Assembly (NCBI GenBank): GCA_963965975.1
Contig: CAWYPL010000003.1
Span: forward strand, 16,358 to 80,357
Direction: 5' to 3'
Origin: Xestospongia bergquistia
Taxonomy: Eukaryota > Porifera > Demospongiae > Haplosclerida > Petrosiidae
DNA length: 64,000 nt
The notes beneath the pieces were generated by a model. The model saw only the letters and a list, made by a program, of their open reading frames with translations, had not been told where the DNA came from and made no database searches. The translations under genes were made by a program, and so were the position numbers. Of the stretch, positions 1-64,000 are shown in pieces. Every line of letters starts with the position of its first letter. The first letter of the stretch is position 1.

Positions 1-348
1 TTGTGGAAGATTTATCTATCGACAAGGTTAGTACTTTTTTATTAATAAGTACTCCTTTAATGCTTTAACAAAGTATAGGCGATTATTACACAGAGAATGT
101 TTCGCCAGTTCCTTACTGAACAGGCTTCATCAGGTCTATGAGAAAATGTTATACCTATCAAAAAAAAAAAAAAAAAAAAACTACTTGCCATAGATGACGC
201 CAGTTTTTTGTTTGATCCACACTGATACCAAAATTGAGGGAATGGAGGTCAATTGACAGTCCCCTGAGGGAGGACCATACTTACCAATATGATGAAAATT
301 GTGTGCCCCTTATGTGTGCTGTAGGGGCTGGCCCGTTGAGAAGAGTGG
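1..348. other. Flank of element D', no gene
   Basis: No coding sequence is recognisable. A 21-base A run ends at 180, which could be the tail of a retroposed sequence, but nothing upstream identifies one. The interval ends where the minus-strand LTR of D' begins. Confidence 0.6.
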
Positions 349-1018
349 TGTAAAAGTACAGAATGGTTTGAAGCAGTCCAGGGATAAGGGGTGTATAATC
401 TCTGCTTATGAACCTTGTATGTTGACCCAGGTTCTCCCTCTATTGGTGGAGCAGTGATAAGGAATGCCTTTTTGTGGGTTGTATTCTGCTTTATTATATC
501 TTCTAACTGGTTAGGTTGTTATAGCCCTAGTATAGCCTCTTGCCCTGTTGCCTGCTAGCCTGCCTCCTGGAGGGGTGTCCAGTCCCTTGCTCTGCTGCTG
601 TTCTAAACTTGAGATGTTTGCTGGTTTGCTGAAAGCTTATGCTAAGGAACCCAGAGAAGTCTAGTTGCTCTGGGCTGAGATGCTCTATGGTTTACCAATA
701 GCTAGGCTAAGGAACCAGAGAAGTCTTAACCTCTTCCTCCTAATCCTTCTGAGCTTATGTAGGCTCTTATAGGAAGTATTTTGACTGCATTGCCTGCTGG
801 GATAGCATAGCTTCCCAAGTCTGTGATTGGCTGGCACATAGCTTGCTGGGATAACATCACTTCTCAAGCCTGTGATTGGCTGTGCAGTCATGTATGGCCT
901 TGTCTATTTGCATCTACCCAAATGTATCTAAAACCCTTAATTGGATAATTATTCTTATGCAGGACCTAACTAGTTATACCAATTAATTGGACTGGTTAAT
1001 TGAAATTGCTATTTCTCA
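349..1018 (-). repeat. 3' LTR of D'
   Basis: The reverse complement aligns along its length with the plus-strand LTR at 5875-6534. Both begin TGAGA and end in TTTTACA. A purine-rich tract lies just before the TG end on the minus strand, as expected for a 3' LTR. Confidence 0.85.
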
Positions 1019-1031
1019 CTCCTCCACAGTT
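1019..1031 (-). promoter_or_regulatory. Polypurine tract of D'
   Basis: On the minus strand the bases next to the LTR read AACTGTGGAGGAG. A purine run touching the LTR is the usual plus-strand primer site of LTR retroelements. Confidence 0.55.
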
Positions 1032-1389
1032 TTAGGATGGCTAGTGGCAGGCAAAAGGCAGAAGATGGCTAAAATAAAGGACCAGGCAATATCATTTCAC
1101 ACAGCAAATATTATATGGAAAATACAATGGTACCTATTTTAATAAACAGTAAGTGATTATGGTACAAATAAAACAATTTAACATAGAGAACTAACATGAA
1201 TTGGCATTACTTGCACAGTTAAATTAGCTGATACAGTAAATTAAACAATATCTTGAATGCACTACCTGGTTGTTATACTTATCAATGCACCACTCACTAT
1301 TTGATCTGTATGACCAGAAAAATTGATGGTTATTATATAAAGAAAAAATATCTAGTGACTTCCAAAAAAAATACATAACTGTTTTATTG

Positions 1390-1795
1390 AATGACTTATA
1401 GAAAAATATTACAATTGCAAATATATGGTACTCATGTTGATATATGCAAAATTAAAGTGGTAGTTAAATATTGTTATCACTACACATGGATATGTACAAA
1501 ATTGTAGAAGTGAGTATTTAAGAATATTAAAAGTAGAAGTGACATGCATTGTACAAACACTGATATTTACATACACAATTATAGTGGCAATTATTTATTA
1601 GCATCATTGTTTAAATTAAAGAGTAACAAATGGATGTTGATATATACAAAATTGTAATGGCCATTATTTAGTAATATCATTCATTTGAAGTTGAAGTAAT
1701 ATTGATATTTATGTATACAAAATTGTGACAGCCATTACTTATTAATATTATTTCTTTAAAATTAAAGTAAGTAGTTGTTACTGTACACATTGTTT
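1390..1795 (-). repeat. 70-80 bp minisatellite in D' 3' region
   Basis: About five diverged units of roughly 70-80 bp. Each holds a variant of TATACAAAATTGT, then a GCCATTA/TTATTA block, then a T- and A-rich segment. The same unit type, reverse complemented, occurs at 14985-15150 before the 3' LTR remnant of D, so the array belongs to the element family. Confidence 0.7.
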
Positions 1796-1928
1796 AGTAA
1801 TGTTTGGAATATATGTATATTGTCATGCTATCATGGGTATTGATATCACCTCTTCTGCCACATCTAATAAGTCTGGTATGTTCTCCAGGATTTCAAGTTC
1901 CATAAGGTCCAGGGGAATCTCTACTTGG

Positions 1929-3060
1929 TCAGGTTGTGGGGTGGGGTTGCTGGCACTCCTTGATTGGCTGCAGGGGTGGGGTTGCCAGCCTTGGTATCTC
2001 ATGTATACATAAGTACCCAGAGCTGTCTGGTATCAGCTCCTTGGACCACACTGGATCATCTAGGTCTGTAGTTGGGAGGTGTTCTTTACCCTCAGAGTCC
2101 ATTTCTGGCATTGGTGGGGGCATCTCATTGAATGTTAGTGCTGGCAGACCCCTTCACAGAATTGCAGGCTTATGGGTTGTCTGGGAGTGAAGGGAGAGAT
2201 GGGCATGTATACATGGCCAAATACCGTGTATTTGGCTAGGTTATAGGAGGCCTCAGTGGTAAAAACTGAATAGATGCAGGCAGGTGTCATTACTCAAGGT
2301 GGGAGTCCATAGTCATTGTCACTCTCATATCCTTCATCATAGTGATGCATAGCTTTCTCAAATTCTAGGTCCAGGGCAGTCATCATTCTTGTCTAGGCAA
2401 TTTCATATGGCATATAAATCATTGCCTCAATCTGGTGGGCTGGTAAAAATGCTGCATGAACTCTCCCAAGGACAGACAGTGCCCTGTACCTTCCAGCTGT
2501 GCAGACCCAGTAGTTCATTCTGTATACAGCATTATTCCACTGGATGAATAATCTGTCCAGCTGTGGGGTAGATAGAGAATTTTCCATTTCTGAAGATTGT
2601 CAAGTTGGTTGCACTCTGGCAGGCAGAGTTGGCATTGTAAATAAGAATGGGGGAAGATTTTGTCCTTAAATAAGAAGATGAGTGCCACAGTGTTAAGGGG
2701 CAATGATTGCTCATTATGGGTGCTTTGAAGATGTAAGTGCAGTCATTGATACATGTTACCTTTGTAGGGTGTTGCCTGCTACATGTTAAAGCTTTGAAGT
2801 TGATCATCTATTTAGGTGGTCAGTCTGTGCTATGGGATCAAAAGGCTACTGCTTGTCAATTGTTTCCCAATCAGAAAATAGCTGTCATGCACTGGTCGAA
2901 CCTAAGTTCTTACATCAAGCCATTTGTGCTATTATGTTCCCAGGCTTGTGGCTTTAGGGGCTAATGATCCATTTGTAGGAACACCTTTTTGCCAAAGCAT
3001 ATTGCTTACAGTGACTCTCTGCCATGCAGCCTCCTATTCAGTGTGTGGGTCATGATTCTT
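1929..3060 (-). pseudogene. Post-env reading frame of D' (unknown function)
   Basis: Between env and the 3' LTR the minus strand contains broken reading frames that match the same place in D. Shared pieces include MENSLSTP followed by LDRLFI and NYWV (2587 downwards), GRVHAAF, EAMIYMPYEI, and an acidic C-terminal part with DDPVWSKEL, PDS and IPR (2123-1929). Many differences between the copies fall at third codon positions, which supports a real protein before decay. I recognise no domain. It could be a second glycoprotein, an extension of env or an accessory protein. Several frameshifts and stops break it here. Confidence 0.6.
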
Positions 3061-3115
3061 GTGGGGTCTTCTGGGTTCTTCAACTTTGCTGCACATCTGT
3101 AGATGGGTGCTGCCT

Positions 3116-4245
3116 CTATATTATCATCCACTCTGGCATGTTGCAAAGAGAATGAGGAATAATGAATTGGTGTCTAGGGGTGGCAGGCCTGATCCAGAAT
3201 CTTTTAAAGTAATAGTCACCTATACATACAGCAAAAATCATACCTATAGTCCCTATATATGTCCTAGGATGTGTTAAGATTGTCCATATGAGGGATGGGT
3301 CTTCATCATCATCATTGATTGTAAATAAGTGAGTTGGTTCCTTAGTGTTGATCATACCTCTGTAGAGCTGTGTGACTGGCACTTCAGGAGCATTTGACAA
3401 TATCTGCAGGTGGAGTCAGGTCCATTGCTGCTAAAATGTTGTCATATTCTAAAGTCTAGGGTTGAGATGTTAATTGCATTAATATTGGCAGTTTCAAGAG
3501 ATACATTTATAATTATAGCATGATCCTTGTAACATGGGAGCAGGTGAAAATATCTAGATGTAGCTCTGCCATTAGGGGATAACCTTAATATGTGGAAGGG
3601 GTGCTGAAGGAGTACTGTGTTGTTGGCCTTATCAGGGAAAATTATTGTCACTGCTGATCCTATTATCTGGGGGTTTGAGGGAATAATCCAGAGGTTTGAA
3701 GTAACTGCAATAGATATGAATGTATGTGGCTTATGAGATACTACCAAAGAACACTGTTCCTTTATTTCTTGGTCATTTTTAGCATATAGGGCTGTAACAC
3801 ATGGTGGTGGGTTTTTGAGTGGTTGGAATGGGGCTTTTATCCTACAGAACTGTTTGTTTGCATGCTGGCTTGCTCTGTACTGCTGCTCTGTGATGGCAAC
3901 TGCATTTGTCTCATCATATGTTACTCCTATGTATTTATGGTTAATTTTATGCTGGGCTGATAGGTTACTATGTGGAAGTGGTAAACTGAAAACATCATAT
4001 ATCTGAAGCTGTCTGTTTTGTATGGGCACATCAATGAGAAGCTGGAACTGTCAATCTGCAGTTAGTACATGTGTGCTGAGATACCTGTGGAAATGAAGGC
4101 TGTTATGCCAAAAGATAGGTAGGTACATCATTGAAGGTAGTTCAGATTCTATGTGTCTAAGCATATTTCTCAGATCTTACACTTGGAGTATGTCAGGTGA
4201 CAATATATTGGTTGTAGCTGCATCTGCATAGTCCATTATGTGTTA
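3116..4245 (-). pseudogene. env: Envelope-like gene of D', partial
   Basis: Two long minus-strand frames (4029-3442 and 3400-3116) match the region at 12755-13800 of element D. The C-terminal frame has a hydrophobic segment of about 18 residues (YIGTIGMIFAVCIG) followed by basic and aromatic residues, as expected for a membrane anchor with a short cytoplasmic tail. In both copies the gene lies after pol and before the 3' LTR. This placement and the anchor suggest an entry glycoprotein of the kind carried by errantivirus-like gypsy elements. The two frames are separated by a frameshift, and the N-terminal part is lost in the gap. The exact env class is not identifiable by eye. Confidence 0.65.
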
Positions 4246-4252
4246 TGGCAAC

Positions 4253-4452
4253 NNNNNNNNNNNNNNNNNNNNNNNNNNNNNNNNNNNNNNNNNNNNNNNN
4301 NNNNNNNNNNNNNNNNNNNNNNNNNNNNNNNNNNNNNNNNNNNNNNNNNNNNNNNNNNNNNNNNNNNNNNNNNNNNNNNNNNNNNNNNNNNNNNNNNNNN
4401 NNNNNNNNNNNNNNNNNNNNNNNNNNNNNNNNNNNNNNNNNNNNNNNNNNNN
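4253..4452. other. Assembly gap (200 N)
   Basis: Exactly 200 N. It joins minus-strand D' to plus-strand pol of element C, so order and orientation here rest on scaffolding. Confidence 0.99.
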
Positions 4453-5874
4453 GAACCTTCCCCAGATCCTGCCAATCAAATTTTTCATCTTTGAAGATGC
4501 AACTTGCCCAGAAACTCTCCAATCTTACTCTGCATGCACAAGATTAGGCATCATAGAATTTAAAGTTTCCAGTGAGACACCAGTATCAATCATAGACACC
4601 ATCACAAGTGCACCTAAAAGAATCACCTTTAGCACACATCTAGATGTCTATGCCCCCCAACAGTGGCAACCACACACCAAAACCAGTCATCAAAGCCCCT
4701 TTTTAGGATCAGCTGTCATGAGTTGCCCCTTCCAGGACCATTTAGTAGCCCCCTCACAAGGCCACTTGTGGTGAGTATCCCCTTTCCAGGATCATAAAGT
4801 GCACAGTGTAACCTCCTCCCAAGACCATCTCACTACAGCCAATGTTTGTGTTATTATCTCATTGAGACACACATTCCCAGCTTCATTTGACACCATGGGA
4901 AACATGCTGGGAGCCTATACAATACACCTAGATCCCTTAATAACCCCTGTCCAACACACCCACAGGGAAGTCCCAATTGAATGCTCAGAACAAATTGAAA
5001 AAGCCCTTCAAAATATGGTGGAGCAAGGAATTATCACACCAGTCACAGAGCCTGCAGAATGGGTCTCTTCCCTTACATATCCCCATAAACCTGATGGCAC
5101 CATCTGCACCTGTCTTGATCCCAGTGATGTAAACAAAACAATCATTAGTGAACACTACAAAGCTCCACCCTAGATGAGATCTCCCACAGATTAAGCAGCA
5201 CAACTGCCTTTTTCAAACTTGGTGCTAAGGATGGTTTTTTGGGAGTATCCACCTAGACACCCCATCATCTTACTTAACAACCTTCAACACACACAAGGAA
5301 TGCTATCAGGACCTCTGCATACCATTTGGACTCAAGATGCCTCAGATGTCTTCCAAATGCACATGGATAAAAAACAGTAGACTCCCTGGCATAATATCAA
5401 TGATGATATCTACATATATGGGAAAACAAGAGAAGAACATGATAAACACTTACTCTAACTTATGAAAACAGCTTAAAATTGGTCTGGTATTCAACAGTCA
5501 CAAATGCAGCATTAGACAACCACAAATCACATTCTACAGAGCAATTTTTGCAGCACAAGGCATGAAACCAGACCCAACAAATGTACAAGCTTTACAAGGC
5601 CTCCATACACTAGAAAATCATAAGCAACTCATTTTTAGGCCTAATTGATTACCTGCAACCATTCCTTCCAGATTTAGCTTCAAAGATCATATTTCTCTGA
5701 GAACAAGTATCACACTGGGCTGGAACCCATCTGCAGATGCAACTTTTCACTGACTTAAACAATGGATATACAACACATTATTCAAGACCACCCTCACATA
5801 TTTTGACCACACCAAGCCTGTGGTAATTGGACCAATGCCAGTGAACATCATTGAAACCAGATATGCCAACATAG
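4453..5874 (+). pseudogene. pol: C pol: protease end, RT, start of RNase H
   Basis: The first frame (from 4453, open into the gap) resembles the region just upstream of RT in gypsy elements. RT follows from about 4880: YTIHLDPLITPVQ, then EQGIITPVTEPAEWVSS and a KPDGTI block, all standard fingers and palm landmarks. The catalytic box is visible as NDDIYIYG at about 5396-5419, so both aspartates survive. RNase H begins near 5800 and ends at RYANI where element D is inserted. Several stops, for example after KAPP at 5171, break the frame. Reverse transcription is the expected original role; the copy is inactive. Confidence 0.8.
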
Positions 5875-6534
5875 TGAGATGTAGCAATTTTGATTAACCA
5901 GTCTGATTAACTGGTATAACTAGTTAAGCCCTATGTAAGAGTAATTACCCAGTTAAGGGTTTTAGATACACTTGGGTCAGCATGAATTAGATAATGCCAT
6001 GCATGACTGCACAGCCAGTCACAGGCTTGCAAAATGATGCTATCCCAGCATGCTATACACCAGCAAATCACAGGCTTGGGAGTGATGCTATGCTATCTGA
6101 GCATGCAATGCAGTTAAAACACTCCCTATAAAAGAGTTTGCAGAAGCTCAGAAAGATGAGGAGGGAGAGGGTAGAGACTTCTCTGGTTTTGGCCTAGAGG
6201 TATCAGTAAACCATTGAACATCTCAGCCCAGACCAACTAGAGATGTCTCTGGTTCCTTACCATAAGCTTTTGGTAAACCAGTGAACATGTCAAGCTCAAA
6301 GCAGCAGCAGAGCAAGAGACTGGACACCCCACCTGGAGTAAGGCTAGCAGGCAAGAGGCTACACTGTGGCTAGGACAACCTGACCAGTTAGAAGATTTAA
6401 TGAACAGAATACAACCTACAACAAGTCATCTCCTATCACTGCTCCACTAACAGAGGGAGAACCTGGGTCAACATACAAGGTGTATAAGCAGTGATCTTAA
6501 ACCCTTACATACACCAACCATCTATACTTTTACA
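5875..6534 (+). repeat. 5' LTR of D
   Basis: A 660-bp LTR, TG to CA, matching the reverse complement of 349-1018. A TATA box is at 6127. The last 70 bases recur at 15158-15228. No clear primer-binding site follows directly after it. Confidence 0.88.
6127..6134 (+). promoter_or_regulatory. TATA box in D LTR
   Basis: TATAAAAG inside the 5' LTR, about 250 bp from its 5' end, is a good match to a core promoter. Confidence 0.55.
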
Positions 6535-6803
6535 CTGATGCCATGATGAGAGACCTCACAGTGGAACAGTCAAAGATAGCTGCTGGTTAAGAGATCAAGT
6601 GCTCACCTATCACCAATTGGATCTCACCTACACCACTTAGCAAAGCCCCTCACCAGCACAGAAGATTACCAACTCAACATGCTCTGCACAGTCATCATCT
6701 GATAAGTGACTTTCACCCAAAATCTCCAACACCACTGCAACACTCACATGTCCTGAGACTGCAGACAATCACCCATGAAGGCTGTGCTAAACACCTTTGG
6801 AAT

Positions 6804-8310
6804 GTGATGCAAGACACACATCATGCAACAAGATATGGATATCATGACACAGAGGACATCCCTGCCACCCAAGGCGCCCTGGATCTTGTGCCACTGGGCC
6901 ACCCTATGCCAGAGGGAGACAATGAATCATCTGATGAATACTGTAAAGAAACTGACACTCATTGGCCCTTGGCTGAACTCTTGGAACAGTTCTGGCATTT
7001 TAAAGACCAATTCACAAGCTTGAAATCTATCACTCTCCAATCTACACTGACAGCAGAACTGATGCAGCTCACAGATAAACTGCAGCACCTCACCATGATG
7101 CTCCAACCAGCCCCTCAGCCCAGTGAGGAACCAATGCAGGCATGCATGGACACCCTGTGTGTAACACAGAGAGAATGAAACCTCACCACAACCCTGCTCT
7201 ATGATATCCCCACATTTGCTGGACAGGACTCCCCAAAGCTAGAGGACTGGTTCATGGACATAAAAACTGCTGCTGACATCCTAACAGAGAACCACACATG
7301 CCTGTCTGAGGCCAGATCATGTGGCCTCACCTGCATTCTCATCTGCAAGGCCACCCAAACAGGAAAGTGCTTGGATGAAATCAAGGGCATCCTTAGATTG
7401 AAACTCTCCAATGCAAATGTCAACACTTATACTTCACACATTATGGAAATACAACAAAAGGACAATGAAACTCCTGCTGCCTATATCCATAACTTCAAAA
7501 CAGCAGCTAATTGATGTGCTTTTGACAATGACACTGTGGCAATCTGCATCTTTGTTAAAGGACTTAGAAATGCACCCAGCATTGCAACTAAAATATATGT
7601 ATAGGACCCTCAAACTCTTGCCGAAGTCATCAGACTGGTTGAAAACTCAATGCAGCACACCAACTAACAGCCATCCTGACACCCTCCATGATCAGCATGA
7701 TGCCAGGTGATGATAGATAGTGTTACAGCTGTGATGAATTTGGCCACTTTGCACAGGACTGCCCCAACAAGATTCCTCCCTCAGGCACATCACACCACCA
7801 AGACAGATCTCATTCAAGGCATTGATAAACTCAAAGGGACAGATCACATTCCACCTATTATGGTCCCAGACATGGAAGACATGTCAGCAGATCACAGTCC
7901 TGCCACAATTCCCACCATGACAGAAGCAGCAGTTTTAGAAGGCACACCTCACACTCCTCTTCCAGCCACTGCAACAGCTCATGCCACCCTTTGGCCAATG
8001 GCTGTCCCTGTCACCACTTATGCTGTGACACTAAGAGGCATAGTTGCACTCTGTCCCACACTTGCCACTTCTCCTGCAGACATCACTCATGCCACTCCCC
8101 AGACCAGAGCCAGTCTCACTTCAGCAACTCCCATTGCACAGCACAGGAAACTCAGCCCAGAAAGGTCAAGCAATGCCCATGACCTTCAACCCCCATAAAC
8201 CCCACTTTCAAGACTGTCAGCATCCAGGATTCCCCCTCCATTTCTTCATCAGATTCTGACACTGACTCTGATCCTTTAAATACTAGAGCCCTCTCCCAGT
8301 AGTGATGAAG
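6804..8310 (+). pseudogene. gag: D gag
   Basis: The first frame (6804-7178) is acidic and is followed in other frames by a capsid-like part (7254-7514, with KDNETPAAYIHNFKTAAN). A zinc knuckle of the CCHC type, CYSCDEFGHFAQDC, is at 7721-7762. After the knuckle comes a tail rich in Ser, His and Arg and then a Ser/Asp-rich stretch (8160-8300). This is the layout of a gypsy Gag: capsid, nucleocapsid, basic RNA-binding tail. At least three frameshifts or stops (7178, 7512, 7710) disrupt it. Confidence 0.75.
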
Positions 8311-8379
8311 ATGAATGGGGAGGGCATTTTTCAAACCATTACACCATAGGACTCATGTTGGACAGCCCCACAGTCAACA

Positions 8380-8643
8380 GTGCATGCAGGAAAAAGATTC
8401 AAGGCTCTGATTGACTCTGGAGTAGCTCTCTCAGTGGCTTCTAGTAGTGTATACAATGTGATTGAAGACAGCTCTAAAATCAAACTATTACCTGCAGCAG
8501 TACACCTAAAGACAGCTGATGGATCATCAATGTCTTCACCAGGAAAGGCTACCTTACACCTTTGCATTGCTAATTTCAAGTTTTCCCATACCTTCATCAT
8601 ATGTGACAAGCTATACCAGACACAGATATTTTATTTAGCATAG
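8380..8643 (+). pseudogene. pol: D aspartic protease
   Basis: An 87-residue open stretch with ALIDSGVALSVASS near its start. This fits the retropepsin active-site loop, with DSG in place of the commoner DTG. Retropepsins process Gag and Pol precursors in the particle. The stretch lies between the gag tail and RT, as in other gypsy elements, and is cut by a stop at 8641. Confidence 0.75.
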
Positions 8644-9029
8644 ATATACAGAATAAATACTCTTATCATATAGTTTGGATTCAGACAAACAATTATTCAT
8701 ACATAGGGAAGGATCATTTTAACTTACATCAGGAACTGTGAACAGCAACATAACATTGCAGTAGTGAAATCTCCCTTAAAAATACCACCTAGGCACAACA
8801 GTGTCATCCTAGTAATCATCAAAGGGCACAATTTAAAGGCCCCAGTGGGATACTTCATCAGTAATCAATACATCAACAGAGACTTGATCCAAGTATCCAT
8901 GTGATTGATGGAATTTATAACATCAAAGACAGATCAACTGTACATGTACTTATAGCTAATTATACAAACAAACATGTCATGTTACACAAAGAACAGTGCA
9001 TAGGTTATATAGAACCAGCCATTGACCAT

Positions 9030-9880
9030 ATGCTGTAAACCTCTGTTAATAATCTCACCACACAAAAAAATGTTAGATGAACATGTTCAACCTGGCACTT
9101 TCACACCTCCCTTACACACCCTCCCAGGTGATGTGAGGAAATCACTCAATCAATTACTGGAGACATTTAAATCTCAGTTTGTACAGGATAAAATAAGTAT
9201 TTGAACCACTCATCTCACTAAGATGCAAATTGACATGGGAGACTCAGAACCTGCCTCACAGAGGCCATATCCCATCACTATGAAACACTATGACTGGGTA
9301 AGAAGTGAAATAAACAAACTTCTTAATACACAAGTTATTGTAGCAGCCATTCCAGTTGGTCAGCATCTATCATTGTAGTGCCCAAGGGAGATGGTGAAAA
9401 ATGCCTAGTGATTGATTATAGGGCTTTGAACAAGGTAACATGGAAATTTGTGTGGTCCATGTCAAAGCTAAATGGTGCTAAGTACTTCTCATCACTAAAC
9501 CTCCATGCTGGGTACCATCACATACCCCTTGATGAAGACTCTAGTCCCAAAACAGCTTTTACATCTCCTTTTGGAAAATATGAATATCTAAAAGTTCCTG
9601 TTGGATTGGCACAAGCACTGGCATATTTCCAAGAACTGATGAATAAAGTACTAAAGGATGTACCCTTCATCATTGCCCATTTTAATGACATTATTATCTA
9701 TAGCAAAACTGCAGAAGACCACCTGGACCATTTACAGCAAGTTTTCCATAAACTTCAGTCATACAGAACTGTGAAATTGAGTGTCACTTCTTCACCAATT
9801 AAATCCAATATTTGGGTTGTGTCCTCAGCACTACTGGCATCAAACCACTACCTTCCAAAACAGCAGCTATTAAGCTAATG
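9030..9880 (+). pseudogene. pol: D reverse transcriptase
   Basis: The main frame (9378-9878) shows VPKGDGEKCLVIDYRALN, FSSLNLHAGYHHIPL, KTAFTSPFGKYEYLKVPVGL and a catalytic box reading HFNDIIIYS. The first catalytic aspartate is replaced by asparagine (about 9682), which should abolish polymerisation even if the frame were intact. The preceding part (9022-9360) holds the usual N-terminal RT region in broken frames. Confidence 0.82.
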
Positions 9881-10089
9881 AATCCCCCTAGAAATGCTAA
9901 ACAAGTAAGAGCATTTCTCTGACATGTTGGTTCCTACTGCAAGTTCATCAAGAATTTTGCTTGGATAGCCAAACCCCTGACAACCCTTACTCATCATGAT
10001 GCAAAGTTTGCCTGGACATAGAGTCACCACAGCATTCAATACCCTCAAAAGCACTTCTAGCCCCTATCCTTCACTAATCATATCCTTCA

Positions 10090-10665
10090 AAATGCTACAT
10101 AGTGTATACAGATGCCTGAGATGATGCTTGTGGAGCTCAGCTATTACAGGAACATGATGGTCAAGAACTTCCAGTTACATTCTCTCCCACATGTTCACAG
10201 ACACCCACTGGAAACAAAGCACTATGGAACAGGAAGCCTATGGCATTTTCTATGCAGTAACAAAGTGGAACTACTATGTACAGGGATCTGACATTGTTGT
10301 CTACAATGACCACAAGCCTTTACAGAAATTCCTAAATGTTAAAAATTGCTAACAACAAAGTAAACAGATGGTCTCTGGAACTTGCCACCTATAACATCAC
10401 ATTTGAGTGGATATCAGGTACCCACAACAGGGCAGCTGACTGCCTCTCACAATTGGTAGATGTCAAGGACACTCCAACAACCCCCACAGCTTCTATTAAC
10501 ATGCTAGTTGCATCTTCCCCAGATGGTCCTGCCACCCAGACCCACAGCAAAACATGTAACCCAACTGACACCATACCACCTACAGATGTTACAACTACAT
10601 CAACTACTAACAAAGTGAATGCACGTCACCTCTCACAGAAGATTGAAAGGACAATTTTTAGCTAA
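10090..10665 (+). pseudogene. pol: D RNase H and linker
   Basis: Recognisable pieces are YTDA at about 10100, EAYGIFYAV, VVYNDHKPLQKFLN and, after a frameshift at about 10345, WSLELATYNITFEWISGTHN followed by AADCLSQ. These are the standard gypsy RNase H landmarks ending in the ADxLSR-type motif. A Thr/Pro-rich linker follows to 10665. RNase H removes the RNA strand during cDNA synthesis. Confidence 0.78.
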
Positions 10666-10673
10666 CGCAGAGG

Positions 10674-11896
10674 ATGGATCCTTTCTGCAAATATATTTCC
10701 AAGAGACTACTCAGCAGAAAAGCACCCTTGCATGAAGTAGACACATCCATGCACATTAAAGGTCTCATTTACAAGCATGTTATGGATTCAAGTCAAAGAT
10801 TCTTGGCACTAGTCATCCCCAAATCTTGGCATTTCACAGTACTTGTTGAGGATCATGAGAAATTATGACACCAAGGAGTAAACAGAAGCTATCATCTCAT
10901 CAAACATCAAAATTACTGGAAAGGCATGAATAAGGAAATCTGCAAATACATCAATAATTGTGCATTATGTTAGAGGGACAATGCAAGCACATAGGTACAT
11001 CCCCTACAGATGACAGATATACCTGATAGATGCTTTGGCAAAAGAGCCATAGACCTGGTCTCAGATCTTAATGTCTCCACATCAGGGAATCAACATATAT
11101 TGACTACCATTGATTATTTAATGGGATGGCCAGAGGCTTTCACCATCCAAACAAGAAATCAGACACTACTGTTCATGTTTTAATCAACAATTACCTACCT
11201 ATCCACATGTGCCATTGCTTCATACTGTCAGACAATTGAACAGAATTCAAGAAGAAGCTGATAGACAATGTTCTCCAATAACTTGGTATTGACCACATTT
11301 TTTCTGCCCCATATCACCCACAAAGTAATGGAAAACTGGAAGTTTTCCACAAATACTTAAGAAACTTTGTGAAAAGGATCCAGACAACTGGGACAAATAC
11401 ATCAACCAAGTATTATTAGCCAGCTACCATGTAACACCACACCTTGCAACTGCTGAAACACCCTTTTTCCTAGTCTGTGGAAGAGATCTTAATTTACCCA
11501 TCCAATGCAGTGATTCCTGAGTGATCCTGATTTTGGATGTCTAGACCTTGAATCACACTGCCTTGCACTTGCCATACCTAAGAAGACTTGAATGAAAATA
11601 GGTTTCAGCATGCACAAGACAACAAACTATACCCCACCTGATTTTAAAATAGGTGACATAGTATTCTTTAAAAACAAGCAACCTGGCATATGAGAAAGTT
11701 AAAGTGGAGAGCTGGTTACAGGATTGTCTGTATAGAGTTCAATAGACACTACCTCCACATAGAAAACCAAGCTAAAGGAAAAACTAGGCCCTGCAATGTG
11801 AAGGATGTTGTACACAAACCACCAGTCAAGAGCTGGAAAATTTATAAATCATCAAGCAAATCTCCCCACTATCCCCCTAAACACAGCTTAAAATAA
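10674..11896 (+). pseudogene. pol: D integrase
   Basis: The zinc-binding domain is seen around 10850-10980 (a DHEKL/HQG segment, then a CALC pair). The catalytic core follows with ID at about 11050, a SDN segment near 11229 and GKLEVFHK near 11335, in the right order for a DDE integrase. The C-terminal part continues to 11896. The frame is broken by many stops and shifts. The enzyme would join the cDNA to the host chromosome. Confidence 0.75.
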
Positions 11897-11899
11897 TAT

Positions 11900-13800
11900 T
11901 AACTATATATAGAAGAAAACACAAAAAAAAGAAACCTTCTTACTCATAAAAACCTCCTTTTTTCAGTCTACCCTTCATAGGAATCTTAGCAGGAAGGAAA
12001 CAGGATACACCATACCATGAGTCTGCATTATTCCATCCAGTTCTAAAGGCTTACCCTACATGCCACTCATGGATAATCACAGCCCACATATCACTATGTG
12101 ACTTAAATAGAACAACTATATATGTTCACCTGTCAGAAGACCTTGGCTTATCAACTACTAGTGAAACCCCAAGACTAATTGCTTGTATCTCAACTTGTAC
12201 TCAATGCTCTTCTGGATGAATTTTCTAACAGATAGTATCTATGAATCCTACAAGCCTACCATATGATCAGCAGTGCAGTTACTCAAAACTGATTCAGAAA
12301 AACCTGTCTCCACCAGAAAACTCATGATCTAAAAGAAGTCTGTTACCCTTCTTGAGGGATGCACTAAAATGGCTAACAGGCACAGCTACCATGAGAGATA
12401 CATGGGAATTAAGCAGCATGTAAACCAATTGATACAGGCACAGACCAAACAACAGGAGGCTCAAGTCCATGTCATATCTATCCTAAATGTCACCAGATAT
12501 GCAGCCCAAGTAAACAGGCAGAAATTAAATGAGTTATAGATGCTCTTCAAAGATCAAATGAAGATTTAAATAGACTCTTCAACATTACAGAGGTTCTGAC
12601 ACAACATATTAGATACCAAGAAATGTACATCTACATGTGCACCATACTAGCCTATTTTAGAGACTCTCTCACTTATATGAGGCAAGTTGCCATACACACG
12701 ATGGACTATGTGGATGCAACTACCACCAGTATATTGTGACCTGACATACTCCCTGTGGAAGACCTGAGAAATATGCTCAGACACATAGAATCTGAACTAC
12801 CTTCAACCATGCACCTACCTATTTCTTCATATTACACCCTTCATTTCTACATGTATCTCAGTGCACATGTACTGATAGCAGATGGACAGTTCCTGCTTCT
12901 CATTGATGTGCCCATACATAACAGAGCACAACAGCTCCAGATATATGGAGTTTTCAGTTTACCAGTTCCACATAGTAACCTATCAGCCCAGTATAAAATT
13001 AACTATGGGAATACATGGGAGTCACATATGATGAGAGAAGGGCAGTTGCCAGCACAGATCAGCAGTACAGAGCCTGTCAGCATGCAAATTTGCAGAATAA
13101 ATGCACCATTCCAACTCCTCACAAACCCAGCCATCATTATAACAGCCATATATGCTAAAATGACCAAGCAATAAAGGAGCAGTGTTCTGTGGTAATATCT
13201 CATGTGCCACATACATTTGTACCTATTGCAGTTACTTCAAACCTCTGGAGTATTCCCTCAAACCCCCAGACACTAGGATCACCAATGACAATAATTTTCC
13301 CTGACAAGGCCACCAGCACAGTACCCATTCAGCAACCCTTCCACCTACTAAAGTTATCCCATGCCTGCAGTGCTACACCTAGATGTTTTCACTTGCCCCC
13401 ATGTTGTGAGGATCACACTATAATAATGACTATCTCTTGATACTGCCAATATTAATGCTATCAACCTTTCAACCTTAGACTTAGGATATGGCAACATTTT
13501 AGCAGCAATTGGATCCCACCCCACCTGCAGAAATTGGGAAAGGTTTCTGAAGTGCCAGTGGCACAGCTGTACACAGATATGATCAACACTAGTGAACCAA
13601 CTCACTCTTTTACAATCAAGGATAATGATGAAGACCCATCCCTCATATAAACAATCTTAACACATCCCTGGGACATACATAGGGACTATTGGTATGATTT
13701 TTGCTGTATGTATAGGTGTCTATTACTTTAAAAGACTCTGGATCAGGCCTGCCACCCCCAATGCCAACTGTATTCTCCAGTCTCTTCATAACATGTGATA
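11900..13800 (+). pseudogene. env: D envelope-like gene
   Basis: The sequence lies downstream of integrase and aligns with the minus-strand env piece at 3116-4245. The clearest frames are 12755-13174 (VFSLPVPHSNLSAQ) and 13189-13440. A hydrophobic membrane-anchor segment at about 13668-13730 is out of frame with them. The upstream part (11950-12720) is coding-like but full of stops. Position after pol, a C-terminal anchor and conservation between two copies support an entry glycoprotein. The fusion-protein class is not identified. Confidence 0.65.
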
Positions 13801-13837
13801 TTGGGTGATGATGTAGAGGTAGCACCAATCTACAGAT

Positions 13838-14960
13838 GTGGAGGCAAGGTTGAAGAACCCAGAACACCCCACAAGAATCAGGACCTGCACATTAAATGGG
13901 AAGTTGCATGGCAGGAGAGTCACTGTAAGCAACCTGCTTTTGCAAAAGGAGTTCCTATTACCAGATCATTGGCCCCTAAAGCCAAAATCCTGGGAATGCA
14001 ACAGCACAAATGGCTTTTTGTAAGACTTAGCTTCTGACCAGTGCATGACAGCTATTTTCTTATTGATAAACCATAGCACAGATTGACCACTAAATAGACA
14101 ATCAACTTCAAAGCTTTAACATGCAGCACATGACACACTTCAAAGGGGACATGCATCAATGACTGCACTTACATCTTCAAAGCACCCATAATGAGCAATC
14201 ATTACCCTTTAATGCTGTGGCACTCATCTTCCTATTTAAGGACTGAAAATCTCCATCACTCTCACTTACAATGCCTACTCTGACTGCCAGATTACAACCA
14301 ACATAACAATCTTTAGAAATGGAAAATTCTTTATCTACCCCATGTCTAGACAGATTATTCATCCCATGGAATAATGTTGTATACCAAATGAACTACTGGG
14401 TCCACCCAGCTGGAAGATACAGAGCAACATCTATCCTTGGAAGAGTCCATGCAGCATTTTTCAACAGCATCCAAGTCGAGGCAATGATTTATATGCCATA
14501 TGAAATTATCTTGGCAAGAATGATGACTGCCCTGGAGAGAGAATTTGAGAAAGCTATGCACTACTATGAGGAGGCATATGATAGTGACAATGATGATGGA
14601 CTCCCATCTCAGGTTATGAGGCCTGTCCACACCTATTCAGTTTTTACCACTGAGGCCTCCTTTAACCCAGCTGAATCAAGGTAACACAATGCACTATCTC
14701 CCCTTCACACCCAGAGAACCCAGAAGCCTGTCATTCCATGAAGGGGTCTGCTGGTGCCTAACATTTGACAAGATGCCCCTGCCAGCACAAGAGGGAGACT
14801 TTGAGGATGAAGAGTACCTCCTGACAGTGGGCTAGATGACCCAGTGTGGTCCAAGGAGCTGGTACCGGACAGCCAAAAGTACTCATGTATACACAAGATA
14901 CCCAGGTCAGCAACCCAAACCCCACAACGTGATTGAATAGAGATGTCCCTGGACCATGGG
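13838..14960 (+). pseudogene. D post-env reading frame (unknown function)
   Basis: Counterpart of 1929-3060 on the other strand. Best frames are 13838-14023 and 14319-14684. The second begins MENSLSTP and contains MNYWVHPAGRYRA, GRVHAAF, EAMIYMPYEI and an acidic part (YYEEAYDSDNDD). Another conserved piece at 14830-14915 reads DDPVWSKEL, PDS, CIHKIPR. I find no known domain. The region between env and LTR in D is over 1 kb, long for a 3' UTR, and its protein-level conservation suggests an extra gene. It has several frameshifts. Confidence 0.6.
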
Positions 14961-14984
14961 ACAGTTACTTTTACTCGTAATTTT

Positions 14985-15157
14985 TAAACAAATGATATTA
15001 ACAATGCACGTACACAGGTATTTCTCTTACTCCCTAACTTTAACCCAATATTCATAAATGATCGCTGTTATAATTGTGTATGTAAATATCAGCATGTGTA
15101 CAATGTGTGTCACTTCTACTTTTAATATTCATAAATACTCGCAGCTACAACATACAA
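14985..15157 (+). repeat. Short minisatellite before D 3' LTR
   Basis: About two diverged units, each with AATATTCATAAAT, match the reverse complement of the D' array at 1390-1795. Confidence 0.55.
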
Positions 15158-15228
15158 GGGGTCAACATACAAGGTGCATAAGCAGTGATCCTATACCTTT
15201 CCTAGACCAACTATTCTATACCTTTACA
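15158..15228 (+). repeat. Remnant of D 3' LTR
   Basis: Seventy-one bases starting GGGTCAACATACAAGG match the last 70 bases of the 5' LTR (6465-6534). The first 590 bp of the LTR are missing. CAACATACAAGG is present twice, 16 bp apart, at the deletion edge, so repeat-mediated loss is possible. Confidence 0.8.
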
Positions 15229-17042
15229 ATAGAGCATGAATGCCTGTCTGTTTGCTTCAGGCTAGAAAAACTTCACACATGTATATAGCAGACACATCAC
15301 AGTACACAACAATCACAAGCCACTTGAAATACAGAAGAAACCCATCCATGCAGCAGCCCCCGTCTACAAAGAATGCTATTATGGCTACTGAAATATGATT
15401 ATACAATTCAGTATAAGCCAGGAAATCTGCCTCAGCTGATTCCCATCATGAAGAGAAAACATGCCATTTGAACTACACCAGAACATACACTTCACACCAG
15501 ACAAATTGAACATAATCAGAGGAGCAGTTGAGAGAGATCCCATACACAGCACCATGTATTGACTGACCCTCAGTGGCTGGCAAGAAAGAGTCCAAGATGT
15601 TTCCCACATTGCATGCCATTCTGGAGTATCAGAGATGAGCTGACCAAAAACAGTGGTATATAGCAGAAAGGAGACAAAAGTGTGTATACCCCCTGAGCTT
15701 TATGACAGAACACTCAGTGACTTCCACTACAAACATAAAGGCATAGATAAGATGAGCCATCTGTTCCAAACAAACATCTACTGGCCAAGAATGGATGCAG
15801 ACATTGCTGATTACATTAATAAATGCAAGATTGGTATCCAACATAGCCAAATAAGCAGTCCAGCCAATGCTACCAAGGCGATGTGCCAGACTCCCCTGGC
15901 AAGACCTTGCAGCCCACTTTTTCACATACAACAGTAAAGAATATCTCCTTGGCAGTGATACCTTCAGTAAGTACCCCCTTGTGTACCAAACCTCTTCAAA
16001 AGCAGCAGACCCCATCATAGAAAAGCTGCAAAACCTAATTTCCCAATATGGCCTTCCAAAAAGACTATCTACCAGCAGTGGACCACAATTTTCCTCATAA
16101 GTCTTAGCCAAATTCCTGTCATCTCAATGCATTGACCACATAACTTCACCTCCACATTACCCCAAATCCAGTGGTTTCATCAAGAGACAAATCAAAACAT
16201 ACAAAACAGCCTTAAATACAGCCAAAGCTTCACACAGAAGACCATCATTGACAACCCCTTACCCAATAGATTTAGAAGAATTTAGAGATTACCTCATCAT
16301 CCAGAAGACAGTAAAAAAGAAACACCTCCATAACAGACACAATGCAAGACCCTTACCAGAGTTCCACCCACACCAACCAGTTTTTTCCATAGCCCCACAG
16401 ATGTAAACTCCTACATGGAAGGTACCATTACAGGAACAGCTACAACACCTAGAAATTATATGATTGAAGCCCAAGGCAGAGTCTACCACTGCACCAGACA
16501 ACATTTCTGCCCAATAAACATTGATACGCCCAACACCTTTTTCAAGACCATCCATGCATCAGGATAGTCCCATTACAAGACCCTCCACACAACAAGATAC
16601 CCCCATAACAGGACCATCCACACATCAAGATAGCCCCATTACAAGACCATGTTCCAGAGCACAGTCACAAATCAATGATCCTCCACAAAACCTAGCAAAA
16701 CCATCAAGACAAAGCTACATCCCTACACTACAGCACCCAGCTGTACCAAGCTGTCATGCAGCAACCCATTGCCCTGCAAACAGGCACCCTCCATCAACAA
16801 GTCACATTCCTACTCCACACCATAACCCCTTTCCAAGACCCATCAACAGCTCCAGTAACCCATTTTCAAGACCCATTAACCATTCTGCTAGCCCTATTAC
16901 AAGACCATCAGCATCAACACCTGATGACATCTACCAGTTCCTGACTAACCTCACAGCTCTAAATGGCTACCCACCAGTACAACAAGAAGCAGGTGATCCA
17001 ATACCACAGTCAATGCCTCACTCCTCTGCAGAAGTCCACTAA
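15229..17042 (+). pseudogene. pol: C pol: RNase H, integrase, C-terminal tail
   Basis: RNase H resumes with EHECLSVCFRLEKLHTCIY and VHNNHKPLE. Integrase follows: the zinc-binding part at 15715-15840 has HYKHKGIDKM and a CKI/H segment, and the core at 15930-16150 has KYPLVYQ, YGLPKRLSTSSGPQFSS and the PHYPKSSGFI block. Here the second catalytic aspartate reads S (STSSGPQF) and the glutamate position also looks altered. After about 16500 a Pro/Ser/Thr/Gln-rich tail of about 170 residues carries short repeats. Many frameshifts are present. Confidence 0.75.
16545..16930 (+). repeat. 33-bp coding repeats in C tail
   Basis: Three tandem units encode variants of PSTHQDSPITR at 16545-16650, and looser copies (FPRPINSSSN, FSRPINHSAS, ITRPSA) follow to 16915. 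At DNA level each carries an ACAAGACC- or TCAAGACC-type word. Confidence 0.65.
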
Positions 17043-18247
17043 TGCCAATCCAGACAATGATAGTGACACAATCTACATCAAGTGAAACTTCTACACAATC
17101 TACAGCCAGCAACAGAACACTGAGATGATTTATTCCTTTAAATTATGAGGTCCTACTTAAATGACAATATGGCAGACCCCAGAAATGAACACTAAACAAC
17201 ATATCCATACCATTACCAGACTCCAGCAAAGACACAGAAGAAGATGCAGATGAAGACACAAATACAAACATCATAACAAAATTATGAACCATACTCTAAC
17301 ATTGTAAAACCATTAAAGTTAACATTTAAAACTATAATTTAATATTTTCAAGATGTTAAATTCACATTTCAAGACCACTGTATTTCAAAACCATTAAATT
17401 TCACATTTTGAACTATAAATTAATAATTTCAGGGCCATTGTATTTCAAAACTATCAAAATTCACATTTTAAAACTGCAATGTATTTATTTTTTAACACTG
17501 CCATTACAATTATTGTAAGACCATTGTTAAATAACCACTGCACACCTGTGTAAGTTCATCATTCCAGAACCATTTTACATGTACTGTTATTTTGATACTG
17601 TTGTAAATCTATAAAATTTCAAGACCTTATAACTTTCAGTAGCAGATCCAGGGGGGCTTGGGGGCCATGCCCCCTGGCCCCAATTTTTCACCTTTTGCAT
17701 ATGAAATATGTACCAAACAGGTTGGCCCCCTGGCCCCAGACATAGGGCCATGACTAACTAACCATTTTGCACCTTGGCCCCCCCATCTCAATCCTGGATC
17801 CGCTACTGACTTTTTATTAAGATCACCACATAATGTTTTCAACTGCCCAAAACTAAAGTCGACTGCATACTGATAATAATACTGCGAGATAAACATAGCA
17901 ACCAGTTGACTATGTACCGAACAGTTGACTGACTGACTGCTCCACAATTTTGAATTATAAAACCACTAAAATTGCATTATAGGACCATTAATAATTTACT
18001 TTGACACCACTGTTAAAATTAAACATTTTGATACCATTTGCGTACAAAATAGTTTTTTCTTGTAAATTATGTCACAACCATTTATACTGTTATTGTTAGC
18101 CATTACAGGACTGCATTTTCACACTGTTTTATTGTGTTCCAAGACCATTCATACTGTATATAAAGATTGCTGTAAATTATTACCATTCCAAGATCGCTTA
18201 TTGTATCGTTCACATTATACTGTTAATTTCTATATTTTTAGCATAGC
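17043..18247 (+). other. AT-rich 3' region, probably of element C
   Basis: No gene is seen. About three diverged 60-70 bp units (17300-17490) contain TATTTCAAAACCATTAAA and TTCACATTT. The word TTTCAAGACC, frequent in the C pol tail, recurs to about 18190. A MITE is inserted at 17637. Confidence 0.45.
17637..17808. mobile_element. 172-bp MITE with CAGTAGC termini
   Basis: The ends are inverted copies: CAGTAGCAGATCCAGG at the left and CCTGGATCCGCTACTG at the right. ACTTT flanks both sides. The interior is a G- and C-rich imperfect palindrome. The terminus recalls hAT-like CAGTGGCG ends, but the 5-bp flank does not fit an 8-bp hAT duplication, so the superfamily is open. Confidence 0.65.
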
Positions 18248-18300
18248 TAAAAGTGTTCATTTGGAAAGATTCTCTGAAACAGAACTGAATTAGAACTCTT

Positions 18301-18350
18301 TGGTTGACAAGCTTTCGCAGCCAAACATGGCTGCTTCTTCTGGTCTGTAT
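18301..18350 (-). ncRNA. Hammerhead-like motif in PLE1 left arm
   Basis: On the minus strand CAGAAGA is followed by a perfect 7-bp hairpin (GCAGCCA, loop TGTT, TGGCTGC), then GAAAGCTTGTC. This matches the order of a type I hammerhead core: CUGANGA, stem II, GAAA, cleavage triplet GUC. The U of CUGANGA is A here, and stem I is not convincing. PLE tails are known to carry minimal hammerheads, so this is probably a decayed one. Confidence 0.5.
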
Positions 18351-18786
18351 GGGAAAATGTTTTGCCTCAAGATTTCCAAAAAAATATTATTCTTCATAAT
18401 TTTGATAATTTATATCATGATGATATTTCTTTGTTGCAAGATGTTATAGAACAATTATAGAACTTATTGTTGTTATTATAAGCAAATGATGTTTATTGCT
18501 TATTAGATTGTAACTAAGTCTTTTGATGGTATAAGACTTGTTTTAGATGTTGTTATATGTTATATATGGTGCAGATGTTATTGCACCAATTGGTACATTA
18601 TGTAGGTTGCACAGATGTTATGTGCATTACTTATGGCACAGATGTTATTGTGCATTGCGAATGGCACAGATGTAATTATGCCCATTTCATGTAATATATT
18701 ACTGCACTGGTGTTATTGTGCATTATTTATGGCCAAGATGTTATTGAGCCATTTTTTTTGTTCATTTTGTTGAGCCATTACTTCAT

Positions 18787-19782
18787 TTTCAGTTCTGGGA
18801 TACTGAATAATATATTATCCCAGATGTGTGGGAGATTGTATTTTCCAATATTCCTATTGAGTGTGGGATTATTCACTCTTATGTACATTGACTCTTTGAT
18901 TGTTCTGGCCAAGCTGTTGTCTTCTCTTCCAATTATTTTGAAATTCTCTATGGATGTTTCATGGCCACTCATGTTCTGATGTTGGAATATTGGTGATGGG
19001 GCCTTCAAGTGTTCCTTGTATCTTTCCCCAAATGTTCTCCCTGATTCACCAATGTACTCTTCACCACAGTCAATGCTCCACAGGTGTAGCTATATATCAC
19101 ACTGTTCTTACTGGTGATTCTGTCTTTATCTTTAGGTGACACTAAGATGTTTTTCAGTGTCTGACCTCCCTTGAAGTGTATGTCTACTCCATGTTTCTTG
19201 CAGATCTTCTTTAAGCTTTCACCTATGCCTTGGTTATATGGAACCACAATATGGCATTTGGCAGGAATCTTGGTTCTAGGGGTCTGCTTCTTCTCTTTGT
19301 TTTGATGTTTCTTGGAGATCTTCTTGATAGCCCACTTTGGATATTTACATAGTCCAACTACCTGCTCCAGATGCTGTAGTTCTTTCTCAGTTAACTCAGG
19401 AGCTGAGCAGATGGTATGAGCTCTGTGTGTAAGTGTACTAATAACACTGTACTTGGCAGCTATGTTGTGGTTACTGTCCCATGGGAGGTACAGGTCAGTA
19501 TGGGTGGGTTTCCTATACATGCCTATTGTGAAGGTTCCATCTACCTCTGGTCTAATGATGGTATCCAGGAAGGGTATGGAACCATCTTCTTTTGCCTCCT
19601 CTACAGTAAACTGGATGGATGGATCTACTGTATTGATGTGCTGGAGGAACTCATCCTGATGTGCTTGATGTTGCAGCACAAAGGTATCATCTACATACCT
19701 TTTCCATATCCTGGGGGGTGCAGTGCTGTTGTAATGGCCCTGTTTTCAAAAGCCTCCATGAATATGTTAGCTATACACAAGA
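18787..19782 (-). pseudogene. PLE1 RT C-terminus plus GIY-YIG endonuclease
   Basis: The frame is open from the breakpoint at 19782. It contains the RT catalytic box RYVDDTFV (YVDD at 19686-19697), then IPFLDT and GMYRKPTHTDLYL of the RT thumb, a basic linker, and SVIYSYTCG at the start of the endonuclease. A frameshift near 19085 moves the rest into another frame: EEYIGESGRTFGERYKEH, then IKESMYIR and NPTLNR. These are the YIG, Arg and Glu landmarks of the GIY-YIG nuclease of PLEs. The gene is 5'-truncated and shifted, so inactive. The ends of the linker and the nuclease resemble the Poseidon-like group, which is inference. Confidence 0.88.
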
Positions 19783-20232
19783 CATAGGTGAAAGCTTAAA
19801 GAAGATCTGCAAGAAACATGGAGTAGACATACACTTCAAGGGAGGTCAGACACTGAAAAACATCTTAGTGTCACCTAAAGATAAAGACAGAATCACCAGT
19901 AAGAACAGTGTGATATATAGCTACACCTGTGGAGCATTGACTGTGGTGAAGAGTACATTGGTGAATCAGGGAGAACATTTGGGGAAAGATACAAGGAACA
20001 CTTGAAGGCCCCATCACCAATATTCCAACATCAGAACATGAGTGGCCATGAAACATCCATAGAGAATTTCAAAATAATTGGAAGAGAAGACAACAGCTTG
20101 GCCAGAACAATCAAAGAGTCAATGTACATAAGAGTGAATAATCCCACACTCAATAGGAATATTGGAAAATACAATCTCCCACACATCTGGGATAATATAT
20201 TATTCAGTATCCCAGAACTGAAAATGAAGTAA
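19783..20232 (+). pseudogene. PLE1 inverted copy of linker and endonuclease
   Basis: Plus-strand mirror of 18787-19227. It begins abruptly inside the linker (IGESLKKICKKHGVDIHF) and carries the same frameshift before the YIG motif as the other arm. The frame at 20002-20232 encodes the nuclease C-terminus with IKESMYIRVNNPTLNR. There is no RT domain in this arm. Confidence 0.88.
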
Positions 20233-20465
20233 TGGCTCAACAAAATGAACAAAAAAAATGGCTCAATAACATCTTGGCCATAAATAATGCACAATAACAC
20301 CAGTGCAATAATATATTACATGAAATGGGCATAATTACATCTGTGCCATTTGCAATGCACAATAACATCTGTGCCATAAGTAATGCACATAACATCTGTG
20401 CAACCAACATAATGTACCAATTGGTGCAATAACATCTGCACCATATATAACATATAACAACATCT
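20228..20465 (+). repeat. About 30-bp hairpin repeats in PLE1 3' UTR
   Basis: About seven units based on GCACAATAACATCTGTGC, each with its own GCAC/GTGC dyad, follow the endonuclease frame. The reverse complement is at 18545-18782 in the left arm. Confidence 0.7.
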
Positions 20466-20659
20466 AAAACAAGTCTTATACCATCAAAAGACTTAGTTAC
20501 AATCTAATAGGCAATTAACATCATTTGCTTATAATAACAACAATAAGTTCTGTAATTGTTCTAAAACATCTTGGAACAAAGAAATATCATCATGATATAA
20601 ATTATCAAAATTATGAAGAATAATATTTTTTTGGAAATCTTGAGGCAAAACATTTTCCC

Positions 20660-20709
20660 ATACAGACCAAAAGAAGCAGCCATGTTTGGCTGCAAAAGCT
20701 TGTCAACCA
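20660..20709 (+). ncRNA. Hammerhead-like motif in PLE1 right arm
   Basis: Mirror of the left-arm motif with further decay: CAAAAGA before the hairpin and CAAAAGC instead of CGAAAGC after it. The 7-bp hairpin is intact. Confidence 0.45.
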
Positions 20710-20797
20710 AAGAGTTTTAATTCAGTTCTGTTTCAGAGAATCTTTCCAAATCAATTATATAACAGAATGAGATGTTTAATCAAGTTAAAAGTGTTCA

Positions 20798-21834
20798 GCT
20801 GTGCTATACCAACTGCAATGTTGTAGATGTACATGTTGTACACATATGCATTGTATATGTTGTACTTGTTGTGGTAAACCATTTGATAAGAGCTCATTAT
20901 AATATTATAATGAAGACAACAGTGGCATCTGGTGGCAAGATTCCAGTTCCTAGTTGGTCACCATATGTCCCCCTTGGTGTGGTCATCATGCTGAATTGAC
21001 CCCCTTGGTAAAAAAAAAAAACAATAATAAGTACTCCCTCAATTATGGCATATGTATATCAAAAATAGTGCAGGTTTTGGGGTAAATTGGCTTGAACAGA
21101 AAGTAGTCCCTATAATAGGTCACTTTTATTTCTTGGTCTTAATTGGTTGCTGGCCACTGAAGTGGTAACATTAAAGACATCAAAACCTTATCTGGTTTGT
21201 TCTTCAAAATTTGTGTAATGTGACCAGCAATCAATTAAATTTTTTAGGTAGAAGTTAAGTCATTCCATGTTAGGGGCAGGCCTGCAGTGCTTGACTGTAT
21301 GCCATCTGTATGGGGGCTGGAGCAATGCAGCATTCTCTGCCTGCACTGAAATGGGCCAAGGACCTTTTTTGACTATTTAACTTAGACTTGAAGAGCTCAA
21401 ATTTAGGAGTTCCTAATGTAGGGGCCCTATGGTGGATGGGGTAGGGACTATCCTTCAGCTACCAATAGGTGCACCCCCTTTGTTTTCATTTTGAAATTCC
21501 ATAACAGTGGCAGAATGCCATTAATTCTGTTATGGATAAAAAGTGAACATGTCACATATCCACCTGTTATATGGCATTTATGGGGGAGACTGAATCAAAA
21601 TTTAAATGATATATGTCTACCATTCAGTATTTATAACTTGTTATCAGCTGTGTGATAAGCCTACTGGCTTTCTTCTTTTAAGACAACTTTTGTAAATAAT
21701 TGTCATTTTCATAAAATATTTGCTGCAAGAGTTATAATTGTAAACCAAAGCTATGTCACCACCCCACTACCCTTAGTTGTTAAATTAAAATTTCCCATAG
21801 GCCCAAACTTTCAAAAAAATTGTAAAAGGAGAGA
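20798..21834. other. No gene recognised
   Basis: No long or family-like reading frame. A short T/G-rich stretch (20820-20880) and a run of 12 A (21010) are present. The final bases AAAAGGAGAGA (to 21834) look like a polypurine tract next to the LTR-like sequence at 21835. Confidence 0.4.
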
Positions 21835-22290
21835 TGTAGCATTGTAATGAAAACATGCACAACTTGAACACATCTCAACACACAGCTTTGGTATGCACAG
21901 ATTCAGCCTGAGCATGGACTCATGTGTAACCCTTGCATGACCCAATCAGCACAGGCTGAAGCTGTAGCAGGAAATCTCAAGTAGGTTTCCAAGCCAATTG
22001 AGATGCATATAAGCCACCCTCATTTTCTCACATCAGTCAGTTCATCACTTGCACCTGTACAGCACACATCACCTGCACATCTCACTGTAACTGCACTTGG
22101 ACAATGAACATCTACGATTGAAACCTAAGCTGCCTAAGAGTTATCATTTAAAAACCGAAAGCTAAAGCTAAGAGGAACACGCACTAATTACAGTCACAGA
22201 GACAAAAACATGTGTCAGTGGATTAAGCTCAAACAGTGTGTCATAACTTTCAAGGAATGTTAGATGTCAAAATTTTACTTAAAATGTAGC
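21835..22290 (+). repeat. LTR-like sequence
   Basis: It begins TGTAGCATTG directly after a purine tract, has CCAATCAGC at about 21949 and GCATATAAGCC near 22003, and then an A/C-rich 5'UTR-like part. TGTAGCACCGACAG near 22286 resembles a post-LTR primer region. No second copy is in the window, so a solo LTR or the 3' LTR of element C is possible. Confidence 0.35.
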
Positions 22291-22470
22291 ACCGACAGTA
22301 GGAAAAATACATCAACAGGACCTACGCTTATTTAGTAGACATCAATGTGAGTACAAATAAGGTGTAAATGTGGGTGTCAAATTTATAATATAGATCACTA
22401 TACCTTAATAAGTCATATACATGTCACATAGATGTATCTTAGTATAAAAATTAAAGCTTCTCTAACAAAC

Positions 22471-22910
22471 TGTTACGTATGCTTTTCCCAAGTCAGAATC
22501 CGCCTCTGCGTGTCAGGCATTTTCATCCAAGTATAAAGTTAACTAAGTAAACTAAGTACATCTGTCATAAGGATGACATCTGTCATCCAGGCTAAAGTGG
22601 CATGTGTCAAATGAATTTCCTACTAGCATAAGTAGCATTTCCTATTAGCTTAAGTAGATTAAGTAAACACCTGCAAACATAATCCTTAACTGCCAATTAA
22701 GTCAATAAGGAAACAGACTAGTCCCTTCCTTGATGTACCATATAAATACTCTGGTAAAATCTGTAATAATGCATTCAGTGACATGATGTAAAGGATAACC
22801 AATAGCTTCAGTAAAGGATCACAGATCACAATGTATATTGGAGAGTATTAGTTATTATTTCTGCAAAGAACTCTGAAGGACTGGATACACATACAGTGCA
22901 TTCTGTAACA
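22471..22910 (+). repeat. 5' LTR of A
   Basis: A 440-bp LTR starting TGTTACGTATG and ending CTGTAACA. It has TATAAATA at 22741. It is longer than the 3' LTR because that copy lost two short segments, one of them including the TATA box. Confidence 0.92.
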
Positions 22911-24207
22911 TGGTGGCAACAAAATGTGGATATAAACATATTTTGGAAACTATGACCTAATAGAAAGTGTCTACAAAATTTTCCAGTCATTTTGAACACA
23001 TCTGAGCTCAGTTTCAGCAGCCAAATCAAGTTCAGTATATATGGAATATACAGTGCAGAATCTACATCATAAGTGGGTATTACTGCCCAAAATGACAAAT
23101 CCAGCTTCAAGGGTCCAGTAAGATACACTTACCCTTGTTTTTCCTATAGGTTTCATAAGATTTGGTTCAATTTTAGATGTAAATTTGCTGAATTTGCTAA
23201 GCTAATCTAACCTGATTCTTGCCAATGAATGGCAGCCATTTTTTTTGTGAAAAGTTAAGGAGAGAAAGGAATTCTGAGTAAAGTCAGAATAATATATATA
23301 TATATTTTTTCTCAAACTCAACAGATCAAGTTAATTTATACACCCTTGGAAAGACAATATTATAAGGAGCAAGAATATATAGCTTTAATCTAATAATTCC
23401 CAGTAATCACTGAGAAATCGAAGGTTAAAGATGTGCACAAGGAATTCTGGGTACAAGTTAAAATAATATTTTTTAAAACCCTCAACAGATCAAACAATTA
23501 ATACATCTTCAGAAAGGTTATTTTATAAGAAACACAAATATACAAGTTTCATTTAGAAACTCTCAGTATCACCAAGATATCAAAGGTTAAACATTGTGGG
23601 TGACCTTGACCTTTTGGTGCCAAAATTGTGAAGTTCAAAATACCTAAATATCCCATAATTATCTCATAAACTACTAATCCTAGAGCAAAAGCATTTATAT
23701 TTTTGGAACCCACATCAAAAATTACATATAACAGTCATTTTTCAACTCATTCTATGATAAAGTACTATATACTCATAGATAACTTATTATATATAGATAA
23801 CTTATTATGGTACCCATCTTTATTTGTCACTAAATGTAACAATATATAGTATCTGTATATGCAACATTGTATGCATATGTAATATATATGCATAGCATAG
23901 GGAAAACCAAAGGTTCTTTTTCAAATAGATCAGAGGGGTTGAATCTAGTTGTGGTTACATGGTGCAAAGCCCTCTAGGAAATTGGTGTTCATGCCAAAAG
24001 TACAGAGAGTGTGAGGCAATTCCCTCTAATCTACATTGGGAAATCCTTACAGGGTTACTGAAGCCTGCTGAATACTGTGTGTTCATGGTTGAGGTAGTGA
24101 TCAGTTGTGAAATAGGCTGTCCATAGAAGATAATATATTAAATATCAAGGTATATCACAGTCAGGTGTTAAGAGTACATTTAGCAATAGGATACTGTAAT
24201 AACCAAT
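22911..24207 (+). other. Leader of A with diverged tandem duplication
   Basis: Non-coding leader of about 1.3 kb. It opens with TGGTGGCAACAAAATG, a plausible primer-binding site because such sites start with TGG; the tRNA is not identified. Two roughly 185-bp units (about 23245-23430 and 23431-23610) share AAGGAATTCTG, CTCAACAGATCAA and the final AAGGTTAAA in the same order. Confidence 0.6.
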
Positions 24208-25262
24208 ATGAATAAGATAGGTAATCCAGACTTTAACTGGAGTGAACCATCACTAGAAAATTAATTCATCAGGTTAAAGAGAATGGCCAGAAACAACTTT
24301 ATAGCACACAAAGCAACAAATAGAGAACAAGAAGGCAGTTTTCTAAGAGGCTGGATAGGAGACATAGGTGAGCAAAAACTAGAGAGTTTCAACTGGACAG
24401 ATGATAACTTCTACACCCAAGATGAAATATTGGAAAGACTACAGCAGGTCATACAACCAAGTACTATAGCTCAAAATAAAAATACAAAAAAGATTTAATT
24501 ACATATAGGCAGACAACAGAAACCTTTAGTCAATTTTTTGTAGAACTCAAGAGAAGGTATGATTTGGCCAAAGACAACTCTAAATACTTATGCAGGAAAT
24601 GCAACAAATGCAAGGAATGTGTGGAAAGGATGAAACAAAAAGACTTAATGTCTTATATATACATAGGTGTTAGGGAGCAAAGAGATAGGGAGCTAATGGA
24701 CCAACTAGCAACAGCAGACCACACCCTAGAGAAGTATAAAAGCATGTGAAGGTTGTGACACTACTGGTAATAATGCACAAATTTTTAATAACACAGGTAC
24801 TGAAGAAGGTGGTGCTACAGGTGGTAATATACATGCTTTCAGAGGTAGAGGCCAAGGTAAAGACAATAATGTTAACAATAGAACAAAATGTCAAAACTGC
24901 AGAAACTTCCACAAAAAGGATGCATGTAGGGCTAAAGACCAAAAATGTAGTATATGTCATAAAATAGGTCATGTCAACAAAGTATGCCAGAGAAGACAAA
25001 AAACTGCAGCACAAGGTCAAACACAGAGAGGATTTATACCAAAACAGAAACCCAGCAGATTTGGAGGTAAACAAATACATGAAATTGAAAATGATAATTT
25101 GTATATAGTAGATAGTGCAGGCAATCAGATAGGCATCACTGACTATGATAGTGTCAACCAGGCCTCCCAGGAACTAAACTATGCAATAATTGATTCAATA
25201 GAATTTTCTTTAGATCCAGGTAGAGGCAAGCTAAAATATAATTCCAAGAATTACAATGTTTA
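24208..25262 (+). pseudogene. gag: A gag
   Basis: Starts with MNKIGNPDFNW as in B but meets a stop at about 24262. The rest follows in pieces: 24283-24498, 24564-24749, then the nucleocapsid around 24880-25000, with a CQNC.NFHKKD knuckle and a second CX2CX4HX4C knuckle. Where B has a TAG near the end of gag, A reads CAG, and where A has TAA (25261) B reads GAA. The stops are therefore private, and the ancestor had gag and protease in one open frame. Confidence 0.82.
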
Positions 25263-25787
25263 AATTAATCAAGTCTTGCATGCCAAAACATGGAAAGAAG
25301 CAGAGACAACAATCCTGATGTACCCATCTGATGACAAGGGAAAGATAACAGGAAGACCCAAGGGCATGAGGAGCAAGCTGGACACAGGTGCAGGTGCTAA
25401 TATAATGTCTTTGAGTACTTACAGGTCTATCAATCCAAGTGACTTTGACAAAGATGGTAACCCTACTGGAAATTTCCAAAGAACAAGCACTGGATTGAAA
25501 TCATTTGGGGGCAGCCAGATACAACAATATGGTATAAAAACCATCAAGTGTGTCTGGGACAAGAAACTGTGGTTATTAAATTTTCACATTGTAGATGGAA
25601 AAGGACCCATCATGATAGGGTTAGGAACAATGCTGAAGCTAGACATGATCCAGTTTCATCCCCAAGTTCACATCTCTTGCATAGACATAAATGCAATCTG
25701 AGCCAGCCTGGTTAGAAAGGTTAGAAAGATGCAGAGATTGATCTTATGTCTAAGACTTATGACACTGATTCTGTTTTAGAATGACTA
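25263..25787 (+). pseudogene. pol: A aspartic protease
   Basis: The frame at 25276-25701 includes KLDTGAGANIM, the retropepsin active-site loop (from 25375), and a hydrophobic flap-like part ending GPIMIGLGTM-like. A stop at 25699 and a 1-base loss just after it separate it from RT. In the RT frame a TGA followed by CTAG lies at 25782, the same as in B. Confidence 0.82.
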
Positions 25788-27175
25788 GAAGATGGCAATG
25801 AAGTCATAGACATCACCACAGGGTGGCATGAAGAAAAAGATTATACAAAAATGCATAACTCAAATAATGTAAATATATTGTCCATAGCTAAGGTCCCAAG
25901 ATACATCCACCCAGAGAGTGACCTTCAATCAAGACCATCAACAGTAAGGCAGATATAAAAGAAATGTATCCTGAATGTTTTGGTGGTGTTGGTATGTTTG
26001 AAGATTTTGAGTATGAAATCAAGGTTGATCCAAAGGTGAAACCAGTGGTCCATGCAGTAAAGAGAGTCCCAATTGCTTTACAACCCAAACTAGAGGCAGC
26101 TCTAGATGAGATGGAGATGAAAGGTGTAATATCAAAGGTAGAAGGGTTTACCCCCTGGACCAACTCACATGTGATCCAGAGAAAGCAAATGGTAAGTTGA
26201 GGATTTGTTTAGATCCTAAGGATTTAAACACAGCAATCATAGATGATCCCCATCCTATTCCTACCCTAGATGACATAACCCACAAGTTAAATGGTTCAAC
26301 TTTGTATGGCAAGCTAGATGCAGATTAAGGTTATTGGAATGTAAAATTAACAAGAGTCATCTATGTTAACATTTAATTCCAATACTAGACTAGGTAAATA
26401 CAAGTTTGACAGATTACCTTTTGGAGTTTCAGAGAAAGGTTGATGAGACATACTATGCATGTAGAGGTGCAGTGGGAATAGCAAATGACATCTTGGTATA
26501 TGGGACAGAAAGCAATTTTGACCTCCACTTGCATGAAGTTATGGAAGCCACAAGACAAGCAGGTATAAAATTAAACCATGATAAATGATATCATAAAGAC
26601 CAAGTCATAGTTTTTCTGGAAATGTTTACACTCCAGCAGGTGTGAAACCAGACCCAAAATAAGGTGGAAGCCATAAAGAAGATGGAAGGTATGGTGACCT
26701 ATTTAGGTAAATTTGTTCAAAATGTTTCAGATATGACATATAACATGAGGAAACTCCTCAAAAAGAATGCTTTATTTCAGTGGACTGAGACCCATGAAGC
26801 TGGTTTCCAGAAGCTGAAGGAGATGTTTACCAGTCAAGAGTGTTTAGCTTACTGTGACCAAAAGAAAGATATCTTTTTGCAGGTTGATGCTTCAATCCAA
26901 GGATTAGGTGCAGCCCTGATACAAAAAGATCAGCAAGGTAGACTGAAACCAGTTGCATATGCATCAAAGAGTCTCACTGATGCTGAGAAGAGATATTCAA
27001 ATATTGAGTGTGAATTACTTGCAGTTGTCTTTGGCTGTATTAGATTCCATCACTATTTGTATGCTAGAAAATTTGAATGTCATAGTGACGATAAACCTCT
27101 AGAAGACATCCATCTGAAACATTAAGTGCATTCCAGGTAAGAACGTGGCAATAGCAGATGCCTTATCATGAGTAA
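25788..27175 (+). pseudogene. pol: A reverse transcriptase and RNase H
   Basis: RT landmarks are VPIALQPKLEAALDEMEMKG, a TPWTNSH segment, LRICLDPKDLN, and a catalytic box that reads IANDILVYG (about 26478), where B has IADDILVYG. The first catalytic aspartate is thus lost. RNase H is well kept at 26880-27120 (LQVDASIQGLGAAL, YASKSLTDAEKRYSNIE). About 75 bp are missing at 27124 relative to B, between two TTAAGT words. Confidence 0.85.
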
Positions 27176-28628
27176 ACCCTAATGGCAATATCAAGGTTAA
27201 AGGGTTGGATGTTACAGTTCATAAAATGAGTCCATGTATTAGTCATTTGCAGCTGGTGCATATCCAGAGAGCTGCCCAGGAAGACCAGGTGTTACAGGTG
27301 TTGATGAGCAAAATGACAGAAGGCTTTCCAGAAAACATCAAGCAACTTCCTGTTGTATTGAGACCATTTTGGCAAATCAGAGATGATATGTCAATAGAGC
27401 ACTCCTGTTTGGCATACCAGGGTAGGTATTATATACCAAAACTATTAGAGAACAAGCCTTAGCAAGTCTCCATATAGGTCATCCAGGTGTGTTAAAGATG
27501 AAGCTTAGGGCACAGCAAAGTAAATACTGGTTAGGTATCAATAAGGACATTGAGAACCATGTAATGTCATGTGATCCTTGTCAGGTAAATGGTAGAAGTC
27601 AGCAGAAGGAACCAATAATACCTTTTGAAGTGCCAAACAGACCTGGGCAAAGAGTAGGTATAGACCTATTTCACCACAACAAGGGTTGGCATGTTATTGT
27701 AACTGATGATACAAGCCCTGCCAGCAACAGCTTCTGAAGATGTGATCTCTGCCTGGACCAAGGAGTTTAATGTGTGCAAGTCAGTGGGCTATACAAAACC
27801 TAAAGTCAGAATGAAAGTGAAGGCACACTACCAGATGAGCCTAGGTAGGATCCTGGCTATGTGTCAGGCACACTACAAGCCCATCTTGTCTTCACTGCTA
27901 GTGAGGTGGAGCTAGAGTGTACACATTGGGACCCAAAAAATGGTGAACTATGCCTCAGTAGGTTGAGGCCAGGGGAAACCCTGGTGGAGGGCCATAGCAA
28001 TTCTGACATGCAAATCAATCATCAAACTTGGGTGTAGGGGCACAAGTCTTGTTTTGCAGAATATGGAATACCAGAAGATGTTGTAAGTGACAATGGGAGT
28101 CAGTTCACTAGCCAGGAGTACCAGTTGTTTGTAGCATCATATGGTTTCAAGCTGACCACAAGCAGTCCTCATTATCCAAGAGGTCATGGGTTTGTAGAGC
28201 AACAGGTGCAAACCATCAAGAAGCTACTTACCAAGTACATCCAAGATGGATCTGACCCATTCCTAGCACTGCTTCAGCTGAGAACCACACCAATTGATAG
28301 CAGAACCCCATCACCAAGTGGGCTGCTACAAAACAGGAAGCTGTGCACAACACTGCCTGTGAACATCAGGCATCCTCCCAATAGTGAGGCCATCAGAGTA
28401 TTACTATGAGCCATACAGATGTTTAACCATCATGATGCTCATGCCAAGGAGATGATAGATCTCATCCCAAGGCAGCCTGTTTGGGTGCAAGACCCACATA
28501 CCAAAACATGGTATGAAGGTACTATTGTGTCAAAGGCTGAGACACCAAGATCATATATTGTGCAAACAAAATCAAGAATAGTGAGGAGAATAGAATTCAC
28601 CTCAAAGAAAGAAGGGTACCAGCAGTGA
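27176..28628 (+). pseudogene. pol: A integrase, interrupted by rRNA
   Basis: The zinc-binding domain (27205-27600) ends with HVMSCDPCQ, and the core starts with VGIDLFHHNKGW at 27655. At 27753 the element sequence stops, 290 bases of 28S rRNA follow, and integrase resumes at 28044. After that come SDNGSQFTSQ and GHGFVEQQVQ, which supply the second Asp and the Glu at D35E spacing. The C-terminal part ends at 28628 with basic residues. The insertion adds stops and shifts the frame. Confidence 0.85.
27754..28043 (+). rRNA. 28S rRNA fragment inside integrase (pseudogene)
   Basis: The 290 bases match a conserved part of eukaryotic large-subunit rRNA: GGACCAAGGAG near the start, GGTGAACTATGCCT (27943), GCCAGGGGAAACCCTGGTGG (27966 onward), TCTGACATGCAAATCAATCA and CAAACTTGGG near the end. 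Most differences from the rRNA pattern are CG to TG or CA. It is in the same orientation as the element. In B the site is uninterrupted (40982-41000). A lost only three bases there (ATT) and shows no target duplication. A functional rRNA gene is excluded by the short length and context. Confidence 0.93.
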
Positions 28629-29100
28629 AAGATCAGAAAGTAATAAGATTACAGGTAAAACCAAAAGAAGTGCCAAAGGTACCAGTTATACAGGAAAGTG
28701 TAAATAGGCCTAGCATAGTGAAAGTTCCATTAGTAAAAAGTGAGTATAAAAGTGTAACCAACAAGGAAAGTGAAAAGGTGGAAGGAAAAATCCCAAGATT
28801 TGTACCAAAATGAGAGCAAAAAGAGGAAAAGAAAAGTGAAAGTGAGGAAGTGATACAAAAAAGTGAAGCCCAGAACCCTAGGGTTGGCCATAATAATGCC
28901 ACACCCACAGTCTCAGCCTCCCAATCCCCTGACCCAAAACCAAATCCTATACCACCAATGAAACCCAAGGAGGTCAGCAAGAGCTCATAAGCCTAACCCA
29001 AGGTATATGGACACTATAGTAAAGGAAAAAGGTAATACACTGAATTACCTAAGTGGACTTTCTTTCGTGAAAGCAAAGAAAACTGTAAATATAGAACATA
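28629..29100 (+). pseudogene. pol: A pol C-terminal tail
   Basis: A Lys/Pro/Val/Glu-rich stretch (28625-28813, then other frames) aligned with B 41705-42173. Such basic tails commonly end gypsy Pol proteins. It is broken by a stop at 28811 and lacks the RRSARAHKP motif in frame. Confidence 0.6.
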
Positions 29101-29263
29101 TATATTATTGTAAATCAGATTAATAAGTGTATATAATATTGCATAATTTAATAATTTTAATAATTGTTAAAATTATAATAATTGTAATAATGTTTTATTA
29201 GATCAAGGGAACTCCCAAACACCGACTTTTCTGGTTTTAATAGGTCTTTATTAGCTTTATCTC

Positions 29264-29307
29264 TATAACAAACTAGTTTTGACTTGTAGGTCTTCTTCAG
29301 TGTTATG
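29264..29307 (-). ncRNA. Hammerhead-like motif in PLE2 tail
   Basis: The minus strand reads ATAACA, CTGAAGA, AGACCTACAAGTC, AAAACTAGTT, TGTTAT. ATAACA and TGTTAT can pair as stem I, CTGAAGA fits CUGANGA, GAC/GTC forms a short stem II, and a 2-bp stem III is possible. The only core change is A for G in the GAAA box. This is the minimal type I form described for PLEs, probably inactive. Confidence 0.6.
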
Positions 29308-29422
29308 AGTGCTTGGTAACACCATTCGTTTTTTATAGAAAATTCTAAGTAAATTTGCAGTAGGAAAAGCTAGCCAATATTTTCTAAATTGCAAGTTGAT
29401 ATTTTTAAAACAATGTATCTAT

Positions 29423-29442
29423 GGGGGGTATACATACCCCCC
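29423..29442. repeat. Perfect G6/C6 palindrome in PLE2
   Basis: GGGGGGTAT, AC, ATACCCCCC forms a 9-bp stem with a 2-base centre, just after the zinc-finger frame stop. It could be an RNA hairpin of the 3' UTR. Confidence 0.7.
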
Positions 29443-29449
29443 AGAATGT

Positions 29450-30045
29450 TTATATAGAGTCTATTAGTTTCCATAGGTCTTCATTTTCATCAAGGGTCTC
29501 CTCCTCTCTGTCATCTGATTCTAGATTTCTTAGCATTTGATCTAGTTCATTTAGGGATGCTGATATGGAGTATTCCTGGTTTAGTAGGTGGTCTATTTCC
29601 TCTGACAGACTAGATGTAGCAGGTTGTGGTCTTGGGTCTTGTAAAGGCTCTGTAGCTTCTAGAGGTATAATGATGGGCTCTGGTTGGTGATATGGTCTTG
29701 AATGCTTTGTTTGAGTATCTAGTTCATGCAGTATCCAAGGGAAAATCTCCTTGTTTTTCAGTAATGATTGTTGATATATATAACTGTTAGTGTTCTTAGG
29801 ATCTGCCTGGTATGCTCTGGTTTCTATGCATGAATTTTTAGATCTTGGTATCTTTGGTATGGCTTTAAAATTGGACAAAAGTTTTCTTTGGTGAGTTTTA
29901 GTATGCCTTTTTAGGGTATCTTTCCTCAGTGAACTATAATTACAATCTAGGCAGTAGTGTTTGTTGTTGTGACTTTTTAAGTGTCTTTTTAGATCTCCAT
30001 GTTGTTGTACATGTTGCCACGTCTTTCACATAGTAGATTCTCCAT
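29450..30045 (-). pseudogene. PLE2 zinc-finger reading frame
   Basis: From an ATG at 30045 the minus strand encodes a first C2H2-like unit whose second Cys is Arg (CGT at 30019-30021). A frameshift near 30000 follows, then the finger's LKRHLKSH end and a complete second finger, CLDCNYSSLRKDTLKRHTKTH (Cys codons in 29942-29953, His codons in 29891-29905). About 140 residues follow, Pro/Gln-rich and then acidic, to a stop at 29450. It lies downstream of the endonuclease and may be a separate ORF, or the first ORF of a tandem neighbour unit. The function is unknown; nucleic-acid binding is likely. Confidence 0.75.
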
Positions 30046-30292
30046 TTCTGTTGTTCTTTATTTAGTCATTGTTGTTGTTTATTTGTTATTATATCCTTTA
30101 ACCTTTATGCAAGCTGTATGTTTATCGTTGCTATGTTTGATCGTCTTTTGTTTACTTTTGAGGTGTCATCATGATTTGCTTCACAATCGACCCTTGTCGG
30201 TTATCAACCATTGGTGAGTGTGATTAAAAAAGTGCAGTTTCAATTCAGATCTTCATTGTGCCATTCCAATTCAGGTTAGGTTTCATATTGGA

Positions 30293-31161
30293 TTACCATC
30301 TACCATTGAGGCCTCTTGGCATTAGGGTATTTAGTAGAGTCATCCAAGATTCTTCCAATCTCAGCCTTCTGTTTTTATCTTTTTCTTGGTCAACTATTGT
30401 GATTGAGTAGTCATCTATGGTGTGATTATATGATCTATAGTGTATTGCTACTGGGTGATCCTTATTGGTTCTTATGGAGCTTTCATGGTTTCTACATCTA
30501 CAGTTCATACTGTTGGAGGTCTTCCCCACATATTGAATATTGCAGATATTACAGGTCATCACATAAATGATGTCATTTGATTTGCAGTTAAAGTTGCCTC
30601 ATTGGATATGAGTAATTTTCCCTGCTTGAGACTACATAAGAGGTGTTCATGTGACTGCATGTTAAGCATCTTGCTTGCAGGCAAGGTTGACTTAAATTGG
30701 GTTTGTTGTTGAAATGTATGTTTGATTTAACTAATTTGTCCTTTAAGTTTGGACTTCTGCTGTAGGTGATTTGTATTTGGTCTGGTGTGATTGCTGATTT
30801 CCTTGTCATCAGTAATAGTCCTTCATATTTTTTTAAGATCTGATGAAGATTGGGGTTCATAGGGTTGTAGTTGGTGATTAGTCTGATCTTGTTGGTACTT
30901 TTCTTTGGGGTTGGTCTTAGGAGGATTAGTCTATCCATTTTTCTTACTGTTTCCATGGCTTCATCAAGTAGGGTGATTGGGTATCTTCTGAGTTTCAGTT
31001 GGTTATATATTTTCTTGGCTTCTTGTTCAAAATGGTGGTCTTCTGTACATATTCTCTTGCATCTGATTAGAAGTCCATAAGGGACTGAGTTTTTCTGATT
31101 TCTTGGGTGAGCAGAGTTGTAATGTATATAGTATTTCTGGTCAGTTGGCTTGTGGTACATT
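30293..31161 (-). pseudogene. PLE2 linker and GIY-YIG endonuclease
   Basis: The frame 31160-30588 continues from RT after a frameshift near 31165: MYHKPTDQKYYIHYNSAHP, then a long basic linker ending with CLQARCLTCSHM. A one-base shift near 30588 leads into the nuclease: DIIYVMTCNICNIQYVGKT (I-Y and Y-V-G motifs), catalytic Arg in NCRCRNHE and a Glu in RLEESW. The stop is at 30293. The endonuclease nicks target DNA in PLEs. It sits C-terminal to RT, so this is not one of the PLEs with an N-terminal nuclease. Confidence 0.9.
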
Positions 31162-33008
31162 CTAGTATATATTCTGTTGTTTTTGAGATCTGTACACCAT
31201 TGTGTCTAGGAATGGGATTTCATTCTGGTCAATATTGTATGTAAATTTTATTTTGTTGTGATGGTTGTTGAATGCTTTCAAGAATTTGTCTAATTCCATT
31301 CTTCCAAATTGCCAGATCATCAATATGTCATCAATAAACCTTAACCAGGTTTTTGGTTGTTTAGGGTAGTTTGAGAGGAAGTTTGTTTCCAGGTAGTGCA
31401 TAAAGATAATGGCATAATTGGGTGCCATTCTGGTTCCCATAGCTGTCCCTTGGGTTTGTTCATATAGTTGTCCATTGAAGTTGAAGAAGATTTTTGTAAG
31501 TACTTGGAGGGCTAGGTTAGAAATGAACATTTTTAGAAGGGTGTCAGTCCCTGTTTCCTCCATCATTCTATTTATGGCTGCTATGCCTTCATTATGTGAA
31601 ATGTTTGTATATAGGTAACTGACATCAATGGTTACAAGCAGGTCTTCAGGGTCTAGTTGAATGTTTTTCATTATGTTGATAAAGTGGGTTGTGTCCATTA
31701 TATAACTGGGTATTCTGGGTGTATATTGTTTCAAATGGGAGTCCACAAAGGCTGAGATTTTTTCTGTGATAGATCCTATGCTGTTAACTATTGGTCTTCC
31801 TGGATTTCCTGGTTTGTGTATTTTTGGTAGTATATAAAAAGTTGATGTCCTGGGATTCTTTGTTTGTAGGCTTTCCTTGGTTGTGTCTGTTATGATTCCT
31901 AATCTCCAAGCTTGATCAATAAGGTGATGTATGTATTTGTTGTAATTGGTTGTTGGGTCTGAAGTTAGTGGCTTGTAGTGTTCTGGGTTGAGTAATTGTC
32001 TGTGGGCTTCCTGAATATAATCTGCTTTATTCATGATGACTATACTGCCTCCTTTGTCTGCTGGCTTAATAACTATGTTGTTGTTATGTAGGTCCCTCAT
32101 AGCCTGAACTTGTTTCTGTGGTAAGTTATTCTTTCTTCTAGATGTGGTGGGGGTTTCTAGTTCTTTTAAATAGGCTTTTATTATAGAGTGTCTATAAGTA
32201 TCTAGAAAGGGATCTTGTCCACTAGGTGGGGTCCAGCCTGAACTGGGCTGTAGTATCTGATTGTGGTTTGGTTGTTGTGATATTTGGGATTGGTTTCCTA
32301 TATCTGTAAAATGGTATTTTAATCTGACTCTTCTATCAAAAAGGAGTATGTCTTGAAGCATTTTTGCTGGGTGGTCTCTTCTGGGGGTTGGTATGAAATG
32401 GGAGTCCTTTCGACAAAAGATTGATTTCATCCTTGGATAGGTGATGATTACTTAAATTTGTTATTGGGGGGTTGGGCTTCTGATACCTGTGATTATTATG
32501 TTTCTTTTTGCTTGGTTGTTGCTGGTTGAGGTGGGAGTGGGTTGTTTGGACTTCTTCCTTTTGAGTTCCTGTTGTGTTTCTCTTGCTATTTGTGCTAGTA
32601 TGTCTTCTATTGTATTCCATTGGTCCTGGTTGGTTAGGGTTTTTAAGTTATGTAGGATGGGGGAGTATTCCTGTTCAAGTCTGCTGGATCTGTCTTTCCA
32701 GTAATCTCTGAGCTTTTCTGTAAGGATCAAACCTGCTCTCTGTAGAGAGTCTTCCCATTCAGTAGTGAATGTTGCTGGAGTATCTGGTATTCTGGGTGTG
32801 ACCTTAGGTATGAGACCTCTGGGGGGTCTGCTTGAATCTATGGATGCTTGGAGCAACTCTGTGTGATGATTGGCTCTTTCTATGCCTCTGGTTAGCTTGA
32901 AAAGGGCTTTTAGATGTCCTTGTAAGGAACTGTCCAGTTCCACTCTGTTTTTGATTATGTGTAAGTTTGGAGTATTAGTTGCTATGGTTTGGTTTATATA
33001 ATGGCATT
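31162..33008 (-). pseudogene. PLE2 reverse transcriptase
   Basis: The reading is open from the very 5' boundary at 33008, so the gene is 5'-truncated. It passes through frames at 32943-32461 and 32620-32336 before the main 422-residue frame 32430-31162. Motifs in order are IVIKPADKGGSIVIMNKADY, FYILPKIHKPG, RPIVNSI, LLVTIDVSYLYTNI, GTAMGTRMAPNYA and the catalytic RFIDDILMIW. IPFLDTMVYRSQ follows. These are standard PLE RT motifs, and both catalytic aspartates are present. The protein would prime and copy its RNA at target DNA. Confidence 0.9.
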
Positions 33009-33120
33009 ATAATTGTAATAATGATAATAATTGTAATAATTGTAATTGTAATAAGTGCATAATATTGTATAATTATATTATGATGTGATCCTATATCAGT
33101 AAATAGGCATTTATTTTTTT

Positions 33121-33131
33121 TGTGAGGGGGA
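33121..33131 (+). promoter_or_regulatory. Polypurine tract of A
   Basis: TGTGAGGGGGA directly precedes the 3' LTR. The same GTGAGGGGGA precedes the LTR of B at 42358-42367. Confidence 0.7.
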
Positions 33132-33531
33132 TGTTACATATGCTTTTCCCAAGTCAGATGATATTGCCTGACATGCAGAGGCAGATTCTAAGTATAAAGT
33201 TAACTAAGTAAACTAAGTACATCTGTCATAAGGATGACATCTGTCATCCAGGCTTAAGTGGCATGTGTCAAATCAATTTCCTACTAGCATAAGTAGCATT
33301 TCCTATTAGCTTAAGTAGATTAAGTAAACACATGCAAACATAATCCTTAACTGCCAATTAAGTCAATAAGGAAACAGACTAGTCCCTTCATTGATGTACC
33401 ATATGCATTCAGTGACATGATGTAAAGGATAACCAATAGCTTCAATAAAGGATCACAGATCACAATATATATAGGAGAGTATTAGTTATTATTTCTGCAA
33501 AGAACTCTGAAGGACTGGATACACAGTAACA
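33132..33531 (+). repeat. 3' LTR of A
   Basis: A 400-bp LTR, TGTTACATATG to CAGTAACA, preceded by the purine run GTGAGGGGGA. Compared with the 5' LTR it lacks 24 bp including TATAAATA, lacks about 13 bp near its end, and has 33 bp (33157-33189) inverted. AATAAA is at 33444. Confidence 0.92.
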
Positions 33532-33536
33532 CAAAC

Positions 33537-34629
33537 AGTTCAGTTACTTTTAACATTAAAATGGAAAAAAAACCCCTAAAAGCAGCAAACAAAATATGGT
33601 CAAGAAATTTGAAATAGAAGTCACATTGGAACTTGAACTCGGATGAATATGAGTATCACATAGCTATATATATGTACAAAACTTAGTTTCTTGGACAAAT
33701 GCTTCTGTTGCGATTGATACAAAGAGAAAAATAAATATAACTGCCAATTGTTGCGACTTACAAAACCAGACGTATTTGCATATTGTATAAACACACGTGT
33801 ACAATCTGAAGCAGCTAAGTGGAACATCTCAAGAATTGCAGGGATAGAAAACAAAAATAAATCCCAGAAAAACCAAATGATCTTGTATTTGGTACATAAA
33901 TATGATTACCAAACATGGAATACCCATCGTTTGACAAATTAATTGGTGTGCATACTCATGGTACTTGTGTACATGCCTACAAAATGTGAAGCCTGTACAG
34001 CAAAAACAAAGGCCTGTAGGACAGATGACAACAAACCATCGCATATGCAAAATCAACCGAAAAACAATAGAAAATACACCTGTGTTATTTTTTGGTTTAT
34101 TAATTTTCAGGGAGCATCTGGATTTTCTGGATCTGGATTGGAACTAAAGGCAAAAAAAGACGGTCCAGCAATGATGTCATGATCTTGTATTTGGTACAGA
34201 TCTACTCCTAATATCGATTAGTTCACTTGGCAAAAAGGTGGGCACAATGCGATACAGGTGTCAATTTTAATATATACATTTGCATCTTTGGAAATTCTGA
34301 GCTATTCGTTCCAGAAACATTTTGATAAATGCTATCTAAATAGTAACTAAGTAACTATACTAAAACTTTTACTATAGTAAAACCTATCTTGCTCGGACCT
34401 AATTTTGTGCGGAGACCTTGTCATCCATGGATAACTCTCAAATGAACTGGAATTTTAAGCAGTTTACCTCCTTTGCACGCACAAACCTGTCCTATGCAGA
34501 CAATGGACACCTCTCTGCACTGAAGAACTCTTAAAACCAGTTTTGCAAGGACAAAATTTAAGCAAAATTTACACAGGCAGTGTCATCTCACTTCATAAAA
34601 GGCAAATGAAAGTGCACAGAAGTGCATTA
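33537..34629. other. No gene recognised, CpG-richer
   Basis: No family-like reading frame. CpG pairs are noticeably commoner than in the flanking retroelements. A 19-base word TGATCTTGTATTTGGTACA is repeated at 33879 and 34180. TAGTAAAACCTATCTTG at 34375 looks like a pogo-type terminus, but no inverted partner was found. Confidence 0.4.
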
Positions 34630-34815
34630 CAGGTTGGTCCCGCTTAAGCCTGATTTTTTGGAGCATGAAAATATGTCCAGCTTAGCAGTAATCCGGCTTA
34701 ACAGTACTAATTTGCATTAAATTAATTAAATTATACAAATAATAAATTATGCATAAAATCCGGGCTAAAGGGGAATCTGGCTTAACCGCTGTACGGCTTA
34801 AGGGGGACCCACCTG
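34630..34815. mobile_element. pogo-type MITE, copy 1
   Basis: A 186-bp element with CAGGTTGGTCCCGCTTAAG at the left and GGGGGACCCACCTG at the right, flanked by TA on both sides. It is the same family as 41452-41638. The CAG terminus and TA duplication fit pogo/Tigger within Tc1-mariner. Confidence 0.85.
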
Positions 34816-35455
34816 TATTATAATTTTTAGCGATTTCTTTTATGTATGTTCCTTGAATTTTAAATTAAGTTAAACATGTAAATGTGTTACCAACGATGCA
34901 ATATCGTAAAACCTGTGTTGGACGGTCTCCCGCTCATACCTGTAAAGTTTTTTGTAAAAAGGAAATAAACTGCTGTTTCTAATATTGCAAATTGTTTATT
35001 GTTTAGATATTTCTTATATTTACTGGTAATATAAATACAAAAGACCTCAATGACTATTTACACAGTATACAGAATATATTCCTAATTACAGAAATTTTTA
35101 ATTTGAATAGAGTTTGTCATGAAATTTGAGCTATAAATATTTACGAAAAATAACGATGAAAGTTTCATCATACATACACACTGTATCATCATAAGCAATG
35201 ATCTATATCATTTCGCAGGTCAAGCGAATATCCGTTTTATAGTGGTTTGAGATAGAACACCCTATGCTTTGGCCTCAACACAATACATTAGCCTTAGTAC
35301 CTAATATCTCATGGATACAATCAAACCTGCATTTTTGTACCTCTTGCTTAACCACTGAGTAAACCTCCCTCCAAAATGTGGCATCACTACTTTATTGAAA
35401 CTCGACTTGATAAATCTTTACCTCGAATTTGTTATTAATTTTGGTTAAGAAATTA

Positions 35456-36474
35456 CAGGTCAGGTCCGGTTAGGTCGACTTTCACGGGTAGTAAAGAATT
35501 CCGTCGATTTAACCGATCCTCAACACAACTGGCAGGATGCTTGGTACCTGAGCTAAATACTGCTGGGGCTGAGATTGGTTGGCCAGCTGACGTAATTGTT
35601 AAAGCATTTGGATGGGTCGGACAGGATGGACATTCTCCTGGGGAGGGAACCTCAGGTCAGCTGGCTGACTTAAATCATTAAAGCAGCTGGATGGGTCTGG
35701 CCTGATGTTTTCTCAGGGTAGGGGAGCTCATCAGTTGGGTGACGTTATTGTTTAAGCAGTTGGATGGGTTGAACAGGCCAGACATTCAGGGAAGGGGAAT
35801 ACAGTTGGCCTCATTCTGGGAAAAAGGGCCAAAGCAGAGCTATGCACAGTGCTCACTGGCTGGGCTTGCGCTTTGCTGGCTCAAAATGGAATCCAGCTTG
35901 TAGAAAGCTTTTTTTCGGAACAGACGAAAGAGTGGCCTATTCTCTGGGAAGGCTGATGCTCCGCTGGCCAGGAATGGAATCTAGCTGAAGGTGGCCCCTT
36001 CGCGCATGGTCGACATGAAATACAGTATATACAGCATCATCTTGAAGTCAAAAGTTACACATGCATGACATTACATTTTGTGATGATAAATCTACTGTAC
36101 TTGTCACAAATGAACTGAAATATACTGTAGTACAATAGTCAATTTCGTAAAAGCCATTAAGGCAGAAGCCAATACACCAGATTGATTTTTTTTTCATCTA
36201 ATGTTGCACAAATATACAGCTCCAGAATTTTACACATCCAGTGTCTGACAACCATGCTGGGATGTATTGTATGAAATAAGGCTGGTATGTTTTGATAAGG
36301 CTCTGTTGATGTTCCCTTAAACAAAATACAGTAAGTTAGTTTAACTGGTCCGAATTTCATGAAAATGGGACTTTGGTTTGAATAAGTCGGTTTATCCAAT
36401 CTACAATACGAAACAATCGGGGAGTAGGAAATTGCATCGGTTTATTCTAGCTCGGTTAAACCGGAATCGACCTG
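35456..36474. mobile_element. 1-kb pogo-like non-autonomous element
   Basis: The ends are CAGGTCAGGTCCGGTT and, inverted, AACCGGAATCGACCTG, each next to TA. No transposase frame is visible. The interior holds tandem repeats (35576-35815) and further GGC-rich sequence to about 36010. Confidence 0.6.
35576..35815. repeat. Three 70-80 bp tandem units
   Basis: Each unit contains a GCTGACGT-type block, TTAAAGCA or TTTAAGCA, TTGGATGGGT and a later GGGGA block. Units start near 35576, 35655 and 35731. Confidence 0.65.
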
Positions 36475-36808
36475 TATATTCAAAAGGTATGTATAATCTA
36501 CAAAATGATTTGAAACAAAAGTGGTCCGCATTCCTCGGTAAGAACTCGACACTTTGTGAAGTACACTGATTAGTCTTTCTACACCCAGAAAGTGTCTATC
36601 GCAGTTTCATTAGGACGAACGATAGTAACTAATGCTATAAGGGCTATATTCCATTAGCTGGGTATAATGGAAGACAACAAAATAACTAGTTAAGCGCATA
36701 CGGCACGATATGACCTAGAGTTACAATACATATCTTTATATGTCACTAGGGCAAATTAATGTATGTTTCTTATTTTATGTGTGTGTACAATCAAAATATG
36801 CCTCCTAC
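36475..36808. other. No gene recognised
   Basis: AT-rich sequence between the pogo-like element and the gap. It does not match the leader of A, so the left end of B is not visible. Confidence 0.4.
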
Positions 36809-37008
36809 NNNNNNNNNNNNNNNNNNNNNNNNNNNNNNNNNNNNNNNNNNNNNNNNNNNNNNNNNNNNNNNNNNNNNNNNNNNNNNNNNNNNNNNNNNNN
36901 NNNNNNNNNNNNNNNNNNNNNNNNNNNNNNNNNNNNNNNNNNNNNNNNNNNNNNNNNNNNNNNNNNNNNNNNNNNNNNNNNNNNNNNNNNNNNNNNNNNN
37001 NNNNNNNN
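36809..37008. other. Assembly gap (200 N)
   Basis: Exactly 200 N. Sequence to the right resumes inside the leader of element B, at the position matching 23920 of A. Confidence 0.99.
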
Positions 37009-37293
37009 CAAATAGATCAGAGGTGTTGAGTCTAGTTGTGGTTACATGGTGCAAAGCCCTTGAGGAAATTGGTGTTCATGCCAAAAGTACAGAGAGTGTG
37101 AGGCAATTCCCTCTAATCTACATTTAGAAATCCTTACAGGGTTACTGAAGCCCACTGAGTACTGTGTGTTGATGGTTAAGATAGTGATCAGTTGTGTAAT
37201 AGGCTGTCCACAGTAGATAATATATTAAATATCAAGGTATATCACAGTCAGGTGTTAAAGTACACATAGTAATAGGATACTGTAATAGCCAAT

Positions 37294-38259
37294 ATGAGTA
37301 AGATAGGTAATCCAGACTTTAACTGGAGTGCATCATCACTAGAACAGGAATTCATCAGGTTCAAGAAAGTGGCCAGAAACAACTTTATAGCACACAAAAC
37401 AACAAATAGAGAACAACAAGGCAGTTTTCTAAGAGGCTGGATAGGAGGCATAGGTGAAGAAAAACCAGAGAGTTTCAACTGGACAGATGATAACTTCTAC
37501 AACCCAGATGAAATATTGGAAAGACTACAGCAGGTAATACAACCAAGTACTATACCTCAAAATAATAAATACAAAAAAGATCTAATTACATACAGGCAGA
37601 CAACAGAAACCTTTAGTCAATTTTTTGTAGAACTCAAGAGAAAGTATGATTTGGCCAAAGACAACTCCAAATACTTATGCAGGGAACACAACACATGCAA
37701 GGAGTGCATAGACAGGATGAAACAAGAAGACCTAATGTCTTATATATACACAGGGGTTAAGAAGCAAAGAGCTAGGGAGCTGATAGACCAACTAGCAACA
37801 GCAGACCACACTCTAGAGAAGTATAAAAGCATATGTGAAGGATGTGACATCACTGATAATAATGCACAAATTTTTAATAATACAGGTGCAGAAGAAGGTG
37901 GTGCTACAGGTGGTAATATATATGCTTTCAGAGGTAAAGGCCAAGGTAAAAACAATAACTACAACAATAGAACAAAATGTCAAAACTGTGGAAACTTTCA
38001 CAAAAAGGATCCATGTAGGGCTAAAGACCAAAAATGTAATATTTGTCATAAAATAGGTCACTTCAGCAAAGTATGCCAGAGAAGACAACAAACTGCAGCA
38101 CAAGTTCAAGCACAGAGAAGATTTACACCAAAACAGAAACCCGGCAGATTTGGAGGTAAACAAATACATGAAATTGAAAATGACAATTTGTATATAGTAG
38201 ATAGTGCAGGCAATCAGATAGGCATAACTGACTATGAAAGTGTCAACCAGGCCTTCTAG
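37294..38259 (+). CDS. gag: B Gag with two zinc knuckles
   Basis: An open frame of 321 residues starting MSKIGNPDFNW, the same start as A. Residues 1-180 are capsid-like with WIGGIGEEKPESFNW and FSQFFVELKRKYDLAKDNSK. A Gly/Asn-rich linker leads to CQNCGNFHKKDPC (CX2CX3HX4C) and CNICHKIGHFSKVC (CX2CX4HX4C), the nucleocapsid. Gag packages the RNA. The TAG at 38257 is CAG in A, so the stop is a private change and the frame originally ran on into protease. This is the longest intact gene of the element. Confidence 0.88.
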   Translation: MSKIGNPDFNWSASSLEQEFIRFKKVARNNFIAHKTTNREQQGSFLRGWIGGIGEEKPESFNWTDDNFYNPDEILERLQQVIQPSTIPQNNKYKKDLITYRQTTETFSQFFVELKRKYDLAKDNSKYLCREHNTCKECIDRMKQEDLMSYIYTGVKKQRARELIDQLATADHTLEKYKSICEGCDITDNNAQIFNNTGAEEGGATGGNIYAFRGKGQGKNNNYNNRTKCQNCGNFHKKDPCRAKDQKCNICHKIGHFSKVCQRRQQTAAQVQAQRRFTPKQKPGRFGGKQIHEIENDNLYIVDSAGNQIGITDYESVNQAF

Positions 38260-38874
38260 GAACTAAACTATGCAATAATTGATTCAATAAAATTTTCTTT
38301 AGATCCAGGTACAGGCAAGCTAAATTATAATTCCAAGAATTCCAATGTTGAAATTAATCAAGTTTTGCATGCCAAAACATGGAAAGAAGCAGAGACAACA
38401 ATTATGATGTACCCATCTGATGACAAGGGAAAGATCACAGGAAGACCCAAGGGCATGAGGAGCAAGCTGGACACAGGTGCAGGTGCTAATATAATGTATT
38501 TGAGTGCTTACAAGTCTCTCAATCCTAGTGACTTTGACAAAGATGGTAACCCTACTGGAATTTTCCAAAGGGCAAGCACTGTATTGAAATCATTTGGGGG
38601 CAGGCAGATACAACAATATGGTATAAAAACCATAAAGTGTGCCTGGGACAAGAAACTGTGGTTATTAAATTTTCACATTGTAGATGCAGAAGGACCCATC
38701 CTGATAGGGTTAGGAACAATGCCGAAGTTAGACATGATCCAGTTTCATCCCCAAGTTCATATCTCTTGCATAGACATAAATGCGATCCAACCCAGCCTGG
38801 CCAGGCAAGGTGAGAAAGATGTAGAGATTGATGTTATGTCTAAGACTAATGACAATAATTCTGTTTCAGAATGA
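38260..38874 (+). CDS. pol: B aspartic protease
   Basis: Open from the TAG at the end of gag to the TGA at 38872, in the gag frame. The active-site loop is KLDTGAGANIMYLS (from about 38464), and the flap/C-terminal part includes FHIVDAEGPILIGLGTM. The stop TGA is followed by CTAG, and the same frame continues into RT. The identical TGA is in A. It may be a decayed CGA or a readthrough stop. The protease would cleave the Gag-Pol precursor. Confidence 0.85.
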   Translation, partial: ELNYAIIDSIKFSLDPGTGKLNYNSKNSNVEINQVLHAKTWKEAETTIMMYPSDDKGKITGRPKGMRSKLDTGAGANIMYLSAYKSLNPSDFDKDGNPTGIFQRASTVLKSFGGRQIQQYGIKTIKCAWDKKLWLLNFHIVDAEGPILIGLGTMPKLDMIQFHPQVHISCIDINAIQPSLARQGEKDVEIDVMSKTNDNNSVSE

Positions 38875-39492
38875 CTAGAAGATGACAATGAAGTCATAGA
38901 CATCACCACAGGGTGGCATGAAGAAATAGATGTAAAAATGTATGACTCAAATAATGCAAATATTCTGTCCATACCTAGGGGCCCAAGATACATCCACCCA
39001 GACAGTGATCTTCATTCAAGACCAACCATCAACAGTAAAGCAGATTTAAAAGAAATGTACCCCAAATGTTTTGGTGGTGTTGGTATGTTCAAGGATTTTG
39101 AATATGAAATTAAGGTTGATCCAAAGGTGAAACCAGTGGTCCATGCACCAAGGAGAGTCCCAATTGCTTTACAACTCAAACTAGAGGCAGCTCTAGATGA
39201 GATGGAGAAGAAAGGTATAATATCAAAGGTAGAAGGGTTTACCCCCTGGACCAACTCACTTGTGATCTGGGAGAAAGCAAATGGTAAGTTGAGGATTTGT
39301 TTAAATCCTAAGGATTTAAATACAGCAATCATAGATGATTACCATCCTATTCCTACCCTACATGACATAACCCACAAGTTAAATGGTTCAACTTTGTATG
39401 GCAAGCTAGATGTAGATTCAGGTTATTGGAATGTAAAATTAACAAAAGAGTCATCTATGTTAACAACATTTAATTTCAATATACTAGACTAG
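38875..39492 (+). CDS. pol: B reverse transcriptase, N-terminal part
   Basis: Same frame as protease. It contains GVGMFKDFEYEIKVD, VPIALQLKLEAALDEMEKKG, TPWTNSLVIWEKANGKLRIC, LNPKDLNTAI and LYGKLDVDSGYWNVKL (first catalytic Asp region). The frame ends at 39490 because two extra bases near 39481 shift it. The continuation is 39500-40388. Confidence 0.85.
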   Translation, partial: LEDDNEVIDITTGWHEEIDVKMYDSNNANILSIPRGPRYIHPDSDLHSRPTINSKADLKEMYPKCFGGVGMFKDFEYEIKVDPKVKPVVHAPRRVPIALQLKLEAALDEMEKKGIISKVEGFTPWTNSLVIWEKANGKLRICLNPKDLNTAIIDDYHPIPTLHDITHKLNGSTLYGKLDVDSGYWNVKLTKESSMLTTFNFNILD

Positions 39493-39499
39493 GTAAATA

Positions 39500-40388
39500 T
39501 AAGTTTGAAAGATTACCTTTTGGGGTTAAAACCTCTCAGAATACATTTCAGAGAAAGGTTGATGAAACATGCTATGCATGCAGAGGTGTGGTGGGAATAG
39601 CAGATGACATTTTGGTATATGGGACAGAAAGCAATTTTGACCTCCACTTGTATGAAGTTATGGAAGCCACAAGACAAGCAGGTATAAAGTTGAACTATGA
39701 TGAATGTATCATAAAGACCAAGTCCTGTAGTTCTTTTGGAAATGTTTACACTCCAGCAGGTGTGAAACCAGACCCAAAGAAGGTGGAAGCCATAAATAAG
39801 ATGGAATCTCCTATCAACAAGCAACAGTTGCAGAGTTTCCTAGGTATGTTGACCTATTTAGGTCAATCTGTTCAAAATGTTTCAGATATGACATATAATA
39901 TGAGGAAACTCCTCAAAGAGAATGCTTTATTTCAGTGGACTGAGACCCATGAAGCTGATTTCCAAAAGCTGAAGGAGGTGTTTACCAGTGAGTGTTTAGC
40001 ATATTTTGACCAAAAGAGAGGTATCTTTTTGCAGGTTGATGCTTCAATCCAAGGATTAGGTGCAGCCCTGATGCAAAAAGATCAGCAAGGTAGACTGAAA
40101 CCAGTTGCATATGCATCAAAGAGTCTCACTGATGTTGAGAAGAGATATTCAAATATTGAGCATGAATTACTTGCAGTTGTCTTTGACTGTATTAGATTCC
40201 ATCACTGTTTGTATGCTAGAAAATGTGAATGTCACAGTGACCATAAACCTTTAGAAGACATCTATCTGAAACATTTAAGTGATGCCCCTGCAAGGCTACA
40301 GAGACTATTGCTGAAACTCCTGCCATGTAATTTAACCATTAAGTACATTCCAGGTAAGAATGTGGCAGTAACAGATGCCTTCTCATGA
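39500..40388 (+). CDS. pol: B RT catalytic part and RNase H
   Basis: Continues RT with FERLPFGVKTSQNTFQRKVD and the catalytic GIADDILVYG (Ala-Asp-Asp at 39600-39608, both aspartates present), then YTPAGVKPDPKKVEAI of the thumb. RNase H spans about 40030-40388 with LQVDASIQGLGAAL, KRYSNIEHELLAVVF, CHSDHKPLE and KYIPGKNV. It ends in an A-F-S stop where related elements read a final Arg; the TGA is shared with A (27167) and is most easily explained as a CGA changed by CpG decay. Confidence 0.88.
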
Positions 40389-41450
40389 GTAAACCCTAAT
40401 GGCAACACCAAGGTTAAAGGGTTGGATGTTACAGTTCATGAAATGAGTCCATATATTAGTCATTTGCAGCAGGTGCATATCCAGAGAGCCACCCAGGAAG
40501 ACCAGGTGCTACAGATGTTGATGAGCAAAATGATAGAAGGCTTTCCAGAACACATCAAGCAACTTCCTGTGGTATTGAGACCATTTTGGCAAATTAGAGA
40601 TGATTTGTCAATAGAGCACCCCTGTTTGACATACCAAGGTAGGTATTATATACCTAAAGCTATTAGAGAACAAGCCTCAGCAAGTCTCCATATAGGTCAT
40701 CCAGGTATATTAAAGAAGAAGCATAGGGCACAGCAAAGTATGTACTGGTTAGGTATCAATAAGGACATTGAGAACCATGTAATGTCATGCGATCCTTGTC
40801 AGGTAAATGGTAGAAGTCAGCCAAAGGAACCAATAATACCTTTTGCAGTGCCAAACAGACCTTGCCAATGAGTAGGTACAGATCTATTTCACCACAACAA
40901 GGGTTGGTATGTTATTGTAGCTGATTATTACTCCAAATACCCATGGATACAAGCCCTGCCAGCAACAGGTTCTAAGGATGTGATCTCTGCCATTAAGTCT
41001 TGTTTTGCAGAATATGGCATACCAGAAGATGTCATAAGTGACAATGGGAGTCAGTTCACCAGCCAGGAGTACCAGTTGTTCACAGCATCATATGGTTTCA
41101 AGCTGACCACAAGCAGTCCCCACTATCCAAGAGGTCATGCTTTTGTAGAGTGACAGGTGCAAAGCATCAAGAAGCTACTTACCAAGTGCAGCCAAGATGG
41201 GTCTGACCCATTACTAGCACTGCTTCAGCTGAGAACCACAACAATTGACAGCAGAACCCCATCACCAAGTGAGCTGCTACAAAACAGGAAACTGTGCACA
41301 ACACTGCCTGTGAACATCAGGCCTCCTCTCAATAGTGAGGCCATCACAGCATCATTGCAAGCCATGCAGAGGTTTAGCCATCATGATGCTCATGCCAAGG
41401 AGATGATAGATCTCATCCCAAGGCAACCTGTTTCTGTGCAAGACCCACAT
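40389..41450 (+). pseudogene. pol: B integrase
   Basis: Zinc-binding domain at 40680-40810 (LHIGHPGILKKKHR, then HVMSCDPCQ). The catalytic core runs from 40875 with TDLFHHNKGWYV, then SDNGSQFTSQ and GHAFVE, giving D, D and E with exactly 35 residues between the last two. TGA codons at 40868 and 41150 interrupt it. At the second A reads CAA, pointing to an ancestral CGA. The MITE at 41452 cuts the C-terminal part. It would catalyse integration. Confidence 0.88.
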
Positions 41451-41451
41451 A

Positions 41452-41638
41452 CAGGTGGGTCCCACTTAAGCCGGATTTTTTGGGAGCATGCAAATCTGTC
41501 CGGCTTATCAATTATCTGGCTTATCAGTACTAATTTGCATTAAATTAATTAAATTATACAAAAATGAAATTATACAAAAAATCCGGGCTAAGCGGGAATC
41601 CGGCTTAACCGCTGTATGGCTTAAGCGGGACCCACCTG
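41452..41638. mobile_element. pogo-type MITE, copy 2, inside B pol
   Basis: A 187-bp element, CAGGTGGGTCCCACTTAAG at the left and CTTAAGCGGGACCCACCTG at the right, flanked by TA (41450-41451, 41639-41640). Element A has the intact site CCCACATACC at 28494-28503. It matches 34630-34815 along its length. Confidence 0.93.
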
Positions 41639-41640
41639 TA

Positions 41641-42176
41641 CCAGAACATGGTATGAAGGTGCTACTGTGTCCAAGGCTGAGACCCCAAGATCATATATGG
41701 TGCAAACAAAGATCAGAAAGTGATAAGGTTGCAGGTAAAGCCAAAAGAAGTGCCAAAGGTACCAGTTATACAGGAAAGTGTAAATAGGCCTAGTGTAGTG
41801 AAAGTTCCATTAGTAAAAAGTGAGAATGATAGTATATTGAAAGTGAAATGATGGAGGGAAAAACCCCATGGTTTGTGCCAAAATGAGAGCAAAAGAGGAA
41901 AAGAAAAGTGAAAGTGAGGAAGTAATACAAAAAAGTGAAGCCCAAAACCCCAGGGTTGGCCATAATAATGCCACACCCACAGTCTCAGCCTCCCAAGCCC
42001 CTGACCCAAAACCAAATCCTATACCACCAATGGAACTGAGGAGGTCAGCAAGAGCTCATAAGCCTAACCCAAGGTATATGGCCACCATAGTAAAGGAAAT
42101 AGGTAATACTATGAATTACCCATGTGGACTTTCTTTCATGAAAGCAAAGAAAACTGTAAATATAGAACATGTATGA
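41641..42176 (+). pseudogene. pol: B integrase end and Pol tail
   Basis: Resumes after the MITE and lacks about 60 bp present in A (near 41710). The tail is Lys/Pro/Glu-rich and ends with LRRSARAHKPNPRYMAT and a stop at 42174. The motif is a common Pol C-terminus in gypsy elements. Confidence 0.7.
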
Positions 42177-42367
42177 TATTGTAAATCAGACTAATAAGTA
42201 TAATATTATATAATTTTAAAGATTGTTATAATTGTAATAATTATAATAATTGTAGTAATGATAATAATTGTAGTAACTGTAATTGTAATAAGTGTATAAT
42301 ATTGTATAATTCTATTATGTGATCCTATATAAGTAAATAGGCATTTATTATTTTTTTGTGAGGGGGA
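42177..42367 (+). other. B 3' UTR with TAATAATTG repeats
   Basis: AT-only low-complexity repeats followed by a T run and GTGAGGGGGA, the polypurine tract. The site equivalent to the PLE2 insertion in A is 42246-42260. Confidence 0.7.
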
Positions 42368-42798
42368 TGTTACATATGCTGTTCCTAAGTTAGAATCCAC
42401 CTCTACGTGTCAGGCAAATTCCATCTAAATGTCATAAGGATGACATCTGTCATCCAGGCTAAAGTGGTATGTGTCAAATCAATTTCCTACCAGCATAAGC
42501 AGCATTTCCTATTAGCATAAGTAGATTAAGTAAACACATTCAAACCTTAAGCCTTAACCTTAATCTTTAACTGTCAATTAAATCAATAAGGAAGCAGACT
42601 AATCCCTTCCTGTAATGTACCATATAAATACTCTGGCAAAATTCAATAATATTCATTCAATGACTTGATGTAAAGGAATAACCAATAGCTTGAATAAAGG
42701 ATCACAGATCACATGTATATTGGAGAGTATTAGTTATTTATTACTCTGCAAAGAACTCTGAAGGACTGGATATACACATACTAGTGCATTCTATAACA
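42368..42798 (+). repeat. 3' LTR of B
   Basis: A 431-bp LTR, TGTTACATATG to CTATAACA. The segment inverted in the 3' LTR of A is in the normal orientation here. It has TATAAATA at about 42624 and AATAAA near 42693. Confidence 0.9.
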
Positions 42799-43948
42799 CC
42801 GGCATGAATAAAATGCTTATATGGGACCTTGTGGATCTAACTACCTATGAAATTTTTTGCAGTTTTTTCTATGGATGTTACCTCATTAATTTTACATACT
42901 GTGACATTTTGTATATTTCACAATCAACAACAAACAATAATATGGTACAGACATTATTTGTGAAACAAATTGACCTATCCTTTACCTGGCCATGAAATTG
43001 TCTTCAGTTTTTGTGATGGATTAATAAGTGTCATCTCATAAATGGGGGATCATAGAGTTTTAGTCCAATTAATGGTTCAGCTGATGAATAACTCAAGTCT
43101 ACTTAAGTGCAGTTTCACTGGTATTTATTGATCAGCAGTAAGTCTACAAATCATTAATGTACAACTCACAGGTAAAATTAACAATCAATACCTGTTCCAT
43201 AGATCAGATACTAGCACCTGATTGGTTACTTGATACTCAGACCACAAATGTCTCAAAAGTGATCCATCTACTGCCAATAGGGCTTTCTGTAGGTCTCTGT
43301 AGCACATGCATGAATACAACACTCATGTCCTCAAGGTATAATATTCACTAGAGCCAAATGGTCAAGCCTAGGAGGCAGTCACCTAAGAGTATACATGCTG
43401 AAGGCCACATGTGGCCCCCAATTAAGAATGGAATGCTTATTTTATTGGTATGTTAATGGTACTGCATACTGCCTTTTATATTTACTTGTATATCATTGGT
43501 TGACTCAGTATGTGCATTTAAGACAGGTGACTGCACACTCAAGGTCAGCTTGAGGGCATACCAATAACTTACAAGATAGGTTTGCAATATTTTATTTGAT
43601 AAATTCTATATAGTGTAGAAGATAACATGGTAGTAAAACTACTTGGCATTTATATGTATAATTAAAAGAAATTGAACAAATGATAACTCTAAATGTAAAG
43701 TTATTTATTGATCATGGTAAAGTCACAGATATAGAGGTCATGTTCAAATATTGGTAACAACAATCAGGCAATGTCTTCATCTTCTGAGGTTTCTATTGTG
43801 CCTCCTTTTAAGCTGCTTCTGTCCTTTTAATGCCCACATGGGGCAATTGTGGTCTGGTGCAAATTCCTAGTGGATGCACAGGTCTTCCATTGAGGGGTGA
43901 AGGCAGACTATGTCATCTGGGTGTTGAGTGCTCTGGACAAATTCTACA
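42799..43948. other. No gene recognised
   Basis: AT-rich, no family-like frame, no clear repeat. Confidence 0.4.
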
Positions 43949-43957
43949 GGATGCTGG

Positions 43958-43959
<2 letters not shown>

Positions 43960-44013
<54 letters not shown>
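43960..44013. repeat. (AAT)n tail of SINE
   Basis: About 17 AAT units forming the SINE tail. Confidence 0.9.
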
Positions 44014-44014
<1 letters not shown>

Positions 44015-44439
44015 TTTAGGTACTTGATATAGTGCACTATAGAATACTTGAAGTATTATTGAATGCACTTCACATGTTTTCACTGCTCGGGCCACTTTCC
44101 ATTCTGTATCATTCAGTTTCTTGAGGGGGAGCCACCCCCTCCCAGATCAACTCCCTGGGGAGCATACAGGTCAGCCTCTCATGCAAGGCCATACCTCTTT
44201 TTTGTTCAGCCCTTCAGCACAGCACTTCGCACATTGACCTGCTCATAGATAGAAGGACGGTGGTTGGGCATATTCTGATGGACCACACATGTTCTTTTAT
44301 GTGCACCAGCCACATAGACATGACAGCACACAACCCAGCCTTTTTATGAGTTAGGTAGCACTCTGTGAACTCTTGTATGCTCATATGACATAAGCCATAG
44401 CAGAACACAGCAGGCATCACATCCTGGCAGCTGCCAGTG

Positions 44440-44512
44440 TAGCTTAGACGGTCACCCATCCAAGTACTAACTGGGCTTGGAGCTGCTTAACTTCAGTGAT
44501 CGGACTGTGAAT
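44440..44512 (-). ncRNA. 5S rRNA-derived promoter region of the SINE
   Basis: The minus strand reads GTCCGATCACTGAAGTTAAGC and GTTAGTACTTGGATGGGTGA, which are the box A and box C parts of the 5S internal promoter, in correct order and spacing. The 5' part of 5S is degenerate and the 3' end is missing, so it is not a 5S gene. Confidence 0.88.
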
Positions 44513-44956
44513 GGTTGCACCTTACCAACAAGCTCACTGCTGGATGCTGGATGACATGGCAAAGACTAGATATGACCAACAAATGTCAAGGAGCTCTTCA
44601 GTGCACTGGATATTCAAATGTTCCAATTTTGTATCATCAGGTTCACTATGGGCAGGAATCCTCTTGTCTTATGTTGCAGGAACTAGGAACAATTTTGCAT
44701 TTGTCTTTCTGATAGGGGTGTATTTGCTTGTTGGTGATGCTCCAGATGAGCACAAGATGGCACAGTAGAACTACTCAATATGTTCTGTAATGAACTTTAA
44801 GGTATAATGCATGATGAAGCTATTCACATTTATGATAAGTCTTGCTGTGTAATAGTTTTGGTATGTGCATGTCACCAGGACCTTTACTCTAGCTTATTTA
44901 TGTTTCCAATATAAACATGCTAAGGAGTGTTATCTAATGGTAACTGTGGCAGAAAA

Positions 44957-44959
<3 letters not shown>

Positions 44960-45029
<70 letters not shown>
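44960..45029. repeat. (AT)n microsatellite
   Basis: About 70 bases of pure AT. Confidence 0.97.
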
Positions 45030-45031
<2 letters not shown>

Positions 45032-45650
45032 TGTCATGTTTAAAGTAATCTTTTATACATGAAGGTTCAGGATCAAGGTAATTGTTTGTTTGCTGCTTCC
45101 AGTGGGAGTTCTTTAGGGAAGCTGACTGAGGTATTTTATTTTTACTAACATTATTTTACATATGAAATGGTTTGTCACCAAGAAAAATAGTTATGATTTA
45201 TTTGTGAGGCTGGTGATTGAATAAAGGGGATGCAAATGTATTGGCACAAAAAAATGAGAGATCAGAGTGAACTGTCTCTCTCAGAAGTACCCATATGTTA
45301 GTTGGCATCATGTTTATAGTTGTAATGTAACCATTTTTATATTTCTATTTGAAACAATATTTCTACTATTTTTGTATATATTGATCAGAATTGTTGAGGT
45401 ACTGAGGTAGCTTTATAAGTCAGGACTAACAAGGACTATTCAGCTTAGTGTAGGGAGTTGTAGTTTTAGTGAGAATTTAATGCAAAGAATGTGATTTACT
45501 TGAAGCACTTACATGTGATGGCATTATCCCTCTTTATCATGAAGGTATTAGAGTTATATACCTATTCTGGAGGTAGTAGCTGCAGTGACCCTATTGCCAA
45601 TGGGGCATGCCAGTTCCCCTGGTGCCAATGAAGTTGGTTACATTTTAAAG

Positions 45651-45659
45651 ACACACACA

Positions 45660-45712
<53 letters not shown>
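45651..45712. repeat. (AC)n/(AT)n microsatellite
   Basis: Short AC run followed by about 50 bases of AT. Confidence 0.95.
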
Positions 45713-45715
<3 letters not shown>

Positions 45716-46975
45716 GTCTCATTTGAAAACCTTTTTCCTGTGTCTCCAACCCATGCACATATTTGTTAAACATATGTGGGCACATCTTGGTAGGTTGCCT
45801 ACCTGACATTGGTTGTTAGGGTCAGAATTGCTGTCTGGTTGCATGTACACATGCTTGGGAAGTATATCTCCCTCTGACACATGCACATACTTCCAGATGT
45901 GCATCCGGTGTGGGATTTCCTGGTATATCTGTATCCCTTTTTAGGTTAGTTTGAAGCTGTATATATATCTAATATATGTATGACCACTCTTTGTATTAAA
46001 TGATTTTTTATATCCTTTTTTGCTGAAAAGATGTTTGGCTGTTTGAAAAGGTGAAAGTTACTTCTTTTTATCTGTTTTATGGAAACCTGAACAACATGTC
46101 CCATTCAGCCATGATATGTGTCGTGAGTTGTATCTTAAATTTTACTACTAGATGGGATAAGGATCTGCTATCACTTGTAAAGATATATTGCTGGGTTTGT
46201 GACTTTTGTAAAGGAAACCATGGAATATTGTGTAATTCTGTTTTGTTTTGTAGACTTCCATAGCTGATGGAACTTGTAATTATTGCTTTTATTTATGTTT
46301 TTAGCAGGACAAATGGTTGGTTTTTCTGATTTTTCTAGTTTTTGTCTGGTATTTAAGTTTGAAGTGAAACACTCCTGTTTTAATTTAGTTTTTAAGTAGG
46401 GTTGGGTTTCCATCAGTAATGTAGAAAAGATAGGGCATATATAAAGTGCACTCCTTTCAATGGCCTTGATTATTTGTTAAATTCTGGGGTGGGTATTGTT
46501 TTTATGATCAAATTGAATTGCCAAAATTATACAAACTTTCAATTGAGGGAAACATGATCATTATAAAATTTATTCATTTATTACTCAATTACTCAAGTGG
46601 AGATCTGATGATTGTACATGCCAATACCCAATGTTATTATGCTATTAATTGATTAATGGGTATTGGAATTGAAAGCAAAATAAGAAAGGAGATACCTTCA
46701 GATCTTTGTGCTAAGGGTCTCACTTACAGTAGTGTGCCATTAGGGATAACCATTAGAAGCAAAGTATGCTATATCTAAGATCTAATAATTACTGATGTGG
46801 ACAGTAAGTTAATTTAAGATAGCTAGAATGTTTTATAACTACTTTCAATGTTCTGTGTAGCAATATGGGTAACTGGCTGGTAGATCTTTTATTGCTTTAT
46901 TACCTAAGTTTTGACTTTATTGGGGGGAGTATGGGTCATTTACTTTTATGGTTAAAGGTGTTAATTATTGAGGGG

Positions 46976-47586
46976 TTACTTTATGTGGCCACAAATTGCA
47001 GGGATGAGAGGGATTCCTTTTGCTTGATTCATTTCATTTCTTACTGTTAAAGTAGTGTCAATGTCTGGATGAACATTGGGTAACATGTGCTGAGAGCTAT
47101 TATTCCTGCATCTTCCTTGTGTTTTCTTTTGATTTTTTCTTTGAATTTGGGCCAGTGTGGATGTTTTATTAGATTTCATTTGTGCATGGCATCATGCATG
47201 GCTCACACTTGCTTGTCAAGGGGGAGGGTCACTTGTAGATCAGTGAATTTGGGAAGAGGGTGTCTGTATGTACATGGCAACCTCAACTGTGATACATCAG
47301 GAATTTGTATGTTCATGTTGTCACAGGAGAATATGAATTTTATATGTGAAATGTTAGCAGATTTTAGGGATCCATCTGGGAATTTCAGAGTAATTTCTCC
47401 AGCACTATCTGGTTTTCTATAACGTGTCCAGGTAAAAATTAGCTTCCCAAGTAGACCATGCCTCATACTTGCAAATTGACTCTTTTTGGCATATTTTGTG
47501 AATTGTTTATCCAGTCTTTCTTTCATGAGCTTGGCATTATATGCAGTGGGGTTCCACATTTCCCTTACTGATGTTATGTAATGCAA
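46976..47586 (-). pseudogene. pol: F integrase C-terminal-like frame
   Basis: A 127-residue open frame with NAKLMKERLDKQFTKYAK and GEITLKFPDGSLKSANISHI. A fold with basic residues and a beta-rich end suits an integrase C-terminus, and its place after RNase H agrees. I am not certain of the assignment. Confidence 0.45.
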
Positions 47587-48590
47587 TGCCTTGCTATCTC
47601 CTACATATCACAATTGTGGTTTCAGCACATTGCATAAGGGTGTGATTTCATCTTTTCCAAAGACAGGATAATGTCACTGATCTGTAGAAAATCATGAACA
47701 ACCTTTGTTGTATGATGGTGCTAATGGCAATAATTCATCCCATTACATATCTGATAAAACATGTTTTCTGATACATGTTTTCAGAAAATTATGTACATGT
47801 TCTATCCTTGAATTTCCTTGGGATAATGAGGGCTTGAGAATTCATGACAGCAACCTAGTACCTAGGCTACTTTTCAAACCATTTTGTTTGTTATTTCAGA
47901 TCCATCATCTGATATGAACTTGGTTGATCCAAAGATTGAAACAACTGACCTGAGGAAGGTAGTTGAAACTGAGTCTGGCATTTTATTTGGTATTTACATA
48001 GCTATTATTGATCCTGATAATTGGTCCAGGGCAGTCAATACAAATTTGTGACATGATTGTGTAAGTGCATACTCTCTTATGAGATGAAAATTTATACTGT
48101 TGAATAGTCTGGTTGCAGTAAATTAGTGCAGGTAGGCATACCTGGTAGATTACATGTTTTGTTGATTCATTTAACAAAGTGCTTTATGTGGTCATTTATA
48201 CTTCCTTTTAGATTGTTCCAGTAGTAATATCTCATATTTTCTTCAGCAGTTTAGTTGAGCCTACATGACTCTCTTTGTCATGCATTTCACTAGAATGGTC
48301 ACAACTAAGGATTGTAGTTCAACTAGAACCTCAAATATAAAGCTTTCATTCATGGCATTTTGGTAAAGTGTGTCATCCTTTACTATAAACTTTCTTGTTA
48401 TAGTTTCTACTTTCTTTTCCAAAAGTGTTAATATATTTTGTCAGAATGAATCTGCCTTTTGTAATGATGCAACATTTAGATTCCTTTTTATGTATATTGG
48501 CAAAGACATCCATGGGGCCTACCTGATGAGTTTCAAGTGGATTGATAGTTTTATGTGAAACACTTTCAACTTCTGATGGAGTCACATTTC

Positions 48591-50032
48591 TTATGTTTTC
48601 TGTGACATAAAGTTTGACAGGAGGTTCTTCCTTAAACATGTTTTTGCAAAATTCATATCCTTCATCTTCAAAGGGTGATTTTCAGTGAGGACTAAATGTA
48701 GAAGAGGAAACATACAGTCAGTCAAAATGTTTTGAGAGCCTGAATTCCATTTAAAATGTATGTCATAATTGCTGAGCTCAAAGATCCATGGTCTAGCTTG
48801 TTTTTTTGTGTTGGAAAACAGGTAATTTTCAAGGTGCTTACAATCCAATTTGAGGATCAGTTTTGCACCCTATAGGTACATTGCCATCTTTTTATGCATT
48901 GGTATATGGGGTAAGCCTCCTTGACTTGGGATGGGTATCATGTTTCTGAAACAGTAGGTGTGCCACTGATGTAGGTCATGGGTAATATGTGATGTCACTT
49001 ACATCACTTGGCCCTTGTCTGTCTTTTATCAAAATGCCACCATAATGATATATGCTGACATCACAATAGAGGTAGTATGGTTGAGTGATGTGAGGATAAG
49101 CCAGTATTAATATGTTAAGTACACACTCTTTCAAGTAATTGAATGCATTTTGGCTTTCCTCCATCCAAATGAATAACATTTTTTGTCAAGTGAGTCAGTG
49201 GTCTTGTCATATCTGGCAAGAGAGGAACAAATTTCCTGTAATAACTCCTTGACAGATGTCAGTCTTCTATGATTTGCATTGCTTCAATTTTGTCTTTCAT
49301 AGGTCAAATGCCTTCTGATTAGATACTTCAACCTAGGCAGTGCATTTCCCTGGTGATTAACAAACCTTTTTGTCCTTCAGCTCATGATCTACTTCTTTAA
49401 GTTTTTTGGAAAACTACTTGTAGATGCTTCAGATGTTCTTCAGAGCTGGAGTAAGCAATTATGTCATCTAAGTAGTAGAGGATAAAATGTAAAGTCAAAA
49501 ACAATGATAAAATTAATTTTGAAAACATGTTTGGTGCTTTCCCTTAGGCCACATGGTTATCTAGTAAATTCATATTCACCCAAAGCCACTACAATGGCTG
49601 ATTTTGGTTTTGGTTCTTTTTCCAGGGCAATGTAATAGTGTCCACATCTTAGATCAAGTACTGTGGAAATTTTGTTGCTGCTTAGAAGGTAGTAGATGTG
49701 CTCCAGCCTGAGGAGGGGGTAGAGGCTTATAACACTTAATTCTTTGCCTTACTAGCTGTGGATTTGGGTGTCAATTCATTGATTCATCTATAATAAATAT
49801 GACAGACATTTTTAATAAATCCCCTTTTCACATTTGTTTTATGATGCTGTGTATGAAAACCTCCTTGATTTCCCCCTGAAGTATATATGTCCATGGTACA
49901 CATTTCATTCCTCTGACTGGCCACAAGTAAATCTCTCCAATATCCTCTTTCAGCCAATGAACTTCCAGTTAATTGCCTCCCAAAAACTATTAAAGCAAGG
50001 TACACTACATTTTGGGTTGTGTGGCCTTCCAC
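48591..50032 (-). pseudogene. pol: F reverse transcriptase and RNase H
   Basis: The RT catalytic motif YYLDDIIAYS is complete (YYLDD codons at 49463-49477). Downstream on the minus strand are a thumb/RNase H frame (49179-48976, with WMEESQNAFNYLKECV and YLYCDVS) and an RNase H end (48848-48591, with WIFELSNYDIHFKWNSGSQN). Multiple frameshifts separate them. Confidence 0.75.
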
Positions 50033-50295
50033 TTCTTTCTACAGAGTTGCCTACAATAGCCTACTGACCATTTCCCACTCTATTTTCTTTATATCCTTTC
50101 TGATCCTATCTCCTATACAGTCTCAAACAGATGCTGTTTGTACTTGCCAATGAAATACACAAAGTCAAGCTGCAGAGAAATGCATCTCTGATTTGATGCA
50201 TGGAGCATAAACATATCAACTGAAATAAAAGGACATTTAAAAGGGTCAATATTCTTCTGCCTTTTCATCTTGGATACCAAGCAGCAAACAAAAAA

Positions 50296-50983
50296 TGTTA
50301 TGTAAGGTAGTGGGGTATATTCTTTGTATTACACTTACAAGATACCTCAATCTTGTCTTCTATTACATATGTCTAAGGGTTGGTTGTGATTAGAATGTTA
50401 TTCATATATTATGCACTGGTGTTTTCACCACCCCAAACAACTACCACTCACCTTTGGGTTCCCTTGCTCTCAAAACTTGTGCTTTTATACTATGGTTAGA
50501 ATAAGGACTAACTACTGTCTCACACTTAAACACTCTTTATTATATAAAATCTAATAACAATATAATTAATAAACACTCACTATATAATGTTGATATTTAG
50601 ATACTTATCTGTATCTTTAATTTACATTCTCTTAATATTAACCTTGTATTCATATGTTATAATTATGTCTCATAGATGAGGTGCATTTGAATTCTTTTAG
50701 AGAGAAACTGGTACTTGATTGAATTCCTTTTCTCACTTGTCTCCCTCTCTGTTGAGAATGTGCAAGGTAGTTCCTTATATAACTGAACCTTGTCTATTTT
50801 AGGGTATAGATATAATATCTATTTTAGTACATTATATATTTTTCTATCCTAACATGTTCATAGAGAAGGAAAAATATCTCAAGTCATAGTTCTAATGCTT
50901 GAGTGTAAATGTCAGTGCCATACCATTTCACTATATTTTTGTAAATACAATTCTATCTCAAATATGAAGTATGTTATATAACA
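50296..50983 (-). repeat. 3' LTR of E
   Basis: A 688-bp copy of 62892-63580, with the same TGTTAT...ATAACA ends. AAAA precedes it (50292-50295) and follows the other LTR (63581-63584). Confidence 0.93.
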
Positions 50984-52390
50984 TTTCTATTGGGGAAAAT
51001 TATTTTTACTTCATGAATGAATATGTTTTACATGCAATCATGAAATACCCACTGTATCTCAGTTGCACAGATGTAGAAACCCATAAATAATTTTCCTAGT
51101 AATGCAATCATAATAAATTTGTAACTGAAGATATGTTTGCACACTAAAACATGTTGAGCTTAAAGAATGTATGTGTATCTTGCATGCATCTGTTTTCTGT
51201 AGGCAGTGGCATACTCCTTTCTTTCATTGTGTAAAATAGTAACTTTAAACATTTGGATATATTTGAACTTTATTTAGCTTTAAACTAGACTTTTGCTCCA
51301 TTGACTTATTTAAAGAGTAATTCTGTCACAATTATGAAAATTTTCAAAAAAATTATCATCATTGCTTTATAATATATCTGGCAACCTTGTGGGTGCTCGT
51401 GTTCACAGTAAATTAACAAATGAACATGCAGATGACCAATATCACACATGGTAATATTGATGATTATCACATGCACTGGTCTACTCTTTCAAGTGTTCTA
51501 CTTCATTTTGGATGTTACCTTCCTAGAATTCACATAGGTTCCCATTTTCTACTGGTTTTTTAAAGGTGTTGGCATTTTGTTTATCTCCTTTCATTATTTC
51601 TTGGAGTTTATTGCAAAATTTTGCTTGGACATTAAATTTTATTGTGCTCAGGAAGAATTTTGTCATCTTGATAATCTCTGGGTGAAGTGCTTATGGTATG
51701 TATCATCTATGAATTCAATTATTGTTTTTATTTATCATCCTGGATATCATTTAGGCTAGGCAGTATTGCAATGCTCATACTTATCATATTTACACTACAT
51801 ACCTCCAATGCCTTGTATCTGTTTTATTGTTATTTGTGTTATCTTCTGTTGACACCTCTCAAGAATCATATTTGGGCACTGTAGTAAATATGAGCACTCT
51901 TTAATACCAAATGCTCTTACCATATCTTTACAATTAACAATGATAAGAAAACTGGAATGCATGCTTCTCCTAGATAATCAAAAAGTATGGAGTTTGTAAG
52001 TCTCCTCTCTTTTGTTAATATTTTCTACTGGTAATATACTCTGATTAAATAAAATACACTCCTGATTTGTATTAACAAACTCATCCTGTCTTAGATATGC
52101 ATAACGAATTTTGTCCATAAATTAATGAGAACCTGTGATCCATGCAAACTGACATATGTACATAAAACATATTAATTTTAAATTATTTCTTAGGCTAATT
52201 GTAACATACATAGTGTTACTCTAGAATGACCCTTATGAAATATTTTCTACTATAACTAACACTTTTCCACACTTGGATTAAATAAATTCATACTCTGAAA
52301 ATGTCCTTATTAGGCATAATAACTGAGGCCTGAGAAGTCTGAACTTGTGTTGCTTTCCTCATTGCTGAGTTGTCCTACATATATTTTCTG
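50984..52390 (-). other. E 3' untranslated region
   Basis: About 1.4 kb of AT-rich sequence between the post-env stop and the 3' LTR, no gene seen. The purine tract next to the LTR is weak (AATAGAAA). Confidence 0.55.
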
Positions 52391-53300
52391 TCATTCCTCA
52401 TAATCTTTTCCCTCTTGTTGGTCTTTGTCTGTACCAATGTCTGTCTTCTCCTGAGTTGTAGTCTTTCCCATTTCTTCTGTTGTGGGTGGTGGTATTAGTG
52501 AGTTGGCTATCTGGAGCATTTCCTCTTGTGGGTAGTCTGGGTCTAAATTCAACTTGTCTCTATTTATTTTATCTATTTCCTCTGGTTTAGAGTCAGGGTG
52601 TATTGAGGTGAGGGCAAGATCCAGTCTGGCATAAGGTTTGTCTCCCCTCCTGGTTTCTGTGTTTTTGTTTGTGCCCCAGTCCAATCTCTGTCCATCCAGT
52701 CTGATTCTTGGAGTGAGGGATGCTGAGCAGATTGCTTGCAAAAGTGACACATTGGTCCAAATCTATCACACACTTTGACTGAAAGTGGCACCTTCACTTT
52801 GTCTGATTCTGGCATGTCAATATTAGTTACTATTAAGTCCAAAGTGTTATGTCTTTTCATCTTCATAGGGTTATACCTTGCTTTATTAGACCACCTGGCT
52901 CTAATTTTGCCAGGAGCCCTCTTTCTTGGGTTAGTCTGTGTAACTGGAGGGGTTGAGAACTGAAAGAAATTACCTCATTGTAAGACTTTCTCATCTCTCT
53001 GTTCATCCTTATATGCTTGAATTTTGTGTCTCAGGGAGGCAAATGGTGTCACCTTAATCCATGTGGTGAATATAATGGACTCCACACTGTGGTCTTTTCT
53101 GTACAGGTAAATTCCCTAAACTATCTGTACTGTCAGTTCTACATCCACTGTGTCTGTCAGTAAGGTCATCCTAAGTGACCCAAAGAGGAAATTGCAAATA
53201 GGGCTGATTTCACATGCCATTTCTGTAATGATAACTTTTAATTTTAAATATTATCTGTTTGAAAATCTTTTGATGCTAGTGTAAACCAATTAAATCCTTG
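52391..53300 (-). pseudogene. E post-env reading frame (unknown function)
   Basis: Two overlapping frames at 52866-52573 (KRHNTLDLIVTNIDMPESDK, CDRFGPMCHFCKQ) and 52750-52391 (ARLDLALTSIHPDSKPEE, then an acidic Gln/Lys/Thr tail) form one reading with a frameshift near 52600. Upstream (53300-52870) are coding-like pieces such as IYLYRKDHSVESIIFTTWIK. It occupies the same place as the post-env frame of the D family. No domain recognised. Confidence 0.5.
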
Positions 53301-53489
53301 CTTTATCATTAGATGGAAGAGTAATGGCTCGCTCTCCATCATGTGTCTAACTTTAAAACTTTAACTTTATCTTGAAATTTTATAGTTACTTACTTTGGTA
53401 AATTAATTACATTTCCATTAAACATTACCTTCATCTCTTTCAAATCTACTTCTGGGATATCCCAAATGTAATGTTTCTTTAACTTTACC

Positions 53490-55860
53490 TTATCTGGTGT
53501 CAATATTCCTGTAATTTTGAATAGATGATTGCTTCCTGTGGTTTTCCATAATTTTATTGGTACATAATATTGTATGTCTCATATAAAAAAGCACTATTTT
53601 AACTGCATTTGAGAATAACTGTCCTCTCCATAATTTTATCCTTCTAGTTTGCAAGATTGTGAAAAGTACTAATCTGAAAATAGAAGCACTTAAAGCTAAG
53701 ATTATATAAAACTGGGGTGTGCAATTGCTCGCAATGTTAATATCATGTTTCATTGCTGATGTGCCTACTTCTTTTACTTGTTGAAGTGCAAGACTGGCTA
53801 CCAGTGTTCTTAATTTATTGTGTTTGCACAGCAAATATAGTATTATTATTGTAGCTTTAGCTGATATTATTGTTGTGGTAAATACAAATATGCCTACGTT
53901 CAGATTGTTAGTGAAGAAATTTTTGTTAGTGGATTCTAGATTCATAGTATCATGCCTTTCTTTTAGATCAAAAATTTCATTCTTCTGCTTATATTGTGAA
54001 ATATAATTGTTGAGTGTTTGAGGGCTGACAATAAATTTTTATCAAATCTCATGTCATTAAGAAAAAATGGCAGAGTATGTTTGGATGTAGTTTTGTTAGT
54101 TAATATTGGAAACAGTAGTGTTTCTGTGAGGTTAAATTGATCTATATAATTTACAAAGGCTGTATTTACCATAACATTCATAACTAAATTAGAATTGGCA
54201 TGTTGATATGCAGCTAAAGATTCTAATAGGAAATTATTTTCCACTTCAATGCAACAGTTACAAAGTACACTCCTGTTGGCAAGTACATATGAGTTACTTG
54301 GAATTTTAATAGGAATATCATTATCAACAGTGTAGATTATGTGCTTATCATCAGGCCAATTTGCCAGTATTATTTCATTCTCTCCATCAAGAACTATAGG
54401 TATTACATCTGTTTTATTGTAGTAAAATTTGAATCCACAGTTTTGTTTTATAATTTCTGTATCTAAGTCAAAGTAAATTGCACTTTTTCAGCTATACCTA
54501 GATTTATGTCTAACTACAAAAAGTTCTTTCCAGTAAAATTCATATCCTATTTTCCTGCATGTTGCTAACTCCTGTTGTCTAATGTTTATATATTTACATT
54601 TCACTATTTAATGCTATGTATGGTATTGTGATTTGCAGCTGTGTGTATGTGTTTGCCTTAGTGTTTTGATCTATGACTGGTACTGGTACTGTTTATCAGT
54701 TGATATAAAATTAATGGCTGTTGTTTGTATGGCTGGATGAATATTGGAACCTTAATGATTAGATTTCTTTTCCTATCTATGTTGAAAGTTACTCATTTCA
54801 TATCATAGTACAAATGTAATCATTTTATGACTATATCATAGTCTGGGTTTGTTTTAATCAGTGTTTCCTTTACCAATGCTATGATTTCCTTTGGTTTTAA
54901 TGGTGTGATTAATGAAATAACCTTGAGATAACCTTCAGCTAAAATTCTAATTGCTTTTGCATATTTGTGTAGTTGTGAAATAAATTTGTTGTACATTTCT
55001 ATATATTTGTTCTTTATTGTTCACAAATACAGCATTGAGTTAATGGCATAATGTTGTACACAATGATCACCACGCATTTGAGAATAATATTCATAAGCTT
55101 AGGTTATCTGTCCTGCAAATAATTTTTCATACATGGATTGTCTACTGTTTATTGCATGTACATTTCTGTAAGTTTTTTCTACCCAAAGTATTTTCCAAAT
55201 GTATGGGTCTGTTTCTCTGTATTACTACCTTTGAGGTCATTGTGGGTATAGCTTTATGTCTCCTATTATGTAGGAAGCTAGTGATTCCCTCATATGCTAA
55301 ACTACAAATCCTGAAATTATTGTACTAAAATCCTTTTGTGCTCTTTCTACCTTCATAAAATTTTGGTAAAATCAAATCTACTTCATTCTTTAATATATGG
55401 TGAGCAGTTTTGTTTTGCACCTTAATCTGCCTTTTGTAAAAAGCCATGTATGGTCTAAGTTTAATGCAATAGGTAACCAAATCTTTTATATGTCTTTTAA
55501 TTTCTTCATTATTATTATCATCCTCATTTTCTAAATATCTACATTCCCCATCATAATTTATTGGTGAAAGGTTTAGATCATCCATTGTTGGAAAAATAAA
55601 TTTTGTCACTACATAAAATCTATCAAATGAATTAGGTATTATTCCCTCATATTTATAATTAATTCCATAACAAAATTTCAGAATGTTTTTCTGTAGTCCT
55701 GGTTTAATTTCAATAGAAGTGTACCTGTAAATGTAACAAATAAAATTAAGCAAACAAAAATATGAGTAAAATTTTATCTTACCTTAGTGTAAATTCAAGT
55801 GCACTGAATTTCAACAAATTGCTGAGCTGAGTGCAAAGTTTTGTTAGAGCTCTCAAGTGT
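53490..55860 (-). pseudogene. env: E envelope-like gene
   Basis: Post-pol frames at 55753-55325, 54244-53963 and 53945-53490. The last has a hydrophobic segment (NVGIFVFTTTIISAKATIII) followed by a Lys/Arg stretch, a candidate membrane anchor, and a second hydrophobic stretch (FYIILALSASIF). The middle frame contains possible N-glycosylation sites (NLT, NKT). Location and membrane features support an envelope glycoprotein, class unknown. A candidate 58-bp intron lies at 55725-55782. Frameshifts and a stop-rich stretch (55320-54250) break the gene. Confidence 0.65.
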
Positions 55861-56280
55861 CTTGGTGAATGTCTTGAAGAAGACTGGGCTGATAGGAAAA
55901 ATATGCTGTCTTTTATTTGCTATACTTTCCTGGGAAACCTGGGAAATTCCTAAGAGTTTGTTAGAATCTATGTCCTAATATGGGTACTGAACACTAAACT
56001 ACTGGCTATGAAGCTGTTCAAATGAAGAAAGAAAGAAAAATGTAGAACAGTTTTCCTGTACTATCCACCAATTTTAGTAACTATTTATAGTCTATCAACC
56101 AAATTCTGTGTTGAATATGCAAACTACTTGTCACTCTTAGTAGTGTAGTAATGCCCATTGTATCCCTGGCTTCTACTCTGCTTCTATCATTCTACCTTTG
56201 AATATCTGAGTACATGTTAACAAATTATCAATAAAAACTATAAGTTAAGTTTGTGAATTCAAGAAATTCTAAAATATTTC

Positions 56281-57639
56281 TTAGTACAGTGCAGTCAACA
56301 ATCCTATATTTATCATCTGTTTTAATTGTGATAAGATACTAACATTTCCTTCACTTGTTCTTAACATTGCTGGCTTTAGTCTTTCATGTTCAAATAGTCC
56401 TCTTAATATTTTGCTGTCTAAAGTCATTAGCAAATAATTATGTGGGTCTATAATTTTATATATTACAACAGGTCCTACATATTTTATCATTACCCTTCTT
56501 GAAGCTGTGTGCAACTGACTCATAAGTGGAGATATTATATACACTAGGTCTCCACTATTATACTGAAAGAAAGCTCAATATTTATTTATCATTGCTAATC
56601 CTTTTGGTTTAAAATCTTGTAAAAGGTATATGGAGATATTTTTAATCTTTTATTTAGCAAATTATAATAATCATTAAATGTTCCTGCTACCTTAATATTA
56701 GGTGTTGTTTCTAAATTAAGAAGTGACTTAGGTTTCCTTCCAAACACTTATTCATAAGGACTAAAATTCACTAGGTTGGGAGTATTAAATGTCTTATAAG
56801 CAAAAGGAAGCAACAATAAGTATTTTGGCCACATCTGACCCAAATTAGTTAGGTGCTTTGTTAACATGGTTGACAGAGATTTAATTCCATGTTCTGCTTG
56901 TAGTGATTGGTGATTATAGGGAGCTACAATCTTTATTTTAATATCTAGTTTGCTTAATAAATAATTTATAAGTGAAGACATAAATGTGCTTTCTTGGTCC
57001 ATAATTATACAATCTGGAATGCAATATTTAGTTATAATGTTCTCTATTAATACACTTTCCTATCTCTTCTGCCTTTGACTGGTATATGGGTACCATAATT
57101 AAATAATTAGTTACTTCATCTGTTATGAATAGTATATATCTGTGTCCTTTGTGTGATCTAGGTATGACTTTAAGATCCATGCTTAACTTTGAAAATGGTC
57201 TATAATTTAAATTGATTCTGGTCTGTAACTGCCTTGCTGGTAGTTTTTCATTATGAGAAAGTTGGCATATAAGACAACCTTTTATATATAAATACAAATA
57301 ATGTATCAAATTTGGTATAAAAATTTTATTGCTTATTGTTAAATATGCCTTAATTACTCCCTGATGTCCTGCCAATAAACTTGAATGGTAAAAAGTTATT
57401 ACTTTGTCAGCACATACTTCTGGTATGGCTAATACTTTGGCTTCTTTATCAGGGTTTGACACAATTTTAAATAATAACACATATAGTAATATATACTTTT
57501 CTGCAAGTGCTTTGACCTTTTTAATTGCAGTTTTATTACTGGGCAACTTATTTTGAGCTAGATACAAATATATATCTTTGAAGTAGGAACTGACTAGATA
57601 CCCTGCCTGTATTTCTTTAACTGTCACAGGCAAATGCAT
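56281..57639 (-). pseudogene. pol: E integrase
   Basis: The frame 57639-57028 holds the zinc-binding domain (FYHSSLLAGHQG, then GCLICQLSHNE) and the first catalytic Asp (SKLSMDLKVIP). The frame 57002-56748 holds the second Asp (MDQESTFMSSL) and the Glu region (YNHQSLQAEHGIKSL). The frame 56544-56281 holds a C-terminal beta-rich part (VGPVVIYKIIDPHNYLLMTL). Frameshifts separate the three. D, D and E are all visible. Confidence 0.85.
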
Positions 57640-58030
57640 ACCTCTGAGTATTTTTCATTCAATTATTTTCAATATTTTATCTATGTCAGCTTGCTTCAGT
57701 AAGAATTTCTGTACCAGCCTGCCCATGTTTAGTAGATTTTCTAATTCTGTTCTTGGAAGTATGATTTATCTGACCTTTGGTATGTCTCTGATATTATACC
57801 TTCTTGGTATGGTGAATTTTCCTTGAATTCCAAGTCTATTCTCAGACTTGCATCTGTTTTACTTTGTATTCTCAGTGATCATAAATTTTCTTTCAGCTTA
57901 GAAGGAGGCCCATAAATTGGGTCTGGATGGAAAGGTATGTCTCTATTTATATTTTGAATTGTTGATTGTGTAATTGCTTCTGTACTAGAATTGCTTATTG
58001 ATTGTTCATGCATTGGAAATTCCATTTTAT

Positions 58031-58225
58031 TTAAGTTGCAGGTATTTGTGGCATTTCCTGCAATTTGTCTGTCAATTTGTCAATATTTTTAGTAGCTTGT
58101 GGTTTTTTGTGTTTTATTCCCACTCTACCTTGTCCTAATCTTGGTTTAATCTCAGAACCCTTTTTAAGTTGAGGGTCTATTTTCTGCTTTTCTGGTTGTG
58201 AATTTGTATTTAAGGTTTTCTTCAC
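58031..58225 (-). pseudogene. pol: E RNase H-integrase linker
   Basis: A 64-residue Lys/Pro/Gln-rich frame between RNase H and integrase. Low-complexity linkers are usual here; no domain. Confidence 0.5.
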
Positions 58226-58427
58226 ACCATGAACTTCAGGTAGAATTATTCTAATGGATTTTGTCTGTAATTATGTTTGTACCAAATAATTTTCCATCCA
58301 TCCTAAGTTATACTATCTTTCATGTAATATGTTATTCATATTAAAAGATAGAGGGATGATGTCATGTGGATTACTGTTGTTATGCTTTTGTCTGGATAAG
58401 AAGTCACTCAATATCATATCTTTCCCT

Positions 58428-59796
58428 TTAATGTAATATAAATTGAATAAACATGAACTTATTAATTCCAATAACCTTTTTTATTCTCACAGCTGCCAGT
58501 TCTACCTTACTTTTAATGATATTAGTCAGAGCTAAGTGATCTACTAATGCATCAAAATCTACCCTTTCTAATAAATATGAGAAACTGGCTATATTGATTG
58601 CTAAACTGTGCAAATCTAATTCTGTTACTGAATAGTTCCTTGCTGTTGCAGGAAGTCTTTTACTCACATAAGTTATTAATTTTGGTTTTCCATTCTGTAT
58701 TTGATACAAAGCACTTTCCATATCAAATTTGCTTGTGTCCAAATATAGGTGAAATCTACCCACACAGATGGGCATATGTAATATAGGGGGCTTTATCAAT
58801 CTACACTTTATTTCTTTAAAAGCATTTAGTTGTTCCTTCCCCCATATGAACTGTCTACCTTTTCTCATTAAATCATATATCAGTTTTAATAGTTTTGGTA
58901 ATTCTGGGCAAAGCATGCTTAAAAAATTAACCATTCCCATGAAACCTCTACACCCTTTTGGAGTTGTGGGCAGGTGCACTTTTTGTATAGCTTCTAATCT
59001 ACTTCTTAAGGGTTTAACACAAACTTTTCTATCTTTCATAAATATAATGTTTCCCATGTATTGCAGTTCTGTTTTAAATAACTGACACTTTTTGGAGATA
59101 TTTTAAGTCCATTTTTGCATAATGCTTTTAATAAATCTTCTAACTTTGCCATATGTGCCTTTTTGAGGGTGTAAATAATAGCAAATCATCCATATTTGCT
59201 TTTCAATGCCTTTTGCTTTGTAAGCACTCTAAAATTGCATTTATATATGATTGCCAAATTGAAGGAGAGATGTTCAATCCCATGGGCATTCTTTGATATA
59301 AATTATGAGGCTTCCCAAAATATGGTAATATTCCACAATACCTTTTTGGATCCTCAGAAAGCCATAATAAATGAAATGCATCTTTTAGATGTAATACAGA
59401 AAGTACTTCACATTTAGAATTTCCAAGGACTGCAAATGTATCTCTAACTAATGGGTATGCTAAATTGTTCTTCACTATCCTAACATTCAAATGTCTCAAA
59501 TCTGAAACCACTCTCTTATCTTGCATAACCTTCTGACAAATTAACATAACTGGACTTGAATATGGTGAAAATCCCTCCTTTAGTATACCTAAATAACACA
59601 TGTGTTTCATTTCCTTATCTATAACTTCCTTATCCTCCTCTCTAACATGATATGGTCTACTAAAAAATGGGGATTTCTCTGTTACATTGATTTCTACCTC
59701 TATGTTAGGGCAGGTTCCCATCTCATCTCTTAAACTAAATGCTTCCTTATATTTGTACAACATATTCATAACTTCCTCCTTTTCCTCTTTGTGCAA
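58428..59796 (-). pseudogene. pol: E reverse transcriptase and RNase H
   Basis: The frame 59796-59203 shows FFSRPYHVREEDKEVID, YLGILKEGFSPYSSPVML, KRVVSDLRHLNVRI and RMPMGLNISPSIWQSY. The catalytic box MDDLLLF follows in another frame at about 59178-59200. The thumb and RNase H frame 59057-58428 has PTTPKGCRGFMGMVNFLS, FIWGKEQLNAFKEIK and YLDTSKFDMESALYQIQNGK. Frameshifts near 59203 and 59060 separate the parts. Both catalytic aspartates are present. Confidence 0.87.
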
Positions 59797-60062
59797 GCAT
59801 CAATTACTTAAATCTACATATTTTTCTAATATTTCCCTATCTGACATATGTTTTCTCTCATCTATGTTATCCAACCTTGGATATTTTCCCCCAGTCTCTA
59901 TACTTTCTTCCTTCTTTAGTGTATTTATTAAGTTATTGAAATGATTGTACACATTTTACACTGGTTCAAATTATAGAATTTACTTAGATATTACTGCAGT
60001 ACCTCTTGCTGTATTTTATAATACCCTAGAGACCTAAGATCAAATATTCCTATTGCTTCTTT

Positions 60063-61260
60063 TCAGTTTAATATAACAATTTCTGAACTACTGTTCATTA
60101 TATCTAACATCACCCAATTTTGTGTAAATTTTAGTTTTAACATCATCACACTTTGGGTTAGCTTATCTAATATCTTTGCTATAGCTAAACCTGAAATCTC
60201 ATCTATAAATGGAGCTTTTACTTTAACTAACTTTTGCTCTTTTGGCTTCAAAATTATCTTTCCTTTGGGAATAGGGGTATGGACCTATTTAAAAAGCTAA
60301 AGCAACATTCCCATGAATTTATTACTACCTCTAACTTGAATACATTTTTGATCCCTAAAACTAGGTCTACATTCTTATGTATTTCTGATACTATGACCAT
60401 GTATGTCTACTATTATTGTAATCACAAAAGTATGCTCACATATTGTCCATTTACTACTTGGATCCTCTGAGTCTTTGAAGTAGACTTGGGTAACAAATGA
60501 AGTTATTTGCAATGCAGATAGTATGATTTGGACATAAATGATTTGCTAGCTCAGGTATACAGTAGTATTTGATATTTGGTACCATCCAATAGCTCTCCTG
60601 TTGTGTACCCTTGCTCTGATATCAGAAATTTCTCTTCTGCAGTAATCTTATTTTGCCTTGCCACATTTACTCTACCTAAATATGTCATACTTAAATCTGA
60701 GTTTTCATTGAACCTGGTAGTACTTAATATCTCTGACTTTACTCTTTAATACCTGTCTACATATTCTTCTTTTAGCCTATCTGATGCATCCCTAAAGTCT
60801 ATTTCTGATATAGGTCTTTCTTCCTCATATTTCTGATATAGGTCTTTCTTCCTCATCCTTTCTGCTTTTAATCTTGTTTTTTTTCATTTTATTTATGGGT
60901 GTAACAGACATACTGTGAATGTTTTTGAGGTATTTATTATATTGTACATACTTTATTACATTACTAAGTATTGACCATTGTTCCATCTGAGATAAAGTGG
61001 TTTCTATCTTACTTGCATTGTTCACTATTAGTTTCTTATACAGATTTTCATTGCTCTTTGTTTCATCCATTTTGTCTAATTCTATATCTTGATCTATCTC
61101 CTGCCTCATCATACTTTTATCAATTAAATTTCCTGACTCTACTTTCCTGTATATGTACATTGCCTGTTTTACTGTTACATATTCCTCCTCTATATTCTCA
61201 CCCTTACTATTTATCCTTTCATCACCTTCTCCACCTAATTTTGAATCTAAAGGCAAAAAT
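60063..61260 (-). pseudogene. pol: E protease-linker region of pol
   Basis: Frames at 61256-60825 (Lys/Glu/Asn-rich) and 60251-60063 (KAPFIDEISGLAIAKILDK, then WVMLDIMNSSSE) lie between gag and RT. I see no DTG loop, so the protease is either diverged or damaged. The second frame has the look of the pre-RT part of gypsy pol. Confidence 0.55.
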
Positions 61261-61299
61261 GTGGTGGAACCATTCTTACCCTCTAGAAGTTTAAATGTT

Positions 61300-62613
61300 C
61301 CCTAGCTTCTACAGTATTTACACTCTGTCTGGCCTGATTTGTGTCTATTAATGGCATCTGCAAGAATGTCTACTCTTTGTCCATATTGAACATTTCTTGA
61401 ATTGATTTTGCCTTTCTATCTGCTTGCATTGTTGGGCAGTCTCTCATGAAATAATCATACTCTCAACACTTGAAACACCTAATTCTATCTCTATTGGTGC
61501 TTGCTCTAGAACCTGACCTTGATCTACTGTTACTAATGCTTCTACTGTTCCTTCTGTTATTACCTCTAAATTGACTATCATTTGACCTACTCCTACCTCT
61601 CTTGTAACCTTGATTTCTAAAATTTCTCCTGAATCCATCTCCATTATAATTTTGTCTTCCATACCTTTGATTGCCTCTCATATTGTTTCTGTAATTTCCC
61701 CTATAATTCAAGTCATACCTTGACATACCTCAATATTCTTGTCCATACCTTGGCCTTCCTCTAAATGTACTGCTCCTGCTACTGTCTGATCTAAACCTGT
61801 CTTGAAAAGCTCTCTGTTCATAACTGTGTCTTGTTTGGCCTCTTCCTATATTGGTTTGATAAACTTGTGGTTTAAACTGTTTTGTCCATCATCTTTTGTC
61901 ACTAACTTGCCCATTATTACCTTAAGGTTATCTACCTTCTGCTCTAAGCCAGCTGTTGTGTCAAATGTGACTCTTTTGTTATGCTCCTCTTGTATGTTCA
62001 TAAACAGAGTGGAGGATGACTGTCCCACTAATTGTCTGTCTATTTTTTTGTCTTTGTTAGAATTCTCTTTGTCATCTCCACTGCTAATTGCAAGTCATCT
62101 CATGGGAATAGAACCCAATATAATCTTGTAGGAAGGGTATTTTTAAAAACTTCTAGTATTTGTGGATCCCCATAATCTAACAGTGTAGCATCCTGTCTTA
62201 TATGGTGTACACAAGCATCTATTGTCTCTATGTTTTTTGTCAAAATGGAAAGATTTCCATGCATGAAATAATTGCTCTCTAGTATTACCTATCCTTGAAT
62301 ATTGCTGTCTGAATGAGTTGCTAAATTCTGTCCAATCTGTTTTTATTGGTCTTAAGGACTTGTACCATAATCTTCCCTCTCCTGTTAGCATCAAACAAAA
62401 TCTTTGAACCTTGTCATCCTCCTGAAATCTACAAGTGTCCATCCAATCATTTGTTCTAAGTAAATGTGCTTCTGCATCTTCTAATTTTCCTGAAAATTTG
62501 GGCTTGAAATGTGACCAATTTAATTGTGGTATAAGTGGTGTAGGTTGTTGCAGTGCCTGAGGTTCTTGAGGTGCTTCAGGGATAAGAGGGGCTTGTGGAC
62601 CTGGTTTGGCCAT
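61300..62613 (-). pseudogene. gag: E gag
   Basis: Starts at an ATG at 62613 with a Pro/Gln-rich N-terminus, then a capsid-like domain (WSHFKPKFSGKLEDAEAHLL, RLWYKSLRPI, FSNSFRQQYSRIGNTREQL). A frameshift near 62240 ends the first frame. A middle part (62028-61846) is followed by an Arg/Asn/Ser-rich segment at 61726-61463 (RGNYRNNMRGNQRYGRQN). The zinc knuckle at about 61480-61436 reads C-X2-C-X4-Tyr-X4-C with a stop inside, so the zinc-binding His is lost. Confidence 0.82.
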
Positions 62614-62873
62614 TATTCTTCTTTAGTGGTTGTAGTATCTGGTACTCATATATTTTCTACAGAGGTCTCCTACCTTTGACAGTCCTGAAGAATCTGCTTT
62701 TATTGATTATTAAGGTCTCCCTCACTTCTGTTTTGAAATATCCAATGAGAGTTTGAGTATAAGTTAATAGAAATTCTCATAATATTTTCTCTTAATTCTG
62801 ACATCCTGGATGAAAGTCCAGTTATAGATATATACATATATTTTTTTCTGGGATCTCCTCTTTTAGTTTTGAG

Positions 62874-62891
62874 ATCCTGGATGAGCCCTCA
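62874..62891 (-). promoter_or_regulatory. tRNA-Pro-like primer-binding site
   Basis: Directly after the 5' LTR on the minus strand: TGAGGGCTCATCCAGGAT. It matches the classical tRNA-Pro primer site at 15 of 18 positions; the three differences are all A for G, two of them at CpG. Confidence 0.7.
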
Positions 62892-63580
62892 TGTTATGTA
62901 AGGTAGTAGAGTATTACACTTGTATTACACTTACAAGATCACTTGATCTTGTCTTCTATTGTGTATGTCTAATGGTTGGTTGTAATTAGATTGTTATTCA
63001 TATATTATGTGCTGGTGTTTTCACCACCCTAAACAACTACCACTCACCTTTGGGTTCCCTTGCTCTCAAAACTTGTGCTTTTATACTATGGTTAGAATAA
63101 GGACTAACTATTGTCTCACACTTAAACACTCTTTATTATATAAAATCTAATAACAATATAATTAATAAACACTCACTATATAATGTTGATATTTAGATAC
63201 TTATCTGTATCCTAGATTTATGTTCTCTTAATATTAACCTTGTATTCATATGTTATAATTATGTCTCATAGATGAGGTGCATTTGAATTCTTTTAGAGAG
63301 AAACTGGTACTTGATTGAATTCTTTTTCTCACTTGTCTCCCTCTCTGTTGAGAATGTGCAAGGTAGTTCCTTATATAACTGAACCTTGTCTATTTTAGGG
63401 TATAGATATAATATCTATTTTTAGTACATTATGTATATTTCCATCCTAACATATTCATAGAGAAGGAAAAATATCTCAAGTCATAGTTCTAATGCTTAGG
63501 TGTAAACATCAGTGTCATACCATTTCACTATATTTTTGTAAATACAATTCTATCTCAAATATGAAGTATGTTATATAACA
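62892..63580 (-). repeat. 5' LTR of E
   Basis: A 689-bp LTR aligned with 50296-50983 with only scattered differences, mostly near its inner end. Confidence 0.93.
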
Positions 63581-64000
63581 AAAAGAACACTTATGACCAC
63601 ACTTTATATTAATTTGTGGCCTTAGGATTGAACAACAAACTGGCTGACAGTTTCATACCAAGAGATCTAGCCTAGTTTCAAGTAATAAAATTTTTTTGGT
63701 AACATGTGCAGGATTCATGCAAGATGTGCATCTGAAGTCAAAATACCAGCAAGAAGAGAAAAAAGGAGGACACAAAACCAGAGGAAGCAAATTGATAATG
63801 GAAGGTAAGTGTGTTCTTTGTTCTATGTAGTTAAGATACTTGAGGTATGGACTAAAAAACTGCTTAAAAGTGGAAAAGAAGTCCACACTAGTGATGACAT
63901 AAGAGAAAGAAAGATTGCATCAATGGTTCAAATAAGTAGTTGACTGTGTATAGCAACTATGCATTTTACAAAAATGAAATAATTAGATGGCCCACTAGTG
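63581..64000. other. Right flank of E, no gene recognised
   Basis: A 77-residue minus-strand frame (63886-63653) matches nothing I recognise. It might be upstream sequence of element F if E inserted into F. Confidence 0.35.

Follow-up and report, generated by a model that had tools for sequence, protein, structure and literature searches.

Organization of the locus

The window, that is, the whole 64-kb stretch of DNA analyzed here, spans positions 16358–80357 of an unplaced scaffold of 80,357 bp (C18) and harbors two related retrotransposons: element A, with a piece of 28S rRNA lodged within its integrase gene, and its sister, element B (Table 1). Judged from the order of the predicted pol domains (reverse transcriptase, RNase H, integrase), element A, together with B, is an LTR retrotransposon of the Ty3/gypsy type. 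It has two LTRs with TGTTAC...GTAACA ends and the same 5-bp sequence, CAAAC, on both sides, in agreement with the matching flanks claimed in the initial annotation. In element B, Pfam placed RVT_1 at 38938–39492 (under the cut-off, with 23.4 of 29.6 bits), RNase H at 39588–40388, H2C2 at 40389–40868 and rve at 40872–41150; in element A, RNase H was found at 26664–27125, H2C2 at 27426–27734 and the second half of rve at 28038–28406. The scaffold gaps at 4253–4452 and 36809–37008 leave A and B on different contigs, with the 5′ end of B removed. Among the best 120 matches listed, the closest ENA protein to element B reached 85% over 99% of the query. ARAGORN predicted no tRNA genes in the window.

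Table 1. Coordinates, within the window, of elements A and B, the 28S insert and the nested element.
Feature	Position	Strand	Basis or remark
Left copy of target site duplication, CAAAC	22466–22470	+	Flank comparison
5′ LTR of element A (TGTTAC...GTAACA)	22471–22910	+	LTR comparison
Internal part of element A aligning with B, with RNase H and integrase zinc finger; also covers the stretch where B has a gag-like region, reverse transcriptase and the initial part of the integrase core	23922–27753	+	A/B comparison, Pfam
28S rRNA fragment (290 nt), replaces ATT	27754–28043	+ (sense)	Rfam; comparison with element B and the assembly's own 28S
Remaining integrase and downstream part of element A	28044–29192	+	Homologous to parts of B 40995–42260; rve second half
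Penelope-like element (reverse transcriptase, GIY-YIG) inside element A	29193–33005	−	Absent from B
3′ LTR of element A, 22 bp (33165–33186) inverted	33132–33531	+	Comparison with the 5′ LTR of A and the 3′ LTR of B
Right copy of target site duplication, CAAAC	33532–33536	+	Flank comparison
Sister element B, uninterrupted integrase site (GCCATTAAG)	37009–42798	+	5′ end lost at scaffold gap

The Penelope-like element most simply entered element A after A had integrated. Its closest ENA protein among the best 120 matches listed aligned at 88% over 92% of the query. The reverse transcriptase frame (429 aa) is open although the element retains only 8 CpGs of an expected 126; elements here may therefore be CpG-poor while they are still active. 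The inverted 22 bp of A's 3′ LTR correspond to 22498–22519 in its 5′ LTR, and the 3′ LTR of B is arranged like the 5′ LTR of A. A SINE-like repeat of about 190 bp occurs at 34628–34817 and at 41450–41640, the latter being an insertion that B has and A lacks; another small contig, C20, carries one more copy (81%).

The 28S insert and its junctions

At gathering thresholds, the Rfam search of the 64-kb window returned a single match, to RF02543 (LSU_rRNA_eukarya) at 27767–28066 on the plus strand, with 132.8 bits (gathering threshold of 50) and an E-value of 1.2e-31. The match corresponds to model positions 675–954 of 3401, so that the piece starts and stops within 28S. It overshoots by 23 bases into the element at the right and leaves out 13 bases of 28S at the left; the limits given in Table 1 were fixed by comparison with element B and the assembly's own 28S. 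The 28S identity, the length of 290 nt and the same-sense orientation proposed in the initial annotation were thus borne out. Element A does not fit the TRIMp3 group (Cassandra, Ajax, Helenus), which carries small-RNA-derived sequence in the LTRs: at gathering thresholds, Rfam matched nothing in the window besides the 28S insert within the integrase.

Element B reads ...CTCTGCC-ATT-AAGTCTTG... across the site and element A ...CTCTGCC-(TGGACCAAGG...GGGGCAC)-AAGTCTTG..., i.e., GCC-ATT-AAG of B is GCC-(290 nt)-AAG in A. Only ATT has gone, no base is duplicated and there is no poly(A) at the right end; the uninterrupted site in B and the loss of ATT without target duplication were as first described. 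At the right junction, three nucleotides overlap, with AAG also present in 28S at the same point (GAAAG), and the final base of the insert before AAG (C) agrees with neither 28S nor the element. No overlap with 28S was seen at the left junction. Among the features sought in a template-switch chimera, the insert thus shows the sense orientation and no target duplication of its own, with junction similarity at the right (AAG) only. A retroposition of rRNA of the LINE or SINE type was rejected, given the loss of 3 bp, the absence of both a target duplication and a poly(A) tail, and the internal rRNA ends.

The insert is the derived state, since a relative from ENA, P0123 (498 aa), reads through the integrase site without a break. 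The integrase core of element A is split by the insert: the Pfam rve profile was matched over positions 25–102 in one frame of element B and just over 55–102 in the frame that follows the insert in A. Forty-six base pairs to the left of the insert, element A is also without 20 bp that both B and P0123 have.

Age of the capture

Outside the rearranged segment, the LTRs of element A differ at 7 of 340 columns (about 2%), none of them CpG-like. With that segment turned round, two further sites differ, in both cases because the 3′ LTR has lost a CpG. Aligned automatically over their full length, the LTRs gave 7.4%, a value caused by forcing the rearranged segment into register, and the trimmed figure was relied on. 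The non-CpG divergence between A and B was 6.4–6.5% in three segments of the body, 7.7% in the fourth and 11% in the LTRs, which therefore evolve faster than the body. The body rate was used for calibration as the cautious choice for the age argument.

The fragment's CpG decay, already recognized in the initial annotation, proved complete: the insert contains no CpG, and all nine CpGs common to the four 28S references have been lost. At CpG sites compared between A and B, 16 were TG/CA, 6 were CG/other and none was CG/CG, from which the probability of CpG loss was estimated at 0.91 (0.82–0.96) since the A/B split and at 0.54–0.67 since A's integration. For these few sites, the total loss of nine or eleven CpGs has a P of 0.01–0.08 if the capture took place in the last cycle, and of 0.37–0.44 if it took place near the A/B split. 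Non-CpG change in the insert amounted to about 4 in about 125 conserved sites, a weak excess (P of about 0.07). This count derives from 16 differences in 138 sites, with 6 set aside as lying outside the insert, 2 as CpG-derived by the Rfam consensus, 3 as natural variants in Rfam and 1 at the junction; 125 is a rounded denominator.

With all CpGs of the insert gone and a difference of only about 2% between A's LTRs, these sequence comparisons favor a capture that predates the last integration of element A, and the chimera itself would therefore have moved. The initial annotation implied a capture during the last replication cycle for a unique copy; the dating leans instead to an older capture and at least one further jump. 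This dating of the LTRs includes just three informative CpGs, two of them in the inverted 22 bp, and the 5′ LTR retains all three and the 3′ LTR none, for which unequal methylation could be a cause. Conversion between the LTRs, if present, would make element A look too young, and an already decayed rRNA pseudogene as the template would make the insert look too old. Between element A and the scaffold gap, a stretch of about 3.3 kb (33532–36808) has a CpG observed/expected ratio of 0.3–0.9, compared with 0–0.1 in most of the scaffold. As the flanks of A keep this many CpGs, methylation is likely to be uneven here.

Source of the rRNA

The conserved part of the fragment was 79% identical to three 28S copies on chromosome C9 over 108–116 bases. 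At 24 sites the host 28S departs from the human and yeast sequences, the alignment of the fragment's variable part being uncertain; the fragment has the ancestral state at 18 of them, the host-like state at 3 and another state at 3. Within the conserved core, the five host-derived sites were all ancestral in the fragment. In the core, the fragment shares 76.4% identity with the host's 28S, 77.2% with that of human, 80.5% with that of yeast and 82.1% with the Rfam consensus; raw identity barely separates the references and is less telling than the site pattern. The initial annotation had referred the fragment to the species' own 28S, of which most derived states are missing here. The host 28S was rejected as the source on the 18:3:3 pattern, the raw identity hardly discriminating, and from this pattern we take the rRNA not to stem from the present 28S lineage of the host.

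Origin of the scaffold

The assembly (146.5 Mb in 21 contigs) comprises 15 chromosomes of 5.4–28.2 Mb (C1–C15) and six other contigs of 19–98 kb (C16–C21), one of which, C21, holds mitochondrial genes, with a cox1 that we take to be demosponge-like. In the parts searched, repeats of the window were shared with the small contigs and hardly with the chromosomes. An 890-bp query around the insert matched, for the flanks in element A, only A and B on C18, and, for the insert, C18 and the rDNA of C9. Among the 19 matches of window positions 1–20000, 16 were on C16, C17, C19 or C20, one was on C18 and two short ones were on C13 and C1. Positions 43000–52999 gave one match, on C18, and 22400–37000 gave five listed matches (one on C20, three in the rDNA of C9 and a 99-bp one on C1); the flank at 33532–36808 had a single match on C20 and none on a chromosome. 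In control queries, 10 kb of C1 had 117 matches over many chromosomes and 10 kb of C11 had 97, all on C11 itself, so the latter shows local repeats only. The repeat queries span 44.6 kb of the 80 kb, and with only the best candidates scored and very common words skipped, they do not prove absence. When the assembly was searched with the reverse transcriptase/RNase H protein of B, 130 of 1025 candidate places were scored: two were on C18, one was on C19 (35%) and 127 were chromosomal, with 30–40% identity, as against the 85% of the closest ENA protein listed.

From these searches, we consider it highly probable that C18 comes from another organism than the assembly's host. The non-host site pattern of the 28S fragment agrees with this. 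Tetranucleotide profiles point weakly in the same direction, with rms z of 0.59–1.8 in chromosomal samples vs. 1.26–2.19 in pieces of C18, and these ranges overlap. CpG depletion does not discriminate, as the ranges overlap here too: the observed/expected ratio was 0.04–0.45 in chromosomal samples and 0.01–0.19 in the stretches read of the window and of C16, C17, C19 and C20. By their shared sequence, these four contigs are probably from another organism as well, and the small contigs sharing the repeats were probably retained in the assembly from an organism living with the host.

That the scaffold belongs to the host, as a heterochromatic or accessory compartment, with the element or the rRNA coming from elsewhere or being very old, seems improbable to us. 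It would account for the scaffold having been kept in the assembly, for the overlapping tetranucleotide and CpG ranges and for the nearly equal core identities of the fragment to host and human 28S; it is at odds with the placement of the repeat matches, with the distance of the nearest chromosomal reverse transcriptases among those scored, with the flank matched on C20 alone and with the missing host-derived states. The question is separate from the mechanism of insertion, and the likelihood given to it does not add to that of the alternatives weighed below. Small unplaced scaffolds in a chromosome-level assembly may thus carry repeat-rich DNA of another organism, and would mislead searches for horizontal transfer or for "species-specific" elements.

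The genome search proposed in the initial annotation, for other copies of the A family, returned only A and B among the candidates scored for the 890-bp query. Because this region of A and B was closely matched at the DNA level only within an 80-kb unplaced scaffold, a "unique copy" is weakly informative; hardly any of the source genome seems to be present in the assembly, and the absence of other copies therefore says little. No LSU match was found by Rfam at E 0.01 in C18 1–16357 and parts of C16, C17, C19 and C20 (53 kb in total). The arms of an inverted repeat at 18256–20754 of the window, each of 983 bp, match each other at about 98% and are separated by 533 bp; the repeat contains short repeated units.

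Mechanism of the insertion

Template switching during reverse transcription, whether before or in the last cycle, is in our view the likely origin of the insert. For its more specific form, a double switch before the last cycle followed by integration of a complete element, with a carrier from another eukaryote than the host, the case is somewhat better than even. The carrier would be a decayed Ty3/gypsy-type element of an animal or other eukaryote. On the RNA of an ancestral A, the reverse transcriptase would have jumped from the integrase gene of its template to the cell's 28S rRNA, copied some 290 nt of it and then jumped back to the element RNA at the shared AAG, three bases from where it had left. 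The resulting chimeric cDNA would then have been inserted into the genome as a whole element. At least one transposition cycle probably lies between the capture and the present copy, and intact relatives probably mobilized the element in trans, its own integrase being broken. Double template switching explains why the insert is in sense, has internal rRNA ends and no duplication, and is surrounded by a complete element; in its favor are also the exact empty site in B, the split integrase core, the LTRs with CAAAC and the AAG overlap. Against it stand the left junction, which has no microhomology, and the fact that repair of a break with an rRNA-derived filler makes the same type of junction; a single sense-oriented insert is, as evidence, a coin-flip. 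The two switches put forward in the initial annotation account well for the structure; the same structure would be given by a break filled with rRNA cDNA or rDNA.

According to this alternative, a double-strand break arose in the integrase region of A after integration and was filled with rRNA cDNA or rDNA, with the loss of ATT and perhaps of the nearby 20 bp as well. It fits the junctions equally well, namely the absent target duplication, the 3-bp loss and the little microhomology, and the 20-bp deletion would be a second lesion next to the first, but it does not fit the apparent age: the insert appears at least as old as A's integration and, on few sites, probably older. The sense orientation would moreover be expected in half of such events only, and we regard this origin as rather unlikely. 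Less likely still is that both switches occurred in the very cycle that made the present copy, as first proposed. The complete element with its intact target duplication and the lack of another observed copy speak for it; as set out above, the missing copies say little in this assembly, and the total loss of the insert's CpGs is improbable at the age of the LTRs. An assembly artefact fusing rRNA and element reads is very improbable. Two gaps do occur in the window's scaffold, but the insert lies about 8.8 kb from the nearest one, is CpG-depleted like the surrounding element and does not closely match the assembly's own rDNA.

A mobile non-autonomous 28S chimera may have existed, captured before the last integration, moved in trans and present at further loci. 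We consider this somewhat less likely than not; if true, a passenger 28S piece traveled through a genome within an LTR element. The left and right junctions each gave no match in viral_contigs when searched for a second chimeric copy, and no relative of B's reverse transcriptase/RNase H was found in viral_contigs or genome_contigs. A 70-aa frame across the left junction, the one frame used, had no candidate among 5.8 billion proteins as a protein of the chimera.

Comparison with known systems

Precedents are in print, and the unusual part is the position of 28S in the middle of a gene of an LTR element. The report on 28S/LINE-1 chimeras (PMC13174262) describes 18 loci, with a median of 269 nt and 83% in the LINE-1 direction, for which RNA ligation or template switching was proposed. 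As here, a few hundred nucleotides of internal 28S are fused to a retroelement, mostly in the direction of the element. Those chimeras, unlike the present one, are LINE-1 insertions produced by target-primed reverse transcription, and their extra RNA sits at the 5′ end, whereas rRNA internal to a full-length LTR element needs two switches. In LTR-mediated retroposition, exemplified by maize Bs1, cellular mRNA enters the cDNA of an LTR element through template switching at short similarities and is then integrated (PMC5408686, a review); the cargo there is mRNA, and here it is 28S rRNA within the integrase gene.

Abnormal template switching giving a chimeric daughter element is also described for complex LTR elements of the Triticeae (PMC1950507), where two parent elements were fused without cellular RNA. 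The TRIMs Cassandra, Ajax and Helenus likewise hold rRNA- or tRNA-derived sequence in an LTR retrotransposon and are presumed to be moved by autonomous elements (PMC10886601); their 5S or tRNA piece is located in the LTRs and regarded as a promoter, unlike the present 28S piece, which lies in the coding region and has no evident use. Evidence for double template switches comes from tripartite chimeras of Magnaporthe grisea (PMC2104539), in which LINE machinery fused three different transcripts, unlike here. In a literature search with a limited library and set of terms, no report of 28S within the pol of an LTR element was found. The locus is a clean fossil of a very abundant, structured cellular RNA entering an LTR element in mid-gene, and an LTR counterpart to the recently catalogued 28S/LINE-1 chimeras.

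The decay of CpGs within the insert had a visible direction. Between 27777 and 28042, all nine CpGs shared by the references became CA and none became TG (two-sided binomial, 0.004), as compared with 7 CA to 13 TG among the decayed CpGs in the rest of element A (Fisher, 0.0012 vs. the insert), although the test was made after the pattern had been seen, the Fisher value is 0.023 with two less certain TG sites, and with four still weaker TG sites the ratio of 9:6 shows no clear bias. A bias of cytosine deamination towards the minus strand in the chimeric cDNA would yield such CA-only decay.
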